From NCBI RefSeq assembly GCF_005116445.1, contig NZ_SWBQ01000001.1:434001-498000 (forward strand): DNA of 64,000 nt. The letters run 5' to 3'. The notes beneath the pieces are model-generated. The model made no database searches and was not told the DNA's origin. It was given only the letters and a program-made list of their open reading frames with translations. The position numbers and the translations under genes are program-made. This document shows, one piece after another, positions 1 to 64,000 of the stretch. Each line of letters opens with the position of its first letter. Within the stretch, counting starts at the first letter, position 1. The stretch is from Pedobacter frigoris. Its GTDB lineage: Bacteria > Bacteroidota > Bacteroidia > Sphingobacteriales > Sphingobacteriaceae.

Positions 1-1233
1 GACCGCGATGCAGTACCTCAACCTGAAGCACCGGCACTGATAGATTATCCCGTACTGGATGTAGTGGATACGCTGGACTATAAACACTGGAGAGCTACGA
101 ACATAGTTCCTCAAAAACAGGAAGGTTTTTTCTCTGTATATATCAAAGTAACTAAAGGTGATATTCCTACAGATCAGGCACGTCAACTTGTTGCGGCCAT
201 CAGTCCCTATGTAGCGGATGAAATACGTGTCACCCAAAATCAGGGCCTGATGCTGAAATTTGCGAGGGAAGAAGCATTGCCAGGTTTATACGTAGCGTTA
301 AAAGAGCTCGGTTTTGCCAAACCAGGTTTTGATAGTGTGGCAGATGTAACTACCTGCCCTGGAACGGATACCTGTAATCTTGGCATTTCCAATTCTATGT
401 CGCTCTCTGTTGCGCTGGAGGAACTGGTGTATGAAGAGTATCCTGAACTGGTTTACGAAAAAGACATCAAGATAAAGATCAGCGGATGTATGAATTCATG
501 CGGACAGCACGGTCTTGCACACATCGGTTTTCACGGCAGTTCGCTGAAAGCGAATGGTAAAGTAGTACCGGCTGTACAGGTAATGCTTGGTGGTGGAACC
601 ATCGGAGATGGTGAAGGAAGAGTAGCAGAAAGAGTGATCAAAGCCCCATCTAAGCGTGCTACAGATGTACTCAGGACGGTCTTGAACGACTATGCCGGCA
701 ATTCGGAAAGTGAGGAGAGTTTCCATGGATACTATGACAGACAGGGTAAGGATTATTTCTACCAGTTGCTGAAGCCGTTGGCTGACCTTACAACATTGAA
801 AGATGAAGAGTATGTGGATTGGGGTCATGAGGAAACATTTGTTACCGCTATTGGTGTGGGCGAATGTGCCGGTGTAGTGATCGATCTGGTTTCAACACTA
901 CTACTTGAAGCGGTGGAGAAACTGGAATGGGCCAATGCTTCTTACGAAGCTAAAGCCTGGTCTGATGCCATTTACCATAGCTATGCAGTATATGTGAGTG
1001 CAGCAAAAGCACTCTTGCTGGATAAAGGTGTAAATAGCAGTACTCAAATCGGAGTGATCAGAGAATTCGATACCCATTATGTGCAGACAGGAGAAATCGT
1101 ATTGAACCAGTCTTTCAATGATGAGGTACTGCAGATCAACAAAAATGAACCAACTGAGAAATTTGCAACTGCTTATCTGGCATCTGTAAATGACTTCATC
1201 AGTCAAATTAATGCTAAAAGAGGAGGCTTGTAA
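1..1233 (+). CDS. Nitrite/sulfite reductase (siroheme/4Fe-4S), C-terminal part, with HEPN-like tail
   Basis: The frame is open from base 1 with no start, so the gene is cut by the window edge. A GTG at 64 is only an internal codon. The visible part holds the siroheme/[4Fe-4S] ligand set of the family, Cys-X5-Cys (TCPGTDTC, near 352-375) and Cys-X3-Cys (CMNSC, near 487-501), followed by the second ferredoxin-like half domain. It reduces sulfite to sulfide with ferredoxin-type electrons; nitrite is the alternative substrate, but the cys genes downstream favour sulfite. The last ~130 residues (about 840-1230) are helical and resemble HEPN domains (segments ALLLDKG and GVIREF), without the usual R-X4-6-H RNase motif. 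The stop overlaps the next start, indicating an operon. Confidence 0.9.
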   Translation, partial: DRDAVPQPEAPALIDYPVLDVVDTLDYKHWRATNIVPQKQEGFFSVYIKVTKGDIPTDQARQLVAAISPYVADEIRVTQNQGLMLKFAREEALPGLYVALKELGFAKPGFDSVADVTTCPGTDTCNLGISNSMSLSVALEELVYEEYPELVYEKDIKIKISGCMNSCGQHGLAHIGFHGSSLKANGKVVPAVQVMLGGGTIGDGEGRVAERVIKAPSKRATDVLRTVLNDYAGNSESEESFHGYYDRQGKDYFYQLLKPLADLTTLKDEEYVDWGHEETFVTAIGVGECAGVVIDLVSTLLLEAVEKLEWANASYEAKAWSDAIYHSYAVYVSAAKALLLDKGVNSSTQIGVIREFDTHYVQTGEIVLNQSFNDEVLQINKNEPTEKFATAYLASVNDFISQINAKRGGL

Positions 1234-2018
1234 TGATTAGTCAAAAAAATATAAAGGAACCAAAGATCACATTGGTAGGCGCTGGCCCTGGTGATCCTGA
1301 ACTCATTACACTGAAAGCTGTAAATGCACTTAAAGATGCAGATGTGGTGTTGTACGATGCTTTGGTAAACGAAAGTGTACTGGATTACGCCGGACCAAAT
1401 GCGATCAAAGTATATGTGGGGAAAAGATCGGGTGAGCATTCTTACGGTCAGGATACCATCAATAAACTGATGGTCGATTATGCCCTCAACTACGGTCACG
1501 TTGTCCGTTTAAAAGGAGGCGATCCATTTGTATTCGGAAGGGGATACGAGGAGCTGGACTATGCAGCGGGATACAGCATTCCTGTAACGGTAGTTCCTGG
1601 CTTGTCTAGTTCAATCTCTGTACCTGGTTTACAGCAAATCCCAGTTACGCACCGGGGTTTAAGTGAAAGCTTTTGGGTCGTAACTGGTACCACTTCGTCT
1701 GGAATGATTTCCAACGATCTTTATGAGGCAGCGAGATCAAAAGCAACCGTAGTGGTGTTGATGGGGTTAGGTAAACTAAAGGAAATAGTAAAACTTTTCC
1801 AGAACGAAGGTAAAAACAGGTTGCCTGTAGCAGCGATTCAAAGTGGATCTACGGAAAATGAGAAACTCGCTATCGGAGTTGTAGACACTATAGTTGAACT
1901 GGTAGAAGAGAAAGGGGTCAAAGCTCCGGCACTATTGGTCTTTGGTGAAGTGGTTTCCCTGCATCCTTCGTTCCAGCCGATCAGGGATTTTTACGAAGCT
2001 CTAAAGGAAGAATTATAA
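1233..2018 (+). CDS. cobA: Uroporphyrinogen-III C-methyltransferase
   Basis: SAM-dependent methylation of uroporphyrinogen III to precorrin-2, the first step of siroheme synthesis. The two family signatures are clear: LVGAGPGDPELITLKA at the N terminus and RLKGGDPFVFGRG near residue 90. At 261 residues it is a stand-alone enzyme, not a CysG fusion. Its ATG shares a base with the TAA of the sulfite reductase gene (TAATG), so the two are translationally coupled; it supplies the cofactor for the enzyme encoded just upstream. Confidence 0.95.
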   Translation: MISQKNIKEPKITLVGAGPGDPELITLKAVNALKDADVVLYDALVNESVLDYAGPNAIKVYVGKRSGEHSYGQDTINKLMVDYALNYGHVVRLKGGDPFVFGRGYEELDYAAGYSIPVTVVPGLSSSISVPGLQQIPVTHRGLSESFWVVTGTTSSGMISNDLYEAARSKATVVVLMGLGKLKEIVKLFQNEGKNRLPVAAIQSGSTENEKLAIGVVDTIVELVEEKGVKAPALLVFGEVVSLHPSFQPIRDFYEALKEEL

Positions 2019-2024
2019 GTAGAG

Positions 2025-2609
2025 ATGGAAGGCAATCAATTATTTCCTGTTTTCATTAAATTGAACACCATACATACTGTGCTGATTGGTGCGGGTAATG
2101 TTGGACTGGAAAAACTGTCTGCCCTACTGAGCAATAGTCCTGAAGCAAAGGTAACCGTGATCGGGCTGGAAGTAATTCCTGAAATTCAGGAACTGGCAGC
2201 TGGTTTCGATAGGGTAAATATTCAGAATAGGGCATTTAAGGCTGAAGATCTGGATTATGCTGATCTGGTGATTGCGGCTACAAATAATGCACAGCTCAAT
2301 GAAGAAATACGGGTGCAGGCCGACCTGCGACACCTCCTGGTAAATTTTGCAGACAAGCCTGACTTGTGCAATTTTTATCTGGGTTCGGTAGTGAAAAAAG
2401 GCGATCTGAAAATCGCAATATCAACCAATGGGAAATCGCCGACTATTGCCAAACGTCTAAAAGAAGTGCTTGATGAAAGCATACCTGAAGAGTTGGATAC
2501 CACTTTACAGCAAATGAATACGCTGCGCAATTCTCTGCAGGGAGATTTTAGTTCGAAGGTTAAAAAATTGAATGAAGTAACAGAGATCCTGACCAAGGAT
2601 TTGAAATAA
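2025..2609 (+). CDS. Precorrin-2 dehydrogenase / sirohydrochlorin ferrochelatase
   Basis: A Met8/CysG N-terminal-like protein of 194 residues that oxidises precorrin-2 with NAD and probably inserts iron to give siroheme. An N-terminal Rossmann fold is visible (GAGNVGLEKLSALL), followed by the family segment KSPTIAKRLKEVLDE in the C-terminal half. It lies 6 bases after cobA and one base before cysH, so siroheme supply is built into the sulfate-reduction operon. Whether one protein does both oxidation and chelation is known for the family but cannot be shown from sequence alone. Confidence 0.88.
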   Translation: MEGNQLFPVFIKLNTIHTVLIGAGNVGLEKLSALLSNSPEAKVTVIGLEVIPEIQELAAGFDRVNIQNRAFKAEDLDYADLVIAATNNAQLNEEIRVQADLRHLLVNFADKPDLCNFYLGSVVKKGDLKIAISTNGKSPTIAKRLKEVLDESIPEELDTTLQQMNTLRNSLQGDFSSKVKKLNEVTEILTKDLK

Positions 2610-2610
2610 T

Positions 2611-3315
2611 ATGAAAGAACAGTTAACAGCGATAGCTGATAAAATTAAAGATATGGATCCGGTAGCAGCATTAACGTATTTTGCTGAAACTTACCCGGGT
2701 CAGATCGTTTTTTCTACCAGCTTCGGCTGGGAAGACCAGGTGATCACGCACATGATTTTCTCTAACGATATTGCTATTGATGTATTTACTTTAGAAACAG
2801 GACGGTTGTTCCCTGAAACTTATTATGTATGGAACCGCACGCTGGAAATATACAATAAACCAATTAAAGCTTACTACCCGCAGGCGGAAGCGCTGCAGGA
2901 GATGGTAAACAGGAAAGGTCCGAACAGCTTTTACGAATCTGTAGACAATAGGAAAGAATGCTGCGGTATCCGAAAACTAGAGCCATTGAAACGAGCATTG
3001 ACCGGCAATAAACTATGGGTTACCGGAATCCGGTCTGAGCAATCATTGAACAGGCACGATATGGTCAACCTGGAATGGGACGAAGGCAACCAGATGGTCA
3101 AGTTTCATCCGATCTTTTTCTGGTCCCTTGATGAAGTAAAAGAGTACATAAAAAAACATAATATTGTTTACAATACATTACATGACAGAGGTTTCCCTAG
3201 CATAGGATGTGCACCTTGTACCCGGGCAGTGAGAGAGGGAGAAGATTTCAGGGCCGGAAGGTGGTGGTGGGAAGACCAGTCAAAAAAAGAATGTGGTTTG
3301 CACGCGACAAAATAA
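2611..3315 (+). CDS. cysH: Phosphoadenylyl-sulfate / adenylyl-sulfate reductase
   Basis: Reduces activated sulfate to sulfite with thioredoxin as donor. At 234 residues it carries the modified PP-loop STSFGWED, a Cys-Cys pair (C117, C118), a CAPC pair (C200, C203) and the catalytic C-terminal ECGLH (C228). The four-cysteine set is the [4Fe-4S] signature of assimilatory reductases that prefer APS, which fits the absence of a CysC kinase gene here. The gene starts one base after the siroheme dehydrogenase stop and precedes cysD by 15 bases. Confidence 0.95.
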   Translation: MKEQLTAIADKIKDMDPVAALTYFAETYPGQIVFSTSFGWEDQVITHMIFSNDIAIDVFTLETGRLFPETYYVWNRTLEIYNKPIKAYYPQAEALQEMVNRKGPNSFYESVDNRKECCGIRKLEPLKRALTGNKLWVTGIRSEQSLNRHDMVNLEWDEGNQMVKFHPIFFWSLDEVKEYIKKHNIVYNTLHDRGFPSIGCAPCTRAVREGEDFRAGRWWWEDQSKKECGLHATK

Positions 3316-3330
3316 TTTGCAAGAAAAGAG

Positions 3331-4236
3331 ATGAGTAAATATAATTTAGATTATTTAGACGAATTAGAGGCCGAGGCCATTCACATTTTACGTGAAGTGG
3401 CAGGGCAGTTTGAAAAGCCGGCTTTATTGTTTTCCGGAGGAAAAGATTCTATTACACTGGTAAGACTTGCCGAAAAAGCATTCAGACCGGGTAAGTTTCC
3501 CTTTCCCCTGGTTCATATAGATACCGGGCACAATTTTGAAGAAACCATCACTTACCGTGATCAAATGGTAGAACGTATCGGTGAAAAACTCATCATCGGC
3601 CATGTTCAGGAGTCCATAGATCAGGGTAAAGTAGTAGAACAAACTGGCAAGAATGCGAGCCGCAATGCATTGCAGACAGTCACCTTATTAGACACCATTG
3701 CCCTTCATGGCTTTGATGCCTGTATCGGTGGCGCCCGTCGCGACGAGGAAAAAGCACGTGCTAAAGAAAGAATCTTCTCTGTAAGGGATGAATTCGGTCA
3801 GTGGGACCCGAAACGCCAGCGCCCGGAACTTTGGAACATCTATAACGGGAAGATCCACAAAGGGGAGAACATACGTGTGTTCCCGATTAGCAACTGGACA
3901 GAACTGGATGTCTGGAACTACATCAAAAGGGAGCAGATAGAATTACCTTCCATTTATTTCGCACACAATAGAGATGTCATCACCCGCAATGGCCAGCTTA
4001 TGGCTGCTTCCCCATTCCTAAACATGGATGATGAAGATGTGGTGGAACACAAAAAAGTAAGGTTCCGTACCGTGGGTGACATGAGCTGTACTGCAGCCGT
4101 AGAATCTGATGCAGATCAGCTGGACGATATCATCGCGGAGATCAGTGCATCAAAGATCAGTGAACGCGGTGCGCGTATGGACGATAAAGTTTCCGAAGCA
4201 GCTATGGAAGACAGGAAAAAGGGCGGATACTTTTAA
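3331..4236 (+). CDS. cysD: Sulfate adenylyltransferase subunit 2
   Basis: Small catalytic subunit of ATP sulfurylase, forming APS from ATP and sulfate together with CysN. The PP-loop SGGKDSITLVRLAEKA is near the N terminus, and the family C terminus with MEDRKKGGYF is complete at 301 residues. The conserved GGARRDEEKARAKERIFS segment is intact. It is followed after 22 bases by cysN, its usual partner. Confidence 0.97.
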   Translation: MSKYNLDYLDELEAEAIHILREVAGQFEKPALLFSGGKDSITLVRLAEKAFRPGKFPFPLVHIDTGHNFEETITYRDQMVERIGEKLIIGHVQESIDQGKVVEQTGKNASRNALQTVTLLDTIALHGFDACIGGARRDEEKARAKERIFSVRDEFGQWDPKRQRPELWNIYNGKIHKGENIRVFPISNWTELDVWNYIKREQIELPSIYFAHNRDVITRNGQLMAASPFLNMDDEDVVEHKKVRFRTVGDMSCTAAVESDADQLDDIIAEISASKISERGARMDDKVSEAAMEDRKKGGYF

Positions 4237-4258
4237 TTTACGATTTTAGATTTTTAGC

Positions 4259-5509
4259 ATGAACATATTAAAATTTTTTACAGCAGGGAGTGTTGATGAT
4301 GGCAAAAGCACACTAATCGGAAGGCTGTTATACGATACAGACTCTATTCTTGCAGATCAGCTGGAAGCCCTTCAGGCAAGCAACCGTAAAAATGACGATG
4401 GAACTATTGATCTCGCCATTTTAACGGATGGATTGCGTGCTGAACGTGAGCAGGGTATCACCATAGATGTAGCCTACAAATACTTCCAGACAGATAAACG
4501 TAAGTTTATCATCGCGGACACCCCTGGGCATATTCAGTATACCCGTAATATGGTTACCGGAGCTTCTACTGCTAAACTAGCCATTATATTAATTGATGCC
4601 AGAAACGGCGTGGTGGAACAGACCATCAGACACTCTTATCTGGTTTCTTTATTGGGTATTGAGCATGTAGTGGTTTGTCTGAATAAAATGGATATGGTTG
4701 GTTACAGCGAGACGGTATTTAACGCCATTACTGATAAGTACAAAACCCTGGCCGGAGAATTGAAATTAAAGGATGTTACTTTTATTCCTGTAAGTGCGCT
4801 TAAAGGTGATAATGTGGTCAATCAATCTGAGCACATGACCTGGTATCAAGGACGCAGTCTGCTACATTTTCTGGAAAGTGTGGATGTAGAAACTGGTGCT
4901 GAATCTGATTTGGCCCGTATGCCGGTGCAATGGGTGGTAAGACCGCAAACGGAAGAACTGCACGATTACAGGGGCTATGCAGGCAGGATCGTAAGTGGTG
5001 AATTTAATGTGAACGATAAGGTTACAGTGTTGCCGTCGGGCAGTAGTTCTGTAATTGAAAGAATTGAGATCTTTGACCAGCAGCCCGCAGTAGCATATGC
5101 AGGACAATCTGTAACACTTCATCTAAAAGACAATATAGACATCAGCAGGGGTGATGTGCTGGTGAATTCTGATCACCTGCCTCAAAATTCTAAAGCGATC
5201 GAAGCCGACGTATGCTGGATGGATTCCCGTCCGCTGGATGAAAGCATTACTTACCTGCTGCAGCACAATAGCAAAGTGACGAAATGCAAGATCCGCGAGA
5301 TCCTGTACAAAGTAGACATCAATACGCTGGAGAAGCAAGATGCTTATGATTTTAAACTGAATGACATAGGACGTGTGATCTTGAAAACAGCGGACGAATT
5401 GGCCTTCGATTTCTATACAGAAAATAAAGCCAACGGCGCAGCTATTTTAATAGACAGCAGAACAAATTTAACGGTTGCAGCGCTGATGTTCAGGGCTGTA
5501 GCGGATTAG
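4259..5509 (+). CDS. cysN: Sulfate adenylyltransferase subunit 1 (GTPase)
   Basis: GTP-hydrolysing subunit that drives APS formation by CysD. The EF-Tu-like G motifs are visible: GSVDDGKSTLIGRLLYD (G1), DTPGH (G3) and NKMD (G4), followed by two beta-barrel domains. At 416 residues it ends without the APS kinase (CysC) domain fused in many proteobacteria, consistent with direct use of APS by the four-cysteine CysH. It is the last gene of the operon and is followed by a strong hairpin element. Confidence 0.96.
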   Translation: MNILKFFTAGSVDDGKSTLIGRLLYDTDSILADQLEALQASNRKNDDGTIDLAILTDGLRAEREQGITIDVAYKYFQTDKRKFIIADTPGHIQYTRNMVTGASTAKLAIILIDARNGVVEQTIRHSYLVSLLGIEHVVVCLNKMDMVGYSETVFNAITDKYKTLAGELKLKDVTFIPVSALKGDNVVNQSEHMTWYQGRSLLHFLESVDVETGAESDLARMPVQWVVRPQTEELHDYRGYAGRIVSGEFNVNDKVTVLPSGSSSVIERIEIFDQQPAVAYAGQSVTLHLKDNIDISRGDVLVNSDHLPQNSKAIEADVCWMDSRPLDESITYLLQHNSKVTKCKIREILYKVDINTLEKQDAYDFKLNDIGRVILKTADELAFDFYTENKANGAAILIDSRTNLTVAALMFRAVAD

Positions 5510-5526
5510 GTTTTTATTGCTTTTAC

Positions 5527-5620
5527 AAAAAAGGATACACTATTCTTCGGCTGGGATAAATTACTTTTCCTTTGGGAAAAGTAAATGAACCCTATGCCGT
5601 CTCATAGTATATCCTTTTTT
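5527..5620 (+). terminator. Bipartite hairpin element after cysN
   Basis: Outer arms 5527-5542 (aaaaaaggatacacta) and 5605-5620 (tagtatatcctttttt) pair over 16 positions with one mismatch. They enclose a second perfect hairpin with 10-bp arms 5561-5570 and 5575-5584 (ttacttttcc / ggaaaagtaa) and a 4-nt loop. The outer right arm ends in six T residues, so termination of the cys operon is the simplest reading. The two-layer structure is larger than an ordinary terminator and could be a repeated element or small RNA. Confidence 0.6.
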
Positions 5621-5749
5621 GTTGGGAGCATATCCCGTATGGCGTTAATAGATTATTGAGCACTCATAGAATATTAAATTATTTTTCGTCAAATATTTGC
5701 TTTACGCTTCTTAATCCCTATTTTAAGATGATTTTTAAAATCTTAAATC

Positions 5750-7156
5750 ATGGAGATTATACACCTTAGTGCGGAATGCTACCCAATTGCAAAAGTCGGC
5801 GGTTTAGGCGATGTTGTGGGTGCTTTACCAAAATATCAAAACAAGCTTGGGCACTTTGCTAAGGTAGTTATGCCGGCATATCAGACCAAATTCCTGCAGG
5901 AGAACGAGTTCGAAGTAGTCTATGATGGCTGGGGTAAACTTGGATTTCACAACTTTCCCGTAAGAATCTTTAGGGAAAAGACAAATAAACTGGGTTTTGA
6001 CCTGTACCTGGTGCATATTGCGGGTTTAATGGACCGGGAGAAAGTATATGGTTATGATGATGATACCGAACGTTTCCTTGCCTATCAGATTGCAGTTTTA
6101 GACTGGATCACCCAATGGGAGCACAAGCCTGATGTAGTCCACTGCCACGATCACCATACAGGACTGGTGCCTTTTATGATGGCTTACTGCGAACAGTTTA
6201 GAAAACTCAGCAATATCCCTACAGTTTTAACCATTCACAATGCACAGTATCAGGGGCAGTTTGGTTGGGATAAATTGCATTATATTCCTCCCTTTGATCT
6301 ATGGAAATCTGGTCAGCTGGATTGGAAAGGTTCCATTAATCCTTTAGCTTCCGCCATTAAATGTGCATGGCGCGTTACTACGGTATCTCCAAGTTACCTC
6401 GAGGAGATCAGCTTTAAAGCCAATGGCCTGGAGGATCTGCTTGCTCAGGAAAGAAGCAAATCAGCAGGTATCTTAAATGGCATTGATAATGAGGTTTGGA
6501 ATCCGCTGACAGACCCGATGCTGGAAAAACAATATAGTGTGAAAACATTAGAAGCAGGAAAAAAGGCAAATAAAGAAGCGCTATGTTCCGTTTTTAATCT
6601 GGATCCCGACAAGCCGTTGTACACTTTTATTGGCAGACTGGTAGGGGAAAAAGGTGCGGATCTGCTTCCTGAAATATTTTACAATGCACTTATACAGGGG
6701 AATGGCGACATTAATGTCCTGGTGTTGGGATCTGGAGATCCTCAGGTGGAAGGTAGGTTAAATCAGCTGACACACGCCTTTCCTGGAAACTACAATGCTT
6801 ATATCGGTTACAATGAACAGCTTTCGCACCAGATCTATGCAGGTGCAGATTTTCTGCTGATGCCAAGCAGGGTAGAGCCATGTGGATTAAATCAAATGTA
6901 TGCTTTAAGGTATGGCACCATTCCTATTGTACGGAGGATTGGAGGTCTTAAGGATACGGTGACAGACATAGGCGACGGCGGTTTCGGCATCTGTCATGAC
7001 CAAACCAGTGTTTGGGATGTAAACCATGCAATCGGGCGCGCATATGATTTATTTTTGGATAAGAAAAAAGTAAAAGAAATCCGTAAGTTTATGATGCAGC
7101 TGGATCATTCCTGGGATAAGGCCGCCCAACAATATATTGATCTTTACCAAATATAA
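5750..7156 (+). CDS. glgA: Glycogen/starch synthase (GT5)
   Basis: Transfers glucose from ADP-glucose to growing alpha-1,4-glucan. The N-terminal ADP-glucose-binding signature KVGGLGDVVGALP sits at residues 15-27, and the C-terminal GT-B half carries the EPCGLNQMYALRYG motif with the catalytic-site glutamate. The length (468) is normal for the family. It is followed after 12 bases by glgC, so synthesis of the donor and the polymer is co-transcribed. No branching enzyme or phosphorylase gene is present in the window. Confidence 0.95.
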   Translation: MEIIHLSAECYPIAKVGGLGDVVGALPKYQNKLGHFAKVVMPAYQTKFLQENEFEVVYDGWGKLGFHNFPVRIFREKTNKLGFDLYLVHIAGLMDREKVYGYDDDTERFLAYQIAVLDWITQWEHKPDVVHCHDHHTGLVPFMMAYCEQFRKLSNIPTVLTIHNAQYQGQFGWDKLHYIPPFDLWKSGQLDWKGSINPLASAIKCAWRVTTVSPSYLEEISFKANGLEDLLAQERSKSAGILNGIDNEVWNPLTDPMLEKQYSVKTLEAGKKANKEALCSVFNLDPDKPLYTFIGRLVGEKGADLLPEIFYNALIQGNGDINVLVLGSGDPQVEGRLNQLTHAFPGNYNAYIGYNEQLSHQIYAGADFLLMPSRVEPCGLNQMYALRYGTIPIVRRIGGLKDTVTDIGDGGFGICHDQTSVWDVNHAIGRAYDLFLDKKKVKEIRKFMMQLDHSWDKAAQQYIDLYQI

Positions 7157-7168
7157 ATATGAATAAAC

Positions 7169-8437
7169 ATGACTGACAAAGTTTTAGGTGTAATTCTTGG
7201 CGGTGGCCAGGGCTCTAGGTTGGCCCCTCTTACACAAACACGCTCTAAACCAGCAGTTCCGATAGGCGGAAAATACAGGCTGGTTGATATTCCGATTTCG
7301 AATTGCTTAAATTCAGGTATACACCGTATGTTCGTGTTGACGCAGTTCAATTCGGCATCCCTAAATAAACACATTAAAAATACTTACCATTTCAGTCATT
7401 TTAGTTCCGCATTTGTTGACATCCTGGCTGCCGAACAAACTCCAGATAACCCGACCTGGTTTCAGGGAACAGCGGATGCAGTGAGACAAACCATGCACCA
7501 CCTGCTGAACCATGAATTTGAATATGTGCTGATCCTTTCGGGCGACCAGTTGTATCAAATGGATTTTAATAAAATGGTGCAGGCACATATTGATAGTGGA
7601 GTACAGATCACACTGGCCACCATTCCGGTAAATGGAAAGGATGCACCTGAATTTGGGATATTGAAATCTAATGAGCAGAACATCATTACTTCTTTCATAG
7701 AAAAGCCTAAAACGGGATTAGAAGACTGGACTTCGGATACCGGTCCGGAGATGCAGGCCGAAGGGCGTAATTACCTCGCTTCAATGGGTATTTATATCTT
7801 CAACAGGGATTTGCTGATCAAGATTTTCGCAGAAAATGCCGATGAGAAGGACTTTGGTAAAGAGATCATCCCTCGTATGCTGAATACTTATGACGTATTG
7901 AGCTACCAGTATGAAGGGTACTGGACTGATATAGGAAATATATCTTCTTTCTTTGAAGCAAATCTTGGGCTGACAGACGATATTCCTAAGTTCAATCTTT
8001 TTGATAGCCATCATAATATCTTTACCCGTGCAAGGATGCTGCCCCCTTCAAAAATATTGGGTACAACCTTAGATAAAACCATGATTGCAGAAGGCTGTAT
8101 ACTTCAGGCTGAATGCATTAAACATACGGTTATAGGTATCAGGTCCCGTATCGGAAGGGGCACTCATATCGAAAGCTGTTACATCATGGGTAGTGATAAA
8201 TATCAGACCCTGGATGAAATAGCCAAGGATGTAGAAGCAGGAAAGCCACTGATCGGTATTGGCGACCGCTGTAAAATTGTCAATGCAATTGTAGATAAGA
8301 ACTGCCGTATAGGTAATGATGTACAGATTATAGGCGGGTCACATTTACCAGATGGGGATCATAGCCTATATACTGTAAAAGATGGAATTGTTGTGGTGAA
8401 AAAAGGTGCAATTATTCCGGACGGTACAGTAGTTTAA
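7169..8437 (+). CDS. glgC: Glucose-1-phosphate adenylyltransferase
   Basis: Makes ADP-glucose from ATP and glucose-1-phosphate, the committed step of glycogen synthesis. The N-terminal nucleotidyltransferase signature GVILGGGQGSRLAPLT and the activator/substrate segment SKPAVPIGGKYRLVDIPISN are intact; the C-terminal left-handed beta-helix repeats are visible (GIRSRIGRGT, IIGGSHLP). At 422 residues it is full length. It ends at a strong bidirectional hairpin shared with the convergent kinase gene. Confidence 0.96.
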   Translation: MTDKVLGVILGGGQGSRLAPLTQTRSKPAVPIGGKYRLVDIPISNCLNSGIHRMFVLTQFNSASLNKHIKNTYHFSHFSSAFVDILAAEQTPDNPTWFQGTADAVRQTMHHLLNHEFEYVLILSGDQLYQMDFNKMVQAHIDSGVQITLATIPVNGKDAPEFGILKSNEQNIITSFIEKPKTGLEDWTSDTGPEMQAEGRNYLASMGIYIFNRDLLIKIFAENADEKDFGKEIIPRMLNTYDVLSYQYEGYWTDIGNISSFFEANLGLTDDIPKFNLFDSHHNIFTRARMLPPSKILGTTLDKTMIAEGCILQAECIKHTVIGIRSRIGRGTHIESCYIMGSDKYQTLDEIAKDVEAGKPLIGIGDRCKIVNAIVDKNCRIGNDVQIIGGSHLPDGDHSLYTVKDGIVVVKKGAIIPDGTVV

Positions 8438-8444
8438 TAAAGAT

Positions 8445-8498
8445 ACCTTTTCCCTGGTCTTTAATCATATTTAAACACCAGGGAAAAGGTTGTTTTTT
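8445..8498 (+). terminator. Terminator of glgAC, overlapping the 3' end of the convergent kinase gene
   Basis: A perfect 14-bp stem is formed by 8445-8458 (accttttccctggt) and 8477-8490 (accagggaaaaggt) with an 18-nt loop, followed by TGTTTTTT. The right arm lies inside the last codons of the minus-strand histidine kinase, so the coding sequence for its C terminus doubles as terminator sequence. Confidence 0.8.
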
Positions 8499-9816
8499 CC
8501 AACGGAAGGGACGTGACCTCCAGGCTTCCATGGTGCATTTTCATGATGTTCCGTGTGATGGTTAACCCAATTCCGGAACCATTTTTTCTGGTCGTAAAGA
8601 AAGGCACAAATATCTTATCCATTAATTCCTGTGCTACGCCTCTGCCATTGTCGTGCACATCCAGGTACAGTTTGTTATGTTCAAGCCTGTAGCCAATTTC
8701 TATCACAGGATTATCAACCCCTTCCAAAGCATATATGCTGTTTGTAACCAAATTGATCAATGCCTGTTCTATCAGTTTAAGGTCGATCATGGTACTGATT
8801 TTTGAAGAAGTTTGCGCTACCTTAAGCAGGATGTTTCTTCCTGATGCAAATGGCAGCATGAGCACCTTGATGTGCTGTAAGATTTCACCGATGGTATGGT
8901 GCTTCAGCTCCGGCGTAGGCAGTTCCGCAATCAAGCGGTAGTCTTTTACAAAATCCAGCAACCCTTCAGACCTTCTTTTTATGGTTTGGATGGCCGGTTT
9001 TAAATCATCCAGTTCGTCCTCATTCAATTCTTTTTTGTGAATGATCATGCTGTTGACGGTGTCGGACAGCGAACTGATGGGCGTAATCGAATTCAGTATT
9101 TCGTGAGATATAACCCCAATGAGTCTGTTCCATGCTTCAGATTCCTTTTGCTCTATCTCATCTTTTATATTCTGGAAGGAGATGATGGTATAGTCTGTAT
9201 GGTAGAGGTTTAGTGGTATCACCTCAGTAGAAAGCTGAATGAGCTTATCCTGTATCCTGAGTTCCATAAAACGTTTTCCCCCTCTTCCAATTGCTGCTAT
9301 TTCTTTGGCAAATTGGGGGATGTGCTGCGTCAGGCGGTGCCAGTATTTATAGGCTGGGATTGCAAGCAGATTGGTCGCCGACTGGTTGAAAAATACAATC
9401 TCAGATTGCTCCTCCGAATTATTGTTTTTTATGACAATAACGCCCACAGGTACCTGTTCAAGTATGGTCTTGATCAGCTGGAACATAGAGTCCTTTTCCA
9501 GCTGCATATCCCGGTGGATCTGAATGATTTCATTAAATGATTCGTATAATTCCGGGAAGCTGCCTTTGGTCGCTTTGTTTTTGAAATTTAAAGTATTGTC
9601 CCTTGTTTTTACAGCCAGTATAAAACGCTTGATGTCTTCCCTGATCTGATTGATGTAGCTATATAAACTAATCAGACAACCGATCAGTACAATACTTGTC
9701 CCTATAATGGTAAACCAAAGCTGGGTTTTGCTGATGAGGTAAAATAGCAGCAGCGCAAGTGCGTTGATGACAATAAGCCTGGTCAGCAGCCGGAAGGTGA
9801 ATCTTGAATAAAACAT
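8461..9816 (-). CDS. NtrB-like membrane sensor histidine kinase
   Basis: Sensor kinase of 451 residues with two N-terminal membrane helices (about 11-28 and 33-53) and almost no periplasmic loop, a PAS-like region (about 110-215), an H box SHEILNSITP with phospho-accepting H238, and a complete ATPase domain (NLVTNSIYAL, DNGRGV, GSGIGLTI). Its ATG overlaps the stop of the NtrC-type regulator gene (ATGA, sharing base 9816), so the two form one two-component system. The very short periplasmic loop suggests it senses a membrane or cytoplasmic cue. Confidence 0.9.
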   Translation of the reverse strand: MFYSRFTFRLLTRLIVINALALLLFYLISKTQLWFTIIGTSIVLIGCLISLYSYINQIREDIKRFILAVKTRDNTLNFKNKATKGSFPELYESFNEIIQIHRDMQLEKDSMFQLIKTILEQVPVGVIVIKNNNSEEQSEIVFFNQSATNLLAIPAYKYWHRLTQHIPQFAKEIAAIGRGGKRFMELRIQDKLIQLSTEVIPLNLYHTDYTIISFQNIKDEIEQKESEAWNRLIGVISHEILNSITPISSLSDTVNSMIIHKKELNEDELDDLKPAIQTIKRRSEGLLDFVKDYRLIAELPTPELKHHTIGEILQHIKVLMLPFASGRNILLKVAQTSSKISTMIDLKLIEQALINLVTNSIYALEGVDNPVIEIGYRLEHNKLYLDVHDNGRGVAQELMDKIFVPFFTTRKNGSGIGLTITRNIMKMHHGSLEVTSLPLEKTTFSLVFKYD

Positions 9817-11189
9817 CAGAGGTTGAATTTTTCTATGCGCCTGTACAATGCCGCACGGGTTAAACCAAGGTCATTTGCGGCTCGTGATATGTTGCCCTTA
9901 TGTTTGTCTATCGCTTTTTGCACCATTAGCTTTTCCATCTCCTCCAGACCCATGTCCGTTTGTACTACCTGGTTTGTCCCCCCGAATTTCTGAGGACTCA
10001 ACTGCAGGTCGCTGGCACTGATCTTCAAACCATCAGACATGATAACGGCACGTTCTATGACATGCTGTAGTTCACGGACATTGCCGGGCCATTGGTAATT
10101 TAGCAGCATGTGTTCGGCCTTATGGTCGAGGCTCAGATTGCTTTTATGATATTTTGAACTGAAAGTATTCAGGAAATGACTGGCCAGCAACAGGATGTCA
10201 TCACCACGCTCTGCAAGACCGGGTAAAAACAACTCTACAGTATTGATCCTGAACAATAAATCCTGGCGGAAAGTTCCTTTAGCCACCATCTCATTTAATG
10301 GCATATTGGTAGCTGTGATGAGGCGCACATTGATCTTTCGTTCTTTGCTCTCGCCCAGGCGGTTAACCGTTCTGTTCTGGATCACACTCAGTAATTTTGC
10401 CTGCAGCGGCAGTGATAAGTTTCCGATCTCGTCCAGGAAAATGGTACCTCCTTCGGCCATTTCAAACCTTCCGGGCTTATCATCCTTTGCATCGGTAAAT
10501 GCACCCTTTGCATAACCAAAGAGTTCACTTTCAAATAGGTTTTCGTTTAGAGCGCCCAGGTCCACATGCATGAAGATCTGGTTTTTCCGCTGCGATAATT
10601 GGTGCAGTTCATAGGCAAATACCTGTTTTCCTGTCCCGTTTTCTCCCAGTATGAGTACATTAGCGTCGGTAGGGGCTACTTTAATTAAGGTATTTTGCAG
10701 TTGTTTGATCGGTTCAGAATGTCCGATGATATGTTCAAATTTCCTGTTGATGTCTTTTTGTAAGGAAGAGTGGATCTTTTCAAGTTTTTTTACTTTTTTG
10801 TTAGACTGGCGTAGCTTCGAGGCTGCCGAGAGGGTGGCAAAGAGCTTCTCATTCTCCCAGGGTTTTAATATGAAATCTGTAGCCCCTTTTTTTATGGCCT
10901 GTACAGCGAGCTCTACGTTTCCATAGGCCGTCATCAGGATCACCACATAATCTTTATCTATCGATAAAATATGCTCCAGCCAATATAAGCCTTCACGGCC
11001 ATCACTTACACCCTTCTGGTAATTCATATCCAGCAAAATGATGTCGATTTCATTTCTGCTCAACAAGACGTTGATTTCTTTGGGTGATTTACAGGTGATC
11101 ACCTGACTGAAATGCTGCTTCAAAAACAGCTTTGCACTCAGCAGAATATCATCGTCGTCATCAATTACTAAAACGTTGGCTTCTATCAT
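9816..11189 (-). CDS. Sigma-54-dependent NtrC-family response regulator
   Basis: Three domains in order: receiver (phosphorylation at D54), sigma-54-interacting AAA+ ATPase with Walker A GENGTGKQ (182-189), and a C-terminal Fis-type helix-turn-helix (NISRAANDLGLTRAALYRR). The sigma-54 contact loop reads GAFTDA (229-234) rather than the textbook GAFTGA. I place the start at the ATG at 11189 because the receiver fold begins at once (IEANVLVIDDD); an in-frame ATG 21 bases upstream adds seven residues. It is co-transcribed with the sensor kinase and divergent from a transporter cluster that has a sigma-54 promoter, which is its probable target. Confidence 0.93.
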   Translation of the reverse strand: MIEANVLVIDDDDDILLSAKLFLKQHFSQVITCKSPKEINVLLSRNEIDIILLDMNYQKGVSDGREGLYWLEHILSIDKDYVVILMTAYGNVELAVQAIKKGATDFILKPWENEKLFATLSAASKLRQSNKKVKKLEKIHSSLQKDINRKFEHIIGHSEPIKQLQNTLIKVAPTDANVLILGENGTGKQVFAYELHQLSQRKNQIFMHVDLGALNENLFESELFGYAKGAFTDAKDDKPGRFEMAEGGTIFLDEIGNLSLPLQAKLLSVIQNRTVNRLGESKERKINVRLITATNMPLNEMVAKGTFRQDLLFRINTVELFLPGLAERGDDILLLASHFLNTFSSKYHKSNLSLDHKAEHMLLNYQWPGNVRELQHVIERAVIMSDGLKISASDLQLSPQKFGGTNQVVQTDMGLEEMEKLMVQKAIDKHKGNISRAANDLGLTRAALYRRIEKFNL

Positions 11190-11221
11190 AACAAACAGGC
11201 ATTTGATCAAAAATAATAAAA

Positions 11222-11260
11222 GTGTTCGATGATGTACAGGAACTGTCCGCTTATGAACAC
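11222..11260. promoter_or_regulatory. Possible enhancer site of the NtrC-type regulator
   Basis: Inverted arms gtgttc (11222-11227) and gaacac (11255-11260) flank a small palindrome acag-gaa-ctgt (11236-11246). The site lies about 60-100 bases upstream of the sigma-54 promoter, where activator sites of this family normally sit. This is inference from symmetry and position only. Confidence 0.3.
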
Positions 11261-11320
11261 CTTTAAAATAGATTGTTTTTTAAGGGGCTTTAAATCAGTT
11301 GTTTGTATCCTTGTTTTCCA

Positions 11321-11337
11321 TTGGCATAACCTTGGCT
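11321..11337 (+). promoter_or_regulatory. Sigma-54 (RpoN) promoter of the export cluster
   Basis: TTGGCATAACCTTGGCT matches the -24/-12 consensus TGGCAC-N5-TTGC in its key positions: GG (11323-11324) and GC (11335-11336) are separated by exactly 10 bases. Transcription would start near 11348, about 20 bases before the first ATG. A divergent sigma-54 activator gene next door strengthens the call. Confidence 0.7.
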
Positions 11338-11367
11338 CAGCGCATCGTATAAATGCAATAAAGTTCG

Positions 11368-12612
11368 ATGGACAAGATTATAGAGAAAAAGAGATTTAGT
11401 AAAAAGAAGCTGCTGACACTGGGGGCAATATTGGCTTTTGTAGGCCTGGTAGCTTATGGCTATAGTCTATCCCTGAACAAAATTTATAAAGCTGATGCAG
11501 ATAAATTAACTGTGAATAAGGTAATCTATGGGGATTTTGAGGATGTAGTACTGATCAATGGCAGTGTGGTTCCACTGACTTCTGTGATCGTGAGTTCGCC
11601 CGAAGGCGGTACAGTGGCTGAGATATTTACGGAGAATGGAGCGACCATAGAGAAAGGGACACCATTGCTCAGAATTACCAACCCAAATGCATTGTCCAGT
11701 TATACCTCCAGCGAAACCAGCATTACGGAACAGATTAACCAACTGAGAAAGCTCCGCCTGGACCTGGAACAAAATCAAAGGGTCATGAGTCAGGACATGA
11801 TGGAAATTGAGAACAGCCTGCGCACGGCGACCAGGAAGTACAGGATCGACAGTACGCTGTATTCAAAGAAAGTAATTACCCAGCAGGAGTTTAATGTCTC
11901 CAGTCAGGATTATGAATATTATCAGGGGCGTAAAAAGATATTAAAAGAGGCAGTAAGACAGGAAAACCAAAGCCGTGTCATGCAGTTACAGCAGATAGAT
12001 TTTTCAATTGGCAGAATGAATGAGAGTCTGGAGACCATCAGGCAAAATATTGAGAATATGACCATTAAAGCACCTGTGTCAGGTAAACTGTCTTCCTATG
12101 ATCCGGTAATAGGTAAGTCATACGGAGGAAATGAAATGCTGGGTAAAATTGACGTATTGCAGGGATACAAACTGCAGGCCAGCGTGGATGAATATTATGT
12201 AAACAGAGTGAAGGAAGGGCAATCAGCCACCTGTGAATTTGACGGTAAAACTTATTCCCTTATTGTACGAAAAGTGATCCCGGAGATTACCTCAGGACAG
12301 TTTCAGGTAGAGCTGATCTTCAACGGAAAAGCACCTGATGAACTTAGAAGGGGACTTTCATTACAATTAAAGCTAACTTTATCAGACAACAGTAAGTCGT
12401 TGTTGCTAGCACAAGGCCAATTTTTTCAGAGTACCGGAGGTTCATGGGCGTTTGTAGTGAAGCATGGTAAAGCAGCAAAGAGAAATATAAAGATCGGACG
12501 TAAAAACTATCAGTATTATGAAGTACTGGAAGGGTTACAAAAGAATGAGGAGGTCATCACTTCATCCTACGATCAGTTTAATCAATATGACATCATAGAA
12601 CTTAGCAAATAA
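11368..12612 (+). CDS. Periplasmic adaptor (HlyD/MacA-like membrane fusion protein)
   Basis: Links an inner-membrane ABC transporter to the periplasm or an outer-membrane channel. There is one N-terminal membrane helix (about 15-34), a lipoyl-like half (SPEGGTVAEIFTENGATIEKG), a long alpha-helical hairpin (about 110-235), the second lipoyl half (TIKAPVSGKLSSYDP) and a C-terminal beta-barrel. At 414 residues it has the normal length. It is the first gene after the sigma-54 promoter and is followed after 9 bases by an ABC ATPase, so it probably serves the permeases downstream. Confidence 0.88.
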   Translation: MDKIIEKKRFSKKKLLTLGAILAFVGLVAYGYSLSLNKIYKADADKLTVNKVIYGDFEDVVLINGSVVPLTSVIVSSPEGGTVAEIFTENGATIEKGTPLLRITNPNALSSYTSSETSITEQINQLRKLRLDLEQNQRVMSQDMMEIENSLRTATRKYRIDSTLYSKKVITQQEFNVSSQDYEYYQGRKKILKEAVRQENQSRVMQLQQIDFSIGRMNESLETIRQNIENMTIKAPVSGKLSSYDPVIGKSYGGNEMLGKIDVLQGYKLQASVDEYYVNRVKEGQSATCEFDGKTYSLIVRKVIPEITSGQFQVELIFNGKAPDELRRGLSLQLKLTLSDNSKSLLLAQGQFFQSTGGSWAFVVKHGKAAKRNIKIGRKNYQYYEVLEGLQKNEEVITSSYDQFNQYDIIELSK

Positions 12613-12621
12613 AATATAACC

Positions 12622-13320
12622 ATGATCAGAATAGAAAAGCTGGAAAAAATATATAAGACAGAGGAGATCGAAACCACGGCATTAAACGATATCAATCTCC
12701 ACGTAAAAGAAGGGGAGTTTGTTTCCATCATGGGCCCCTCCGGCTGTGGCAAGTCAACGCTCCTGAATGTGATGGGATTGCTGGATAAGCCTGAAAAAGG
12801 AAGCTATCATTTCATGGATACCGAACTTCTGGGTTTGAACGATAGGGAGCGGGCGAATTTCAGAAAAAGAAATATGGGCTTTGTCTTTCAAAACTTCAAC
12901 CTGATTGATGAACTGACCGTATTTGAAAATATTGAACTGCCTCTCATTTATAATAAAATAGCCACATCGGAGCGTAAAAGACTGGTCAACGAGATCATTG
13001 AAAGAATGAACATTGTAAACCGTAGCGGCCATTTCCCACAACAACTCTCTGGAGGACAGCAGCAGCGTGTTGCTGTTGCCAGAGCTTTGGTCACCAAACC
13101 CAAACTCGTACTGGCGGATGAGCCTACAGGCAACCTGGATAGTTCACATGGTAATGAAGTAATGGAATTGCTTTGTGAATTAAACGAGGCGGGAACGACT
13201 ATTGTGATGGTAACCCACTCTTCGCATGATGCCAGCTTCTCTAACCGGATCATTAATCTGAAAGATGGCCATGTGATCTCCGAGAAAATGAATAAGGGAA
13301 GAAATGAAGAACTGATCTAA
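12622..13320 (+). CDS. ABC transporter ATP-binding protein (MacB/LolD type)
   Basis: A 232-residue ATPase with all motifs: Walker A GPSGCGKST (38-46), Q-loop FVFQNFNL, signature LSGGQQQR, Walker B/D-loop LVLADEPTGNLDS and the switch histidine VTHSS. The closest functional class is the MacB/LolD/FtsE family, which powers FtsX-type permeases by mechanotransmission instead of moving substrate through the membrane. It lies 10 bases upstream of three such permeases. Confidence 0.93.
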   Translation: MIRIEKLEKIYKTEEIETTALNDINLHVKEGEFVSIMGPSGCGKSTLLNVMGLLDKPEKGSYHFMDTELLGLNDRERANFRKRNMGFVFQNFNLIDELTVFENIELPLIYNKIATSERKRLVNEIIERMNIVNRSGHFPQQLSGGQQQRVAVARALVTKPKLVLADEPTGNLDSSHGNEVMELLCELNEAGTTIVMVTHSSHDASFSNRIINLKDGHVISEKMNKGRNEELI

Positions 13321-13330
13321 ATCCAATATC

Positions 13331-15724
13331 ATGTTTAGAATTAACCTCAAAATTGCATTCAGAAATATCTGGAAAAATAGGCTTACCGCGTCGATTAAAT
13401 TATTTGGTCTCATTGCAGGACTGGCGAGTGTGGTATTACTGGTAGCCTATGTGTTGTTTGAATTGTCTTACGACAGGCACAACCTGAATGCTGATCGCAT
13501 TTACAGGTTGCACGTTGTGCAGACTGACGGTGAGAATGAAAGTATTCATATGCCTTCAGGGATGGTTGAAATGATGAAACAGGAAATCCCCGAAGTGGAA
13601 GAAGGAACCTATTTGAGTATTTATGAAACGCCTATACAGGTTGACAGGAATATGTTTAAAGTAAAGATCCTAAGGACTACAGCATCTTTTTTTGACCTGT
13701 TTACGGTTCCCCTAAAAGAGGGGGCTGATCGTAATACGGTTTTAAAAGAACCTAAGGAAGCCCTCGTTTCTGCTGCCTTTGCCAAACAGGCATTTCCCGG
13801 ACAATCTGCCATAGGTAAGACCATTTCATTAAATCTAAACAGCACTCCATACCTCATCAGCGGTATCATTGGAGACATTCCTAAAGCATCGCATTTTCAT
13901 GGAGACATATTGGTGAAATCCAACCTCAAGCAGGTAGTGAACTGGCGAGGGTATACCTCAGCTCCCCAATACATCCTATTAAAAAAGGGAACATCCCCCG
14001 CAACAGTATTGGCAAAAATGAAGAGCTTGTACAAGAAATACCAGTTTCCAGAAAAGATAGCGCTAAAGCTGATGCCGCTTACTGATATTCATTTGCATTC
14101 CCATACCTCTGGTGAACTGGAGCCTAATAGTGACATTAAATATATTTATATTTTCTCGATTGTGGCGTCTCTCATCTTATTGATAGCTGTGGTGAACTTC
14201 ATCAACCTTACCGTTGCGGCATCTTTAAAGAGAAGTAAAGAAATAGGTGTTAAGAAAGTGCTTGGTGCATCTATGCAGCAATTAAAGGTTCAGTTTCTGA
14301 GCGAAAGCTACATCTATTTCATAGCGGCTACTTTTGTGGTATTTCTAATTATAATGGATCTGATACCCTTGTTAGGTAACAGACTTGGTATCAACATCAC
14401 ATTTTCAGAGGTGTTTAATCTGAAGATGATCGGCATTTCGCTGACCATCATTGTACTTTCAGGTTTCATTGCGGCTTTTTATCCGGCTATGGTGCTGTCC
14501 AGAATGATGCCTGCTGATACACTGAAAGGCTATACAGGACATATTCCAGGCAAAGGAGGATTCAAGAAATTCCTGGTTGTATTTCAGTTTGCCATCAGTG
14601 CATTGCTCATGGTATGCACCATGGTTATCTATAGTCAGTTGAAATACATCAGCAATAAGAATCTTGGTTTCGATAAAGATCAGGTATTGGTTACTTCCTA
14701 TAATATGCTCGACAACAGGTTTACCGGATTTAAAGAAGCACTGCTGAAGGAAAAAGGAGTTAAGTCATTGAGCATATCTACATTTAATCCTGGCGTTTCC
14801 TACGGAGGAACGTCCTCCTGGACAAACGACGGCGATACTACCAAATATGAGATGGAAATGGTGTACTGCGACCTTGATTTTATGAAAACGCTGGATATTA
14901 AGGTGTTGAAGGGTAGGTCTTTTTCTGAAGCCACACCTGCTGAATTAAAGGCTTTCAATACAGAAGGGCAGGGCCTGACTGAAAAACAACAGCGGGAGCT
15001 TGAAATGCGAAATCCTATATTGCTGAATGAAGCAGCCGCCAAAAGCCTGAATATAAAAAACGTCGACACCTTGTTGCTGGCAGGAGGCCTTCAGGGGAAG
15101 GTTATTGGCGTGGTGACTGATTTCAATGGGATGTCGCTACACAATAAAGTGAAGCCGGTTGCGCTTTATTTGCAGCCGAAAACTACGTCAGGATATACCT
15201 ATGTTAAAATGGAGACTGATGACCTGCCGGCCACCCGTAAAACCATTGAAGCCCTATGGAAAAAGCATTTTCCTGATGTGGTAACCGAATTTCAGTTTCT
15301 GGATCAATATCTGGAGAAACTCTATGTTTCAGAGATGCGCCTGGGCTCAATATTTATCGTTTTTGCCGGCATGGCCATATTCTTATGCTGTATTGGCTTG
15401 TTCGGAATAGTGTATTATGAACTCGAGCAAAAAACCAAAGAGATTGCCATCCGTAAGGTGCTGGGTGCTTCTTTAAATGATCTGCTGACGCTCATGAATA
15501 AGAACTTTGTGATCATGGTGCTCATCGCCAATGTGATCATATGGCCGATCGCCTATTTACTAATCAATAAATGGCTCAGTACCTTTTATTACCGGATTTC
15601 ATTATCGTACTGGCCTTTTGTCTGGGCAATGCTCATTTGCCTGGTACTTACCATTCTTACGGTTTCTCTGAAAGCATTAAGCACAATCAAAAAATCACCT
15701 GTTGATACTTTAAAATACGAATAA
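13331..15724 (+). CDS. FtsX/MacB-like ABC permease, paralogue 1
   Basis: A 797-residue permease made of two FtsX-type halves. It opens with the family start MFRINLKIAFRNIWKN and a membrane helix, followed by a large MacB-like periplasmic domain, three helices from about 275 to 400, a new N-terminal-like segment (FKKFLVVFQFAISALLM), a second periplasmic domain and three last helices. It ends in VDTLKYE, a tail shared by all four paralogues. The receptor domains diverge much more than the membrane parts, suggesting different substrates or partners. Confidence 0.9.
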   Translation: MFRINLKIAFRNIWKNRLTASIKLFGLIAGLASVVLLVAYVLFELSYDRHNLNADRIYRLHVVQTDGENESIHMPSGMVEMMKQEIPEVEEGTYLSIYETPIQVDRNMFKVKILRTTASFFDLFTVPLKEGADRNTVLKEPKEALVSAAFAKQAFPGQSAIGKTISLNLNSTPYLISGIIGDIPKASHFHGDILVKSNLKQVVNWRGYTSAPQYILLKKGTSPATVLAKMKSLYKKYQFPEKIALKLMPLTDIHLHSHTSGELEPNSDIKYIYIFSIVASLILLIAVVNFINLTVAASLKRSKEIGVKKVLGASMQQLKVQFLSESYIYFIAATFVVFLIIMDLIPLLGNRLGINITFSEVFNLKMIGISLTIIVLSGFIAAFYPAMVLSRMMPADTLKGYTGHIPGKGGFKKFLVVFQFAISALLMVCTMVIYSQLKYISNKNLGFDKDQVLVTSYNMLDNRFTGFKEALLKEKGVKSLSISTFNPGVSYGGTSSWTNDGDTTKYEMEMVYCDLDFMKTLDIKVLKGRSFSEATPAELKAFNTEGQGLTEKQQRELEMRNPILLNEAAAKSLNIKNVDTLLLAGGLQGKVIGVVTDFNGMSLHNKVKPVALYLQPKTTSGYTYVKMETDDLPATRKTIEALWKKHFPDVVTEFQFLDQYLEKLYVSEMRLGSIFIVFAGMAIFLCCIGLFGIVYYELEQKTKEIAIRKVLGASLNDLLTLMNKNFVIMVLIANVIIWPIAYLLINKWLSTFYYRISLSYWPFVWAMLICLVLTILTVSLKALSTIKKSPVDTLKYE

Positions 15725-15732
15725 GGAGCCCT

Positions 15733-18108
15733 ATGTTTAGAATGAACCTGAAAATCGCATTGCGCAACCTTTGGAAAAATAAGGTATATACTGCCATTAA
15801 TATCGGTGGACTGTCTATTGCATTAGCGGCATTTATCATAGTTGTACTTTATGTCAACTATGAAACCAGCTATGATAAGAACCTACCAAATTATGACCGG
15901 ATTTACCTGGTGGGCCGCAGTATGCCTGATTTTAAAACAGATTATACACCCGCGCCATTAGCGAAGGCAATCAGGCAGAATTTTCCGGAAGTGGAACTGG
16001 CGGGACTGACCAAAAACATGGGATTTGAAATGCCGGTAAGTTCAGATCATGGGAAAATATTTTCAAGTAATGCGCTGCAAGTAGAATCTGAAGTGGCAAA
16101 AATGTTCGATATCGATCCCCGGGATGGCCTTCCGGCTAATGATGCTGGGTTAAAAGCGTATCTGCCCCGACCTTTATACAAACAGCTTTTTCCCAAAGAA
16201 AGCATGAAGCCCCCACAAATGGTGGCATTAGGTCCCAGTAATGGAGCACAGGCCGAGAAGGTTTCAGGCACTATAGATAGAGATGATGAACATTCTAATC
16301 TGAAGTTTGACCTCCTGGCCCTGGGCAATGACATTAGTTTTGGGGATCAGGATTATGGGGCCAATAATTTCAAAACCTTTATACAGGTAAAAAAGGGTAC
16401 AGATGTAAAAGCCCTGCAGGAAAAAATAGACCGCTTGTATAAAAAGGAAGTCGTCAAAGCCGGGGTGTCGCCGACAGACAGGAGAATTGCTGGGAGGTCA
16501 GTTATATTTCTTGACCCTCTTAAAAACCTGCACCTCAGGCCAGCCGCCGGTAGCGATGCAAATTATAAAGTGGTGATGGCCTTATTTGGATTGGGCATAT
16601 TGGTCATGGTGATTGCCTGTATTAATTTTACCAATCTGACCATTGCGCAAGCCACAAAAAGGGCAAAAGAGGTAGGGGTCAAAAAGGTACTTGGTGCCTA
16701 CCGCTTCAACCTTACTTTCCAATTTCTTGCAGAAATCTTCATGCAGTGTGTGCTAGCACTCATAATGGGGTTGATCGTGGCTGAAATACTGCTCCCCGTT
16801 TTTAATAATTTGTTCAGCACACCCTTGTCGCTATGGCGAAGCAATACCACCCTGTATTGGCAATTGCCACTGCTGTTGTTGCTGATTACCATTATTTCGG
16901 GAATCTATCCGGCCCTGGTACTTTCCGGATTTAAGCCGGCTGCGGTACTGAAAGGCAATCTGCAGACCAGTTATAAAACGTTGTGGCTGAGAAATGCACT
17001 GCTGGCCGGACAATTTGGGATTGCAATCATCTTCATCACCGGATTGTTTATCGTGAACAGTCAGTTGAAATACATGCGTACGGAGGATACAGGTTTCAAA
17101 CCTGAACAGGTGATCAGCATAAAAAATATGGTGCTGTATTCGCAGCCCTGGAGCTTCAGGGATGTAAGGGAGAAGATCTCCAAAATACCGGGGGTTAATT
17201 ATGTCACTGTCGCTTCTGATATTCCAGATGGCTCTAAAGCGGGGACAATGAACTACAAGATTGACGGAAAGGAGGCTTCCAGCGATTTTCTCTATGTAGA
17301 TTTTGATTATTTTGAAACACTCGGCATTCGTCTGAAAGAAGGACGTCTTTTCTCCTGGAAGTTCAATGCTGATACCGCCAATTCAGCTATTTTAAATGAA
17401 AGTGCTGTGGCTAGATATGGTGTTAAAGATCCGGTAGGGAAGACCATCAGAGGCTGTGATATCGATTATAAGATTGTAGGTGTGGTAAAGGACTTTAAAT
17501 CACAAGGGTTTCAGACAGCGGTAGAGCCAACAGTCTATACTATCAAAAATCCTTGTGGTAATTTCAAGACCAAAATCATGATCAATGTAGATGAACAAAG
17601 GATGGCACTTGTCCTCACTACTTTAAAATCGCAATGGTCGTCGATCAATAAATTGGATGGAGATGATTTCAGATATGATTTTCTGGATGAACTCTATGGC
17701 AGGTTATTCAAAAAGCAAGAGCAGTTGCAGGCCGTATTCTTCTTCGCGGCCGTACTTACTATTTTTATAGCCGTATTGGGATTGTTTGCTTTCTCTGCTT
17801 TTACCACAAACAGCAGGATCAAGGAAATCTCTATCCGCAAAGTATTAGGGGCTACAGATTTTCAGGTGCTGAAATTATTGAATACCTATTTCATCTGGAT
17901 CATACTTGTAGCCAATCTGGTAGCCTGGCCGCTCACTTATATGCTGGCGAAAAAGTGGTTGCAGACATTCGCTTACCGCATTGAGATGCCAATATTGCCC
18001 TTTCTTGTTGCCGCAGTCGTTACGTCCGTACTAACCATTATTATTGTAAGTATACAGGCGCAAAAGGCCGTACGGAGGAATCCGGCAGAAGTATTGAAAT
18101 ACGAATAA
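15733..18108 (+). CDS. FtsX/MacB-like ABC permease, paralogue 2
   Basis: A 791-residue double-FtsX permease that starts MFRMNLKIALRNLWKN and ends AEVLKYE. The coupling segments AKEVGVKKVLGA (first half) and IKEISIRKVLGA (second half), typical of cytoplasmic loops that touch the ATPase, are both intact. It begins 8 bases after paralogue 1 with the same N-terminal pattern, so it looks like a tandem duplication followed by divergence of the periplasmic parts. Confidence 0.9.
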   Translation: MFRMNLKIALRNLWKNKVYTAINIGGLSIALAAFIIVVLYVNYETSYDKNLPNYDRIYLVGRSMPDFKTDYTPAPLAKAIRQNFPEVELAGLTKNMGFEMPVSSDHGKIFSSNALQVESEVAKMFDIDPRDGLPANDAGLKAYLPRPLYKQLFPKESMKPPQMVALGPSNGAQAEKVSGTIDRDDEHSNLKFDLLALGNDISFGDQDYGANNFKTFIQVKKGTDVKALQEKIDRLYKKEVVKAGVSPTDRRIAGRSVIFLDPLKNLHLRPAAGSDANYKVVMALFGLGILVMVIACINFTNLTIAQATKRAKEVGVKKVLGAYRFNLTFQFLAEIFMQCVLALIMGLIVAEILLPVFNNLFSTPLSLWRSNTTLYWQLPLLLLLITIISGIYPALVLSGFKPAAVLKGNLQTSYKTLWLRNALLAGQFGIAIIFITGLFIVNSQLKYMRTEDTGFKPEQVISIKNMVLYSQPWSFRDVREKISKIPGVNYVTVASDIPDGSKAGTMNYKIDGKEASSDFLYVDFDYFETLGIRLKEGRLFSWKFNADTANSAILNESAVARYGVKDPVGKTIRGCDIDYKIVGVVKDFKSQGFQTAVEPTVYTIKNPCGNFKTKIMINVDEQRMALVLTTLKSQWSSINKLDGDDFRYDFLDELYGRLFKKQEQLQAVFFFAAVLTIFIAVLGLFAFSAFTTNSRIKEISIRKVLGATDFQVLKLLNTYFIWIILVANLVAWPLTYMLAKKWLQTFAYRIEMPILPFLVAAVVTSVLTIIIVSIQAQKAVRRNPAEVLKYE

Positions 18109-18125
18109 ATTTAAATAATAGGGCC

Positions 18126-20486
18126 ATGTTCAGATTAAACTTAAAAATAGCACTAAGGAATCTTTGGAAAAACAAAGCTTACACCCTGATCAATATGGGT
18201 GGTTTAGCTATTGGCCTTGCAAGTTGCATGGTGTTGCTTATGTACGTTGCCTATGAATGGAGTTTTGATAAGCAGTTTAAGAACAATCATAAAACTTATG
18301 TGGTTTACAATCTGGCCAATGCAAGCGGAAGGATATTTAGCTGGGCATGGACGCCGGGAGATATGGCGCCCGATGTAGAACAAAGCATTCCGGGTGTTGC
18401 ATACGCTTCACATTCCTCATATCCTGAAGACCGATTGATCAGTTACGGACAAAGGAATTTTAAAAAGTCAGGGGTTTTTGCAGATCCGTCATTTCTGAAA
18501 ATACTTGATTATAAATTTGTGAAGGGGAATCCAGATAAAGTATTAAAGGGAGTCAATACGATTATTTTAACGGAGACAATGGCAAGGAATCTCTTTGGAG
18601 ACGAAGATCCGATCAACAAAACTGTCAAGTTAGACAACGCCGAAGTACTGAAAGTAGAAGCGATAATTGAAGACATTCCAAAAAACAATAGTATTCGTTT
18701 TGACTACCTCATGCCCTGGGCCTTAAATGTAAAAGTAAATCCATGGATGAAAACCAATGGTTACGAAGGCAATTTTTGCTTAACACTTATTCAGTTGCAG
18801 GATAATAACTATTTTGAACGTGCCAATGCTCAGATCAAAGGTATCTATAAACAACATAAAAAAGACTCTAATTCCGAAGCGATCATGCATCCTTTATCGA
18901 AATGGCATTTGTACAGTAATTTCGAAAATGGGAAATCTGTAGGGGGGAGGATCGATCAGATCAAGATCTTTTTTATTCTGGCATTTTGTATCCTGCTGAT
19001 TGCCTGTGTTAATTTCATGAATCTCTCTACCGCCAGATCAGAGAAGAGGGGTAAGGAAGTTGGGGTTCGTAAAACCATTGGCTCTTCAAGAAAGTCCCTT
19101 ATTGGGCAGTTTCTGCTAGAATCTTTATTGCTGGCATTAATGGGGATGTTAGTCGCATTTGTATTGCTTGAAATAAGTCTGCCATATTTTGATGAACTGT
19201 TAGACGTCAATCTATCTATCAATTACAGCGACTGGAGATTTTGGTCTGCACTTACTGGATTGACGCTAATTACCGGTTTTATCGCCGGAAGCTATCCAGC
19301 ATTTTATCTGTCCTCTTTTGAACCGGTTAAAGTGTTAAAGGGGGCTACAATAGTTGGGAACTCGTCACTCTCTGTACGAAGAGTTCTAGTAGTATTTCAG
19401 TTTGTATTTGCCACTTGCCTGATTATATGCACAACAGTTATCTATCAACAGTTGAGCTACATTAAAAACAAACCTATTGGTTACCAGAGAGCAGGATTAA
19501 TTGAAATGCCAATACAGGGGAATTTCAAAGCACCTGAGAAATTGAATACGTTAAAAGATCTGTTAATAAAATCAGGAGCTGTCAGCAGCGTAACTTCCTT
19601 TAGCAGAGGTTTAAATGAAGACGGAAACAATACTTTTAGTGTAGAATGGCCTGGTAAAAACTTGAAAGATGAAACACTGTTTAATTTTAGATTTGCGGGT
19701 CTCGACTTTGTTAAAACCATAGGGACGGACATGATCTCAGGCAGAGAATTTCTGAGTTCCTCTGACTCTTCAAATGCAATAATCAATGAGTCAGCTGCTA
19801 AAATTATGGGATTAAAAAATCCGGTAGGCACAATGATTAACTCACAGGGAACCCCATTGAACATCATCGGGGTGATGAGAGATTTTGTAATTGAATCGCC
19901 GTATTATAGGGCGAGACCTATGATTGTATATCATCATATGAGGGAAGTAAATGTCATTATAGCCAGATTAAACCCGGCTATGAATGTAAGTAACGCTATC
20001 GGTAAAATTGACGAGATTATTAAAACACTGAATCCTGAATATCCGGTAGGCAGAAAGTTTGTGAACGATGGTTTTGAACAAAAATTTCAAAACGAAAAAT
20101 TACTTAGGACGTTGTCTAACTGGTTTGGTGGCTTCGCCGTTTTTATCTCCTGTTTGGGTTTATTAGGATTGGCACTGTTTATGGCCGAGCAGCGTAAAAA
20201 AGAAATCAGCATCCGCAAAGTGCTGGGAGCTAGCACGACTAACATTTTAACCTTACTGAATAGAGACTTTATCAGGCTGGTAGTCATTGCAAACTTAATA
20301 GCATTTCCGCTTGCGTACATTATTGTCAACAAATGGCTTTCTGCATATGAATACAGAATAAATATCTCTATTCTCCCTTTTGTAATTGCGGCTGTACTTT
20401 CGCTGCTTATCGCCATACTTACAGTAAGTGTGCAATCAGTAAAGGTGGCGAAATCCAATCCTATCGATGCACTGAAATACGAATAG
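18126..20486 (+). CDS. FtsX/MacB-like ABC permease, paralogue 3
   Basis: A 786-residue member of the same tandem family (start MFRLNLKIALRNLWKN, end IDALKYE). Both coupling segments are present: GKEVGVRKTIGSS and KKEISIRKVLGA; in the first the usual KVLGA is KTIGS. It is 17 bases after paralogue 2 and 10 bases before the second ATPase gene, in one operon. Confidence 0.9.
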   Translation: MFRLNLKIALRNLWKNKAYTLINMGGLAIGLASCMVLLMYVAYEWSFDKQFKNNHKTYVVYNLANASGRIFSWAWTPGDMAPDVEQSIPGVAYASHSSYPEDRLISYGQRNFKKSGVFADPSFLKILDYKFVKGNPDKVLKGVNTIILTETMARNLFGDEDPINKTVKLDNAEVLKVEAIIEDIPKNNSIRFDYLMPWALNVKVNPWMKTNGYEGNFCLTLIQLQDNNYFERANAQIKGIYKQHKKDSNSEAIMHPLSKWHLYSNFENGKSVGGRIDQIKIFFILAFCILLIACVNFMNLSTARSEKRGKEVGVRKTIGSSRKSLIGQFLLESLLLALMGMLVAFVLLEISLPYFDELLDVNLSINYSDWRFWSALTGLTLITGFIAGSYPAFYLSSFEPVKVLKGATIVGNSSLSVRRVLVVFQFVFATCLIICTTVIYQQLSYIKNKPIGYQRAGLIEMPIQGNFKAPEKLNTLKDLLIKSGAVSSVTSFSRGLNEDGNNTFSVEWPGKNLKDETLFNFRFAGLDFVKTIGTDMISGREFLSSSDSSNAIINESAAKIMGLKNPVGTMINSQGTPLNIIGVMRDFVIESPYYRARPMIVYHHMREVNVIIARLNPAMNVSNAIGKIDEIIKTLNPEYPVGRKFVNDGFEQKFQNEKLLRTLSNWFGGFAVFISCLGLLGLALFMAEQRKKEISIRKVLGASTTNILTLLNRDFIRLVVIANLIAFPLAYIIVNKWLSAYEYRINISILPFVIAAVLSLLIAILTVSVQSVKVAKSNPIDALKYE

Positions 20487-20496
20487 CATAATAAAT

Positions 20497-21180
20497 ATGA
20501 TGATCGAATTAAAAAACATAGAGAAATACTACGCCAATAAAGGTGTAAAGAGTTATATCCTGAGGCATATAACCACGAGCATCAAACAAGGGGAATTCGT
20601 GTCGATAATGGGCCCTTCAGGTGCCGGAAAATCGACGCTGTTAAATATCCTGGGGATGCTGGAAGAGCCTACTTATGGAGATTATGAATTTATGGGCGAA
20701 AATGTGCTGTCTCTGAACGAGCGCAAGCGCATCGATCTGTATCGCAGTCATATTGGCTTTGTATTTCAGGCCTACCATCTGATAGATGAAATGACAGTAG
20801 CGGAAAATATTGAAGCACCATTGCTGTACAAAAAGATAGGAAGCGCGGAAAGAAAAAGCCGTGTGGCAGATATACTCGATCGCTTCAGCATGGTGGCCAA
20901 AAGAGATCTTTTTCCAAATCAGCTATCGGGCGGGCAACAACAACTGGTAGGGATAGCAAGAGCATTGGTCGCCCAGCCATCTATTATACTCGCCGATGAA
21001 CCTACAGGAAATCTACAGTCGGTACAAGCCATACAAATTATGGAGTTGTTTAAACGGCTCAATGAAGAGGAGGGGATGACGATCATTCAGGTGACCCATT
21101 CTGAAATTAATGCAGGTTATGGCAGTCGCATCCTGCACTTGCTCGATGGGATTATAAAAGAAGATGTAAACTTAAAATAG
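20497..21180 (+). CDS. Second ABC ATP-binding protein (MacB/LolD type), altered D-loop
   Basis: A 227-residue ATPase with Walker A GPSGAGKST (39-47), signature LSGGQQQ (143-149), Walker B ending ADEPT, and switch histidine H201. Two positions differ from the first ATPase: the D-loop reads GNLQS (Q174) where the family has GNLDS, and the residue after the signature is Leu instead of Arg. Such changes are known in degenerate ABC sites, so it may work as a partner of the first ATPase or hydrolyse ATP weakly. It lies between permeases 3 and 4. The start could be either of two adjacent ATG codons. Confidence 0.9.
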   Translation: MMIELKNIEKYYANKGVKSYILRHITTSIKQGEFVSIMGPSGAGKSTLLNILGMLEEPTYGDYEFMGENVLSLNERKRIDLYRSHIGFVFQAYHLIDEMTVAENIEAPLLYKKIGSAERKSRVADILDRFSMVAKRDLFPNQLSGGQQQLVGIARALVAQPSIILADEPTGNLQSVQAIQIMELFKRLNEEEGMTIIQVTHSEINAGYGSRILHLLDGIIKEDVNLK

Positions 21181-21189
21181 TCTCTCGAG

Positions 21190-23601
21190 ATGTTTAAACT
21201 CAACCTGAAAATTGCTTTAAGGAACCTGTATAAAAATAAGGCATATACAGCCATTAACATTGCCGGACTCGCATTGGGATTGGCCGGATTTATTTTTATC
21301 CTGCTCTATATCAATTATGAGAAAAGTTACGATACCTGGGACAAAGAACTGGATAAAGTTTACCAGGTGCAGGAGCTGGATTTGTTTTCTTTAAAAGAAG
21401 GCAAGGCTGAGTGGCGGGGAGAATCTGACGGACGGCTAAGGGAAATGATAAAAGCCGGTTTGCCTAACGTAGTTGCGGTTACTCATGTCTATGAAGCGGA
21501 ACAGGATGAAGCCATTGTTATAGATAATAAAGGAGCGTTTTTTATAAATGATGTGCAAAGGGCCGACAGCATGTTTTTTTCTGTCTTTCCCTATAAGTTC
21601 ATTCATGGAAACCCTGCTGGGGCATTAAGAAATCTAAATGATATGGTTATTAGTGAGGATTTTGCAAAAAAATACTTTGGTGATGTTAATCCAGTAGGGA
21701 AGGTAGTGAAACTTACATCTCAGGCCTGGGTAAACCAAACGACGCATTATACGATTACCGGTGTAATTGCAAAACCAGAAACCCCAAGTATTTTTGATTT
21801 TAATGTTTTGGTTCAAGCTCCCAATTTGAAATTCACAGACCGGGCACTTTATTTCAGACCTAACTACGTGAAGTTTAGCGAGAAGCAAAATGAGCAGAAT
21901 ATTAATCAGTCGCTTCAAAAAATATACGAGCCTTTCCGGGCAGCAATGCTTAAAAAGTGGAAATGGTCGCCCTCGGAGTATCTGAAAAATGGAAATAAAC
22001 CCGCGGTACGATTAAAACCATTTTATAGCGTGCATCAAGAACCCTTGCAACAGGAAGACTGGCTTAAACAATTAAAACCCATCATACTGTTATCCTCTCT
22101 TTTGTTACTGATCTCTATCATCAATTTCATGAATATGTTTACTGCCCAGGCTGTTTCCCGGGCAAAAGAAGTCGGAATCAGGAAAGTAACCGGTGCAAGC
22201 AGGGCATCATTGATCAAGCAATTTCTTTTAGAAACCGCTCTTCAATGTTTTTGCGCATTGATACTGGGTGTGATCCTGCTGGAGTTGTTTCTCCCATATC
22301 TTAACGAACAGTTTTCGCTTGCACTGTCAATAGCCGACAGTTACAGTATTGGATTGGTCTCTTTACAACTTATAGGTCTCGTAACGCTAATTACACTACT
22401 TTCTGGAATTTACCCTGCGATATTCCTTTCTTCCTATGATCCTCATAATGTATTGAAGGGCAATTTTGCACAGGGAAAGAAAGGCTCTAAATTAAGAGTT
22501 GCCCTGGTCGGAATGCAATTTGTGATCGCTGTAGGCTTTTTTATTGGCATCCTAATCATTTCCAGTCAGATTAAATACATGGAATCAAGAGATCCTGGTT
22601 TTGATCCGACAGGAATAATATATGTCAATGAGCCAATGAATAAAGTGCTTTCTGATCGCATCAGAAATATAGAAGGAGTGAAATATGTTGCCGTCAATAA
22701 TGGGAATGTACGTAGGCATCCGAATATTACTGCAGATTATAAGTATAACAACGAAGTGAAGGAACTGAATACTGTATTTGTGAACCTTGAAGGATTGCAG
22801 GCTGTCGGCGCAAAATTGATTAACGGAAGGTTCTTTGATAAATTACATAAACAAGATACATCAAGAACAGTAATTATAAACGAAAGCCTTGAAAAGCTAT
22901 ATGGAGGAGATATGCTCAACAAATACATCACTTATAATAATGATAGTGTAAGGGTGCAAGTGGTGGGCATTATTAAAGATATACAGGTTACCGGATTCGA
23001 TAAAGTATCGCCACCGACGATCTACACTGCATCTGAATTCAATGCTACTGATTACACCAACGACGGCTTTGCCAACCTGGTTACCTACGACACTAAAAAA
23101 GAAAAACATGTACTTGCAGAATTCAATAAAATATGGAGACAAGCATCACCTGACTATCCTTTGAGCTTTAGTTTTCTCGAACATGATTTTAAGAAGTTGT
23201 TTGTGAGTCACGAACGTTTCAAGCAAATGGTAAAACTCTTTTCTTTGCTATCCATTTCTCTTTCCATGATCGGACTGTTTTCGCTGGCTGCATTCATGAC
23301 CCGTCAGCGGACTAAAGAAATCGCCATCAGGAAAGTATTGGGAGCAGATGATAAGGACATATTCTTTCTGCTGAACAAGGGCTATTTGTGGCTGATGCTT
23401 GGTGCTAATGTTGTAGCCTGTCCATTGATATACATTGCGGTGCAGCATTGGCTGGCGGGCTTTGCCTACCGGATTGAAATGCCTGTGTTTCCATTTTTAA
23501 TTGCATTTATCGTTTCCATTCTTGTCACGGCCCTTACTGTAAGTGTTCAGGTAAAGAATGCAGTCAAAGCTAATCCTGTGGATGCATTAAAATACGAGTA
23601 A
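21190..23601 (+). CDS. FtsX/MacB-like ABC permease, paralogue 4
   Basis: An 803-residue double-FtsX permease (start MFKLNLKIALRNLYKN, end VDALKYE) directly after the second ATPase gene, with which it may form a unit. Coupling segments AKEVGIRKVTGA and TKEIAIRKVLGA are intact. The first periplasmic domain is large and unlike those of paralogues 1-3. It is the last transporter gene; no outer-membrane channel (TolC-like) gene follows. Confidence 0.9.
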   Translation: MFKLNLKIALRNLYKNKAYTAINIAGLALGLAGFIFILLYINYEKSYDTWDKELDKVYQVQELDLFSLKEGKAEWRGESDGRLREMIKAGLPNVVAVTHVYEAEQDEAIVIDNKGAFFINDVQRADSMFFSVFPYKFIHGNPAGALRNLNDMVISEDFAKKYFGDVNPVGKVVKLTSQAWVNQTTHYTITGVIAKPETPSIFDFNVLVQAPNLKFTDRALYFRPNYVKFSEKQNEQNINQSLQKIYEPFRAAMLKKWKWSPSEYLKNGNKPAVRLKPFYSVHQEPLQQEDWLKQLKPIILLSSLLLLISIINFMNMFTAQAVSRAKEVGIRKVTGASRASLIKQFLLETALQCFCALILGVILLELFLPYLNEQFSLALSIADSYSIGLVSLQLIGLVTLITLLSGIYPAIFLSSYDPHNVLKGNFAQGKKGSKLRVALVGMQFVIAVGFFIGILIISSQIKYMESRDPGFDPTGIIYVNEPMNKVLSDRIRNIEGVKYVAVNNGNVRRHPNITADYKYNNEVKELNTVFVNLEGLQAVGAKLINGRFFDKLHKQDTSRTVIINESLEKLYGGDMLNKYITYNNDSVRVQVVGIIKDIQVTGFDKVSPPTIYTASEFNATDYTNDGFANLVTYDTKKEKHVLAEFNKIWRQASPDYPLSFSFLEHDFKKLFVSHERFKQMVKLFSLLSISLSMIGLFSLAAFMTRQRTKEIAIRKVLGADDKDIFFLLNKGYLWLMLGANVVACPLIYIAVQHWLAGFAYRIEMPVFPFLIAFIVSILVTALTVSVQVKNAVKANPVDALKYE

Positions 23602-23624
23602 ATGTGATTTGTGGATACACTGCG

Positions 23625-23632
23625 TATCTTTG
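23625..23632 (+). promoter_or_regulatory. -7 box TATCTTTG before the BtuF-like gene
   Basis: TATCTTTG fits the Bacteroidota TAnnTTTG box but ends only four bases before the ATG at 23637. If it is used, the transcript would be leaderless or start inside the gene; otherwise the gene is read through from the transporter operon. Confidence 0.35.
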
Positions 23633-23636
23633 TGTA

Positions 23637-24434
23637 ATGGAACGCAGTTTTACGGATCAGCTGGGTAGGGTAGTTACCCTTAATTATCCCCCGAAAAGGA
23701 TCATTTCTATTGTTCCCTCGCAAACAGAATTGTTGTTTGATCTGGGGCTGGATACTGAGGTAATTGGTATTACTAAGTTTTGTATCCATCCCATAGAAAA
23801 ATTTGCCTCAACAGTAAAAGTAGGAGGTACCAAGAAGCTGAACATAGAAATGATCAGGGCGCTGCAGCCTGATTTGATCATTGGCAATAAAGAGGAGAAT
23901 GAAAAAGATCAGGTAGAAGAGCTTATGGCTGAGTTCCCGGTATGGATGAGTGATATTTACACGCTGGAAGATGCTAAAAATACCATCGCTCAGATAGGGG
24001 AACTGGTGGACAAGCAGCCAGAAGCGGCTTATTTAAATCATTTGATCCATGCTGGTTTTACTGATCTGCAGACCCTGGCTCTCCAGAATGGAATAGATAA
24101 AAAAGTAGCCTATTTAATTTGGCGCAATCCTTATATGCTGGCAGGTAAGGACACTTTTATAGATCATATACTTGTGCTGAACGGACTTAGTAATGTCGTA
24201 AATGAAAAAAGATATCCTCAGGTTAAACTTGACGAACTCGCTTTGCTGGAGCCTGATCTGATCTTCTTGTCCTCTGAACCTTATCCTTTTAAAGAAAAAC
24301 ATCTTGAAGAAATACGTAATGTAATCCCCCGGACCAAAGTTATGCTGGTAGATGGGGAGATGTTTTCCTGGTATGGCAGCAGTCTGGTTAAGGCTGTTCA
24401 ATACCTTTTTCAGTTACAAAACGAGATCAGGTAA
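23637..24434 (+). CDS. Helical-backbone metal receptor (BtuF/TroA-like)
   Basis: A 265-residue member of the periplasmic-binding-protein family for cobalamin or iron chelates. Typical segments are PPKRIISIVPSQTELLFDLG at the N terminus and ALQPDLIIGNKEEN. I choose the ATG at 23637; an upstream in-frame ATG at 23604 would add residues with no family likeness. No signal peptide or lipoprotein Cys is visible, so it would stay in the cytoplasm, unusual for a solute receptor but seen in stand-alone family members. No permease or ATPase for metal uptake is adjacent. Substrate unknown. Confidence 0.8.
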   Translation: MERSFTDQLGRVVTLNYPPKRIISIVPSQTELLFDLGLDTEVIGITKFCIHPIEKFASTVKVGGTKKLNIEMIRALQPDLIIGNKEENEKDQVEELMAEFPVWMSDIYTLEDAKNTIAQIGELVDKQPEAAYLNHLIHAGFTDLQTLALQNGIDKKVAYLIWRNPYMLAGKDTFIDHILVLNGLSNVVNEKRYPQVKLDELALLEPDLIFLSSEPYPFKEKHLEEIRNVIPRTKVMLVDGEMFSWYGSSLVKAVQYLFQLQNEIR

Positions 24435-24502
24435 GACATGCTTTCCTTCCTCTTTGACTTCGCTATGGTTTCGCTTCAACTCCGCTGCCTCTTCGGTTCA
24501 TC

Positions 24503-24540
24503 CAGGGTATTGCTTCGATCACGATCGGAGCAATACCCTG
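24503..24540. repeat. Near-perfect 38-bp palindrome (REP-like)
   Basis: Arms 24503-24520 (cagggtattgcttcgatc) and 24523-24540 pair over 18 bp with a single G-T type change around a 2-nt centre. It sits in the 234-base gap between the metal-receptor gene and the convergent ferritin-like gene. No T-run follows, so it is not a typical terminator; a REP-like repeat or a convergent-gene insulator is possible. Confidence 0.6.
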
Positions 24541-24623
24541 ATGATACGAGCGCAGGGCGAAGCCAACACAACTGAAATATTGGCGATGCTTACTGCAAGT
24601 TAGGCAGTGTGTAGCGCATAAAA

Positions 24624-24654
24624 AAGCCCCCTTAACGATTAGCTAAGAGGGCTT
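24624..24654 (-). terminator. Terminator of the DUF892 gene
   Basis: Arms 24624-24634 (aagccccctta) and 24644-24654 (taagagggctt) pair over 10 of 11 positions with a 9-nt loop. On the minus strand the stem is followed by six T residues (the aaaaaa at 24620-24625 on the plus strand, partly within the arm). It lies 15 bases downstream of the stop. Confidence 0.75.
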
Positions 24655-24668
24655 GCAGTAGAACCTTA

Positions 24669-25223
24669 TTATTCCGCAACTGCCTGCTCATTGATAGAGC
24701 TAACAGCAATTTCTGTAAGCGCTACGTCGGTTGCTTTTTCATTGTCCAACGTGGATTGAAGTAATTCGGCTACGTCAGTATGCCCCATGTTTTGTGCGAA
24801 CACGACCAGGGTACCATAGGTAGCAATTTCATAATGCTCTACTTTCTGCGCAGCGAGGATTAATCCTGCATCACGGATGAGTGTGCCGGCGTCAGTATCT
24901 TCAATAATCCCATCGGCTTCTTTTAACAGACCTTCCATAGCGTCGCATTTTTTTGCCTGTGCTTTTTCATCCAGCAATCCGAATACCTGTTCAAGCGTAG
25001 CAATGTGTTGGTTGGTTTCTTCGGTATGTTTTTCAAATGCCGCTGAAAGTTCAGGACTGGTAGCAGCTTTTTTCATTTTAGGTAACGCCTTTACCAGATG
25101 TTTCTCCGCCCAGTAAATGTCTTTAAGTTCATCCACAAAAAATTCATGAAATTCTGAATTCTCCATTTTTCCTGTTTTAGATTCTACGGCGGTCTTTGCG
25201 CCTGATTTTTTTGTAGTTGCCAT
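24669..25223 (-). CDS. DUF892 ferritin-like protein (YciE family)
   Basis: A 184-residue four-helix-bundle protein of the DUF892/YciE family, usually stress-induced. A Lys/Thr/Ala-rich N-terminal tail of about 20 residues precedes the bundle, which carries the Glu/His pattern of a di-metal site (DELKDIYWAEKHLVKALPKM, EKHTEETNQHI, KVEHYEIATYGTL). The reaction is not established. It is a single gene divergent from a histidine kinase; the shared 230-base upstream region contains a 13-bp motif also found upstream of the ECF sigma gene. Confidence 0.88.
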   Translation of the reverse strand: MATTKKSGAKTAVESKTGKMENSEFHEFFVDELKDIYWAEKHLVKALPKMKKAATSPELSAAFEKHTEETNQHIATLEQVFGLLDEKAQAKKCDAMEGLLKEADGIIEDTDAGTLIRDAGLILAAQKVEHYEIATYGTLVVFAQNMGHTDVAELLQSTLDNEKATDVALTEIAVSSINEQAVAE

Positions 25224-25328
25224 AATTATAGATTTAAATTAATACAGGTTTTCATAGCTGTATAACCACAACAGTGATTCTTCGCAGGAGTTTGTAAGTT
25301 CTTAAAAACGCGTAATTAACGGGTGATT

Positions 25329-25341
25329 TGCGTGAAATACG
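25329..25341 (-). promoter_or_regulatory. Copy of a 13-bp motif shared with the region upstream of the ECF sigma gene
   Basis: The minus strand reads cgtatttcacgca, identical to 30291-30303 on the plus strand. It lies between the DUF892 gene and the soluble histidine kinase gene, in the same orientation as the DUF892 gene. Possible operator or alternative promoter element; function inferred only from the exact repeat. Confidence 0.35.
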
Positions 25342-25453
25342 TATGCCATGCCCAATGTAGATGATCCATCCTCAGCTAACTACGTTTTTTTTAGATATCT
25401 AAAACCTATTTCTTAAAATAGTATTATAGTAAAGTTAAACCTACCACTTCATT

Positions 25454-26506
25454 ATGACCATAGAACTGATCACCTCACCTGCTCAACCTTACGGGCCAAA
25501 TGTCCATTTTCTGTATCAGGTTGACAGTGGGCAGCTGCGTTTCTTGCATCCTGATTTCAACTGGGTGGTTTCTGAGGGTGCGGACTTGGTTGCTCAGTTA
25601 TTAGCAATGATCTCAGCTGAAGATGTTCCCCGGCAAATTGAAACTTATCACCAGGTTATTCAGGGGCATTATAATGGCAGCATCACTTTAAAGCTTGATA
25701 CACCTGATGGAAGGCGCTGGTTGGAAATATCCCCTTTTCTGGCCAGCTATGAATCTTCGACAGTATTATTTGGAACATTGAAGGAGGTCACCGGCGAAAT
25801 CCTGAATATGGAAAGTATCGCCCGGTATGCCAATAAGAAAAACTCTATTCTGCATATGCTGGCCCATGATCTCCGCGGTCCCCTGAATATGGCCAAATCT
25901 GTGGTAAAGATTGTAGACCGCGAACTGGCGGAGCCGGGACTTCGCAGAAAAACGAGCTATATAGCAGGCGTGCTTCAGCAGTCTATAGATTTGATCGCTG
26001 ATCTGGTCGCCCGTGAGTTTCTGGAAACTACAGCAGTAGTGCTGGTCAAAAAGCAGGTGAATATTGTAGAGAAGCTGTTGGAATACCTCGAGGAATGTAA
26101 GCGATCAGAGGATTTAGCTCAGCGCAGCTTCAGCCTGAAAAGTTCAAGGGATGAGATCTTTATAAACCTGGATCATGCCAAATTTATGCAGGTGATCAAT
26201 AACCTGATGTCTAATGCCTTGAAATTTACCAACCAGGGAGGAGCAATCATACTCCAGGTTTTTGACGAAGTGGAACAAGTACGTTTTAGTTTTTCTGATG
26301 ACGGGATCGGCATCCCTAAAAGCCAGCTCTCTGAGATATTCGAAAAATTCACCGCTGCGCGCAAGCCAGGTCTGCATGGAGAACCGACGCTTGGCCTGGG
26401 GCTTTCCATTGTAGAAACGATCATTGGGTGGCATGGCGGCCGGATCTGGTGCGAAAGTGAAGAAGGCGCCGGAAGTACGTTTCATTTTATCATTCCAAAG
26501 CTTTAA
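25454..26506 (+). CDS. Soluble PAS-type sensor histidine kinase
   Basis: A 350-residue cytoplasmic kinase with no membrane helix: a PAS-like N-terminal half (about 15-115), H box LAHDLRGPLN with H138, then an ATPase domain with N box INNLMSNALKF, G1 DDGIGIP and G2 GLGLSIV. It is 47 bases upstream of a NarL-type regulator, its likely partner. The signal is unknown. Confidence 0.88.
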   Translation: MTIELITSPAQPYGPNVHFLYQVDSGQLRFLHPDFNWVVSEGADLVAQLLAMISAEDVPRQIETYHQVIQGHYNGSITLKLDTPDGRRWLEISPFLASYESSTVLFGTLKEVTGEILNMESIARYANKKNSILHMLAHDLRGPLNMAKSVVKIVDRELAEPGLRRKTSYIAGVLQQSIDLIADLVAREFLETTAVVLVKKQVNIVEKLLEYLEECKRSEDLAQRSFSLKSSRDEIFINLDHAKFMQVINNLMSNALKFTNQGGAIILQVFDEVEQVRFSFSDDGIGIPKSQLSEIFEKFTAARKPGLHGEPTLGLGLSIVETIIGWHGGRIWCESEEGAGSTFHFIIPKL

Positions 26507-26553
26507 AAAACTATTCTGTAGATCATATGTTTAAAGCCTTGAGATAAAAAGAC

Positions 26554-27192
26554 ATGTTAAGAATCATATTGGCAGAAGACCACAAGCTGGTCCGTGACGG
26601 CGTTAAAATGCTACTGGGCACGTCAGACACGCTGGAAGTAATTGCAGAAGCCCCCAATGGTCAGGTTGTGCTTGACCTGCTTGCAGGCGGCACCACAGCT
26701 GATATGGTGCTGGCTGATATTAATATGCCGGTACTGGATGGGAAAGGGCTTCTCGACGCCATAAATGAAAATTACCCAAAAGTTAAAGTTGTTTTTTTAT
26801 CGATGATGGAGAATCCGGCGCATATCGCACAAATGATAAAGGCCGGTGCCTGTGGCTATTTGTTGAAGAATACCGGTGCAGAGGAACTGATATTTGCGCT
26901 AAACCATATCAGTGCAGGCGAACGCTACATTTGCGCTGAAATTGGCATGAATCTCCTGGAGCAATTTGGTGGCGATATAAAGACCGCTGATTATAAGGGT
27001 GCTGAATTTTCAGCAAGGGAATTGGAGATTCTGCACCTTATCGCAGAGGGATATACCAACATGGAAATTGCCGATAGGCTTTTTATTAGTAAGCGTACCG
27101 TGGAAGGACACCGTCAAAGTCTTCTGGAAAAAACAGAATCCCGTAATACAGCCACGTTAATCCGCTCTGCTGTGCTGCAAAAGCTGATCTGA
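26554..27192 (+). CDS. NarL/LuxR-family response regulator
   Basis: A 212-residue regulator with a receiver domain (acidic pocket E8 D9, phosphorylation at D55 in LADINMP, K104 in LLKNTG) and a C-terminal LuxR helix-turn-helix (LSARELEILHLIAEGYTN-like segment, here FSARELEILHL). It follows the soluble histidine kinase and probably accepts its phosphate. Confidence 0.92.
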   Translation: MLRIILAEDHKLVRDGVKMLLGTSDTLEVIAEAPNGQVVLDLLAGGTTADMVLADINMPVLDGKGLLDAINENYPKVKVVFLSMMENPAHIAQMIKAGACGYLLKNTGAEELIFALNHISAGERYICAEIGMNLLEQFGGDIKTADYKGAEFSARELEILHLIAEGYTNMEIADRLFISKRTVEGHRQSLLEKTESRNTATLIRSAVLQKLI

Positions 27193-27336
27193 TGCCCCCA
27201 AGTCTACCGTCAGATCGCCATTGCAATGGATATAGGAATCGAACACCAGGCGGCGCGGGTTGTACGTGTTTTTAAAATGTATCAAACTATTATACTAATT
27301 GGCTGTTAGGCAATGGGATAAATGTTATAAGAGGAT

Positions 27337-28713
27337 ATGAGAATTAATGTTACTGTGGTAATGGTCTGGTTGATGGGTATATTTTGGATATTAAGTATTT
27401 TATTGTTTGTATTACAGGGGGTTCAGCAATGGAACATTTACGTATATAATTTTAGTTTAGTTCTCAATTTTACGCTCCTGATTTTTATTCAATATTATTT
27501 TTTTCAGACTTTTAGGAAAACCAGCCATAGCGAGCAGAAGCTTACTGCACAGCTGGAACTTGCGGAAAAAACCGTAACGGCTAGTACAAATTTTCTTGCG
27601 ACGATGTCGCATGAACTCAGGACCCCTTTGAACGCAGTAATAGGAATGACCAATATACTATTGCATGATGAGCCAAGACCTCAGCAGAAAGAAAATCTGG
27701 AAATCCTGCACTTTTCGGCTGATAGCCTCATGCGTACCATCAATGACATCCTTAGCTTTAACAGGCTGGACTCTGGAATGGAGCAACTGGAGCAAACTGA
27801 TTTTCGTCTGGATACCTTACTGGGTCATATCTATAATGCATTGAAGCCAAGAGTCTCAGACAGCGGGGTGCAGTTCATCCTTGATGTGGATCAAAAGATC
27901 GCCGGAAAATATATACAGGGAGACCAGAACCGGTTGACGCAGGTATTCTTTAACCTTGCGGGTAATGCCATTAAGTTTACCGAAAAAGGATTTGTGAAGA
28001 TCAGCGCTGTCGTTGTTGCTCAGGAAGCCGGCTTCATAAGGATTAAATTTGTCATTGAGGATTCTGGGGTTGGAATTCCAGAGCTACAGAAAGATAAGCT
28101 ATTTGAGCCTTATTTCCGGGCTGCACATCATTCTGCCGGGCAGTTCAAGGGTACTGGTTTAGGTCTGGCCATTGCGCGCCGGCTGATTGATCTTCAGGGG
28201 GGCGTGCTGCGCTTTCATAGCCAGGAGAACGTAGGCAGCGTTTTTAGTTTTGAACTGTCATTTGCTGAGCGTATCCCTAAAGCACTTGTGCAATCAGATG
28301 TGCGACAAAATCCCACTGATGAGATCGGTGAATTACAGATTCTGGTTGCGGAGGACAATCCCGTAAATGTGTTGGTACTGCAAAGAACACTGGCAAGATG
28401 GGGTCTTACTGTTGATGTTGTTGAGAATGGCCATGCTGCTGTGGAGGCATTGGCCCTAAAATCCTATGACCTTATATTTATGGATATCAATATGCCGGTT
28501 ATGGGCGGTTTCGAAGCAGCAAGATTGATCAGGGAGATGCCTGATCCGGTAAAAAGTAACGTGTGTATTATCGCGCTTACCGCTTCAGTAGGGATGTCTG
28601 TGGAGATACATCAGGAATTTCGTTATCTGGATGATTTTCTATTGAAACCATTTACTCCAGTGCAGCTTAAAGGAAAACTTGAACAGGTTTCCAGGATGAA
28701 GCAAATAATTTAA
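27337..28713 (+). CDS. Hybrid histidine kinase with C-terminal receiver
   Basis: A 458-residue membrane hybrid kinase: two helices (about 7-27 and 37-58) with a loop of about ten residues, H box ATMSHELRTPLNAVIG with H92, ATPase domain (NLAGNAIKF, DSGVGIP, GTGLGLAIA), and a receiver with phosphorylation site near D384 (FMDINMPVMGG) and LLKPF at the end. No sensor domain is seen, so the membrane segment may sense. An Hpt protein that could take over its phosphate is encoded far away, at 53576. Confidence 0.9.
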   Translation: MRINVTVVMVWLMGIFWILSILLFVLQGVQQWNIYVYNFSLVLNFTLLIFIQYYFFQTFRKTSHSEQKLTAQLELAEKTVTASTNFLATMSHELRTPLNAVIGMTNILLHDEPRPQQKENLEILHFSADSLMRTINDILSFNRLDSGMEQLEQTDFRLDTLLGHIYNALKPRVSDSGVQFILDVDQKIAGKYIQGDQNRLTQVFFNLAGNAIKFTEKGFVKISAVVVAQEAGFIRIKFVIEDSGVGIPELQKDKLFEPYFRAAHHSAGQFKGTGLGLAIARRLIDLQGGVLRFHSQENVGSVFSFELSFAERIPKALVQSDVRQNPTDEIGELQILVAEDNPVNVLVLQRTLARWGLTVDVVENGHAAVEALALKSYDLIFMDINMPVMGGFEAARLIREMPDPVKSNVCIIALTASVGMSVEIHQEFRYLDDFLLKPFTPVQLKGKLEQVSRMKQII

Positions 28714-28748
28714 TGTCTTATGAAGTGAGGGTGACAGGTAATAGTTTG

Positions 28749-30134
28749 CTATTCCGTTTTCTGCAAAATTTCTTTCACAACCAAGTCCAGTTCGTCAGCA
28801 GAAAGCTGAAGCATTGGGATTAGTTCGTTAATCGCTTGCAAATCAGTTTTACTTTCGTTAATCAGCGCAACTAGCCCTAAAATCTTTGCCAGCGGACTGC
28901 GCACCTTATGAGACTGAATCCATGATATTTCACGTAACCGGCGATTCTGAATCTCAATTGCCTCGAGATAATTCATTCTGTCTGTAATGTCCTGCATGGA
29001 ACCGATTATCCTGATGGGCATACCTGCAGCATTAAAAATGATAAACGCCCTGTCCAGCACAAAGCGATAAGAACCGTCAGCACATTGGAACCGGTACTCC
29101 ATTTTTAACCTTGTTTTTTGATTCTTAATCAGCGAGTCAAATTTTTGAAGTACTTTTTCCAGATCTTCCGGGTGGACATGTTCCTGCCACCATTGTTCTG
29201 TACAACAAGTTTTTTTATGTCCAAAAATTCCTTTGATGCCCTGGTTCCATATCATTTCCCCCGTAAGGATATTCCAATCCCATATGGCATCGCTGGTTGC
29301 TTTTGAAACAGTCTCAAACCGCTTCAGACTTTCCTGAAGTGCTTTTGCTGCCTCGAGTTCCGTGGTACGGTCAATTACCATAACCATCCCCGCATCTTTG
29401 CCTTCAAAATTGACTGAATTGCCCTCTACACACACAAACACGATCTCTCCATTCTTTTTTTTGTGGCGCACACTGCTTTTGTTGAAAAAATCGGGTATCA
29501 CGTTTGTACAAAGTGTATCATCAAGGACTGAAGCATCCTCTGCCGGGCGGATGTCTTTAATGGTCATGCTTAAAAATTCCTTCCGGGTATATCCATAGTG
29601 GTTTATGGCTGCTTCGTTTACATCCAGGAACTTTAGACTCTTAAAATCATACACCCATTGCGGCACCGGGCTCAGGTTAAACAAATCGATGTATTTTTGC
29701 TTTTCCTGCTCCAGCAATGTAGTGGCGTTTTTGCTGGGGGTGATGTCTTTAAAGTAGACTGACAGTCCGTTGCCAGTGGGGAACGCGGTGACTTCGAACC
29801 ATATTTGTCTGGCTGGAAAAAACTCTTCGAACCGCACGGAAACATTTTGAGTCATGGCTGTGTGGTACTCTGTGTAAAACTTAAGGGGTATGGCATCGGC
29901 GTATACTTCCCATAAATTTCTACCTATGATGTCTGTCCTGGGCATGAGTAGCAGACGCTCAGCTTCTTTATTCCAGTAAGTGACTGTCCAGTCACTATCC
30001 ACTTCGAAAAAGGCATCAGTGAAACTTTCGAGTATATTGGATATTCTTTTCTGATACAAGAATAATTGCTGTTCAAAGTCTGGAATAAGGGTATAGGGAC
30101 CTGTACGGTTGCTCTTGATTTGCTGATGTGTCAT
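28749..30134 (-). CDS. Triple-PAS protein with HisKA-like end but no ATPase domain
   Basis: A 461-residue soluble protein with three consecutive PAS domains (about 28-135, 145-265 and 275-390; PAC-like ends YFKDITPS, VIDRTTELEA, SMQDITDRMN). The C-terminal helical segment has an H-box-like SHKVRSPLAKILG with H409. It then ends after 52 more residues, with no catalytic ATPase domain. The frame is closed by an ordinary stop, and I see no continuation on the minus strand. It could be phosphorylated in trans by a neighbouring kinase or be a truncated kinase; the function is open. Confidence 0.82.
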   Translation of the reverse strand: MTHQQIKSNRTGPYTLIPDFEQQLFLYQKRISNILESFTDAFFEVDSDWTVTYWNKEAERLLLMPRTDIIGRNLWEVYADAIPLKFYTEYHTAMTQNVSVRFEEFFPARQIWFEVTAFPTGNGLSVYFKDITPSKNATTLLEQEKQKYIDLFNLSPVPQWVYDFKSLKFLDVNEAAINHYGYTRKEFLSMTIKDIRPAEDASVLDDTLCTNVIPDFFNKSSVRHKKKNGEIVFVCVEGNSVNFEGKDAGMVMVIDRTTELEAAKALQESLKRFETVSKATSDAIWDWNILTGEMIWNQGIKGIFGHKKTCCTEQWWQEHVHPEDLEKVLQKFDSLIKNQKTRLKMEYRFQCADGSYRFVLDRAFIIFNAAGMPIRIIGSMQDITDRMNYLEAIEIQNRRLREISWIQSHKVRSPLAKILGLVALINESKTDLQAINELIPMLQLSADELDLVVKEILQKTE

Positions 30135-30227
30135 TTTTTGCTGATAGGGTTTTAGTAAGGTACAACTTAAAGCCCCATTAATTGCATGTTATTCTTAGAT
30201 TAAACGAATTGGCAATCCTCCCAGTGC

Positions 30228-30287
30228 GCAGACAACTGCTATCCCTAGGCTGAGCAGACACCTGCTATCCCTACGCTGAGCGGAAGA
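30228..30287. repeat. 26-bp tandem direct repeat
   Basis: Two copies, 30228-30253 and 30254-30279, of a unit beginning gcagaca and containing ctgctatccctangctga differ at two positions only; a third partial copy (gcggaag) follows. It could be a small expansion or iterated binding sites. Confidence 0.7.
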
Positions 30288-30290
30288 ACG

Positions 30291-30303
30291 CGTATTTCAC
30301 GCA
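30291..30303 (+). promoter_or_regulatory. 13-bp motif shared with the DUF892/kinase intergenic region
   Basis: cgtatttcacgca is identical to the minus strand at 25329-25341. It lies 270 bases upstream of the ECF sigma gene, immediately after the tandem repeats. Candidate stress-regulator or sigma site; not experimentally known to me. Confidence 0.35.
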
Positions 30304-30576
30304 TGCGGAACCAGTAGTTAACCGGAAACTGGATCCATGATGAACAGTATCGGGCTCATGGGCAAATGATGTACCCTTGTCCTGCCGATAGACAAATAGG
30401 ATCATTTTGAGAACAGGTATTTTTCAAGTGGATCAGGTACATATACTTATTTCGAAGGGGGTGAAGTACTTGAAATTGGTTTGGATTGGATGATTTTTTG
30501 ATCGCAGGCAAAGAAATGGCCTTAAAGGCATAATCTTTGGGCTTTTAGTGGTAATCTCCAACTTAAAAAACTTACT

Positions 30577-31104
30577 ATGAAAACAGCGTCGTTAGATTTT
30601 AATAATCAATTATTTTCGTTTAAAAACAGTTTGCAAGGATTTGCATATTCTCTGACCCGTAACGAAGAGGATGCCGCTGACCTCGTTCAGGATACTTTGT
30701 TAAAAGCAATACGGTATGCTCAAAGTTTTGAGGAAGGTACAAACTTGCAAGGCTGGCTGTTTATCATCCTTAAGAATACTTTTATTAACAATTATCGAAG
30801 AAAGAGCAAAATGAAATCATATATGGATGGAGTCGGCGGCACAGCCATAAATGATATCCAAGGTAACCTTGCGTATAATGCAGGTGAAAGTAATTGCTCG
30901 ATAGACGACATTCATAAAGCACTTAACAGCCTTTCCCGTGATTATTATTACCCGTTTATTAAATATTTTGAAGGTTATAAATATCATGAGATTGCCGAGG
31001 AGTTAAATATCCCTATCGGAACTGTAAAAACGAGGATACATGTGGCCAGGCAGTTACTAAAGAAAAATTTAAAGATGTACAGTGACCTGATTGGCAAAAA
31101 ATGA
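30577..31104 (+). CDS. ECF-type RNA polymerase sigma factor
   Basis: A 175-residue sigma-70 family protein with region 2 (YSLTRNEEDAADLVQDTLLKA) and region 4 helix-turn-helix (YHEIAEELNIPIGTVKTRIH), joined by a linker of about 45 residues. No anti-sigma gene is adjacent, which is unusual for this class; two histidine-kinase-type genes flank it instead. Target promoters are unknown; the 13-bp motif upstream of it and of the DUF892 gene is one candidate. Confidence 0.9.
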   Translation: MKTASLDFNNQLFSFKNSLQGFAYSLTRNEEDAADLVQDTLLKAIRYAQSFEEGTNLQGWLFIILKNTFINNYRRKSKMKSYMDGVGGTAINDIQGNLAYNAGESNCSIDDIHKALNSLSRDYYYPFIKYFEGYKYHEIAEELNIPIGTVKTRIHVARQLLKKNLKMYSDLIGKK

Positions 31105-31250
31105 CCTTATCAGCCAATTGTTTTTTATGCATAACAGATAAATGACGTTAGTTTGCACCGTTTTAAGAAACAATTCAGAATCCCCGGTGTTTTCTTATTT
31201 CTCTATAGTTACATTTACTATGTATTTGTAGTAATTAACTCAGTCTGTCT

Positions 31251-32339
31251 ATGCAAAGTAAAAACGAACAAATTACCTCTCTAATTGAGCTAAACGAAGA
31301 ACTTGAAAATTATTTTAGTAACACGATCATTCCCCAACTCTTCGTGGACGCCAATCTTATACTTAGGAAATTTACCCCGCCGGCGATGAAACAATTTAAG
31401 CTGGAGCTGGAATTCCTTGGAAAGCCGATGGAAGAAATTCAGGAAAACTTTAGGTATCCTACGATAATTGATAATATTAAAGCTGTAATTGCGACGGGTA
31501 AAATTTTGGAAAAGGAGATCCAGACTACTGATATGGGGTGGTATCAGATGAACATATTGCCCTATCGGGTCCTCAAAGAAAATAAGACTAATGGCGTTAT
31601 CATTACATTTGTAGACATTACTGCCAGAATTCGAGACCTAAAGGAGCAAGAAAAATTAATTGCCGAACATGAGCTCCTGCTCGATACCATTGCTCATGAC
31701 ATTAAGAATCCGATTCTGGGCCTGAGCTTAACCATCCAGATGCTGAAAAAATTGCCTGAAAAAAGCATGGAGAAGTTTCCTGTCTTATTGAATAACGTTG
31801 AAAGCGGTTTGATCGCTATGAAGAAAGTAATCAGTGAATTGATCGATTCCCGTTGGGAGAAGCAACGTCAGGAGGCTTCTGCTGAATTACTGGATATAGG
31901 AAATATACTCGAAGATGTGAGGTTAACACTTGCACCACAGATTTTGGAGTCGGGGGCGATCATCCGGCAGGATATCCGGTGCCCGGAAATAACCTTTATC
32001 AGAAGGAAGTTGCGGAGTGTGATTTATAACCTCCTAAGTAATGCCATTAAATATTGCCCTGCCGACCGTAATCCGGAGATTATGGTTAAATGTTCGGGGG
32101 AGAAAGAATTTGTGGTCATCAGTATTACTGATAACGGTATTGGGATGAGTCCTGAAGAACAAAAATCTGTATTCGAAAAATTCCAGCGGGTTAAAATGAA
32201 TTATGAAGGCTATGGCGTGGGGTTATACCTGGTCAACACGGTAGTGACTGCTGCAGGAGGTAAAATAGAGCTGGAAAGTACACCTGGACAAGGCTCTGAA
32301 TTTAAGGTGTATTTAAAACATGCTGGTGGCAGTTGTTAG
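31251..32339 (+). CDS. PAS sensor histidine kinase
   Basis: A 362-residue soluble kinase: a PAS domain (about 20-125, of the type often fused to CheR, with segment WYQMNILPYR), H box TIAHDIKNPILGL with H149, and a full ATPase domain (YNLLSNAIKY, DNGIGMSPEEQ, GYGVGLYLV). No membrane helix and no regulator gene next to it. It lies 146 bases after the sigma factor gene and may act on the block of regulators nearby. Confidence 0.88.
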   Translation: MQSKNEQITSLIELNEELENYFSNTIIPQLFVDANLILRKFTPPAMKQFKLELEFLGKPMEEIQENFRYPTIIDNIKAVIATGKILEKEIQTTDMGWYQMNILPYRVLKENKTNGVIITFVDITARIRDLKEQEKLIAEHELLLDTIAHDIKNPILGLSLTIQMLKKLPEKSMEKFPVLLNNVESGLIAMKKVISELIDSRWEKQRQEASAELLDIGNILEDVRLTLAPQILESGAIIRQDIRCPEITFIRRKLRSVIYNLLSNAIKYCPADRNPEIMVKCSGEKEFVVISITDNGIGMSPEEQKSVFEKFQRVKMNYEGYGVGLYLVNTVVTAAGGKIELESTPGQGSEFKVYLKHAGGSC

Positions 32340-32670
32340 AAAATGGCTAAAAGTTACGAATCAGCAGGTCCCTTTAGCTCGCAGACTGTTTAAACCATGT
32401 ATACAATGAAAATCGGCACTGATACTACCAGCACGGTTGAACAAAAGGCGATTAATTGAAAAGGAGCTGTACCTACATTTTTTTATACCTTTAACCATGC
32501 AAGAATCCGAGAAACCTGATAAAGAAAACTTCAGCGAATTAAATCACCCTGTCGGCGAGGGCCGTTGAAACCGAATGGGTAAAATAGGAGTGCGCTTCGC
32601 GAGATTTATTTTGATATTTAATCATTTTTAAGCAGTTCTGGCTAAATTTGCATAGGATTAATTGAAGGTT
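32340..32670. other. Gap before the GNAT gene; tiny open frames only
   Basis: Only very short frames are present, a 17-codon one at 32406-32459 and a 23-codon one at 32497-32568, beginning MQESEKPDKENF. The second is hydrophilic and could be a small-protein remnant; neither has enough support to be called a gene. The -7 box of the GNAT gene is at the end of the gap. Confidence 0.5.
32643..32650 (+). promoter_or_regulatory. -7 box TAAATTTG of the GNAT gene
   Basis: TAAATTTG fits TAnnTTTG and lies 21 bases before the ATG at 32671. No convincing -33 TTTG at the right distance. Confidence 0.45.
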
Positions 32671-33183
32671 ATGATTAGGATAGAACAAGCGCGCTTCGGG
32701 GATTTAAAGACACTACAGGAAATTTCAAAGCGTACTTTTTATGAAACTTTTGCTGATAGCAATACAGAGAAGGATATGCAGCAATATTTGTCGGTAAATT
32801 TTAGCCTGGATAAATTGAGTAGTGAATTGAGTGAAACTGATTCCCGGTTTTACATTGCCTGGGACGGTCAGACAGCTGTTGGTTATTTGAAGGTAAATAC
32901 CGCACAGGCGCAATCTGACTTAAAGGAAGCCCACTCTTTAGAGATTGAGCGGATTTACGTGCTGAAGGCTTATCATGGGAAGAAGGTTGGTCAACTGTTA
33001 TACGCGCATGCTTTTAAAGTTGCTGGGGAGCTGGGTAAATCATCAATATGGCTGGGGGTATGGGAGAAAAATCCAAGGGCGATCCGGTTTTATGAGAAAA
33101 ATGGTTTTGTTACTTTTGGAACACATGTGTTTAAAATGGGTGAGGATGAGCAAACCGATCTGTTGATGCGAATTGTCACCTGA
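32671..33183 (+). CDS. GNAT-family N-acetyltransferase
   Basis: A 170-residue acetyltransferase (acetyl-CoA to an unknown amine). The acetyl-CoA loop and following helix are seen in YHGKKVGQLLYAHAFKVA, with the C-terminal NPRAIRFYEKNGFVTFGTHVF signature. I take the ATG at 32671 (MIRIEQ); a TTG nine bases upstream is less likely. The 3' end overlaps, on the other strand, the remnant of a DJ-1/PfpI gene, so the present neighbourhood arose by a deletion. Confidence 0.88.
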   Translation: MIRIEQARFGDLKTLQEISKRTFYETFADSNTEKDMQQYLSVNFSLDKLSSELSETDSRFYIAWDGQTAVGYLKVNTAQAQSDLKEAHSLEIERIYVLKAYHGKKVGQLLYAHAFKVAGELGKSSIWLGVWEKNPRAIRFYEKNGFVTFGTHVFKMGEDEQTDLLMRIVT

Positions 33184-33277
33184 AGGGATGGGTGAATTCT
33201 CCCAGCCATACGCCAGTTTTACTATCCGTGTTTTCCATCCCGCTGTGCGAGGTCAATACCATTAATATCTTTTTCAT
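33175..33277 (-). pseudogene. Remnant: N terminus of a DJ-1/PfpI-type (glutamine amidotransferase-like) protein
   Basis: The minus strand from the ATG at 33277 reads MKKILMVLTSHSG and, later, TGVWLGEF, the hallmark start of type-1 glutamine amidotransferase-like/Hsp31-class proteins, which are normally about 220-230 residues. A TGA follows after 33 codons, just where the sequence runs into the convergent GNAT gene. It is therefore a 5' stump of a gene whose rest was deleted. Confidence 0.65.
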
Positions 33278-33284
33278 AGTGGTC

Positions 33285-33743
33285 TTACTTTAGGTAAAAA
33301 TAGAACATTGCTTTTACAATCTGGCTCATACTGCGCTTGCCTGTTACCCAATCGGAGATGCTTTCACGGTCGATCCCGGTATCAAAGGCAATTTGTTTGA
33401 TGCGGATTCCTTTCTGCTGCATCATTTTATCAATCCATGCATTATTGACTACGCTCGATGGTGAAACCTGGAAAGTACGAGCGCTCACAATGATCTTATA
33501 ATCAGGTAGGTGTTTTCTGAACAGGTCTTCAGTTCTTTTGATGAGAGTGGTTTCGCTGGCATACTTTCCTGAACTGGTCTCGCCCTGGGTAGTCTCTATC
33601 TCGATGTTTTTATTCTCCAGTGAATGGATATCAAAATTTGTGTTGGACTGTTCCTGGTGCCTGGCGGCCGCTTTGTCCAGCTTGAAAAGCTGTTCTGCGC
33701 TTAATAAGGTCTCTAGTAAATTGATGTTCTGTATGCTACTCAT
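33285..33743 (-). CDS. HTH-domain protein of unknown role
   Basis: A 152-residue protein. The C-terminal 50 residues read as an XRE-like helix-turn-helix (GIRIKQIAFDTGIDRESISD followed by WVTGKRSM), so DNA binding is likely. The N-terminal 100 residues are hydrophilic and unlike any domain I recognise. It ends 7 bases before the DJ-1/PfpI stump on the same strand. Regulator or phage-derived repressor are both possible. Confidence 0.65.
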   Translation of the reverse strand: MSSIQNINLLETLLSAEQLFKLDKAAARHQEQSNTNFDIHSLENKNIEIETTQGETSSGKYASETTLIKRTEDLFRKHLPDYKIIVSARTFQVSPSSVVNNAWIDKMMQQKGIRIKQIAFDTGIDRESISDWVTGKRSMSQIVKAMFYFYLK

Positions 33744-34164
33744 AACTTATAATTCTGGTACCGGCTTTTTCTGTGTTAACAGCCATACATACCTTTTAGT
33801 TTTGCGTCGGCCGTAATCTGTATATTATGATTGAATGTGGTCACTCCATTTCGGGGCAAACTGTACACCCCTTTGGCTGCCATGTGTGGTAGAGAATGCT
33901 ATTACAGCCAGCCCGCTATAGCGACAGATCATTGATCTGAAACACCAAATCAGGGTGTGCAAAGCGATTTTTCAGAGGTTATTGAAAGCTGTTCCCTCGA
34001 TGGATAAATATTCTTTCGTATAGGCCAAAATAAACAACCACAGACGGCGTTCGTCCCCTGTTATGACACAATCCCTTATCCAGTAATTTCGTCATCTGAT
34101 CGACCAGCAATAATCTGACTTATGGTGGGCTATAAGTTAGGAGTGGAAGGAGGTGTTTTTAGTT
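33744..34164. other. 421-base eroded region with a possible IS remnant
   Basis: No intact gene. It includes a sequence like an IS21-family end (33837-33876) and, on the minus strand near 34100-33985, a short open frame (ending LAYTKEYLSIEGTAF) that reads like the C terminus of a lost protein I cannot identify. Confidence 0.5.
33837..33876. mobile_element. Possible IS21-family terminal remnant
   Basis: The segment begins gtggtcactccatttcgggg and continues into caaactgtacacccc, which resembles the GTGGTCA-containing repeated ends of Bacteroidota IS21 elements as I remember them. No istA or istB frame is present. The call is by likeness only. Confidence 0.3.
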
Positions 34165-34863
34165 CTAACAGATTAACTTATAGCCAAAGCCCCTGTGGTT
34201 AATGATCTGAATTGCCGGATCATGTTTAAAATGCCGCCTTAGTTTAGTGATAAAAACATCTAAGCTTCTTGAACTAAAAAAATCATCATCGCCCCAAACC
34301 TGAAGTAAGAATTCTTTCCTTGCCAGTAGCCTGTTTCTATTTTGAAAAAGTATTTTTAACACTTCACTTTCTCTACCTGTTAATTGCTTTGTTACACTCT
34401 GATAAACCAAAAACCCTCTCATCATATCGTAAGTATATTTTCCGATATCAACCACGCCTGAATTTTTATCGCTTTGCTCATTTTCAAGCAAGCGGTTTTG
34501 GTTGAGCAATACTTTTATACGAACAATTAATTCCTCCATATCAAAAGGCTTTTTGAGGTAATCATTTCCCCCAGCCATGTAGCCATTTAATACGTCATGC
34601 GGCATTGTTCTGGCGGTTAAAAATAAAATGGGTGTATGCTTATTCTCTAGTCTTATTTTTTCAGCGACTGTAAATCCATTAACCGCAGGCAACATCACGT
34701 CGAGAACAATAAGATTGGGTTTTTCATTAGTGTAAGCAGCATAAGCCAGATTTCCATCTGTAACATGTATCACCTTGAAACCTCTGGTTTCTAAGCTATC
34801 CTTAATAATTAGTCCTAAGGTTATTTCGTCTTCTACCAATAGTATTTTAGGTTCCTGTTTCAT
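34165..34863 (-). CDS. OmpR-family response regulator (RprY-like)
   Basis: A 232-residue regulator with a receiver (E11 D12 pocket, D55 in LDVMLP, K105-region KKPF) and a C-terminal winged helix (LTGRESEVLKILFQN, SLDVFITKLRRHF, GFGYKL). Its start overlaps the stop of the kinase gene (ATGA), so the pair is one two-component system resembling RprX/RprY of Bacteroidota. Confidence 0.92.
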   Translation of the reverse strand: MKQEPKILLVEDEITLGLIIKDSLETRGFKVIHVTDGNLAYAAYTNEKPNLIVLDVMLPAVNGFTVAEKIRLENKHTPILFLTARTMPHDVLNGYMAGGNDYLKKPFDMEELIVRIKVLLNQNRLLENEQSDKNSGVVDIGKYTYDMMRGFLVYQSVTKQLTGRESEVLKILFQNRNRLLARKEFLLQVWGDDDFFSSRSLDVFITKLRRHFKHDPAIQIINHRGFGYKLIC

Positions 34864-36275
34864 TGTGGTAAGTGTATTTCGAAGGTAGTCCCATTATCGT
34901 CGGACTTAATGAGTGTAATTTTACCTTTGTGTTTCTTGACTATGTTTTTTACATAGCTTAATCCCAGGCCATGACCTTTGATACTATGATCGTTCGGGCT
35001 CGGCACTCTAAAAAATTTATCGAAGATATTTTTCTGATAGGTTGCGGGTATGCCCTTTCCATTGTCGCTGATTTGGATCTTAAGACCCATTGTACTTTCC
35101 ATGCATTCGATATTGATCTGTACTTCCTCACCGCCATATTTAATGGCATTGTCTAACAAATTGATAAAAACGTTATATGTGTGGGCTTTATCAGCAAAAA
35201 CCTCTTCTTTAGCCTGGTAATTTAATTTTATGCTGACTATCTTTTTTGAATGTAATTCCTGAGTATTGGCCATCTCGGTTAACATCTCTCTAAGATTGAA
35301 TTTAACAATGTGAAGATTGAAATCGCTTTGTTCGTAAATGGAGCTATTCAAAATGTTATCAATCATGGCAGATAAGCGCTGCATCTCTTTATCGGCAGTA
35401 TCCAGATATATGTCCGTTTTTGCTTTGTTCTTCAGTACATCAAAATGTTGCATACCATGAATTGCAGCTAGCGTAATCGAAACAGGTGTTTTCAACTCGT
35501 GAGAAACATTACCGATAAAATCGTCTTTGATTTCTGAGAGCTTTTTCTGTTTTAAAATGGTGTAAAACATATAACCAATGCAGGAAGCGAGTAAAACTAA
35601 CAATAATACGGACCCAATTAGGCTGAGCAACATTTGCTTAATGACGACCGATGGCGTTGCATTGATTCCGAGAACTATCACAGAAATTTCGTCCTGTATA
35701 ATTGTATTTATATCATCAAGTATCGGTTTTGCAATATAAATCTTGTCTTCATCTTTACTTAGTTTTTGAAAATACGCATGTAGTGAGTCCAGTTTTTCAG
35801 TAAGTGTGCTACTTCCTTTTTGAGCGGATACCGATTTTTTATCAAAAACTTCATCTATTCCTTTTTGGTGAATGACCTGTGTAAGGAAATGATAATTCAT
35901 TTTTCCAAAACGTTTTTTGACGATTTTATTTAAGCTGGCAGTATCTTCATGCAAATAAAAACACCGCATCAAACTATCTTGAAGCCGGTCTTCCCAACTG
36001 TCAGGCTTATAATGAACGATCCCAACAAACGATACATAAATGTTGTTTAAGCCGTCAAGATTTGCTTCATCTATCTTCTTCAAAAGCAAAGGATAAGGGT
36101 TGCGCTCTACTTTCTTTAATTCCTTTAATGAAACTTTAAAACCTACTGCTCCGCCATCAGGATATCTTTTGGTTGTATAATACAAGCTTACATTTTGACT
36201 GTCAGGATATGTATGGTGAACTTTAGTGGAGGTTTCGGCAATAGTAGCCAGGTAATTTTGAAACCTGCTGTCCAC
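34860..36275 (-). CDS. RprX-like sensor histidine kinase lacking its N-terminal membrane helix
   Basis: A 471-residue kinase with a sensor region (1-210), one membrane helix (about 212-240), H box GNVSHELKTPVS with H259 and a complete ATPase domain (INLLDNAIKYG, DNGKGIP, GHGLGLSYV). Kinases of this layout normally begin with a first membrane helix that exports the sensor region. Here the frame opens with a GTG right at DSRFQNYLAT and an in-frame TGA stands two codons upstream, so that helix is absent. The neighbouring 200 bases are non-coding and followed by a gene fragment, so an N-terminal truncation is likely. Confidence 0.8.
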   Translation of the reverse strand: MDSRFQNYLATIAETSTKVHHTYPDSQNVSLYYTTKRYPDGGAVGFKVSLKELKKVERNPYPLLLKKIDEANLDGLNNIYVSFVGIVHYKPDSWEDRLQDSLMRCFYLHEDTASLNKIVKKRFGKMNYHFLTQVIHQKGIDEVFDKKSVSAQKGSSTLTEKLDSLHAYFQKLSKDEDKIYIAKPILDDINTIIQDEISVIVLGINATPSVVIKQMLLSLIGSVLLLVLLASCIGYMFYTILKQKKLSEIKDDFIGNVSHELKTPVSITLAAIHGMQHFDVLKNKAKTDIYLDTADKEMQRLSAMIDNILNSSIYEQSDFNLHIVKFNLREMLTEMANTQELHSKKIVSIKLNYQAKEEVFADKAHTYNVFINLLDNAIKYGGEEVQINIECMESTMGLKIQISDNGKGIPATYQKNIFDKFFRVPSPNDHSIKGHGLGLSYVKNIVKKHKGKITLIKSDDNGTTFEIHLPQ

Positions 36276-36488
36276 TCATTTCGCTTCAAAGTGTGCAATA
36301 AATAATCTTCAAACTATCCACTTGGCTGATTTTAAGCACATTAAGGGGCTTTCTATTAGGATCTGAACTCTTTGGTCGTAACTCTGATTTTAAGGGCGTA
36401 GTGAAGCGCTAATGGTCAGAATTTTTGATTGAGGAAGGTTTTATATAGAGCGAGTGAGATGAGAGGCTGAGAATGTTACTTTACGCCG

Positions 36489-36674
36489 ATGGATCTGCCT
36501 GGATACGGAGCATACCCCATCCAAAAGGATGTCTTTCTTAGGGTTGAGCAGGTTGAAAAGCAAATGATGAAACAAGATGAAAAGATAGAGTTATTATTTA
36601 CTTACCTAAGTAAGTTTGTTGAAAAGGATGAGCAGCCAAGAACTGAAATAGGATATAAAATCGGAGAACGTTAA
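36489..36674 (+). pseudogene. C-terminal fragment of an ORF6N-domain protein
   Basis: A 61-codon frame whose second half (RVEQVEKQMMKQDEKIELLF, then EQPRTEIGYK) matches the C-terminal coiled-coil and PR-IGYK tail of ORF6N-domain (phage KilA-N-related) proteins, usually 180-300 residues. The DNA-binding ORF6N domain itself is missing. The first 12 codons look like random sequence. I treat it as a remnant. Confidence 0.6.
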
Positions 36675-36752
36675 GGCGGGTTTCGGTATAATATTGGCTC
36701 GGCTTAAAGCAGTTCCCTTCTTACTTTTGCTCATCAAATATTTATTAACCCT

Positions 36753-37124
36753 ATGAGTAAAAAGAAAGTAAAAAGGGAGGCTTCCCTAAGTTTGAACATT
36801 TATAAGAAACCAGATAATAAGGCTTCGTTGGTTTTTAGAAACAAGGCGATGTTGTTTAGAATAACTACGATAGAACGGGCGAAGGAATTTGTGCAAACTG
36901 TAAACGAGTATCTTAATGATTTGAGAAAGGACTGCGCTGATCCTTGCTTCGTTTTTCAGTTTCAAAGTCCAAGGAATAGGAGTTGGGTGCTAGAAATTGG
37001 CATGAAAGAACCTGGTGCTATGGAACTGAATTTATGGTTGGATGAAGGCATCAAAAGCATGAAGCGCTGCTTCAAATGGATTGGTGATGTAACAGATTTA
37101 ACGCGTCTCTCTCTGCCTTTTTAA
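36753..37124 (+). CDS. Hypothetical protein, 123 residues
   Basis: Not recognised. A basic N terminus (MSKKKVKREASLSLNIYKK) is followed by a mixed alpha/beta sequence ending DLTRLSLPF; no membrane helix or signal peptide. The gene stands alone between the ORF6N fragment and the DUF6266 gene in the accessory part of the window. It reads well as a protein with normal codon use for the region but has no visible promoter box. Confidence 0.5.
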   Translation: MSKKKVKREASLSLNIYKKPDNKASLVFRNKAMLFRITTIERAKEFVQTVNEYLNDLRKDCADPCFVFQFQSPRNRSWVLEIGMKEPGAMELNLWLDEGIKSMKRCFKWIGDVTDLTRLSLPF

Positions 37125-37214
37125 TAAGGCATCTCTATTAGGGTTTCTTTTCTTAGAGGCCAGCTGATTCAGCAAAGGAGTAAAGCAACAATGAACCCAT
37201 TAAAAAAATAGAAA

Positions 37215-37859
37215 ATGGGAAAATTAACAGGAGGTCCGTACTACCATTTGGTGGGAAGGACAGGTAACAACGTTGGCCGTGTAGTAAAAGGTAAGAATGT
37301 CTTTTCTATGCGCCCGGCAAAATCTAACAGACCGCCAAGTGAATTGCAGCTCAATCAGCGCAATAAGTTTGCGGCGGTGACACGCTGGATGGGAAGTGGG
37401 ATCAGTGATTTTGTAGCACTTGGATTTCAGGATTTTGATTCGGAAATGACGGGTTTTAATGCTGCGGTGCAGTACAACCTGGATCATGCGGTAACGGGTT
37501 CGGCACCGAATTATGTGATCGATTATCCGAATGCAAAGCTGAGCCGCGGTAAGCTGAGTTTGCCGGCTACGCCGGAAGTAGCTGCAGTTGCGGGACAGGC
37601 GCTAGAGTTTACATGGGGCGCTACAATAGGCTCGCTGAATGCGAAGCCCGGGGATCTGGCTGTGTGTATTGCTTATTGCGATATGTTGGATACGTTTGTC
37701 ATGAGTGTTGGCGCGGTGACCCGTGCGGCATTGGAGTATGAGCTGGATTTGCCTGCGGACTTTGCAGGGGAGTCTGTGCATTGCTGGCTGGCATTTTTGA
37801 GTAGTAACAAGAAGGTAGCAAGTAATAGTGCTTACTTAGGGGTTGTAACGGTTACTTAG
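37215..37859 (+). CDS. DUF6266 family protein
   Basis: A 214-residue protein of the Bacteroidota family DUF6266, recognised by its glycine-rich start (MGKLTGGPYYHLVGRTGNNV) and the segment RPPSELQLNQRNKFAAVTRW. The function is unknown; no signal peptide is visible, and the C-terminal half looks like a beta-sandwich. A seven-codon mini frame (37191-37211) ends three bases before its ATG. It is followed by a long hairpin element. Pedobacter genomes carry many paralogues, to my knowledge. Confidence 0.8.
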   Translation: MGKLTGGPYYHLVGRTGNNVGRVVKGKNVFSMRPAKSNRPPSELQLNQRNKFAAVTRWMGSGISDFVALGFQDFDSEMTGFNAAVQYNLDHAVTGSAPNYVIDYPNAKLSRGKLSLPATPEVAAVAGQALEFTWGATIGSLNAKPGDLAVCIAYCDMLDTFVMSVGAVTRAALEYELDLPADFAGESVHCWLAFLSSNKKVASNSAYLGVVTVT

Positions 37860-37863
37860 TTCT

Positions 37864-37961
37864 GAAAAAGACATGGTACACTCCTCCAGGACTGCAATAA
37901 ATCTCGCTACTATCGTAGCTCGAATGAATGCTATGTCCTGTCGGAGGTACCTGTCTTTTTC
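37864..37961 (+). other. Long structured hairpin after the DUF6266 gene
   Basis: Nested pairings: gaaaaagaca (37864-37873) with tgtctttttc (37952-37961), cctcc (37883-37887) with ggagg (37943-37947), ggac (37889-37892) with gtcc (37935-37938), gca with tgc (37929-37931), and a closed inner hairpin gctac-tatc-gtagc (37906-37919). The whole 98-base segment can fold into one rod. The U-rich right arm allows termination, but the size suggests a small RNA or a miniature repeat element. Confidence 0.55.
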
Positions 37962-37991
37962 TGCTAGCGAACTAAGAAAATCGTAAATGAG

Positions 37992-38011
37992 CCTCCTTAT
38001 AGTAACGGAGG
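37992..38011 (+). other. Hairpin resembling a conserved 23S rRNA helix
   Basis: cctccttatagtaacggagg folds as a 5-bp stem (cctcc/ggagg) with inner TTA/TAA pairs. It is close to the conserved 23S rRNA domain V stretch after the P loop (CCTCCT-AAAG-AGTAACGGAGG in E. coli, from memory). It lies 34 bases before the next ATG, so a leader hairpin is possible. It may be chance. Confidence 0.3.
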
Positions 38012-38045
38012 GAAGTCCACACGGGAAAATTTAAAATTAGAAATT

Positions 38046-38375
38046 ATGAAAACATTGAGTTTAAGGTCGGCTTGGGTGCCGACGAGAAAAAGTATAGCGC
38101 GGGTTTTACAGTTGGTGATTGTGTTGTTGGTTTGGTACACGGCGCCGTTGTTGTTTGATTTGCCGCAGGGTAATTCGATGGAGATTGCAAAGAGTATTGG
38201 ATTGATGCTGGTATTGGCACTGGTAGGGTTTGTGGTGGTCATTGCGGTTTGCTGGTGGTTGCTGTATAGAATGTTGATGGTATTAGCGCTGCCGGGTATT
38301 GGGGATATGGTCAAGCGGGATATTCACAGCCACGAACGGCTTGGAGTCCGGCATTGTTTCCAAAGGGTAGGGTAG
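38046..38375 (+). CDS. Small membrane protein, possibly 3'-truncated
   Basis: A 109-residue protein with two hydrophobic helices (about 19-37 and 49-78) after a basic N terminus. I do not recognise the family. The last 20 residues (after GIGDMV) are rich in Arg/His and read like translated non-coding DNA, so the gene may have lost its original 3' end. No signal of an operon with DUF6266, since the long hairpin separates them. Confidence 0.45.
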   Translation: MKTLSLRSAWVPTRKSIARVLQLVIVLLVWYTAPLLFDLPQGNSMEIAKSIGLMLVLALVGFVVVIAVCWWLLYRMLMVLALPGIGDMVKRDIHSHERLGVRHCFQRVG

Positions 38376-38399
38376 TAGGCTCCTCTCTGGCTAAAGCCA

Positions 38400-38420
38400 T
38401 CTCTCCTCGGGGAGGAGAGA
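38400..38420. terminator. Hairpin downstream of the small membrane protein gene
   Basis: A 9-bp stem (tctctcctc / gaggagaga) with loop GGG. A smaller ggct-aa-agcc hairpin precedes it at 38390-38399. No T-run follows on the plus strand, so termination is uncertain; the unit resembles repeated intergenic hairpins. Confidence 0.4.
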
Positions 38421-38507
38421 GAAGCAGGGAGCATAGGTATGTCGGAAGATCGAATGGAGGTGTCGGACAGTCAGTATCTGGGGAGGTTTTTAGGATGACG
38501 AGGACGG

Positions 38508-39284
38508 TTAAAGATCCTTGATTTCAATCCAAACCGGAGCATGGTCACTGGTCTTTTCCCAGCCCCTTACGTGACGGTCTACGCCAGCTTTTAACAATCG
38601 GTTTTCCAGTTGTGGATTGAGCAGGAAATGATCGATACGTAATCCTGCATCCCTTCCATAAGCGTTACGGAAATAGTCCCAGAAAGTATAGATTTTTTCA
38701 TCTGGGTGCAGTTTCCTGATGGCGTCCGTCCAGCCCTGGCCGACAAGATTCTTGAATGCCTCCCTGGTTTCGGGTCTGAATAATGCATCTTCTACCCAGC
38801 GCTCCGGCTTATAAACGTCAAATTCTGTTGGGATTGCATTGTAATCTCCTGTTAGTACTACAGGAAGATCATATTCTAAAAGTGCGAGGGCATGTTTTGA
38901 AAAGCGTTCAAACCAGCTTAATTTATAATCAAATTTTGGTCCGGGAGCAGGGTTCCCATTTGGCAGATACAGGCAGCCCACAACGATACCACCTACAAAA
39001 GCTTCTATATAACGGCTATGCAAATCTTCAGGATCACCATCGAGCCCCCGTCTGGTTTCCTTGATTTCGAGATTGCGTGCGAGAATAGCTACGCCGTTCC
39101 AGCTTTTCTGACCATGCCATATGGCATTATATCCCGCATCTTTTATAGATTGCTCAGGGAATTTTTCCTGTGGGGCTTTTAGTTCCTGTAAACAAACGAT
39201 ATCCGGTTTTTCTTCTTCCAGCCAGCGTAATAAAACAGGGAGCCGGCCATTTACACCATTGACATTATAGGTTGTTATTTTCAT
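38508..39284 (-). CDS. xth: Exodeoxyribonuclease III (AP endonuclease)
   Basis: Cuts DNA 5' of abasic sites and removes 3' blocks in base excision repair. The metal/catalytic motifs are complete in 258 residues: TYNVNG at the start, QELKA with E34, GDYNAIP, and the C-terminal SDHAPV histidine. The gene stands alone and divergent from the LytS-like kinase gene. Confidence 0.95.
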   Translation of the reverse strand: MKITTYNVNGVNGRLPVLLRWLEEEKPDIVCLQELKAPQEKFPEQSIKDAGYNAIWHGQKSWNGVAILARNLEIKETRRGLDGDPEDLHSRYIEAFVGGIVVGCLYLPNGNPAPGPKFDYKLSWFERFSKHALALLEYDLPVVLTGDYNAIPTEFDVYKPERWVEDALFRPETREAFKNLVGQGWTDAIRKLHPDEKIYTFWDYFRNAYGRDAGLRIDHFLLNPQLENRLLKAGVDRHVRGWEKTSDHAPVWIEIKDL

Positions 39285-39414
39285 TTCGATCAGGTTGGAT
39301 TCTTAAAGATAGGTCAAAGCTGATAATTTCACCACATATTTGATAGGGGTTGCCACATTAATTATACATTAATCTTTTAGTTTGGTTTCTTTGACCTGTA
39401 TCAAAAAGACACCT

Positions 39415-40461
39415 ATGATAAAGACGCTAAAAAAACTACTGACAAACTGGGCTGTTCATTTTTTAATTGCCTGGGCTGCGATTATTGCATTTACGCTGAT
39501 TCCTTATCTCTATCATGTACACATTTGGGGTAACTATATCTATAACGCGGATGGTTCAGCAGTAAGCGGCTGGCAGTATGCATTGAATATCAAGCAAGAT
39601 TTATTCGTTGTAGGGCTATTTATCTTTTTGGCTGAAGTTGTAAGGCAATTTCTATTTAAAAAATATCATTTCATCGTGTTTATAGCAGGGTGTTTATTCG
39701 CTGGGATAATTTCATTTGCGGGCCTTTATGTCCTGCGACCGTACGTACTTGAACAGCAGGGCAAACTCTCTGCTATTGAGCCTATTTTATATATAGCAGT
39801 TTATGCTTTTGTTTATACAATAGTGAGGGATTATTATCATCAAAATAAGAACAGAAAGGCGCTGAGGATTCAGCAGTCGGAGAACGAACTCCATGCCTTA
39901 AAGGCCCAGTTGAACCCGCACTTTTTATTTAATGCCTTAAATTATCTTTATGGTACGGCATTAAAAGAAAAAGCACCGGACACGGCGCAGGGAATTGACC
40001 TGATGTCTGACATGATGCGCTATACCATTTATGGGATGCATGAAAATTTTGTTTCGCTGTCAGATGAACTGAAGTTCATAGAAAACTATCTTCAGCTTCA
40101 GCAGGTGCGTTTGCCTGAAAAGGACAGCATTAAAGTTAGCACTCAGGTTGTCTCAGATGGACGCCTGTATCAGATAGCACCGCTGTTGCTCCTGCCTTTT
40201 ATTGAAAATGCTTTTAAGTATGGTATCAGTATGGATATTCCATGTGAGATTGAGGTGAAGGTTATTGCGACAGACCATGTGCTTCATCTCGAAGTTTTCA
40301 ATACTATTGTTCAGAACCGTGCAGAGGTAAAGGGAAACAATACAGGAATAAAGAATGCGGTTAAGCGCCTGGAACTGCTTTATCGGGGTAATTACAAGCT
40401 GGTTCAGAAAAATACCGGATCAGATTATAAAGTTTCACTTTCGCTAAAACTCAACGTTTAA
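39415..40461 (+). CDS. LytS-like sensor histidine kinase
   Basis: A 348-residue membrane kinase: about four hydrophobic helices in the first 150 residues, then the HisKA-like signature LKAQLNPHFLFNALN with the phospho-accepting His of the LytS/YehU class, and a C-terminal ATPase domain (LLLPFIENAFKYG). The ATG at 39415 begins MIKTLKKLL; a TTG 33 bases upstream adds residues with no support. It heads an operon with a thioredoxin-like gene and a LytTR regulator. Confidence 0.9.
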   Translation: MIKTLKKLLTNWAVHFLIAWAAIIAFTLIPYLYHVHIWGNYIYNADGSAVSGWQYALNIKQDLFVVGLFIFLAEVVRQFLFKKYHFIVFIAGCLFAGIISFAGLYVLRPYVLEQQGKLSAIEPILYIAVYAFVYTIVRDYYHQNKNRKALRIQQSENELHALKAQLNPHFLFNALNYLYGTALKEKAPDTAQGIDLMSDMMRYTIYGMHENFVSLSDELKFIENYLQLQQVRLPEKDSIKVSTQVVSDGRLYQIAPLLLLPFIENAFKYGISMDIPCEIEVKVIATDHVLHLEVFNTIVQNRAEVKGNNTGIKNAVKRLELLYRGNYKLVQKNTGSDYKVSLSLKLNV

Positions 40462-40486
40462 AATACTCCACCTAATTTTTGTCGCC

Positions 40487-41632
40487 ATGATTAAAAAAGT
40501 AGTTTTATTGCTTTGCGGGGCAGCTATGCCCTTCATATCCGTATCCCAGACGAAGGACTCTTCGTTTGCTGTTGAAATCAATGCGATGGCGATGCCTTCA
40601 AAAGCTAAGATTTATTTATTGTACCAGCAGGATGGTAAAAAGATCGTGGACTCGGCCGTGCAGCATAGCGGATCGTTTGTTTTTAACGGCAAGATCGGGA
40701 GACTCGTGAATGCAACTCTTTTGTGCGATACGACAGCCATTGGATTTTCCGGATTGCTAAAAAAACGCAATGAGAAACAGGATGTTTTGCGCATGTATAT
40801 TTATCCGGGCAAAGTTATGCTGAAAACAAGCCGTTTAATTGCCGATGCTAAGTTCATAGGAAAGGGGATCAATTCAGATTACTTTAGGTTGGAGCAAATG
40901 TTAAAGCCGGTGACTGAACAGAAAAATCAGCTCAGCAGATTGATAGTGACAGCTGATCAAGAAAATATTGCGATGATGAATCAGAAGCTGGACAGTTTAA
41001 ACAGGATTAAAAAGTCTATTCAGCAGCGATTTATTACTGAACATCCTGATAGTTTTATTGCATTAGCTACTTTACAGGAATATGCCGGGGTATCACCTGA
41101 TATTTCGGTTATAGCACCTATGTTTAACAGGCTTTCCGGTAGGGTGCAGAACATGCCGTTGGGCAAGGAGTTTCAGAAATTCCTTTCAGATCAGACTGCG
41201 CTCAATCCGGGTTCGAGGGCACCTGTTTTTACCCAGCAGGACACTGCCGGCAAGCCTGTAAGCCTGGCCTCATTTAGGGGGAAGTATGTGCTGATTGACT
41301 TTTGGGCATCCTGGTGTGGGCCTTGCAGGGACACGAACCCCGAACTTGTGAAGATTTACAATGAGTTTAAAGGACGGAATTTTACTATCTTGGGGGTGTC
41401 TCTTGATGATACAGATAGAAAAGATGCATGGTTAAAAGCGATAAAAGAAGACGGGCTAAAATGGCCGCAGGTTTCTGACCTGAAGCATTGGGAAAATGAG
41501 GTTGCTAAGCTTTACAGCATCAGAAAAATTCCACAGAATTTTCTGATTGATCCTGAGGGAATAATTATAGCAAGAGACCTTGAAACAGCAGCATTGATGG
41601 AAAAACTTAAACAAGTAATACCGATAAAGTGA
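40487..41632 (+). CDS. TlpA-like thiol-disulfide protein with DUF4369 domain
   Basis: An exported thioredoxin of 381 residues: signal peptide (1-20, ending VSQ), an N-terminal DUF4369-like beta domain (about 27-125), a helical linker, and a C-terminal thioredoxin fold with active site WCGPC near residue 275 and cis-Pro segment IRKIPQNFLI. It probably keeps periplasmic cysteines reduced. It sits between kinase and regulator genes; its stop overlaps the regulator start (TGATG), so the amounts of both are linked. Confidence 0.88.
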   Translation: MIKKVVLLLCGAAMPFISVSQTKDSSFAVEINAMAMPSKAKIYLLYQQDGKKIVDSAVQHSGSFVFNGKIGRLVNATLLCDTTAIGFSGLLKKRNEKQDVLRMYIYPGKVMLKTSRLIADAKFIGKGINSDYFRLEQMLKPVTEQKNQLSRLIVTADQENIAMMNQKLDSLNRIKKSIQQRFITEHPDSFIALATLQEYAGVSPDISVIAPMFNRLSGRVQNMPLGKEFQKFLSDQTALNPGSRAPVFTQQDTAGKPVSLASFRGKYVLIDFWASWCGPCRDTNPELVKIYNEFKGRNFTILGVSLDDTDRKDAWLKAIKEDGLKWPQVSDLKHWENEVAKLYSIRKIPQNFLIDPEGIIIARDLETAALMEKLKQVIPIK

Positions 41633-42324
41633 TGAAAGTAATTGCAGTTGACGATGAGCCTGTGGCGCTGGATATTATCCGTACTCATGCGGAAAAGATT
41701 CCTTTTATCTCGCTTGATGCTAGCTTTTTAAGCGCTAAAGATGCACTGGCATATCTTGAAAAAGAGCGTGTGGACGTGATTTTTCTTGACATCACTATGC
41801 CGGATCTTTCGGGGATTGAATTTGCATCGATGCTGGATTCTGAAATTCAGGTTGTTTTTACTACTGCTTATCCAGAGTACGCATTAAAAGGGTTTGAGCT
41901 GGAAGCTACAGATTATTTATTGAAGCCGATTAATTTTACCCGCTTTTTAAAGGCATGTCAGCTTGCTGAAACCAGGTTGCAGGCACCAGGTCTGAAAAAA
42001 CGTGAAGAGGAGCAGGCCTTATTTGTGAAAGATGGACATGACTGGGTACAAATAAAATTTAGTAACCTGATCTTTGCGAAGGCAGAGGACAATTATGTGG
42101 ACTTACATGAAACAGATAAGCATACCCTGACACGCATTACATTGACAGAATTACAGACTAAACTTCCTGTGGATCAGTTTATACGTGTTCATAAATCTTT
42201 TGTCATTTCCAGGCAGAAAATTGAACGCATTGAGAAGCACCAGGTAACTGTGGGCGGGAATAAGATCCCATTGTCTAAACTATACAGAAATCAGCTACTA
42301 CAAAATGTAGGCAAAGACAGGTAG
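41632..42324 (+). CDS. LytTR-family response regulator
   Basis: A 230-residue regulator: receiver (D7 D8 pocket, phosphorylation at D53 in FLDITMPDLSG, K in LLKPI) and a C-terminal LytTR DNA-binding domain (AEDNYVDLH, RVHKSFVISRQKI). The ATG at 41632 overlaps the stop of the thioredoxin gene. The partner is the LytS-like kinase two genes upstream. Confidence 0.93.
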   Translation: MKVIAVDDEPVALDIIRTHAEKIPFISLDASFLSAKDALAYLEKERVDVIFLDITMPDLSGIEFASMLDSEIQVVFTTAYPEYALKGFELEATDYLLKPINFTRFLKACQLAETRLQAPGLKKREEEQALFVKDGHDWVQIKFSNLIFAKAEDNYVDLHETDKHTLTRITLTELQTKLPVDQFIRVHKSFVISRQKIERIEKHQVTVGGNKIPLSKLYRNQLLQNVGKDR

Positions 42325-42416
42325 AATAGTGGTTTGACATTGAATTGAATAAGAAAAATGTTTTAACTGTAAACCAACAGGTTAAGTGAGCAGAGCGAAA
42401 ATAATTTAAAAACAGT

Positions 42417-42446
42417 TTTGACTTTTAGAAACTATCTCTATCTTTG
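42417..42446 (+). promoter_or_regulatory. Promoter of tRNA-Leu
   Basis: TTTG (42417-42420) and TATCTTTG (42439-42446) are spaced by 18 bases, an excellent match to the Bacteroidota housekeeping promoter (TTTG ... TAnnTTTG). The tRNA starts 26 bases downstream. Confidence 0.75.
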
Positions 42447-42472
42447 CAGTCCAAAACAAATACATCCTAACT

Positions 42473-42554
42473 GCGGAAGTGGCGTAATTGGTAGCCGCAC
42501 CAGACTTAGGATCTGGCGCTTCACGGCGTGGGGGTTCGAGTCCCTTCTTCCGCA
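42473..42554 (+). tRNA. tRNA-Leu (anticodon TAG)
   Basis: The acceptor arms GCGGAAG (42473-42479) and CTTCCGC (42547-42553) pair fully, with discriminator A at 42554. The anticodon loop CTTAGGA gives TAG. There is a long variable arm as expected for a class II leucine tRNA and a T loop GGTTCGAGTCC. The CCA end is not encoded. Confidence 0.95.
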
Positions 42555-42562
42555 CGTACATT

Positions 42563-42592
42563 AAGACAGCTTCGAAAGAGCTGTCTTTTTTT
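42563..42592 (+). terminator. Terminator of tRNA-Leu
   Basis: A 9-bp perfect stem aagacagct (42563-42571) / agctgtctt (42579-42587), loop of 7, followed by seven T residues counting those in the arm. It lies 8 bases after the tRNA. Confidence 0.85.
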
Positions 42593-42675
42593 ATGCCATA
42601 TTCATCCCACTGTATGGTTTAAAAAAAATCATGATGGTTTCCTATATATAATGTGGAAAATAGAATAAAAAAAAC

Positions 42676-42683
42676 TAATTTTG
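42676..42683 (+). promoter_or_regulatory. -7 box TAATTTTG of tig
   Basis: TAATTTTG fits TAnnTTTG; transcription would begin near 42690, leaving a leader of about 78 bases before the tig ATG. The -33 box is weak. Confidence 0.5.
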
Positions 42684-42767
42684 CGCCCTCTAACAGGAAT
42701 GGTAAATGGAGGGTATACTTCCCGATATTCCGCAGAAAGAGACGGTTATAAAAATTGATTCAGAAAA

Positions 42768-44117
42768 ATGAACATTACACAGGAAAAAATTAACGACCTA
42801 AACGCAGTTGTAAAGATTAAAATTGCGCCTGAAGATTATACTGAAAAGGTTGATAAATCTATAAAAGAACAAGCTAAAAAAGCAACCCTTCCGGGTTTTC
42901 GTAAAGGAATGGTTCCTGCAGCCCACATTAAAAAAATGTATGGCAGAAGCATCCTTGTTGAAGAGATCAATAACCTGTTGAGCGAAACTTTAAACAAGCA
43001 CCTTACTGATAATAAAGTAGAAATCCTCGGACAGCCATTACCAGTGATGGATGATACTAAAGAATTCAAATGGGATAATACTGACGAGTTTGAGTTTGAC
43101 TATGAATTGGGTCTGGCTCCTGCGATCGATGTAAACATCACTTCTAAAGATAAATTTACTCAGTATGATGTGAAAGCTGACGCTGAGACGCTTGCGGCAC
43201 GTATCAAAAACATCCGTAAAAGCTATGGCAAAATGACAAATCCTGAAGTTTCGGCAGAAGAAGATGTACTTTATGCCGAAATAGCACAACTTTCTGCTGA
43301 TGGTTCAGTTTTTGAAGGTGGCATTAACCATACAGGATCTATTCGTTTAGATCAGGTGACTGATAAAAAGATTTTAAAAACTTTAGTTGGTCTGAAAAAG
43401 GATGACGTAGTTGAACTGGATGTTCAGAAAGCTTTTGATAAAAATGAGGTGATCATCGCCAAATTGTTAAATATCAGCGAAGAAGATGCAAAAGACTTGA
43501 AATCTAAATTCCAGGTAACGGTTAAAAATGTAAACCGTTTAGAGGAAGCAGATCTGAATCAGGAGTTCTTTGATAAATTATTTGGTGCAGGTACAGTAAC
43601 TGACGAAGCTGGTTTTACTGCTAAAATCACTGAGGAAGTTGAAAGCATGTTTAACCAGGATGCAGACCGCAAATTGCAAAACGATATGTACACTAAATTA
43701 ATTGACAGTGTAAAAATCGAATTGCCTGATGAGTTCTTGCGTAGATGGTTAAAAGCTACCAACGAGAAATTAACTGATGCTGAATTGGCTGAAGGTTATG
43801 ATGATTTCGCTAAAAACCTGAAATGGACTTTGATCGAGAACAAACTGATCAAAGACAACAACATCGAAATTAAATATGAAGATGTGTTCCAGACGGCGAA
43901 ACAACGTTTAGATGCTCAGTTCAGAATGTATAGTCCAGCTCCGATGCCGGAAGATCAACTGGCTCAGTACACTGCAACTTTCTTAAAGGAGAAAGACAAT
44001 GCAAACCGTATTTTTGATGAGGTAAAAGCTATTAAAGTTTTTGAACACATTAAATCGGTTGCTACAATTGACCAAAAAGAAATAGCTTACAATAAGTTTG
44101 TAGATCTATTGAAGTAA
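42768..44117 (+). CDS. tig: Trigger factor
   Basis: Ribosome-bound folding chaperone for nascent chains. The N-terminal ribosome-binding signature is visible as LPGFRKGMVPAAHIKKMYG (near residues 41-59); the substrate-binding helical C-terminal domain completes 449 residues. The middle peptidyl-prolyl isomerase region is poorly conserved, as usual in Bacteroidota. It precedes clpP-clpX, the classic tig-clpP-clpX order. Confidence 0.95.
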   Translation: MNITQEKINDLNAVVKIKIAPEDYTEKVDKSIKEQAKKATLPGFRKGMVPAAHIKKMYGRSILVEEINNLLSETLNKHLTDNKVEILGQPLPVMDDTKEFKWDNTDEFEFDYELGLAPAIDVNITSKDKFTQYDVKADAETLAARIKNIRKSYGKMTNPEVSAEEDVLYAEIAQLSADGSVFEGGINHTGSIRLDQVTDKKILKTLVGLKKDDVVELDVQKAFDKNEVIIAKLLNISEEDAKDLKSKFQVTVKNVNRLEEADLNQEFFDKLFGAGTVTDEAGFTAKITEEVESMFNQDADRKLQNDMYTKLIDSVKIELPDEFLRRWLKATNEKLTDAELAEGYDDFAKNLKWTLIENKLIKDNNIEIKYEDVFQTAKQRLDAQFRMYSPAPMPEDQLAQYTATFLKEKDNANRIFDEVKAIKVFEHIKSVATIDQKEIAYNKFVDLLK

Positions 44118-44150
44118 TCGCTCGCGAAGGCTTTAATTTATAAATATTGA

Positions 44151-44176
44151 TAAGGCGGCTTTTTAAGGCCGCCTTA
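44151..44176 (+). terminator. Hairpin after tig
   Basis: taaggcggc (44151-44159) pairs with gccgcctta (44168-44176) around a T-rich loop. No T-run follows, so termination may be partial, allowing some read-through to clpP. Confidence 0.55.
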
Positions 44177-44231
44177 TGCGTATAAAAAGATCTTCAAATT
44201 TTACAATGCCACAATAAATTGCCAACTTAGT

Positions 44232-44253
44232 TTCCTTACTTTGGCGTAAGGAA
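44232..44253. promoter_or_regulatory. Inverted repeat upstream of clpP
   Basis: Perfect 8-bp arms ttccttac (44232-44239) and gtaaggaa (44246-44253) flank tttggc, 24 bases before the clpP ATG. The repeat covers TACTTTG, an imperfect -7 box. It may be an operator or a leader hairpin. It is not CIRCE (TTAGCACTC). Confidence 0.45.
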
Positions 44254-44276
44254 TAGAAAAATATAAAATAATAGTC

Positions 44277-44969
44277 ATGAAGATAGATAAAGACGAATTC
44301 AGAAAATACGCAGTTAAACATCACCGCATTAACGGTTTGAATGTAGATCGTTACATTGGCGCAACTAATGTTTCTCCAAAAAGCATGACCCCTTACATTA
44401 TAGAAGAGCGCCAGCTGAATGTAGCTCAGATGGATGTATTTTCCCGTTTGATGATGGATCGTATTATCTTTTTGGGTGATGCCATCTATGATGGAAATGC
44501 AAACATTATTCAGGCGCAATTGTTATTTTTGCAATCGGTAGACAACAACAGAGATATTCAGATCTATATCAATTCACCAGGCGGATCTGTGTACGCAGGT
44601 TTGGGTATTTATGATACCATGCAGTATATCTCGCCGGATGTGGCTACAATCTGTACAGGTATGGCAGCATCTATGGGGGCTGTATTACTGGTTGCAGGTG
44701 CAAAAGGTAAACGTGCGGCATTACAGCATTCAAGAGTGATGATCCACCAGCCTTCAGGAGGTGCGCAAGGTGTAGCTTCAGATATGGAGATCAACTTAAG
44801 AGAGATGCTGAAACTGAAAAAAGAATTATACGATATTATTGCTACGCATTCAGGACAAACTTACGAATGGGTAGAAAAGGCTTCAGACCGTGATTACTGG
44901 ATGAAAGCAGAAGAAGCTAAAGGCTTTGGAATGATTGATGAGGTACTGGGAAGTACGAAGAAAGACTAA
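44277..44969 (+). CDS. clpP: ATP-dependent Clp protease proteolytic subunit
   Basis: Serine peptidase core of ClpXP. The triad is visible: Ser in GMAASMGA (near residue 128), His in RVMIHQPSGG (near 153) and Asp in SDRDYWM (near 204). At 230 residues it has the usual Bacteroidota N-terminal extension of about 30 residues. clpX follows after two bases. Confidence 0.96.
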   Translation: MKIDKDEFRKYAVKHHRINGLNVDRYIGATNVSPKSMTPYIIEERQLNVAQMDVFSRLMMDRIIFLGDAIYDGNANIIQAQLLFLQSVDNNRDIQIYINSPGGSVYAGLGIYDTMQYISPDVATICTGMAASMGAVLLVAGAKGKRAALQHSRVMIHQPSGGAQGVASDMEINLREMLKLKKELYDIIATHSGQTYEWVEKASDRDYWMKAEEAKGFGMIDEVLGSTKKD

Positions 44970-44971
44970 AA

Positions 44972-46213
44972 ATGGCTAAACAAAACAAAGATTCCCGCTG
45001 CTCTTTTTGTGGGTCGGGTAAACAGGATACCTTGATGCTTATCGAAGGACTGGACGCATACATTTGCGATAAATGTGTGACGCAGGCCAATCAGCTACTT
45101 GCACAGGAGCTGGGTAGTAAGAAATCGAAACCCCTGGATTCTTCGATTACGTTATTGAAACCGCAGGAAATTAAAGCCCATATTGATCAGTATGTAATTG
45201 GTCAGGATGATGCCAAAAAAGTACTTTCGGTAGCGGTGTATAATCACTACAAGCGATTGAGCCAGAAGGTGGATAAGGCTGATGAGGTAGAGATTGAAAA
45301 ATCGAACATCATGCTGGTTGGTGAAACTGGTACGGGTAAGACCCTGCTGGCGAAAACCATTGCAAAAATCTTGCATGTACCTTTCTGTATCTGTGATGCT
45401 ACTGTACTTACAGAGGCAGGTTATGTCGGGGAGGATGTAGAGAGTATTCTGACCCGTTTATTGCAGGCTGCGGATTATGATGTAGCCTCAGCTGAGCGTG
45501 GAATTGTATACATTGATGAAGTAGATAAAGTGGCGCGTAAGAGCGACAATCCTTCTATTACACGTGATGTATCGGGTGAAGGTGTACAACAGGCTTTATT
45601 GAAGATCCTGGAAGGCACGGTTGTGAACGTCCCACCTCAGGGCGGACGTAAGCACCCTGATCAGAAAATGATCCCTGTGAATACAAATAATATCCTGTTC
45701 ATTTGCGGTGGTGCTTTTGATGGTATCGAACGTAAAATTGCGAACAGGCTGCGTACTCAGGCGGTGGGTTATAAAGTGAAAAAGGATGATGTAGATCTGG
45801 ATCTTAAGAACCTGTATAAATACATTACTCCGCAGGATTTAAAGTCCTTTGGTTTGATTCCTGAGTTGATCGGACGTGTGCCTGTGTTAACACACCTGAA
45901 CCCACTGGATAAGCAGGCTTTGCGTAATATTCTGACGGAACCTAAGAATTCATTGATGCGTCAGTATGTGAAGTTGTTCGAGTTTGAGAATGTGAACCTG
46001 GTATTTGATGATGAGGTGTTGGATTTTATAGTTGACAAGGCTATGGAATACAAACTTGGAGCAAGGGGTTTACGTTCTATCTGCGAAGCAATTATGTTGG
46101 ATGCAATGTTTGAGATACCGTCTGATTCGACGGTCAAGGAACTGCTGATCACACTCGACTACGCGGTAGAGAAATTTGAAAAGGCCGATTTTAAGAAGTT
46201 AAAAGCAGCATAA
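44972..46213 (+). CDS. clpX: ATP-dependent Clp protease ATP-binding subunit
   Basis: AAA+ unfoldase that feeds ClpP. The N-terminal zinc domain has CSFCG and CDKCV cysteines, Walker A GETGTGKT is near residue 116, Walker [10 protein letters not shown] and the pore/sensor motifs ([19 protein letters not shown]) are intact. The length is 413 residues. It is co-transcribed with clpP (2-base gap). Confidence 0.97.
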
Positions 46214-46222
46214 AATGATGAG

Positions 46223-46253
46223 ATCCCCGGTAAGATAACCGGGGATTTTTTTT
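46223..46253 (+). terminator. Terminator of clpPX
   Basis: Perfect 9-bp stem atccccggt (46223-46231) / accggggat (46238-46246), 6-nt loop and eight T residues: a textbook intrinsic terminator 9 bases after the clpX stop. Confidence 0.92.
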
Positions 46254-46293
46254 AACTTGTTATTAGGGTTTCGAGGAACCCGCTCGGTCGTAA

Positions 46294-46480
46294 GAAAAAT
46301 AACCGTTCTCTTCGAAGAAGCACCCCCTGAAGCTTCGCAACATGGGCGCTAAGGTCTTCTCTGAGAAGGTGATGATTGGAAGAGCGCCGCTTGGACTTGG
46401 AAAAATAACCGTTCTCTTCGAAGACTGCATCCCCTGAAGCTTCGCAACATGGGCGCTGAGGTCTTCTCTGAGAAGGTGAT
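46294..46480. repeat. Duplicated 80-bp intergenic repeat
   Basis: Copy 1 (46294-46373) and copy 2 (46400-46480) are direct repeats, about 90 percent identical by eye with a one-base indel. Both begin gaaaaataaccgttctcttc and end ttctctgagaaggtgat, with the self-complementary cttctc-t-gagaag inside. They fill most of the gap between clpX and the AMP nucleosidase gene. No coding role is evident. Confidence 0.8.
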
Positions 46481-46542
46481 TTTTTAAGTCCGCGCTAGTG
46501 CAGAGGAAGGAGGAGCAGGAAGAAAATAATGAATTATTAAGA

Positions 46543-46549
46543 AAAGGAG
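46543..46549 (+). promoter_or_regulatory. Strong Shine-Dalgarno before the AMP nucleosidase gene
   Basis: aaaggagga lies 6-7 bases before the ATG at 46556. Most genes in this window have no such site, as usual in Bacteroidota, so this one supports the chosen start with its lysine-rich N terminus. Confidence 0.6.
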
Positions 46550-46555
46550 GAATAT

Positions 46556-47419
46556 ATGAATGAAGAGAAGGATGTAAAAAAAGACGAGAAGATTGTAGCA
46601 AAGGCAAAGAAGGTGAAGGAAGTTGAATCTCCGGTAAAGAAAGGATTAAAATCTAAGGCTGATATCGTTAATAACTGGTTGCCGCGGTATACTGGCAGGC
46701 CGTTGGATGATTTTGGTCAATATATATTGCTGACAAACTTTAGCAAGTATGTTCAAATGTTTTCTGAATGGAATGACAATGCGCCTATAATGGGATTGGA
46801 TAAACCTATGCAGAGTGTGACAGCTAATGGGATTACCATTATTAATTTTGGTATGGGAAGTCCGCTTGCTGCAACGATGATGGATCTGCTAAGTGCTATA
46901 AAGCCGAAGGCTGTACTGTTTTTGGGTAAATGCGGCGGACTGAAAAAGAAAAACCAGTTGGGCGACCTTATATTGCCGATCGCTGCGATAAGAGGAGAGG
47001 GGACGTCTAACGACTATATGCCGCCGGAAGTGCCGGCTTTGCCTGCATTTGCTTTGCAGAAGGCAATATCTACTACGATCAGGGATCACTCTAGGGATTA
47101 TTGGACAGGCACTTGTTATACAACCAACCGCAGGGTATGGGAACATGATAAGGGTTTTAAGAAATACCTGAAGACGCTGAGAGCTATGGCGGTGGATATG
47201 GAGACAGCAACCATTTTTACAACAGGTTTTGCTAATAAAATTCCTACAGGCGCGCTATTGCTTGTTTCAGATCAGCCGATGATACCGGAGGGTGTGAAAA
47301 CAACAGAAAGTGACAGCAATGTAACCAGTCAGTTCGTAGAGACCCACCTGAGGATAGGAATAGATTCTTTAAAGCAGTTGATCAACAACGGACTTACTGT
47401 AAAGCACCTGCATTTTTAA
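46556..47419 (+). CDS. AMP nucleosidase, short Bacteroidota type
   Basis: Hydrolyses AMP to adenine and ribose-5-phosphate, in the nucleoside-phosphorylase-like fold. Diagnostic stretches are NFGMGSPLAATMMDLL, FLGKCGGLKKKNQLGDLILP and the DMETATIF active-site segment with its Asp/Glu. The first ~30 residues are a Lys/Glu-rich extension before KADIVNNWLPRYTG, the usual family start. It is 287 residues, alone on the plus strand, with the SixA gene convergent 10 bases away. Confidence 0.88.
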   Translation: MNEEKDVKKDEKIVAKAKKVKEVESPVKKGLKSKADIVNNWLPRYTGRPLDDFGQYILLTNFSKYVQMFSEWNDNAPIMGLDKPMQSVTANGITIINFGMGSPLAATMMDLLSAIKPKAVLFLGKCGGLKKKNQLGDLILPIAAIRGEGTSNDYMPPEVPALPAFALQKAISTTIRDHSRDYWTGTCYTTNRRVWEHDKGFKKYLKTLRAMAVDMETATIFTTGFANKIPTGALLLVSDQPMIPEGVKTTESDSNVTSQFVETHLRIGIDSLKQLINNGLTVKHLHF

Positions 47420-47429
47420 TCTTCACCTG

Positions 47430-47933
47430 CTAATCTTCATCGGCACTTTTAGGGAAATCAAATTCAACCAGCTTACCGGTATGGTGGCTGATCTCTGACC
47501 AGTGATCGGTAGTAAATTCTATAAGTACGGTGCCGCAGGTAGGTATGTTGTAGATTCCCGCATCGCTGAGGTAGTTGGCGAAGTCAGTGAAACCCGGATT
47601 GTGCCCAAATATGGCGATCCTGTTGTAATCATTACACAGTCCATTCAATACCTCAAGTAATGTGCTGGTATTTGCTTCATAGATTTCAGGCTTCTCCAGT
47701 ATTTGCCCGGGAGCTTTGTTCCAGACCTGGGCAAAATGTTTTGCTGTAGTCAGTGCTCTGAGCGCGGGACTGCTGACAATCAGTTCAGGCACAAGATTTT
47801 TGTTGAGGATTCTGTTTGCCATCTCGGGCGCATTCCTGTGCCCTCTTGGGTTTAAAGGCCTGTCGAAGTCTGCAAGGTGGCTGTTGCCCCAGTCAGATTT
47901 ACCGTGTCTTACTAATAGCAGCTGTTTGGTCAT
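47430..47933 (-). CDS. SixA-like phosphohistidine phosphatase
   Basis: A 167-residue histidine phosphatase superfamily member, with the catalytic LLLVRHGKSDW (RHG motif, H10), the second arginine in SSPALRALTTA and the C-terminal GHNPG histidine. SixA-type enzymes dephosphorylate phosphohistidine in phosphorelays or the PTS. Its first 35 bases overlap the 3' end of the GT9 gene in another frame, so it is coupled to it. Confidence 0.88.
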   Translation of the reverse strand: MTKQLLLVRHGKSDWGNSHLADFDRPLNPRGHRNAPEMANRILNKNLVPELIVSSPALRALTTAKHFAQVWNKAPGQILEKPEIYEANTSTLLEVLNGLCNDYNRIAIFGHNPGFTDFANYLSDAGIYNIPTCGTVLIEFTTDHWSEISHHTGKLVEFDFPKSADED

Positions 47934-48930
47934 TATTGAGTTTTTCTAGTAGTTTGTCTACAATGGTTTTTTCAGTTAAATTATTCATGCATGCAAAATC
48001 GCCTCTGTAACAGGGAACATTTCCATATACTGAACATGGCCTGCAATATAAATCTATCTGAACGGCATCATTTATTGATTGTCCGTAGCCCAGGAACCCG
48101 GCATAGGGGTGTGTAGCTCCCCACACGGATACAACCGGAACATTCTTTAAAGAGGAGAGGTGCATCCCTGAAGAATCCATGCTGAGCATGACGTCCAGCG
48201 TGGAAATGAATTCGAGTTCTTCCTGCAGTGCCATCTTTATTACAGTAGAAGTAATGTTTTGATGTTTGTCTGCCCAGCCTTCAGCTATTTGTCGTTCTTC
48301 TTCTGATCCGCCAAAGACAAACAGCTGGTGACCAAGTTCTGCCAATGTAAGCAGCACACTTTCCATTTTATGTAACGGATAAACTTTTTGAAGGTGCTGG
48401 GCGAAAGGGCTGACGCCAATCTTTCTGATGTCATTTCCGTTTATCGGTTGCTTGTGGATGGTGTTTTTTAGTGTAAGCGGAAAACCGAGCTTTCCGAATA
48501 CCTCTGCATAGCGCTGGATGGTCAACTTGAGTGGGATGACCAATTTGTTTTCTTTTCTGGTGAGCCTTTTTTTCGCCTTCCTGCCTTTATCGACCGTAGC
48601 TGATTTTACACCAGCAAAGAAAAAGAGCAGGGTCAGTATTTTGCTGCGCAGGTTGTTGTGAAGATCCGCCACAGCAGTTACTTCCTGTTTCTTTAATTCC
48701 CGGAATAATTTAATAAGTCCAAAAAAACCTTTGTGTTTTTGTTTTGGATCGAAGGGATGAAATTGCGCATGGGTTAAGCCATCAAAAAAAGGTTTGAATA
48801 GCGGGCGGCTGACAATTAGTAATTCGGTGTCGGGATAAGCTTCTCTGAATTCTATTAAGACAGGTGCAGTCATTGCCACATCGCCCATTGCCGAGAAACG
48901 AATTACCAATATTTTAGCTGCTTTTGGCAT
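47899..48930 (-). CDS. Glycosyltransferase family 9 (heptosyltransferase-like)
   Basis: A 343-residue GT-B enzyme. The N-terminal segment ILVIRFSAMGDVAMTAPVL and the donor-site region LDVMLSMDSSGMHLSS with GATHPYAGF are typical of ADP-heptose:LPS heptosyltransferases. It would add a sugar to lipopolysaccharide core at the inner membrane; the exact donor and acceptor are not shown by sequence. A Cys pair near the C terminus (CRPC-like) is common in Bacteroidota members. DUF4254 precedes it by 3 bases, a common pairing. Confidence 0.88.
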   Translation of the reverse strand: MPKAAKILVIRFSAMGDVAMTAPVLIEFREAYPDTELLIVSRPLFKPFFDGLTHAQFHPFDPKQKHKGFFGLIKLFRELKKQEVTAVADLHNNLRSKILTLLFFFAGVKSATVDKGRKAKKRLTRKENKLVIPLKLTIQRYAEVFGKLGFPLTLKNTIHKQPINGNDIRKIGVSPFAQHLQKVYPLHKMESVLLTLAELGHQLFVFGGSEEERQIAEGWADKHQNITSTVIKMALQEELEFISTLDVMLSMDSSGMHLSSLKNVPVVSVWGATHPYAGFLGYGQSINDAVQIDLYCRPCSVYGNVPCYRGDFACMNNLTEKTIVDKLLEKLNNDQTAAISKTR

Positions 48931-48933
48931 TAG

Positions 48934-49536
48934 CTATTTGGTATTGTATAGGATTGGGTTCAAATTTGGATCGTTGTACATCTTCATCTGCTTATATACC
49001 TTCATGTATTTAGTGCCATTTTCTATATCTGCGATTAGCTCGTCTAAGCTACCGGAAAGATCTGTTCTTTGATTTAACAAAATGTTAAGTTTATAAGTAC
49101 AATTGCGGATATGTTCCTCTGAAGCATCGCTGCGCTGAGTTTCTTCGGTCATATGGTAAACCTTCAAAGCAAGGATAGATAACCTGTCGATCACCCAAGC
49201 CGGGCTCTCAGAATTAATTCTGGCCTCTGCTTTCGGACTGATGTTTTTATATTCTTCTAAAAAATAGCTGTCGATGTACTCCACTACGTCTGTACGTTCC
49301 TGATTGGAGGCATCAATACGTCTCTTCCATTGCAATCCTTCTACCGGATCAATGCCGGGATTACGCACCACATCTTCCATATGCCACTGTACGGTGTCTA
49401 TCCAGCATTTCATGTATAATAAATGCTCCAGGCTGCTGATGCGGTAAGGATTTGAAATAGGCTGATCTATATTGTTGTGAACGTGATAATCGTTGATCGC
49501 ATCCTGAAAAATTTTATTACAAAGCTTACTAATCAT
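48934..49536 (-). CDS. DUF4254 family protein
   Basis: A 200-residue helical protein of a conserved Bacteroidota family without known function. I take the ATG at 49536 (MISKLCNKIFQDAINDYH); the frame is open further upstream but that part overlaps the PolX-like gene and has no family likeness. The linkage to the GT9 gene suggests a role in cell-envelope sugar metabolism, by association only. Confidence 0.85.
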   Translation of the reverse strand: MISKLCNKIFQDAINDYHVHNNIDQPISNPYRISSLEHLLYMKCWIDTVQWHMEDVVRNPGIDPVEGLQWKRRIDASNQERTDVVEYIDSYFLEEYKNISPKAEARINSESPAWVIDRLSILALKVYHMTEETQRSDASEEHIRNCTYKLNILLNQRTDLSGSLDELIADIENGTKYMKVYKQMKMYNDPNLNPILYNTK

Positions 49537-49555
49537 GGGGTAAAGGTAAGGATAA

Positions 49556-51232
49556 CTATTTTTTATTGCTGAAGTATTGGGAGATATCTTCCAGCGACAT
49601 GGCATTGAGGCATTGTTTTGCGGTAAGTCCGCCTTTACGGCCAATCAATAAACCAAAGCGGGTGTCATGAAAACCCTCTGTTCTGTGTGCATCCGGATTT
49701 ACAGATAACAACACACCTTTTTCCAGTGCATACCTGTGCCAGCGCCAATCGAGGTCCAGACGTAATGGATTTGCATTGATTTCTATCACCACGTTATTTG
49801 CAGCACATGCATCAATTACCTTAGTATAATCTATAGGGTATCCTTTCCGGCTGAGTAATAACCTGCCGGTAGGGTGACCAAGGATGGTCGTGTAAGGATT
49901 TTCTATCGCTTTGATGAGTCTGGCAGTTGCTTTCTCTTCATCCATTCTCAGGTTGCTGTGAACCGATGCCACCACAAAATCGAAAGTTTTCAGGATGTCA
50001 TCGCTATAATCCAAAGCACCATCATAGAGGATGTCACTTTCGATGCCTTTAAAGATCTTGAAAGGAGCTAATTTGGCATTTAAAGCATTGATTTCCTGAT
50101 GTTGTGCATATACCCGCTGCTCATTGAGGCCATTGGCATAAAATGCAGAGCGTGAGTGGTCGCAAATACCCAGGTATTCCAACTGCAGGTTTTCTTTGCA
50201 ATACTGAGCCATTTCTTCAAGCTTATGTACACCATCGCTCCAGGTAGAGTGGTTGTGCAGGCTTCCTTTAAGGTCTTCGTATTTGATGAGTACAGGAAGC
50301 TTATTTTCTTTAGCCAGCTGAATCTCATCCAGACTTTCCCTCAGTTCCGGTTCTACGAAAGAAAGGCCTGCCTTGCGGTATATTTCATACTCGTCGGCGA
50401 AGGGGCCTGGGCCTGCCATGTCAAGTACCTGTTTTACATGCGCTTCATTTCCGGTCAGTCTGAACCAATTCAGGTAGAAATCCTTTTTGTCGGTCAGGTG
50501 AAGTTTTATTTTCAGGCCGAAAGGACTTAAGGCAATTAAAGTATTCTCTGTATGAGGTTCAAAATTTAAAGGCTCGAATTCAGCAATTCTATCATAAATT
50601 TCCTGTATGGTTTCTGCACCAAGAACCAGTTCTACTTCTTCAATGATCTCCAGGCAGCGACGGTAAGCTCCTGCTACGCCGAGCAAAGGCTCGCCGCTGA
50701 TGCCTTTAAGCCATACGGACAAATCAGCATGGAGTTTATTCACAAGAGGTTCAGTCTGGGCATATAAGAACTTGCCATGTGCCGCCATCTGAAATTCGAT
50801 TACTTTTTTGATCTCTTCCTGAGTTTTCAGACCGAAACCCTTAGCTTCGATCAGGCGGTTTTCATTGCAGGCATAATATAGTTCGCCGATATTCTCAATA
50901 CCCAGGTCTTTCCAGATCACCACGATTTTCTTAGGACCAATTCCCTTTATGCCCAGCATTTCAACGATGCCTTCCGGGGTTTCGGTAAGAATGGCCTGCA
51001 GTTCTGCCATGGTGCCTGTCTGAAGCATTTCCCATACCTTTGAAGATATACTCTTACCCAGGCCATCGATCTGAGCGATCTCTTCCAGATTTTTGGTTTT
51101 GATGGCAAATGGGAGTTTATCTACCTTAAATGCAGCATTTGCAACAGATTTAATTTTAAAGGGGTTTTCATTGTGCAGTTCCATAAGCTGCGAGAGCAGT
51201 CGTAGGGTACGTGCAATTGCTTTGTTTTCCAT
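49556..51232 (-). CDS. PolX-like protein with intact PHP nuclease and altered polymerase site
   Basis: A 558-residue protein with the layout of bacterial PolX: an N-terminal 8-kDa-like helix-hairpin-helix part (1-150), a family X polymerase palm (about 160-310) and a C-terminal PHP domain (320-550). In the palm the Asp-x-Asp metal site is replaced by E199-V-E201, and the third aspartate position, in LKIKLHL, by K243. The PHP metal ligands look complete (LHNHSTWSDG with H326 and H328, CDHS, SVHS, GHPTGR, NPDAH). DNA synthesis is therefore doubtful, while 3'-5' exonuclease or AP-end processing remains likely. Confidence 0.87.
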   Translation of the reverse strand: MENKAIARTLRLLSQLMELHNENPFKIKSVANAAFKVDKLPFAIKTKNLEEIAQIDGLGKSISSKVWEMLQTGTMAELQAILTETPEGIVEMLGIKGIGPKKIVVIWKDLGIENIGELYYACNENRLIEAKGFGLKTQEEIKKVIEFQMAAHGKFLYAQTEPLVNKLHADLSVWLKGISGEPLLGVAGAYRRCLEIIEEVELVLGAETIQEIYDRIAEFEPLNFEPHTENTLIALSPFGLKIKLHLTDKKDFYLNWFRLTGNEAHVKQVLDMAGPGPFADEYEIYRKAGLSFVEPELRESLDEIQLAKENKLPVLIKYEDLKGSLHNHSTWSDGVHKLEEMAQYCKENLQLEYLGICDHSRSAFYANGLNEQRVYAQHQEINALNAKLAPFKIFKGIESDILYDGALDYSDDILKTFDFVVASVHSNLRMDEEKATARLIKAIENPYTTILGHPTGRLLLSRKGYPIDYTKVIDACAANNVVIEINANPLRLDLDWRWHRYALEKGVLLSVNPDAHRTEGFHDTRFGLLIGRKGGLTAKQCLNAMSLEDISQYFSNKK

Positions 51233-51235
51233 TGA

Positions 51236-52999
51236 TTATTGAACTTTGATTTCGAAAGGCATCCTGGCCTGTACACCCGATTTGGCAATAGCTGATTTCA
51301 TTTGTTCGTAGATGTGGTAATTTTCACCTAATTCCTGTTTGGCGAAATACGTTCTTACTTTGTCCGTACCGGTTTCCATGAAGGATTTAATCGGGTCTAT
51401 GATTTCAGGATATTCAACAATTTTATAATCTTTTACTTTTGCTTTTTTAGCGGCGGCTACTATCGCATCGTTGAAGCTTCCGGTTCTGTCGGCCAGACCA
51501 ATTTTAACGGCATCAGTACCTACCCAAACACGCCCGCCTCCGATACTGTCAATAAATGCTTTTGATTTTTTACGGCCGTCCGCTACCCTGGTAATAAAGC
51601 TGTCGTAGACACGGTTTACATCATTTTGTATGATCAGTCTTTCGCCAGGGGTAAGCGGCCTGTTGGTACTCATAATATCAGCATATTTACCGGTCTTTAC
51701 GCCATCGAAAGTAATTCCAAGTTTATTGTTTAACAGGTTCTGAAAGTTCGGAATCACGCCGAATACACCGATTGAGCCGGTGATGGTATTGGGCTGAACG
51801 AAAATAGAATCCGCTGCACAAGCGATGTAATAACCACCGGAAGCTGCAACGTCTCCAAAAGAAGCGATTACCGGTTTCACTTTTTTGGCAAGAACAATTT
51901 CCCTCCAAATCACATCAGAAGCCAGCGCGCTGCCGCCCGGTGAATTTACCCTGAGCACGATTGCTTTGATGCTATTGTCCAGGCGGGCCTTTCTGATGGT
52001 TCTTGATAGGCGCTCCGAACCGATGGTATTGTCCGATCCTTCGCCGCCGTTGATGTCACCATTTGCGAAAATTACCGCTATTTTATCTCCAGATGGGTTT
52101 TTATCAGCTGCTACATTTTGCGCATAATCATTGATGGTCACTGTTTTGAGATTTTTCTTCTGATCTATCCCGCTAAGCGATTTGAGTTCGTTGAGGATCT
52201 CATCTTTATACCTCAGTCCATCCACCATTTTATAAGCAAGCGCGTCTTTAGGTTGCTGGATTTTATAATCATCAGCTATATGGTGCAAAGAGTCTTTACT
52301 TATTTTTCTGCTTTGAGCTATGCCGTCTAAAAAGGTGTTGTATAACCCATATACATAAGCGGTTACCTGCTCACGGTTTTTATCGCTCATTTTATCGTTA
52401 ATGAACGGCTCCACAGCACTTTTGTAGGTTCCAACACGGATGATCTGTGCTTCGATACCCAGTTTGTCGAGCGCTCCTTTGAAGAACATCAATTGTGAAC
52501 TTAACCCTTTAAATTCCAATGCACCTTCAGGATTGAGGTAAACTTTATCCGCGGCAGAAGCCAGGTAATAGGCACCCTGTGTATAGACTTCGCTGTATGC
52601 GATGATTTTCTTGCCGCTGGTTTTGAAATCCAGCAGTGCATTCCTTACCTCACGCATAGTCGCAAAACCAGCATTTGGAGAAGTTACATTCAGGTATATG
52701 CATTTAATCTTATCGTCAGTCTTCGCTTTTTTAAGAGATTTTATGATGTCGTTGAAGCCAATACTCTTTTCTCCTTCAGATCCCAGGAATTTGGCAAAAG
52801 TGTCATCAGGTGTACGCTCCATAATTGCCTGGTCAAGATTCATAAATAATACCGAATTGCTGCTCACGAGTGCAGTTTTGTCGTTCTCCAATGAAGATAC
52901 AAGTCCGATGACAACAATAAAAAACAGTGCGAAAAGCAGTACAGTTGAAATTACGATTCCGACTACGGTGGCAAAAACATACTTGAAAAATTCTCTCAT
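51236..52999 (-). CDS. sppA: Signal peptide peptidase SppA, long (67K) form
   Basis: Membrane serine protease of family S49 that degrades cleaved signal peptides. One N-terminal helix (about 10-35) precedes two tandem S49 domains. The Ser/Lys dyad is split between them as in E. coli: Lys in LASAADKVYLNP (near residue 153) and Ser in AASGGYYIACAAD (near 387). At 587 residues it is full length. It lies 3 bases upstream of the PolX-like gene, and divergent from folK. Confidence 0.93.
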   Translation of the reverse strand: MREFFKYVFATVVGIVISTVLLFALFFIVVIGLVSSLENDKTALVSSNSVLFMNLDQAIMERTPDDTFAKFLGSEGEKSIGFNDIIKSLKKAKTDDKIKCIYLNVTSPNAGFATMREVRNALLDFKTSGKKIIAYSEVYTQGAYYLASAADKVYLNPEGALEFKGLSSQLMFFKGALDKLGIEAQIIRVGTYKSAVEPFINDKMSDKNREQVTAYVYGLYNTFLDGIAQSRKISKDSLHHIADDYKIQQPKDALAYKMVDGLRYKDEILNELKSLSGIDQKKNLKTVTINDYAQNVAADKNPSGDKIAVIFANGDINGGEGSDNTIGSERLSRTIRKARLDNSIKAIVLRVNSPGGSALASDVIWREIVLAKKVKPVIASFGDVAASGGYYIACAADSIFVQPNTITGSIGVFGVIPNFQNLLNNKLGITFDGVKTGKYADIMSTNRPLTPGERLIIQNDVNRVYDSFITRVADGRKKSKAFIDSIGGGRVWVGTDAVKIGLADRTGSFNDAIVAAAKKAKVKDYKIVEYPEIIDPIKSFMETGTDKVRTYFAKQELGENYHIYEQMKSAIAKSGVQARMPFEIKVQ

Positions 53000-53063
53000 G
53001 TGGTAGTTTAATATTTAATTTGTAAATATAAGTAAACGAAGGTGAGTTTACCTTGAAATTGAT

Positions 53064-53564
53064 ATGGTATTGGACAGTAAAAAGGTTTTTTTGTTACTCG
53101 GCAGCAACCTGGGAGATCGGGTACAGCTGATTGATGATGCGGTGGTTCAGATTAATTCGAGAATAGGGTCAGTTTTTTCCAGGTCTTCCTGGTATGAAAC
53201 TGCTGCCTGGGGCAGGGAAGACCAGCCCGGCTTTCTGAATATTGCTGTGGGAGTGGAGACACAATTGTCCCCTTTGGCGGTATTGGAAGTGGCTTTGGAT
53301 ATTGAGCTGGAGCTGGGAAGGGTAAGACATGAGAAATGGGGGGCAAGGCTGATTGATATCGATCTGATCCTTATCGGCGATGAAATCATAGACATTCCGG
53401 GGAAGCTTCAGATCCCGCATCCGGAAATGCAAAACAGGAAGTTTGTGCTGGAACCTCTCGCTGAAATTGCCGGAGCGCGTGTCCATCCTGTATTGAAAAG
53501 AACTGTATCAGAGATATTGCAAACTTTAGCTGATAATTTATCTGTATCAAAAATTAATTTATAG
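53064..53564 (+). CDS. folK: 2-amino-4-hydroxy-6-hydroxymethyldihydropteridine diphosphokinase
   Basis: Pyrophosphorylates the pterin precursor of folate. The family marks are LLLGSNLGDR at the N terminus, SSWYETAAWG, and the diagnostic WGARLIDIDLILIGD plus IPHPEMQNRKFVLEPL. The length is 166 residues. An Hpt-domain gene follows after 11 bases. Confidence 0.95.
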   Translation: MVLDSKKVFLLLGSNLGDRVQLIDDAVVQINSRIGSVFSRSSWYETAAWGREDQPGFLNIAVGVETQLSPLAVLEVALDIELELGRVRHEKWGARLIDIDLILIGDEIIDIPGKLQIPHPEMQNRKFVLEPLAEIAGARVHPVLKRTVSEILQTLADNLSVSKINL

Positions 53565-53575
53565 TTTTGTTTTAA

Positions 53576-53953
53576 ATGATCGATCTAAATAAAAATAACG
53601 AGCCTCTTGATCTTTCTTATTTGAAAGAAATGTCCGGTGATAGTGCCGAGTTTATCATCGAAATGATAGACCTGTTCAAAAGCCAGACGCCTGTGTACAT
53701 TGCTGAACTTCAACAGGCAATAGATGACAAGGAATGGAGCAAAGCAGCAGGTTTTGCACATAAAATCAAACCAACCTTTGTATATGTTGGCCGTGAAGAT
53801 GCAAAAGCACACATGCAAATGATGGAGGATAACGCAAGTTCCCTTAAAGATGTGGATAGTTTACCTTCAGCTTGTGATGAACTTGTAGCCTTTGTAGAGG
53901 TGTTATACGGACAATTGGATAAGGCCAGGGCTGAACTGGAAAAACAACTTTAG
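53576..53953 (+). CDS. Hpt (histidine phosphotransfer) domain protein
   Basis: A 125-residue stand-alone phosphotransfer protein: a four-helix bundle with the phospho-accepting H62 in FAHKIKPTFVYVG (HxxKP pattern). It probably shuttles phosphate between a hybrid kinase and a response regulator; the only hybrid kinase in the window is at 27337-28713, so pairing is open. It is convergent with pssA, one base apart. Confidence 0.9.
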   Translation: MIDLNKNNEPLDLSYLKEMSGDSAEFIIEMIDLFKSQTPVYIAELQQAIDDKEWSKAAGFAHKIKPTFVYVGREDAKAHMQMMEDNASSLKDVDSLPSACDELVAFVEVLYGQLDKARAELEKQL

Positions 53954-53954
53954 T

Positions 53955-54638
53955 TTAGCGTGGGATTCGTCTAAAATGCAAAATAGATAATCCGATATAC
54001 AAAATCAGGATGAAAGGTACTGCTACAAATCTGAGCGCAGCGACCAATAGTACACAAAGGGTCAGGAAAATATACTTTAGTTTGTTTTCCTGCCAGCCTT
54101 TTGTTCCGAACTTCATGGAAAAAATACGAATTTCACTTACTAGCAACCAGCTCAATAAAGCCGTCAGGGCTACCAGTAATGCCGTTGAGCCTATTACATC
54201 AGGGTAACCTGCCTTGATAAAAGGGAGTGAAACAATCAGTAAAGTATTCATCGGGGTATTTAAACCAATGAAATCTTCAGTCTGTCGGGTGTCAATATTG
54301 AACTTTGCCAGTCTCAGCGCAGAAAATACGGTGATGATGAATCCGAAGTAAGGTAAATATTCTGAGGAATAATCACTTTGTCCCAATAGCTGGAACATTA
54401 CCACTCCGGGTAAGAATCCGAAGCTGACCATATCCGCTAAAGAATCCAGTTCCTTACCTATGTTTGATTTTACATTAAGCAGCCTTGCTGCAAACCCATC
54501 AAAGAAATCAAAGATACCTGAAAGCACCACAAAATATGCGGCTACTTCCAGGTTTCCTTTAAATGCATAAACTATCCCAATACAACCTGAAAAAAGGTTG
54601 GCACAAGTAATGGCATTAGGGATATGTTTTTTTATCAT
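53955..54638 (-). CDS. pssA: CDP-diacylglycerol-serine O-phosphatidyltransferase
   Basis: Makes phosphatidylserine, precursor of phosphatidylethanolamine, in the inner membrane. The CDP-alcohol phosphotransferase signature DG-x2-AR-x8-G-x3-D-x3-D is complete (D47, G48, R52, G61, D65, D69). About seven hydrophobic helices follow one another in 227 residues. It is downstream of rho on the same strand. Confidence 0.93.
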   Translation of the reverse strand: MIKKHIPNAITCANLFSGCIGIVYAFKGNLEVAAYFVVLSGIFDFFDGFAARLLNVKSNIGKELDSLADMVSFGFLPGVVMFQLLGQSDYSSEYLPYFGFIITVFSALRLAKFNIDTRQTEDFIGLNTPMNTLLIVSLPFIKAGYPDVIGSTALLVALTALLSWLLVSEIRIFSMKFGTKGWQENKLKYIFLTLCVLLVAALRFVAVPFILILYIGLSILHFRRIPR

Positions 54639-54654
54639 ATTAAGCTCAATTCAA

Positions 54655-56352
54655 TTAGCTGTTCATGGAGATCAGGAACTCTTCATTCGATTTTGTGCCT
54701 TTGATCTGTGCCTGTACAAACTCCATTGCTTCCTGAGCGTTCATGTCGGCAAGGTGGTTACGCAGGATCCAAACACGCTGCAGTGTATCTCTGTCGTGCA
54801 ATAGGTCGTCGCGACGTGTACTTGAAGCCGTAATGTCAATTGCAGGGAAAATACGTTTGTTAGATAATTTACGATCCAGTTGAAGCTCCATGTTACCGGT
54901 ACCTTTAAATTCTTCAAAGATCACCTCATCCATTTTCGAACCGGTATCTGTAAGCGCAGTAGCAAGAATGGTTAATGAACCACCTTTTTCGATGTTACGG
55001 GCGGCACCAAAGAAACGTTTAGGTTTATGTAAAGCATTTGCATCCACACCACCAGAAAGGATTTTTCCGGAAGCAGGAGCAGTGGTATTGTATGCCCTGG
55101 CCAGACGAGTAATAGAATCCAGAAGGATAACCACATCATGACCACATTCTACCAGGCGTTTTGCTTTTTCCAATACGATATTGGCGATTTTTACGTGACG
55201 CTCAGCAGGCTCATCAAAAGTAGAAGCAATTACTTCCGCTCTTACGCTGCGAGCCATATCAGTTACCTCTTCAGGACGTTCGTCGATCAACAGGATGATC
55301 AGATAAACCTCGGGGTGGTTTTTAGCGATCGCATTGGCAACCTCTTTTAACAAGTTGGTCTTACCCGTTTTAGGCTGAGCTACAATCAGACCACGCTGAC
55401 CTTTACCGATAGGGGTAAATAAGTCGATGATACGGGTTGAGTAGTTATTTGTTTCCGTGAACAGATTTAACCTTTCAGTAGGAAACAAAGGAGTCAGGTA
55501 ATCAAAAGGTACACGGTCCCTAACGTCGGCCGGCAGGCGTCCGTTGATGGTTTCGACCCTTACTAAAGGGAAGTATTTTTCGCCTTCTTTTGGAGGGCGG
55601 ATACTGCCTTTAACAGTATCACCTGTTTTCAGACCAAATAATTTAATCTGAGACTGCGATACATAGATATCATCAGGAGAAGATAAGTAATTATAATCTG
55701 CAGATCTTAAAAAACCATATCCATCAGGCATGATTTCCAATACACCTTCATTGGTGATGGTGTTGTCAAAATCAAGATTTGAATAGCTGTTTTCTGCCTG
55801 TTTATTATTGTTGTTATTGTTCTGATTCGGATTTTTAGGCCTGTTGTCCTCTCTCGGCTGTTTGTTCTTTTTGTTTTCGCCGGTTTGCACAGGTGCCGGA
55901 TTGCCGGCAGGTGCTACAGCAGGAGTAGCTGCAGGCTGCTCAATTTCAGCAACCTCAGTTAATACCTCTGCAGGTTGTTCTGTTTCCTGAAACTCAGGAG
56001 CCTCAGGTTTTTCATATGCCGGTGGGGTGTCAAATAATGATGCGCGGTTGAAAGGCGTATTTTTTACTGTTTCTTCCTCTTTGGCTGGAATACGGATTCT
56101 TTTTCTGGTAGGCTTTTCTGTGCTTACTTCCTTTGCCGCAGCTGTTTTCAGCTTAGATGCTTTCGGGGCAGCGTCAGTTTTAACAGCTTCTGCTGTAACC
56201 GGTTCAGCTGTAGTTTCCTGCTCTGTAATCTGAGCAATGATCTCAACCAGTTCTGCTTTCCTTAAATCATCTGCGTTTAGTATGCCCTGAGTTTTAGCAA
56301 TCTCACGCAGTTCTGCTGTGAGCTTTTCATTTAATTCTGTTTTATTAAACAT
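54655..56352 (-). CDS. rho: Transcription termination factor Rho
   Basis: Hexameric RNA-dependent ATPase that ends transcription. At 565 residues it has an N-terminal helical Rho_N part (1-40), a low-complexity insert (about 50-200, Pro/Ala/Glu then Asn-rich), an RNA-binding CSD-like domain (about 205-275), and the ATPase with Walker [10 protein letters not shown] (near 330) and [13 protein letters not shown]. Such inserts are common in Bacteroidota Rho and may drive condensation or RNA contacts. Confidence 0.96.
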
Positions 56353-56608
56353 TATATAGGTGTAGAGAAAATTTTAAAATTGAACCAAGCAGAAAATGCA
56401 ATTATAAAAAATAGTAGAAACAAGATTTTATGAGATTTTCTGGAATGGTCAGATAAACTTTTAGAGAATTATGTTGCAATTCTATGTATTTGTAAACTAA
56501 TCTCCAAGAAAAATATTAAAATGTTTAAAATAATTTACTTTAAAAGTAGATAAACAGGCATTAAATGATTGTTAAATTTGACATCTTTGCACACAAAATT
56601 ACCCCCTG
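56353..56608. other. Divergent promoter region rho / pyrF
   Basis: An AT-rich, 256-base gap between divergent genes. On the plus strand TAAATTTG (56573-56580) is a -7 box, followed at once by ACATCTTTG; either could serve pyrF (ATG 56609). I see no clear TAnnTTTG box on the minus strand for rho, whose leader may be long. Confidence 0.5.
56573..56580 (+). promoter_or_regulatory. -7 box TAAATTTG of pyrF
   Basis: Matches TAnnTTTG 28 bases before the pyrF ATG. A second box-like ATCTTTG (56583-56589) overlaps the expected start site. Confidence 0.5.
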
Positions 56609-57439
56609 ATGAATAAGAAGCAACTATTTGAGCGGATTAAAACCAAGAAATCTTTTTTGTGTGTAGGCCTTGATCCGGTTTTGGAAAATATCCCAAAACA
56701 CTTGTTAAAATACGAGAATCCGGTATTGGAGTTCAATAAACAAATTATTGATGCTACCAAAGATCTGTGCGTTGCCTATAAACCAAACACTGCTTTTTTT
56801 GAATCAATGGGATTAAAGGGATGGGAAACGCTGATCAAAACATGGCAGTATATCCCCAAAGATATTTTTACCATAGCAGATGCGAAAAGAGGAGATATTG
56901 GCAATACTTCCGCTATGTATGCCGATGCTTTCTTTAATGAAGCCAAATCTGAGATGGGTTTTGATGCGGTTACAGTAGCCCCTTACATGGGAAAAGATTC
57001 TGTAGACCCGTTTTTACAACATGAAAACAAATGGGTGATCCTGCTGGCACTAACCTCTAATGCAGGTCATAGTGATTTTCAGTTGCACCAAACACCAGGA
57101 GGGAAACTTTATGAAGAAGTAATCCGGATTTCTTCTCAGTGGGCCGACAGTGAAAAGTTGATGTATGTAGTTGGTGCAACAAGAGGTTCAGAATTTAAAA
57201 ATATACGCAGATTGGCTCCTGATCATTTCCTTCTTGTTCCTGGAATCGGAGCGCAGGGTGGCAGTCTGGCCGACGTGTGTCAGTACGGACTGAATAAAGA
57301 ATGTGGCTTGCTGGTCAATTCAGCAAGAGCTATTATTTATGCAGGTAATGGAGAAGATTTTGCAGAAAAAGCGAGAGCCGAAGCATTAAAAGTACAGCAG
57401 GAAATGGAGCAGATCCTTGAATCTGCGAAATTGATATGA
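56609..57439 (+). CDS. pyrF: Orotidine-5'-phosphate decarboxylase (type 2)
   Basis: Last step of UMP synthesis. The active-site signature [11 protein letters not shown] (near residue 91) with the catalytic Lys/Asp network is intact, as are [14 protein letters not shown] at the start and VPGIGAQGG near the C terminus. The length (276) is that of the longer type 2 form found in Bacteroidota. Its stop overlaps the start of the transporter gene (ATGA). Confidence 0.95.
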
Positions 57440-58332
57440 AAGAAAAGCTGGATGTAAGGCTGATCGTTTCTTTGCTGGCTGTCGCAATTATCTGGGGCAC
57501 GACTTATCTGGGGATCCGCATTGCGGTGGAGACTATACCGCCGTGGTTTGTAGCAGCGATACGGCAGACCATTGCTTCAGCCATTTTACTCATTATCCTG
57601 ATCCGCAGGAATGAGCTGAGCTGGAAAGGCTGGCCATACTTAAGAAGACAGATGATCCTGGGTTCTTTGATGCTGGTGGTAGCCAATGGAATGACTACTG
57701 TTGCAGAGCAGAGTATCCCAAGCGGACTTACTTCTTTATTGAATGCACTGAACCCCATATTTGTCTTTTTAGGCTGTGTGCTGATCGGCCTGCAGAAGCC
57801 TTCCTGGAAGGGGTTTTTGGGAGTGATTGTCGGTTTTATAGGTGTAGCATTTATATTCAGGGATGGATTTAGTGCACTTCTTGATCCCAATTACAAAACA
57901 GGAATTTTGTTTCTTTGTGCGGCCATCAGCGGCTGGACTATCGGTACCATATATGTTAAGAAGAGCAATCAGAAATCTGATCAGATCTTTTTAGACCTTT
58001 TTTATCAGTTTGTATTTTCTGCAGTAGTTCAGTTTGTACTTGCCTTTATTTTCTCCGGCGATGCGGATGTAAGCAGCTGGACGGGGAGGAGCTTACTTGC
58101 CGTGGTTTACCTGGCGTTGTTTGGTTCGGTAATTGCATTTTTCTGCTACCATTATGCCCTGAAAAAGGTGACGGCAACAGAAGTTTCGGTGCTTTCTTAT
58201 TTCAATACTGTGATCGCGCTGTTTCTTGGCTGGTTGATTCTCGATGAGGTCATTACTTTTGATATTGTGATTGCAACCGCCTTAATTATCCTTGGTGTAT
58301 TCATCACCAATTATAAAAAGCAAAAAACATAG
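57436..58332 (+). CDS. EamA/DMT-family transporter
   Basis: A 298-residue inner-membrane protein with ten hydrophobic helices in two EamA halves ([20 protein letters not shown] at the start of the first; [14 protein letters not shown] at the start of the second). The substrate is unknown; the family exports metabolites such as amino acids. It is coupled to pyrF by a 4-base overlap. Confidence 0.9.
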
Positions 58333-58378
58333 TACATTGATTTGGACTATCTCATTATTTTGAATGAAGTTCGCCGTG

Positions 58379-59659
58379 ATGAATTTTACGGAAGACTTTT
58401 TACATTTTATATGGCAGTTCAGGTTATTTAAAACCACTGAACTTTATTGTGCCGGTGGCGAAAAGCTGGAACTACTGAGTCCGGGTGTACTTAATAAAGA
58501 TGCCGGGCCAGATTTTAGTCATGCCAGACTCAAAATAGACGATACCCTGTGGGCGGGCAACGTAGAGTTGCACATCAAATCTTCAGACTGGCTGCTGCAC
58601 AGCCATGGCGAAAACGGAGCTTTTGAATCAGTGATCCTCCATGTCGTTTATCAGCATGATCAGGAGATCTATCATAGAAATGGAAGTTTGATACCTGTTC
58701 TGGTGTTGAAAGACCTCTTCTCAGATCATTTACTCTATACTTACCATAGCCTGGTTAATAACAGGAACGCATTTCCCTGTGAAAAGCAGATTGGGAGTGT
58801 TGATCAGATTGTGATTGAAAATGCATTGTCGAGGGCGATAGCGGAAAGACTTCAACATAAATCAGCCGAAGTGCTGACGCGGCTAGGAGCGTTAAAAGGC
58901 AGTTGGGATGAGACCTTTTATTATTTTATAGCAAGAAATTTTGGATTTAAGGTAAATGCAGTACCCTTTGAGATGCTCGCTTCCTCATTGCCCCAGCGAA
59001 TTTTTGCGAAGCACAAAAATAATCCATTACAGATAGAGGCGATGATTTTTGGCCAGGCCGGGTTTTTAAATGCTGAATTACCCGATGAATATTCAAAGCA
59101 GCTTTACCTGGAGTATACTTTTTTACAAAGAAAATATGGATTTAAGCCAATTGATGTTTCCCTATGGAAGTTTCTGAGGATGAGGCCGCAGAATTTCCCA
59201 ACAGTAAGGCTTGCCCAGTTTGCGGCGCTGATCGTGAGTTCGAGCCATTTATTCTCAAAGATCCTGGAACTAAAATCTTTGAAAGAGATTTATCGTTTAT
59301 TTGAAGATCTTCCTGTGAATAATTATTGGGAACAGCACTATCATTTCAGAAAAGCTACAAAACACGTGCGTCTTCAGCCCGGACCTGCGTCCGTACAAAA
59401 TATTGTGATCAATACCATTTGTCTGTTTCTGTTTACTTATGGAAAATATACAGACCAGGCACATTTTATGGACAGGGCACTTGTTTTTTTAGAAGAATTG
59501 CCGGCAGAACGCAATATGATTATAGATCAGTACGTTAATTCGGGGGTCAGGCCAGACAGTGCACTGATGTCGCAGGCCTTACTGCAATTAAATAAATACC
59601 ATTGCAGTCAAAAAAAATGTTTAAATTGTGGTATCGGAATTAAAATTCTAAAAAAATAA
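58379..59659 (+). CDS. DUF2851 family protein
   Basis: A 426-residue member of a Bacteroidota family without known function, beginning MNFTEDFLHFIWQFRLF and carrying NKDAGPDFSHARLKID followed by WAGNVELHIKSSDW, a nuclease-like beta strand pattern (Asp, Glu-x-His) in its first domain. An ATG 15 bases upstream (58364) is the alternative start. The C terminus has three cysteines spaced C-x5-C-x2-C (HCSQKKCLNC). It is followed by pspC after one base. Confidence 0.85.
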   Translation: MNFTEDFLHFIWQFRLFKTTELYCAGGEKLELLSPGVLNKDAGPDFSHARLKIDDTLWAGNVELHIKSSDWLLHSHGENGAFESVILHVVYQHDQEIYHRNGSLIPVLVLKDLFSDHLLYTYHSLVNNRNAFPCEKQIGSVDQIVIENALSRAIAERLQHKSAEVLTRLGALKGSWDETFYYFIARNFGFKVNAVPFEMLASSLPQRIFAKHKNNPLQIEAMIFGQAGFLNAELPDEYSKQLYLEYTFLQRKYGFKPIDVSLWKFLRMRPQNFPTVRLAQFAALIVSSSHLFSKILELKSLKEIYRLFEDLPVNNYWEQHYHFRKATKHVRLQPGPASVQNIVINTICLFLFTYGKYTDQAHFMDRALVFLEELPAERNMIIDQYVNSGVRPDSALMSQALLQLNKYHCSQKKCLNCGIGIKILKK

Positions 59660-59660
59660 G

Positions 59661-59882
59661 ATGTTTCAGCGAATCATTACTTTCTTTGAAAAGCGGAGTT
59701 TTGGGGTATGCACTTACCTTGCAGACCGGTTAAATATGTCGATCAGTAAGATCAGGCTGTTCTTTATTTACTCTTCTTTTCTGGCTGTTGGTTTTCCTAT
59801 TGTCTTTTATATACTTGCAGCTCTGGTACTCGATGTAAGGCATTATGTAAAAAAGATCAGACTAAGGATCTGGGACGTTTAA
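59661..59882 (+). CDS. PspC-domain protein
   Basis: A 73-residue protein with the PspC fold: an N-terminal segment FGVCTYLADRLNMS, then one long hydrophobic stretch (about 31-57) that spans the membrane, and a basic tail. PspC proteins act in envelope-stress responses; no pspA or pspB is nearby. The stop overlaps the stop of the convergent ankyrin gene. Confidence 0.85.
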   Translation: MFQRIITFFEKRSFGVCTYLADRLNMSISKIRLFFIYSSFLAVGFPIVFYILAALVLDVRHYVKKIRLRIWDV

Positions 59883-60529
59883 TTTCTGAGGATAGCAGCA
59901 ATTTCAGTATAACCCTTTTCATCTGCCAGATCGGCCGGCAATTTACCTCCTTCCATTCTGATGTCCACATCAGCGTTGTGCTCCAGCAGGAGTATCAGTA
60001 TTTCAATATCTCCGTATTGCGCTGCAGCGTGTAATGGTGTAAAACCTGCCTGCTGTTTTACATTGACTGCTGCACCTGCATCAAGCAGCATTTTGGTAAT
60101 CTTGTAGTTTCTTGCTGCTACGGCAGAATGTATGGGAAATACGTTAAAACCATTACTGGTTGGCACGTTCACTTCAGCTCCGTTGGCGATCAATACTCTT
60201 GCAAGTTCCTCATGGCCAAAGTAGGCAGCCAGTCCAAGTGGAGTAAAACCATCATTCGCAAAAGTATTTACCAGTTCAGGCTGCGCGGTGATCAATCCGA
60301 TAGTATGTTCTAATTGCCCCAAGGCACAAGCTTCGAAAACATTGATTTCAGTAGAAAAACCGGCAATCAATTCTGCCATTTTCGGTTTTCTATAGTAACA
60401 GGCCAGTAAGACAGGAGATACACCATGACTGGTCTTCTGATCTGCGAGCTGTGGCGCTTTATTCAAAAGATCATATATTTCCTGTAGTTTATTGTCTTCT
60501 ATCAGTGCTTCAAGAGTTGCAATGTTCAT
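59879..60529 (-). CDS. Ankyrin-repeat protein
   Basis: A 216-residue protein of about six ankyrin repeats; clear ones are DGFTPLGLAAYFGHEELARV, GFNVFPIHSAVAARNYKITK and GFTPLHAAAQYGDIEI. No signal peptide, so it should be a cytoplasmic scaffold for protein contacts. Target unknown. Convergent with pspC (4-base overlap) and divergent from ftsK. Confidence 0.9.
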   Translation of the reverse strand: MNIATLEALIEDNKLQEIYDLLNKAPQLADQKTSHGVSPVLLACYYRKPKMAELIAGFSTEINVFEACALGQLEHTIGLITAQPELVNTFANDGFTPLGLAAYFGHEELARVLIANGAEVNVPTSNGFNVFPIHSAVAARNYKITKMLLDAGAAVNVKQQAGFTPLHAAAQYGDIEILILLLEHNADVDIRMEGGKLPADLADEKGYTEIAAILRN

Positions 60530-60552
60530 CGTGTAAATTAGAGTTGAGTCGA

Positions 60553-60560
60553 CAAACTTA
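60553..60560 (-). promoter_or_regulatory. -7 box TAAGTTTG of the ankyrin gene
   Basis: The minus strand reads TAAGTTTG, 24 bases before the ankyrin start at 60529. The same box occurs on the plus strand for ftsK, 50 bases away. Confidence 0.5.
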
Positions 60561-60610
60561 TGTAATTTTTTTTTTTATATTGTAAGCATAAATGCTTCTT
60601 AGTTTTTATC

Positions 60611-60618
60611 TAAGTTTG
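60611..60618 (+). promoter_or_regulatory. -7 box TAAGTTTG of ftsK
   Basis: TAAGTTTG fits TAnnTTTG and lies 26 bases before the ftsK ATG. A small palindrome aagcat-aa-atgctt (60585-60598) lies between the two divergent boxes. Confidence 0.5.
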
Positions 60619-60643
60619 TTGATTATAAATATTAATAGCGAAA

Positions 60644-63229
60644 ATGTCGGTAAGGGGTAACCAATTTAAGTCAAATTCTTTTAAAAACGAATCAGATGAA
60701 AAGCAGGGTTCCAGGTCAGCTGGTACCAGAAAATTTAAGGAACGGGCGGAGATATTGCCACGTTTCGATTTTCAGGACGGCAGGTTTCTAAAGATCATCG
60801 GCCTGGTATTCATCATCCTGGCTCTATACTTTTTAATAGCTTTTACATCATACCTGTTTACCTGGCAGGAAGATCACAGTTACGTAATCGATGCGAACGG
60901 GGGATGGAGTAATTTATTTAAAACCTATGAAGAACTGCAGCAGGTAAATATTCCTCCGGTGGTCCAGAACTGGCTGGGTAAGATTGGTGCATTATTATCG
61001 CACCAGTTTATCTACGAATGGTTCGGTCTGGCTTCATTCCTGTTCATTTTTGTGTTCTTTGTGATTGGGTATCGTTTGCTATTCAAGGTGAAGATATTTG
61101 CAATTGAAAAGACGCTTGCCTACAGCTTCTTTTTTCTCCTGTTTATCTCCCTTACACTTGGTTTTTGTCATGCCTTTTTCTCCGACGCCCCTCATTATTT
61201 GGAAGGGCAATTCGGTTATTGGACCAATAAACTGCTGGTGGCCCAGATTGGGGTAGCGGGAGTTGGTGGACTGATTGCTTTTCTTGCGCTGACCGTCTTG
61301 ATCATTGCTTATAATATTGATTTTAAACTGCCTGAACGTAAGCGTGAAGATGCAGTTATTCCTGACGTGCCGGAGCATATTGAACTTGAAAATGAAGTAC
61401 TTTCAGAGCCCGTTGAATTTACACTTAATGACAGGTTTGCCAATAGTCAGCGGAAAAAAGAGCAAAATGTGGTGATTACGCCATCCAGATTTGAGCAAAA
61501 GGAAGAAGATGAAGAAATCATCCCGTCCTTCACCCCTGCAGTCAACGTAATGCATCCTCCGGTTGTACACACGCCACCTGTAGCTTCTCCATCTATTGAG
61601 TTGTCGCCAAATGTAGAACTCGCGACAGAGGCGCCACAGAAACAAGAGCCCGAACTGACCATCGAAAAAACAGAGGAAGATAAGAAATCAGAAGAGCTTG
61701 TTGAGCAGTTTGGAAATTATGATCCGACACTGGACCTGGCGAGCTATAAATACCCTCATCTGGATTTGCTGGAGAACCACGGTTCAAATAAAATATCTGT
61801 CAACGCAGAAGAACTTGAGGCAAATAAGAATAAGATCGTGGAGACTTTAAATCACTATAACATAGAGATTGACAAGATCAAGGCTACGATAGGTCCGACG
61901 GTGACACTTTATGAAATTATTCCGGCACCCGGCGTGCGGATTTCAAAAATCAAGAATCTTGAAGATGATATCGCACTTAGTTTAGCAGCACTTGGAATAC
62001 GGATCATCGCACCAATGCCGGGAAAAGGAACCATCGGTATAGAGGTGCCGAATATGCATCCAGAGATGGTTTCTATGCGCAGTATTCTGGCGACAGAGAA
62101 ATTTCAGCAGACTACTATGGATCTGCCGATTGCTTTGGGTAAAACGATCTCTAACGAGGTCTATATTGCAGATTTATCTAAAATGCCCCACTTGCTGGTT
62201 GCCGGAGCTACTGGGCAGGGTAAATCGGTGGGTATCAACTCAATTTTGGTATCCCTGCTTTACAAAAAGCACCCGTCGCAGCTGAAATTTGTACTGGTAG
62301 ATCCTAAAAAGGTAGAGTTGACCCTGTTCAATAAAATTGAGCGCCACTTCCTGGCGAAATTACCTGGAGAAGCAGATGCGATCATTACAGATACAAAGAA
62401 AGTAATCAATACGCTAAACTCTTTATGTATTGAAATGGATCAGCGCTATGACCTGCTGAAAGATGCGCAGGTTAGAAATCTGAAGGAATACAATGAGAAG
62501 TTCATCAAGCGTAAGCTAAATCCAAATAATTCTCACCGCTTCCTGCCTTACATCGTGCTGATCGTGGATGAGTTTGCTGATCTGATGATGACTGCGGGAA
62601 AAGAGGTAGAAACGCCCATAGCACGTTTGGCACAGCTGGCACGTGCGGTAGGGATTCACCTGGTACTGGCTACGCAGCGTCCTTCAGTAAACATCATTAC
62701 AGGTACTATTAAGGCCAACTTCCCCGCAAGGCTAGCTTTCAGGGTATTGTCTAAAATAGATTCGAGGACCATCCTGGATAGTGGAGGTGCAGACCAGCTC
62801 ATCGGTAGAGGAGATATGCTGTTGTCGACAGGAAATGACCTGATCAGGTTGCAGTGTGCTTTTGTAGACACACCTGAAGTAGACCGGATCTCTGACTTTA
62901 TCGGCGTTCAGAGAGGATATCCGGAGGCCTACCAGTTGCCCGAGTATATTGACGAAGCAGCAGAAAATGCAAAACTGGAATTTGATCCTAACGATCGTGA
63001 CTCTATGTTTGAAGATGCTGCAAGACTGATCGTTATGCATCAACAGGGATCTACTTCGCTGATACAGAGGAAGTTGAAACTTGGTTACAACAGAGCAGGA
63101 CGGATCATTGACCAACTGGAGGCTGCGGGAGTGGTAGGGCCTTTTGAAGGTAGTAAGGCAAGAGAGGTTCTGATCCCTGATGATTATGCTTTGGAACAGT
63201 TCTTGAATGACCTGAACAACAATAAATAA
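60644..63229 (+). CDS. ftsK: DNA translocase FtsK/SpoIIIE
   Basis: Moves chromosome ends through the division septum and activates XerCD. At 861 residues it has four to five N-terminal membrane helices (about 45-235), an acidic, Pro-rich linker (about 240-370), and the motor: Walker A AGATGQGKSVG (near 518-528), Walker B VLIVDEFADLMM, and ARPSV/DSRTILDSGGADQLIG. The C-terminal gamma winged helix (LIQRKLKLGYNRAGRIIDQL) reads KOPS-like sites. The C-terminal end is complete; lolA follows after 14 bases. Confidence 0.95.
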   Translation: MSVRGNQFKSNSFKNESDEKQGSRSAGTRKFKERAEILPRFDFQDGRFLKIIGLVFIILALYFLIAFTSYLFTWQEDHSYVIDANGGWSNLFKTYEELQQVNIPPVVQNWLGKIGALLSHQFIYEWFGLASFLFIFVFFVIGYRLLFKVKIFAIEKTLAYSFFFLLFISLTLGFCHAFFSDAPHYLEGQFGYWTNKLLVAQIGVAGVGGLIAFLALTVLIIAYNIDFKLPERKREDAVIPDVPEHIELENEVLSEPVEFTLNDRFANSQRKKEQNVVITPSRFEQKEEDEEIIPSFTPAVNVMHPPVVHTPPVASPSIELSPNVELATEAPQKQEPELTIEKTEEDKKSEELVEQFGNYDPTLDLASYKYPHLDLLENHGSNKISVNAEELEANKNKIVETLNHYNIEIDKIKATIGPTVTLYEIIPAPGVRISKIKNLEDDIALSLAALGIRIIAPMPGKGTIGIEVPNMHPEMVSMRSILATEKFQQTTMDLPIALGKTISNEVYIADLSKMPHLLVAGATGQGKSVGINSILVSLLYKKHPSQLKFVLVDPKKVELTLFNKIERHFLAKLPGEADAIITDTKKVINTLNSLCIEMDQRYDLLKDAQVRNLKEYNEKFIKRKLNPNNSHRFLPYIVLIVDEFADLMMTAGKEVETPIARLAQLARAVGIHLVLATQRPSVNIITGTIKANFPARLAFRVLSKIDSRTILDSGGADQLIGRGDMLLSTGNDLIRLQCAFVDTPEVDRISDFIGVQRGYPEAYQLPEYIDEAAENAKLEFDPNDRDSMFEDAARLIVMHQQGSTSLIQRKLKLGYNRAGRIIDQLEAAGVVGPFEGSKAREVLIPDDYALEQFLNDLNNNK

Positions 63230-63243
63230 AAAAGGAGAAAAAG

Positions 63244-63894
63244 ATGAAGAAGACCGCGTTGTTATTTGTAATGGTTTCAGGATTTATAGTTTCGGCTTAT
63301 GCCCAGACCGATGCGAAAGCAAAAGCTATACTCGCAGGGGTAAGTAAAAAATACCGTTCATTTGATGTCGTTAAAGCTGACTTCACATTTACACTGGATA
63401 ATTTACAGGCAAAAGTTAAGGAAAGTCAGCAGGGTACATTGCTGGTAAAAGCCTCGGCCAACAAGTATAAAGTGGCGATGACTGAGCAGGAGATGATCAG
63501 TGACGGTAAAAGTCAGTGGACTTATTTAAAAGATGATAAAGAGGTGCAGGTGACTACGGTAGATAATTCTGCAGATGGATTGAACCCTGCTAAAATATTC
63601 ACAGTATATGAAACCGGGTTTAAGTCCTTGTATACAGGCGATACTAAATCAGCAGGGAAGGTTTTTCAAATGATCGACCTTTCGCCAATAGACACTAAAA
63701 AGTCTTTTTACAAAATACGTCTGACGATAGATAAGGTGGCTAAGCAGATCAGTAACGTGCTCATTTTTGATAAAAATGGCAACAGGTATACCTATGCAGT
63801 AAAGTCATTCACAGGAAATGTGAAGGTTACTGAAAACACATTTACTTTTGATGTTAAAAAATATCCCGGAGTAGAAGTAGTAGATTTGAGGTAA
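63244..63894 (+). CDS. LolA-like outer-membrane lipoprotein carrier
   Basis: A 216-residue periplasmic protein: signal peptide 1-20 (ending AYA-Q), followed by a LolA-like open beta-barrel (ADFTFTLDN, LLVKASANKYKVAM, KSQWTYL). It would carry lipoproteins from the LolCDE complex to the outer membrane. The preceding ftsK gene, in the same direction, is a common neighbour of lolA. An MBL-fold gene begins right after its stop. Confidence 0.87.
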   Translation: MKKTALLFVMVSGFIVSAYAQTDAKAKAILAGVSKKYRSFDVVKADFTFTLDNLQAKVKESQQGTLLVKASANKYKVAMTEQEMISDGKSQWTYLKDDKEVQVTTVDNSADGLNPAKIFTVYETGFKSLYTGDTKSAGKVFQMIDLSPIDTKKSFYKIRLTIDKVAKQISNVLIFDKNGNRYTYAVKSFTGNVKVTENTFTFDVKKYPGVEVVDLR

Positions 63895-64000
63895 ATGAAG
63901 ATCACGTTTCTAGGTACAGGCACTTCTCAAGGCATTCCGGTTATTACCTGCAGTTGTATCGTATGCACATCCGCAGATCATAGGGACAAGCGACTGAGGG
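63895..64000 (+). CDS. MBL-fold metallo-hydrolase, N-terminal part
   Basis: The ATG follows the lolA-like stop directly; 35 codons are visible before the window ends. The start [16 protein letters not shown] and the Cys-rich segment CSCIVC are typical of PhnP-like metallo-beta-lactamase-fold hydrolases of Bacteroidota. The catalytic HxHxDH motif lies beyond the window. Truncated by the window edge, not by mutation. Confidence 0.75.

Follow-up and report, generated by a model that had tools for sequence, protein, structure and literature searches.

The window, a stretch of 64,000 nucleotides from Pedobacter frigoris, contains a run of adaptor, ATPase and permease genes that, judged by its sequence, is operon-like and faces a two-component pair. 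The genes and predicted sites are as follows:

8461..9816, minus strand: sensor histidine kinase whose N terminus has two membrane helices (about residues 11-52) with only a few residues between them, followed by a weak PAS_8 match and HATPase; no periplasmic domain
9816..11189, minus strand: NtrC-type response regulator with REC, a sigma-54 AAA+ domain in which GAFTDA replaces GAFTGA, and a Fis HTH
11223..11238, no strand assigned: putative distal enhancer dyad, UAS 1, TGTTCGATGATGTACA
11244..11259, no strand assigned: putative proximal enhancer dyad, UAS 2, TGTCCGCTTATGAACA, 21 bp from UAS 1
11321..11337, plus strand: predicted -24/-12 sigma-54 promoter, TTGGCATaacctTGGCT, with GG at 11323-11324 and GC at 11335-11336
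11368..12612, plus strand: periplasmic adaptor (membrane fusion protein) with one membrane helix, a long alpha-hairpin (106-229) and a MacA/AcrA-like fold
12622..13320, plus strand: ATPase 1, LolD/MacB/DarD-like, with the canonical D-loop GNLDS
13331..15724, plus strand: double-FtsX permease A, 797 aa, with a single close relative (58%) in the fetched Pedobacter loci
15733..18108, plus strand: double-FtsX permease B, 791 aa, whose family (55% identity) occurs in 26 loci, the window counted
18126..20486, plus strand: double-FtsX permease C, 786 aa, whose family (55% identity) occurs in 38 loci, the window counted
20497..21180, plus strand: ATPase 2, with the D-loop aspartate replaced (GNLQS)
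21190..23601, plus strand: double-FtsX permease D, 803 aa, with nearest fetched relatives about 40% identical
23604..24434, plus strand: Peripla_BP_2 (BtuF-like) gene, starting 2 bases beyond the array, with no signal peptide seen by eye

The open reading frames and Pfam matches bore out the preliminary description: positions 11368-23601 encode an adaptor, a pair of LolD/MacB-like ATPases and four double-FtsX permeases of 786-803 aa, arranged head to tail, and for this description the spacing of 8-17 bases that it gave agrees with successive gaps of 9, 10, 8, 17, 10 and 9 bases. Pfam matched HlyD/biotin-lipoyl in the adaptor, ABC_tran in both ATPases, and FtsX and MacB_PCD above the cut-off in all four permeases, as well as Response_reg, Sigma54_activat and HTH_8 in the regulator and HATPase in the kinase. 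The divergent pair had been called NtrC/NtrB-type; the NtrC-type regulator is indeed divergent from the array, but the kinase is a two-helix membrane kinase and not a soluble NtrB. The regulator most likely starts at ATG 11189 rather than at TTG 11210, the start chosen by the ORF caller, so that the intergenic stretch measures 178 bp. At the other end, a Peripla_BP_2 gene follows the array in 8 of the 12 Pedobacter loci with a visible array end, and the operon may extend into this gene, although its membership is uncertain.

The predicted promoter lies inside a conserved block of the intergenic stretch, combines GG-N10-GC with putative upstream enhancer sites, and, with a weight matrix whose values are approximate, scored higher than all 200 shuffles of that stretch. 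We compared this region among loci, merging those with identical adaptors (last 350 residues) and keeping near-identical ones separate; control windows were drawn from the same loci and may contain a true site. The results showed that the paired 16-bp dyad (11223-11259 in the window) is present in 49 of 50 distinct Pedobacter-type loci (controls, 15/1000 windows), with a 5-bp spacer in all 49, and that a [CT]TGGCA[CT]-N4-6-TnGG site occurs in 41 of the 50 (controls, 16/1000 windows). All 40 loci having both keep them 99-101 nt apart; in the window, the dyads end about 63 nt upstream of the -24/-12 site. The dyad-pair pattern was found in 43/60 genomes of the genus and the reversed pattern in 0/60. 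The -24 part is nearly invariant in Pedobacter-type loci, and the dinucleotide at GG-N10 is GC in 23/50, GT in 15/50 and another in 12/50, one of these 12 being without TGGCA[CT]. These conserved dyads and a -24/-12-like site at a fixed distance support the GG-N10-GC promoter and the sigma-54/regulator control that had been proposed; the transcript would be expected to begin near 11348, and position and co-conservation suggest that the regulator binds the dyads. Outside Pedobacter, TGGCA[CT] lies within 150 bp of the adaptor ATG in 60/76 loci (controls, 133/1520 windows), with a dyad upstream of it in 36/61 (shuffled control, 5/1520). Canonical sigma-54 recognition is less sure outside the Pedobacter type, because only 4/76 non-Pedobacter loci have GC at GG-N10 and 15/76 have TA.

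The regulator has the REC domain, the AAA+ domain with a GAFTGA-type loop and the Fis HTH of a sigma-54 enhancer-binding response regulator, and the genome gave one match to the RpoN DNA-binding domain. Among 108 distinct regulators of the fetched loci, the loop reads AFTDA in 100, AFTGA in 4, AYTDA in 3 and otherwise in 1. A passage of PMC4641369 lists GAFTDA among the loop variants expected to stay active.

The four permeases share their ends, as described previously, with MF.xNLKIAxRNxxKN at the start and LKYE at the end visible in their alignment. Their pairwise identity is only 27-35%, which speaks against recent tandem duplication and indicates that the window array is old. The periplasmic domains have diverged most (18-26% identity) and the membrane parts, which would contact the shared ATPases, are closer (27-69%). 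In 49 loci where at least two permeases could be compared, the most similar pair of each locus is 32-84% identical, which means that other loci do contain some younger duplicates. Permease C is internally duplicated, its N half scoring 40.5 against its C half (shuffled mean -64, sd 17, maximum -22), and its model has eight membrane helices and two MacB-like periplasmic domains. The model matches YbbP and BceB over the whole chain, and MacB, LolC/E and HrtB over one half; across the whole chain, YbbP gave the best structural match (Z 23.8, 671 aligned, rmsd 9.5). A model was made for C only, and permeases A, B and D each have two FtsX stretches (Pfam) and align with it end to end. The internal duplication, the eight helices of the C model and its match to the whole of Escherichia coli YbbP argue that one permease chain should form a complete membrane unit. 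Comparison with a MacB of about 650 residues, as made in the preliminary description, is misleading, since MacB carries a fused ATPase. According to passages of PMC12646458, YbbP acts as a single chain with two YbbA and has 10 helices including a linking pair, compared with 8 in the permease C model.

The adaptor has the hairpin, lipoyl and barrel domains of tripartite exporters (Biotin_lipoyl and HlyD matches); its AF2 model has a pLDDT of 83.5 but a pTM of 0.43, and its top PDB matches include MacA and AcrA. Pfam domains and the fold matches of permease C place the transporter in the type VII (MacB/FtsX) ABC class. It resembles MacAB-TolC of E. coli in its type VII permease fold, its MacA-like adaptor and the TolC-family channel encoded beside the cluster in some relatives; however, MacB is one ATPase fused to one 4-helix permease and dimerises, whereas here the ATPases are separate, the permeases have two halves, several permeases accompany one adaptor and control is of the sigma-54 type. 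The suggestion that TolC is missing and the outer-membrane partner encoded elsewhere or not needed holds in so far as this cluster contains none, but some other genera have TolC genes directly beside it, and 9 of 9 candidate ORFs tested there were OEP. The TolC match of the P. frigoris genome itself is unlinked, on contig 12 (3.4e-89; next match 9.8e-19), beside an adaptor gene of its own. Several curated NCBIfam models were rejected as names for these proteins. MacB proper (PRK10535, cut-off 966) gave the permeases 21.9-47.9 bits, and the ATPases are separate genes; YbbP (cut-off 999) gave permeases C and D 27-28 bits, with A and B not listed, and the C model has eight long helices instead of ten; the duplicated ADOP permeases (TIGR03434, cut-off 622) gave 224-274 bits and are similar in their duplicated architecture.

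For the wider distribution, 60 of the 80 matching places outside the genome of origin were fetched as loci, and the two sets of fetched loci overlap in source genomes. The adaptor was found in 71/247 genomes of the phylum sample. Kinase and regulator lie upstream of the adaptor in 45/60 family loci; in the other 15 the pair is not beside it (neither gene in 14, the regulator only in 1; some are cut by contig ends). Outside the Pedobacter type, 24/35 named loci have the pair upstream of the adaptor (L197 and L215 had no adaptor ORF called), and these include Ignavibacteria, Zixibacteria and Calditrichaceae. At 55% identity, 164 Pedobacter permeases fall into 13 families. Permease numbers were taken from 12 Pedobacter loci with a visible array end, because loci of about 20 kb often cut the array; L024 and L155 in this set come from the same genome, and L157 was excluded, its run having been broken off by a spurious ORF. 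The number and kind of permeases vary around one adaptor and ATPase across loci, and orphan permeases found elsewhere in the genus have the same sites in front of them; both findings favour the earlier idea of an exporter family sharing one adaptor.

At these orphan permeases, 4/5 sites have TGGCA[CT] 87-100 nt after the dyad start, with the permease ATG 38-42 nt further. Dyad sites in other Pedobacter genomes are also linked to a secreted DUF2807 (Toastrack) protein. No second dyad pair was found in the P. frigoris genome with up to 3 mismatches and the 5-bp spacer, and only relatives therefore show the wider regulon. Two kinds of candidate member in this genome were rejected: at a fifth double-FtsX permease (contig 16) the patterns used revealed neither a dyad pair nor a -24/-12 site, and the two DUF2807 proteins, 33-36% identical to the regulated one, had no such second pair. 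Within the genus, the second dyad sites L121, L086 and L098 have neighbours with no apparent connection to the system. The dyad sites L115 and L118 adjoin a polysaccharide-deacetylase-like gene beside a TolC-adaptor pair, the same kind of locus as that of TolC in the P. frigoris genome; TGGCA[CT] was not seen in the stretch examined at L115, and at L118 it faces away from the promoter side of the TolC gene itself.

We favour the reading that the cluster encodes a stress-inducible, TolC-type tripartite type VII ABC export module with alternative permeases, at a probability of about 0.6. A dedicated exporter of a self-made peptide, like the darobactin exporter DarBCD, would be built from the same components, namely a double-FtsX permease, an adaptor and a separate ATPase; of the curated models, DarC and DarD are those that the adaptor and the two ATPases match best, and DarB is among the matches of all four permeases. 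However, these scores lie far below the cut-offs (DarB 78-137, at most 136.8, of 700; DarC 221.5 of 450; DarD 287.8 and 248.2 of 375), the cluster has four permeases, a Pfam search of 20 window proteins showed no precursor, radical-SAM or other darobactin gene, and the adaptor spans several phyla, unlike a strain-specific biosynthetic cluster, which together make such an exporter quite unlikely. A machine handling lipids or lipoproteins in the manner of LolCDE or YbbAP-TesA, rather than an efflux pump, seems improbable to us, though with somewhat more in its favour. YbbAP-TesA of E. coli likewise has a fused double-FtsX permease with two periplasmic domains and a separate ATPase, YbbP is the nearest whole-chain match of the permease model, and the ATPases match LolD well, though below its curated cut-off; but a conduit across the envelope is indicated by the MacA/AcrA-like adaptor and by the TolC genes that lie next to the cluster in some other genera. 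To our knowledge, neither YbbAP nor LolCDE has an adaptor of this kind, and we know of no adaptor or TolC partner of YbbAP. The preliminary description had proposed that different permeases dimerise in combinations to give a family of heterodimeric exporters, for which one could cite four permeases with related ends in one operon and, from a passage of PMC5985334, the LolC-LolE heterodimer. We reject this pairing as highly improbable: permease C already has two MacB-like halves with eight helices and aligns whole with YbbP, whereas MacB and LolC/E align with one half. In addition, arrays of as few as two permeases exist, and orphan single permeases have the same regulatory sites.

The sensing step has a stronger rival of its own. 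The best NCBIfam model of the kinase is AtoS, below its cut-off. By hydropathy, two hydrophobic 17-mers lie 0-15 residues apart in 100/100 kinases (12 residues or fewer in 97), leaving room for a periplasmic domain in none, and the family mostly adjoins FtsX-type permeases. As in Bce-type modules, there are thus two helices, a minimal loop and no sensor domain. Instead of the transporter, the kinase might sense, by way of its PAS-like region, a signal from the cytoplasm or a general one from the membrane, which we consider a serious possibility at somewhat less than even odds. A weak PAS_8 match at residues 114-165, in a region 72% conserved in Pedobacter, makes a cytoplasmic signal possible, but it stays below the cut-off (20.2 against 21.8 bits), and the missing periplasmic room and the FtsX-type neighbours recall Bce modules. 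Stronger conservation of the membrane helices was expected and not found; at 62-63% they fall below the linker and DHp (83%) and the N-terminal cap (89%), so they are not singled out as a sensor surface.

Under the export-module reading, the two-helix kinase and the NtrC-type activator would act through the paired dyads on the -24/-12 site and turn on the operon of adaptor, ATPases and permeases. Fold and relatives suggest that each permease of about 800 residues would be a fused pseudo-dimer that alone binds two ATPase subunits, either two copies of ATPase 1 or one each of ATPases 1 and 2. It would dock on the adaptor that all four share, and its outlet would be a TolC whose gene lies elsewhere. 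Because each would be self-sufficient, the permeases would serve as alternative substrate modules and not as mutual partners. The module would probably serve to clear toxic molecules of an amphipathic or peptide-like kind from the inner membrane on its periplasmic face. Since the kinase has no extracytoplasmic sensor domain, it may read the membrane state or the working transporters, perhaps through the transporter as in Bce modules, with pump load raising pump synthesis. The same signal might also raise the orphan permeases and the secreted DUF2807 protein in other Pedobacter genomes.

Like BceABS of Firmicutes, the locus has FtsX-type permeases beside a kinase without a sensor domain. BceR is not known as an NtrC-type regulator. 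BceB has ten helices and one extracellular domain, unlike the permease C model with its eight helices and two periplasmic domains, and BceABS has no adaptor or outer membrane channel. Induction of the BceABS operon is proposed, in a passage of PMC10314905, to follow transporter activity. More tentatively, and in our view doubtfully, the module could be a Gram-negative Bce counterpart, in which a sensor-less kinase reads the workload of interchangeable fused type VII permeases sharing adaptor, ATPase and TolC, and a fixed-geometry sigma-54 enhancer calls up the whole set, including scattered permeases and a Lia-type Toastrack protein; such an exporter would be a modular chassis into which different permease cartridges could be swapped, and would be of ancient origin in Bacteroidota and neighbouring phyla. 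Passages of a 2025 survey (PMC12316311) report sigma-54 promoters enriched before COG0577 permeases in Bacteroidia, gamma-Proteobacteria and Opitutia; unlike here, these passages describe no adjacent kinase-regulator pair, dyads or tandem arrays, and the words tandem, adaptor and Pedobacter are absent from its main text. Among open-licence PubMed Central papers, we found none on the array with its kinase-regulator pair.

The gene set is widely conserved and little studied, and one sensor-regulator pair appears to switch on a group of related pumps with a common motor and connector, which probably clear harmful molecules from the cell envelope. If this is correct, one regulator and one conserved DNA motif would mark out an envelope-stress regulon across Bacteroidota and related phyla, and would offer a way into the many genes there that encode about 800 residues and are annotated as 'ABC transporter permease'. 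It would also become possible to test whether several permeases can be served by a single adaptor and ATPase, and whether sensing is coupled to a transporter in bacteria other than Firmicutes.

The export cluster consists of seven co-directional genes separated by 8-17 bases, as judged from the open reading frames of the window and their Pfam matches, which confirms the layout observed in the preliminary description. The features are:

8461-9816, strand opposite to the exporter genes: kinase
best start ATG at 11189, strand opposite to the exporter genes: NtrC-type regulator
11223-11238 and 11244-11259: paired dyads, putative regulator sites
11321-11337: TTGGCATaacctTGGCT, a GG-N10-GC sequence
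11368-23601, one direction: adaptor, ATPase 1, permease A, permease B, permease C, ATPase 2 (20497-21180), permease D
23604-24434, 2 bases past the permease array: Peripla_BP_2 (BtuF-like) gene

Because Peripla_BP_2 came next after the permeases in 8 of the 12 Pedobacter loci whose array end was visible, at distances of 18-152 bases in the ten loci measured and 2 bases here, it may be an operon member or a mere neighbour. Its protein has no evident signal peptide, and a T-tailed terminator-like hairpin (24654-24624) lies between this gene and an opposing DUF892 gene. Reading the sequence suggests glycogen synthase and ADP-glucose pyrophosphorylase for the two genes adjoining the kinase (5750-8437), and a similar pair stands beside the kinase in many other Pedobacter loci. 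The genome has one rpoN match and, judged by open-frame length, five double-FtsX permeases, four of them in the cluster. The fifth stands apart on contig 16 (70747-72582, locus L081), where the patterns used found no dyads or promoter.

We then examined the region upstream of the adaptor. TTGGCATaacctTGGCT outscored each of 200 shuffled versions of the 178-base intergenic region, and the alignment of 14 genus members revealed two blocks of conservation: the -24/-12 region and paired 16-bp dyads (TGTYCG-N4-YGNACA, 21 bp apart). These results support the promoter proposed earlier. Allowing at most 4 mismatches of 22, the dyad pair was present in 49/50 distinct Pedobacter-type loci compared with 15/1000 control windows, always with a 5-bp spacer, and a [CT]TGGCA[CT]-N4-6-TnGG site in 41/50 compared with 16/1000. 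Where both occurred, the dyads started 99-101 nt before TGG (40/40). In 49/50 loci, TGGCA[CT] was no more than 150 nt from the ATG, with GC (23), GT (15) or another dinucleotide (11) at the -12 position after N10, indicating that the -12 part is less strict than the other elements. The exact dyad-pair pattern was found in 43/60 genus genomes and its reverse in 0/60; our own genome has one occurrence, and a relaxed search found no second pair.

Beyond Pedobacter, 60/76 loci had TGGCA[CT] no more than 150 bp from the adaptor start, versus 133/1520 control windows. An upstream dyad was present in 36 of the 61 loci with TGGCA[CT] within 170 bp (shuffled control, 5/1520); it ended 51-54 nt before TGG in 28 of these 36, while for the second Pedobacter dyad this distance is 62-64 nt, longer by roughly one helical turn. 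GC occupied the -12 position in only 4/76 loci, TA being commonest (15), so canonical sigma-54 recognition is less certain there. Inspection of such upstream regions (e.g. L072, L077 and L069) showed TGGCA[CT] kept and the -12 GC mostly missing, often with a TTGTATA-like sequence, possibly a variant -12 element in these bacteria. The regulator loop reads GAFTDA in the window; among 108 distinct regulators it was AFTDA in 100, AFTGA in 4, AYTDA in 3 and another form in 1. GAFTDA is listed among variants expected to retain activity in the available text of PMC4641369.

The adaptor was detected in 79/151 sampled family genomes and in 71/247 genomes (42/121 genera) of the phylum sample, with at least 447 confirmed relatives in named genomes. 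Among the best 80 of these, the 45 nearest (75-86% identity) were all Pedobacter or Sphingobacteriales records, placing the window in a Pedobacter-type genome; the relatives included, in addition to Bacteroidota, records of Ignavibacteria, Zixibacteria, Calditrichaceae, KSB1 and Latescibacterota, and both regulator genes were kept in 24/35 loci outside the Pedobacter type. Kinase and regulator preceded the adaptor in 45/60 family loci fetched (Pedobacter 13/13, elsewhere 32/47). Arrays held 2-4 permeases in the Pedobacter loci whose end was visible, and certain other loci had five or more. At 55% identity, the 164 distinct Pedobacter permeases compared sorted into 13 families, those of C, B, A and D occurring in 38, 26, 2 and 1 loci; by sequence, the set resembles a core-plus-accessory repertoire in which the adaptor and ATPase 1 stay constant.

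To characterize permease architecture, we modelled permease C from 59 sequences (pLDDT 84.8, pTM 0.78). Eight long membrane helices and a pair of periplasmic domains were seen in the model, along with two short helices at the places expected for coupling helices. Its N- and C-terminal halves aligned with each other far above shuffled sequence, and the whole chain matched E. coli YbbP (Foldseek E 2.8e-21; Z 23.8 over 671 residues), with an rmsd of 9.5 that implies domain shifts between them. BceB was also a whole-chain match, less complete than YbbP, whereas MacB, LolC/E and HrtB matched one half. In the accessible parts of two studies, YbbAP-TesA has a 2:1:1 stoichiometry in which a single YbbP chain mimics a MacB dimer (PMC12646458), and fused permeases are described as invariably having a separate ATPase (PMC5985334). 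Given the duplicated halves, the YbbP match, this stoichiometry and the separate ATPases, the unit expected from the model is one permease chain with two ATPases. The earlier interpretation was supported in part: sigma-54 control and a shared adaptor serving several exporters are favoured, and the proposed permease heterodimers are not supported. Identity among permeases A-D was 18-26% in periplasmic domains and 27-69% in membrane parts, which fits specificity set periplasmically and a membrane side fitting common ATPases.

The D-loop of ATPase 1 was GNLDS in 42/42 Pedobacter copies and at least 61/62 relatives elsewhere, whereas ATPase 2 had GNLQS, lacking the aspartate, in 12/12 Pedobacter copies and NLN or NLH in 9/9 copies of other genera; because of this difference, the two may form an asymmetric heterodimer. 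ATPase 2 also had LSGGQQQLV instead of LSGGQQQRV (12/12 Pedobacter copies). The adaptor model resembled MacA and AcrA, with uncertain domain placement (pTM 0.43). Nine ORFs adjoining the cluster in other genera were all TolC-family, and their best match in our genome was on contig 12 (E 3.4e-89; next 9.8e-19). That gene lies directly before a different adaptor gene and would therefore need sharing between systems.

Two hydrophobic segments lay 0-15 residues apart in 100/100 kinases (at most 12 in 97) with no room for a periplasmic domain in any, as in intramembrane-sensing kinases. For Bce modules, FtsX-type transporter cycling has been proposed as the kinase's signal (PMC10314905, available text), and by analogy the kinase here could sense the same. 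However, conservation is lower in its membrane helices than in the remainder of the protein, and a sub-threshold PAS_8 match likewise counts against this reading.

We also fetched twenty stretches around dyad pairs as a candidate regulon. The exporter itself was present in three (L116, L117, L122). In ten Pedobacter stretches (L113, L124, L129, L132 and others), TGGCA[CT] followed at 99-101 nt, a geometry like the exporter's, and then a gene for a 189-202-residue protein. The five translated had a signal-peptide-like start, the remaining five shared the same coding-DNA start, and both proteins tested with Pfam were assigned to DUF2807, a domain grouped with Lia-type domains under the name Toastrack in the text seen of PMC11237479. 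Such a co-sited protein is a possible envelope-stress partner of the exporter. The dyads adjoined a double-FtsX permease in L125, L128 and L131 and in two 3-kb loci, L085 and L099, with no adaptor or ATPase recognised within the stretches fetched. Because in four of these five (not L125) TGGCA[CT] lay 87-100 nt past the dyad start and the ATG 38-42 nt further, the same predicted activator probably governs permeases without their own ATPase nearby. No link to the exporter was made out in L115, L118, L121 and L130; in L130 a 198-residue ORF adjoins the site. Each of the dyad pairs in L115 (9943-9979) and L118 (9933-9969) flanks a deacetylase-like gene that adjoins a TolC-adaptor pair matching our contig-12 TolC locus, with an erythromycin-esterase family gene on the other side in L118.

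The individual parts of the cluster are of known kinds. A 2025 survey reported, as first evidence, an enrichment of sigma-54 promoters in front of COG0577 permeases in Bacteroidia, with no mention of permease arrays or the kinase pair in its available text (PMC12316311); mapped sigma-54 promoters of Flavobacterium psychrophilum serve chaperone, envelope-stress and gliding genes (PMC9723704, available text). The combination of a sensor-less kinase, a sigma-54 activator and variable fused permeases on one adaptor was not found described in the literature searched. Its likeliest predicted function is the inducible removal of envelope-damaging molecules, with amphipathic or peptide-like compounds as putative substrates.
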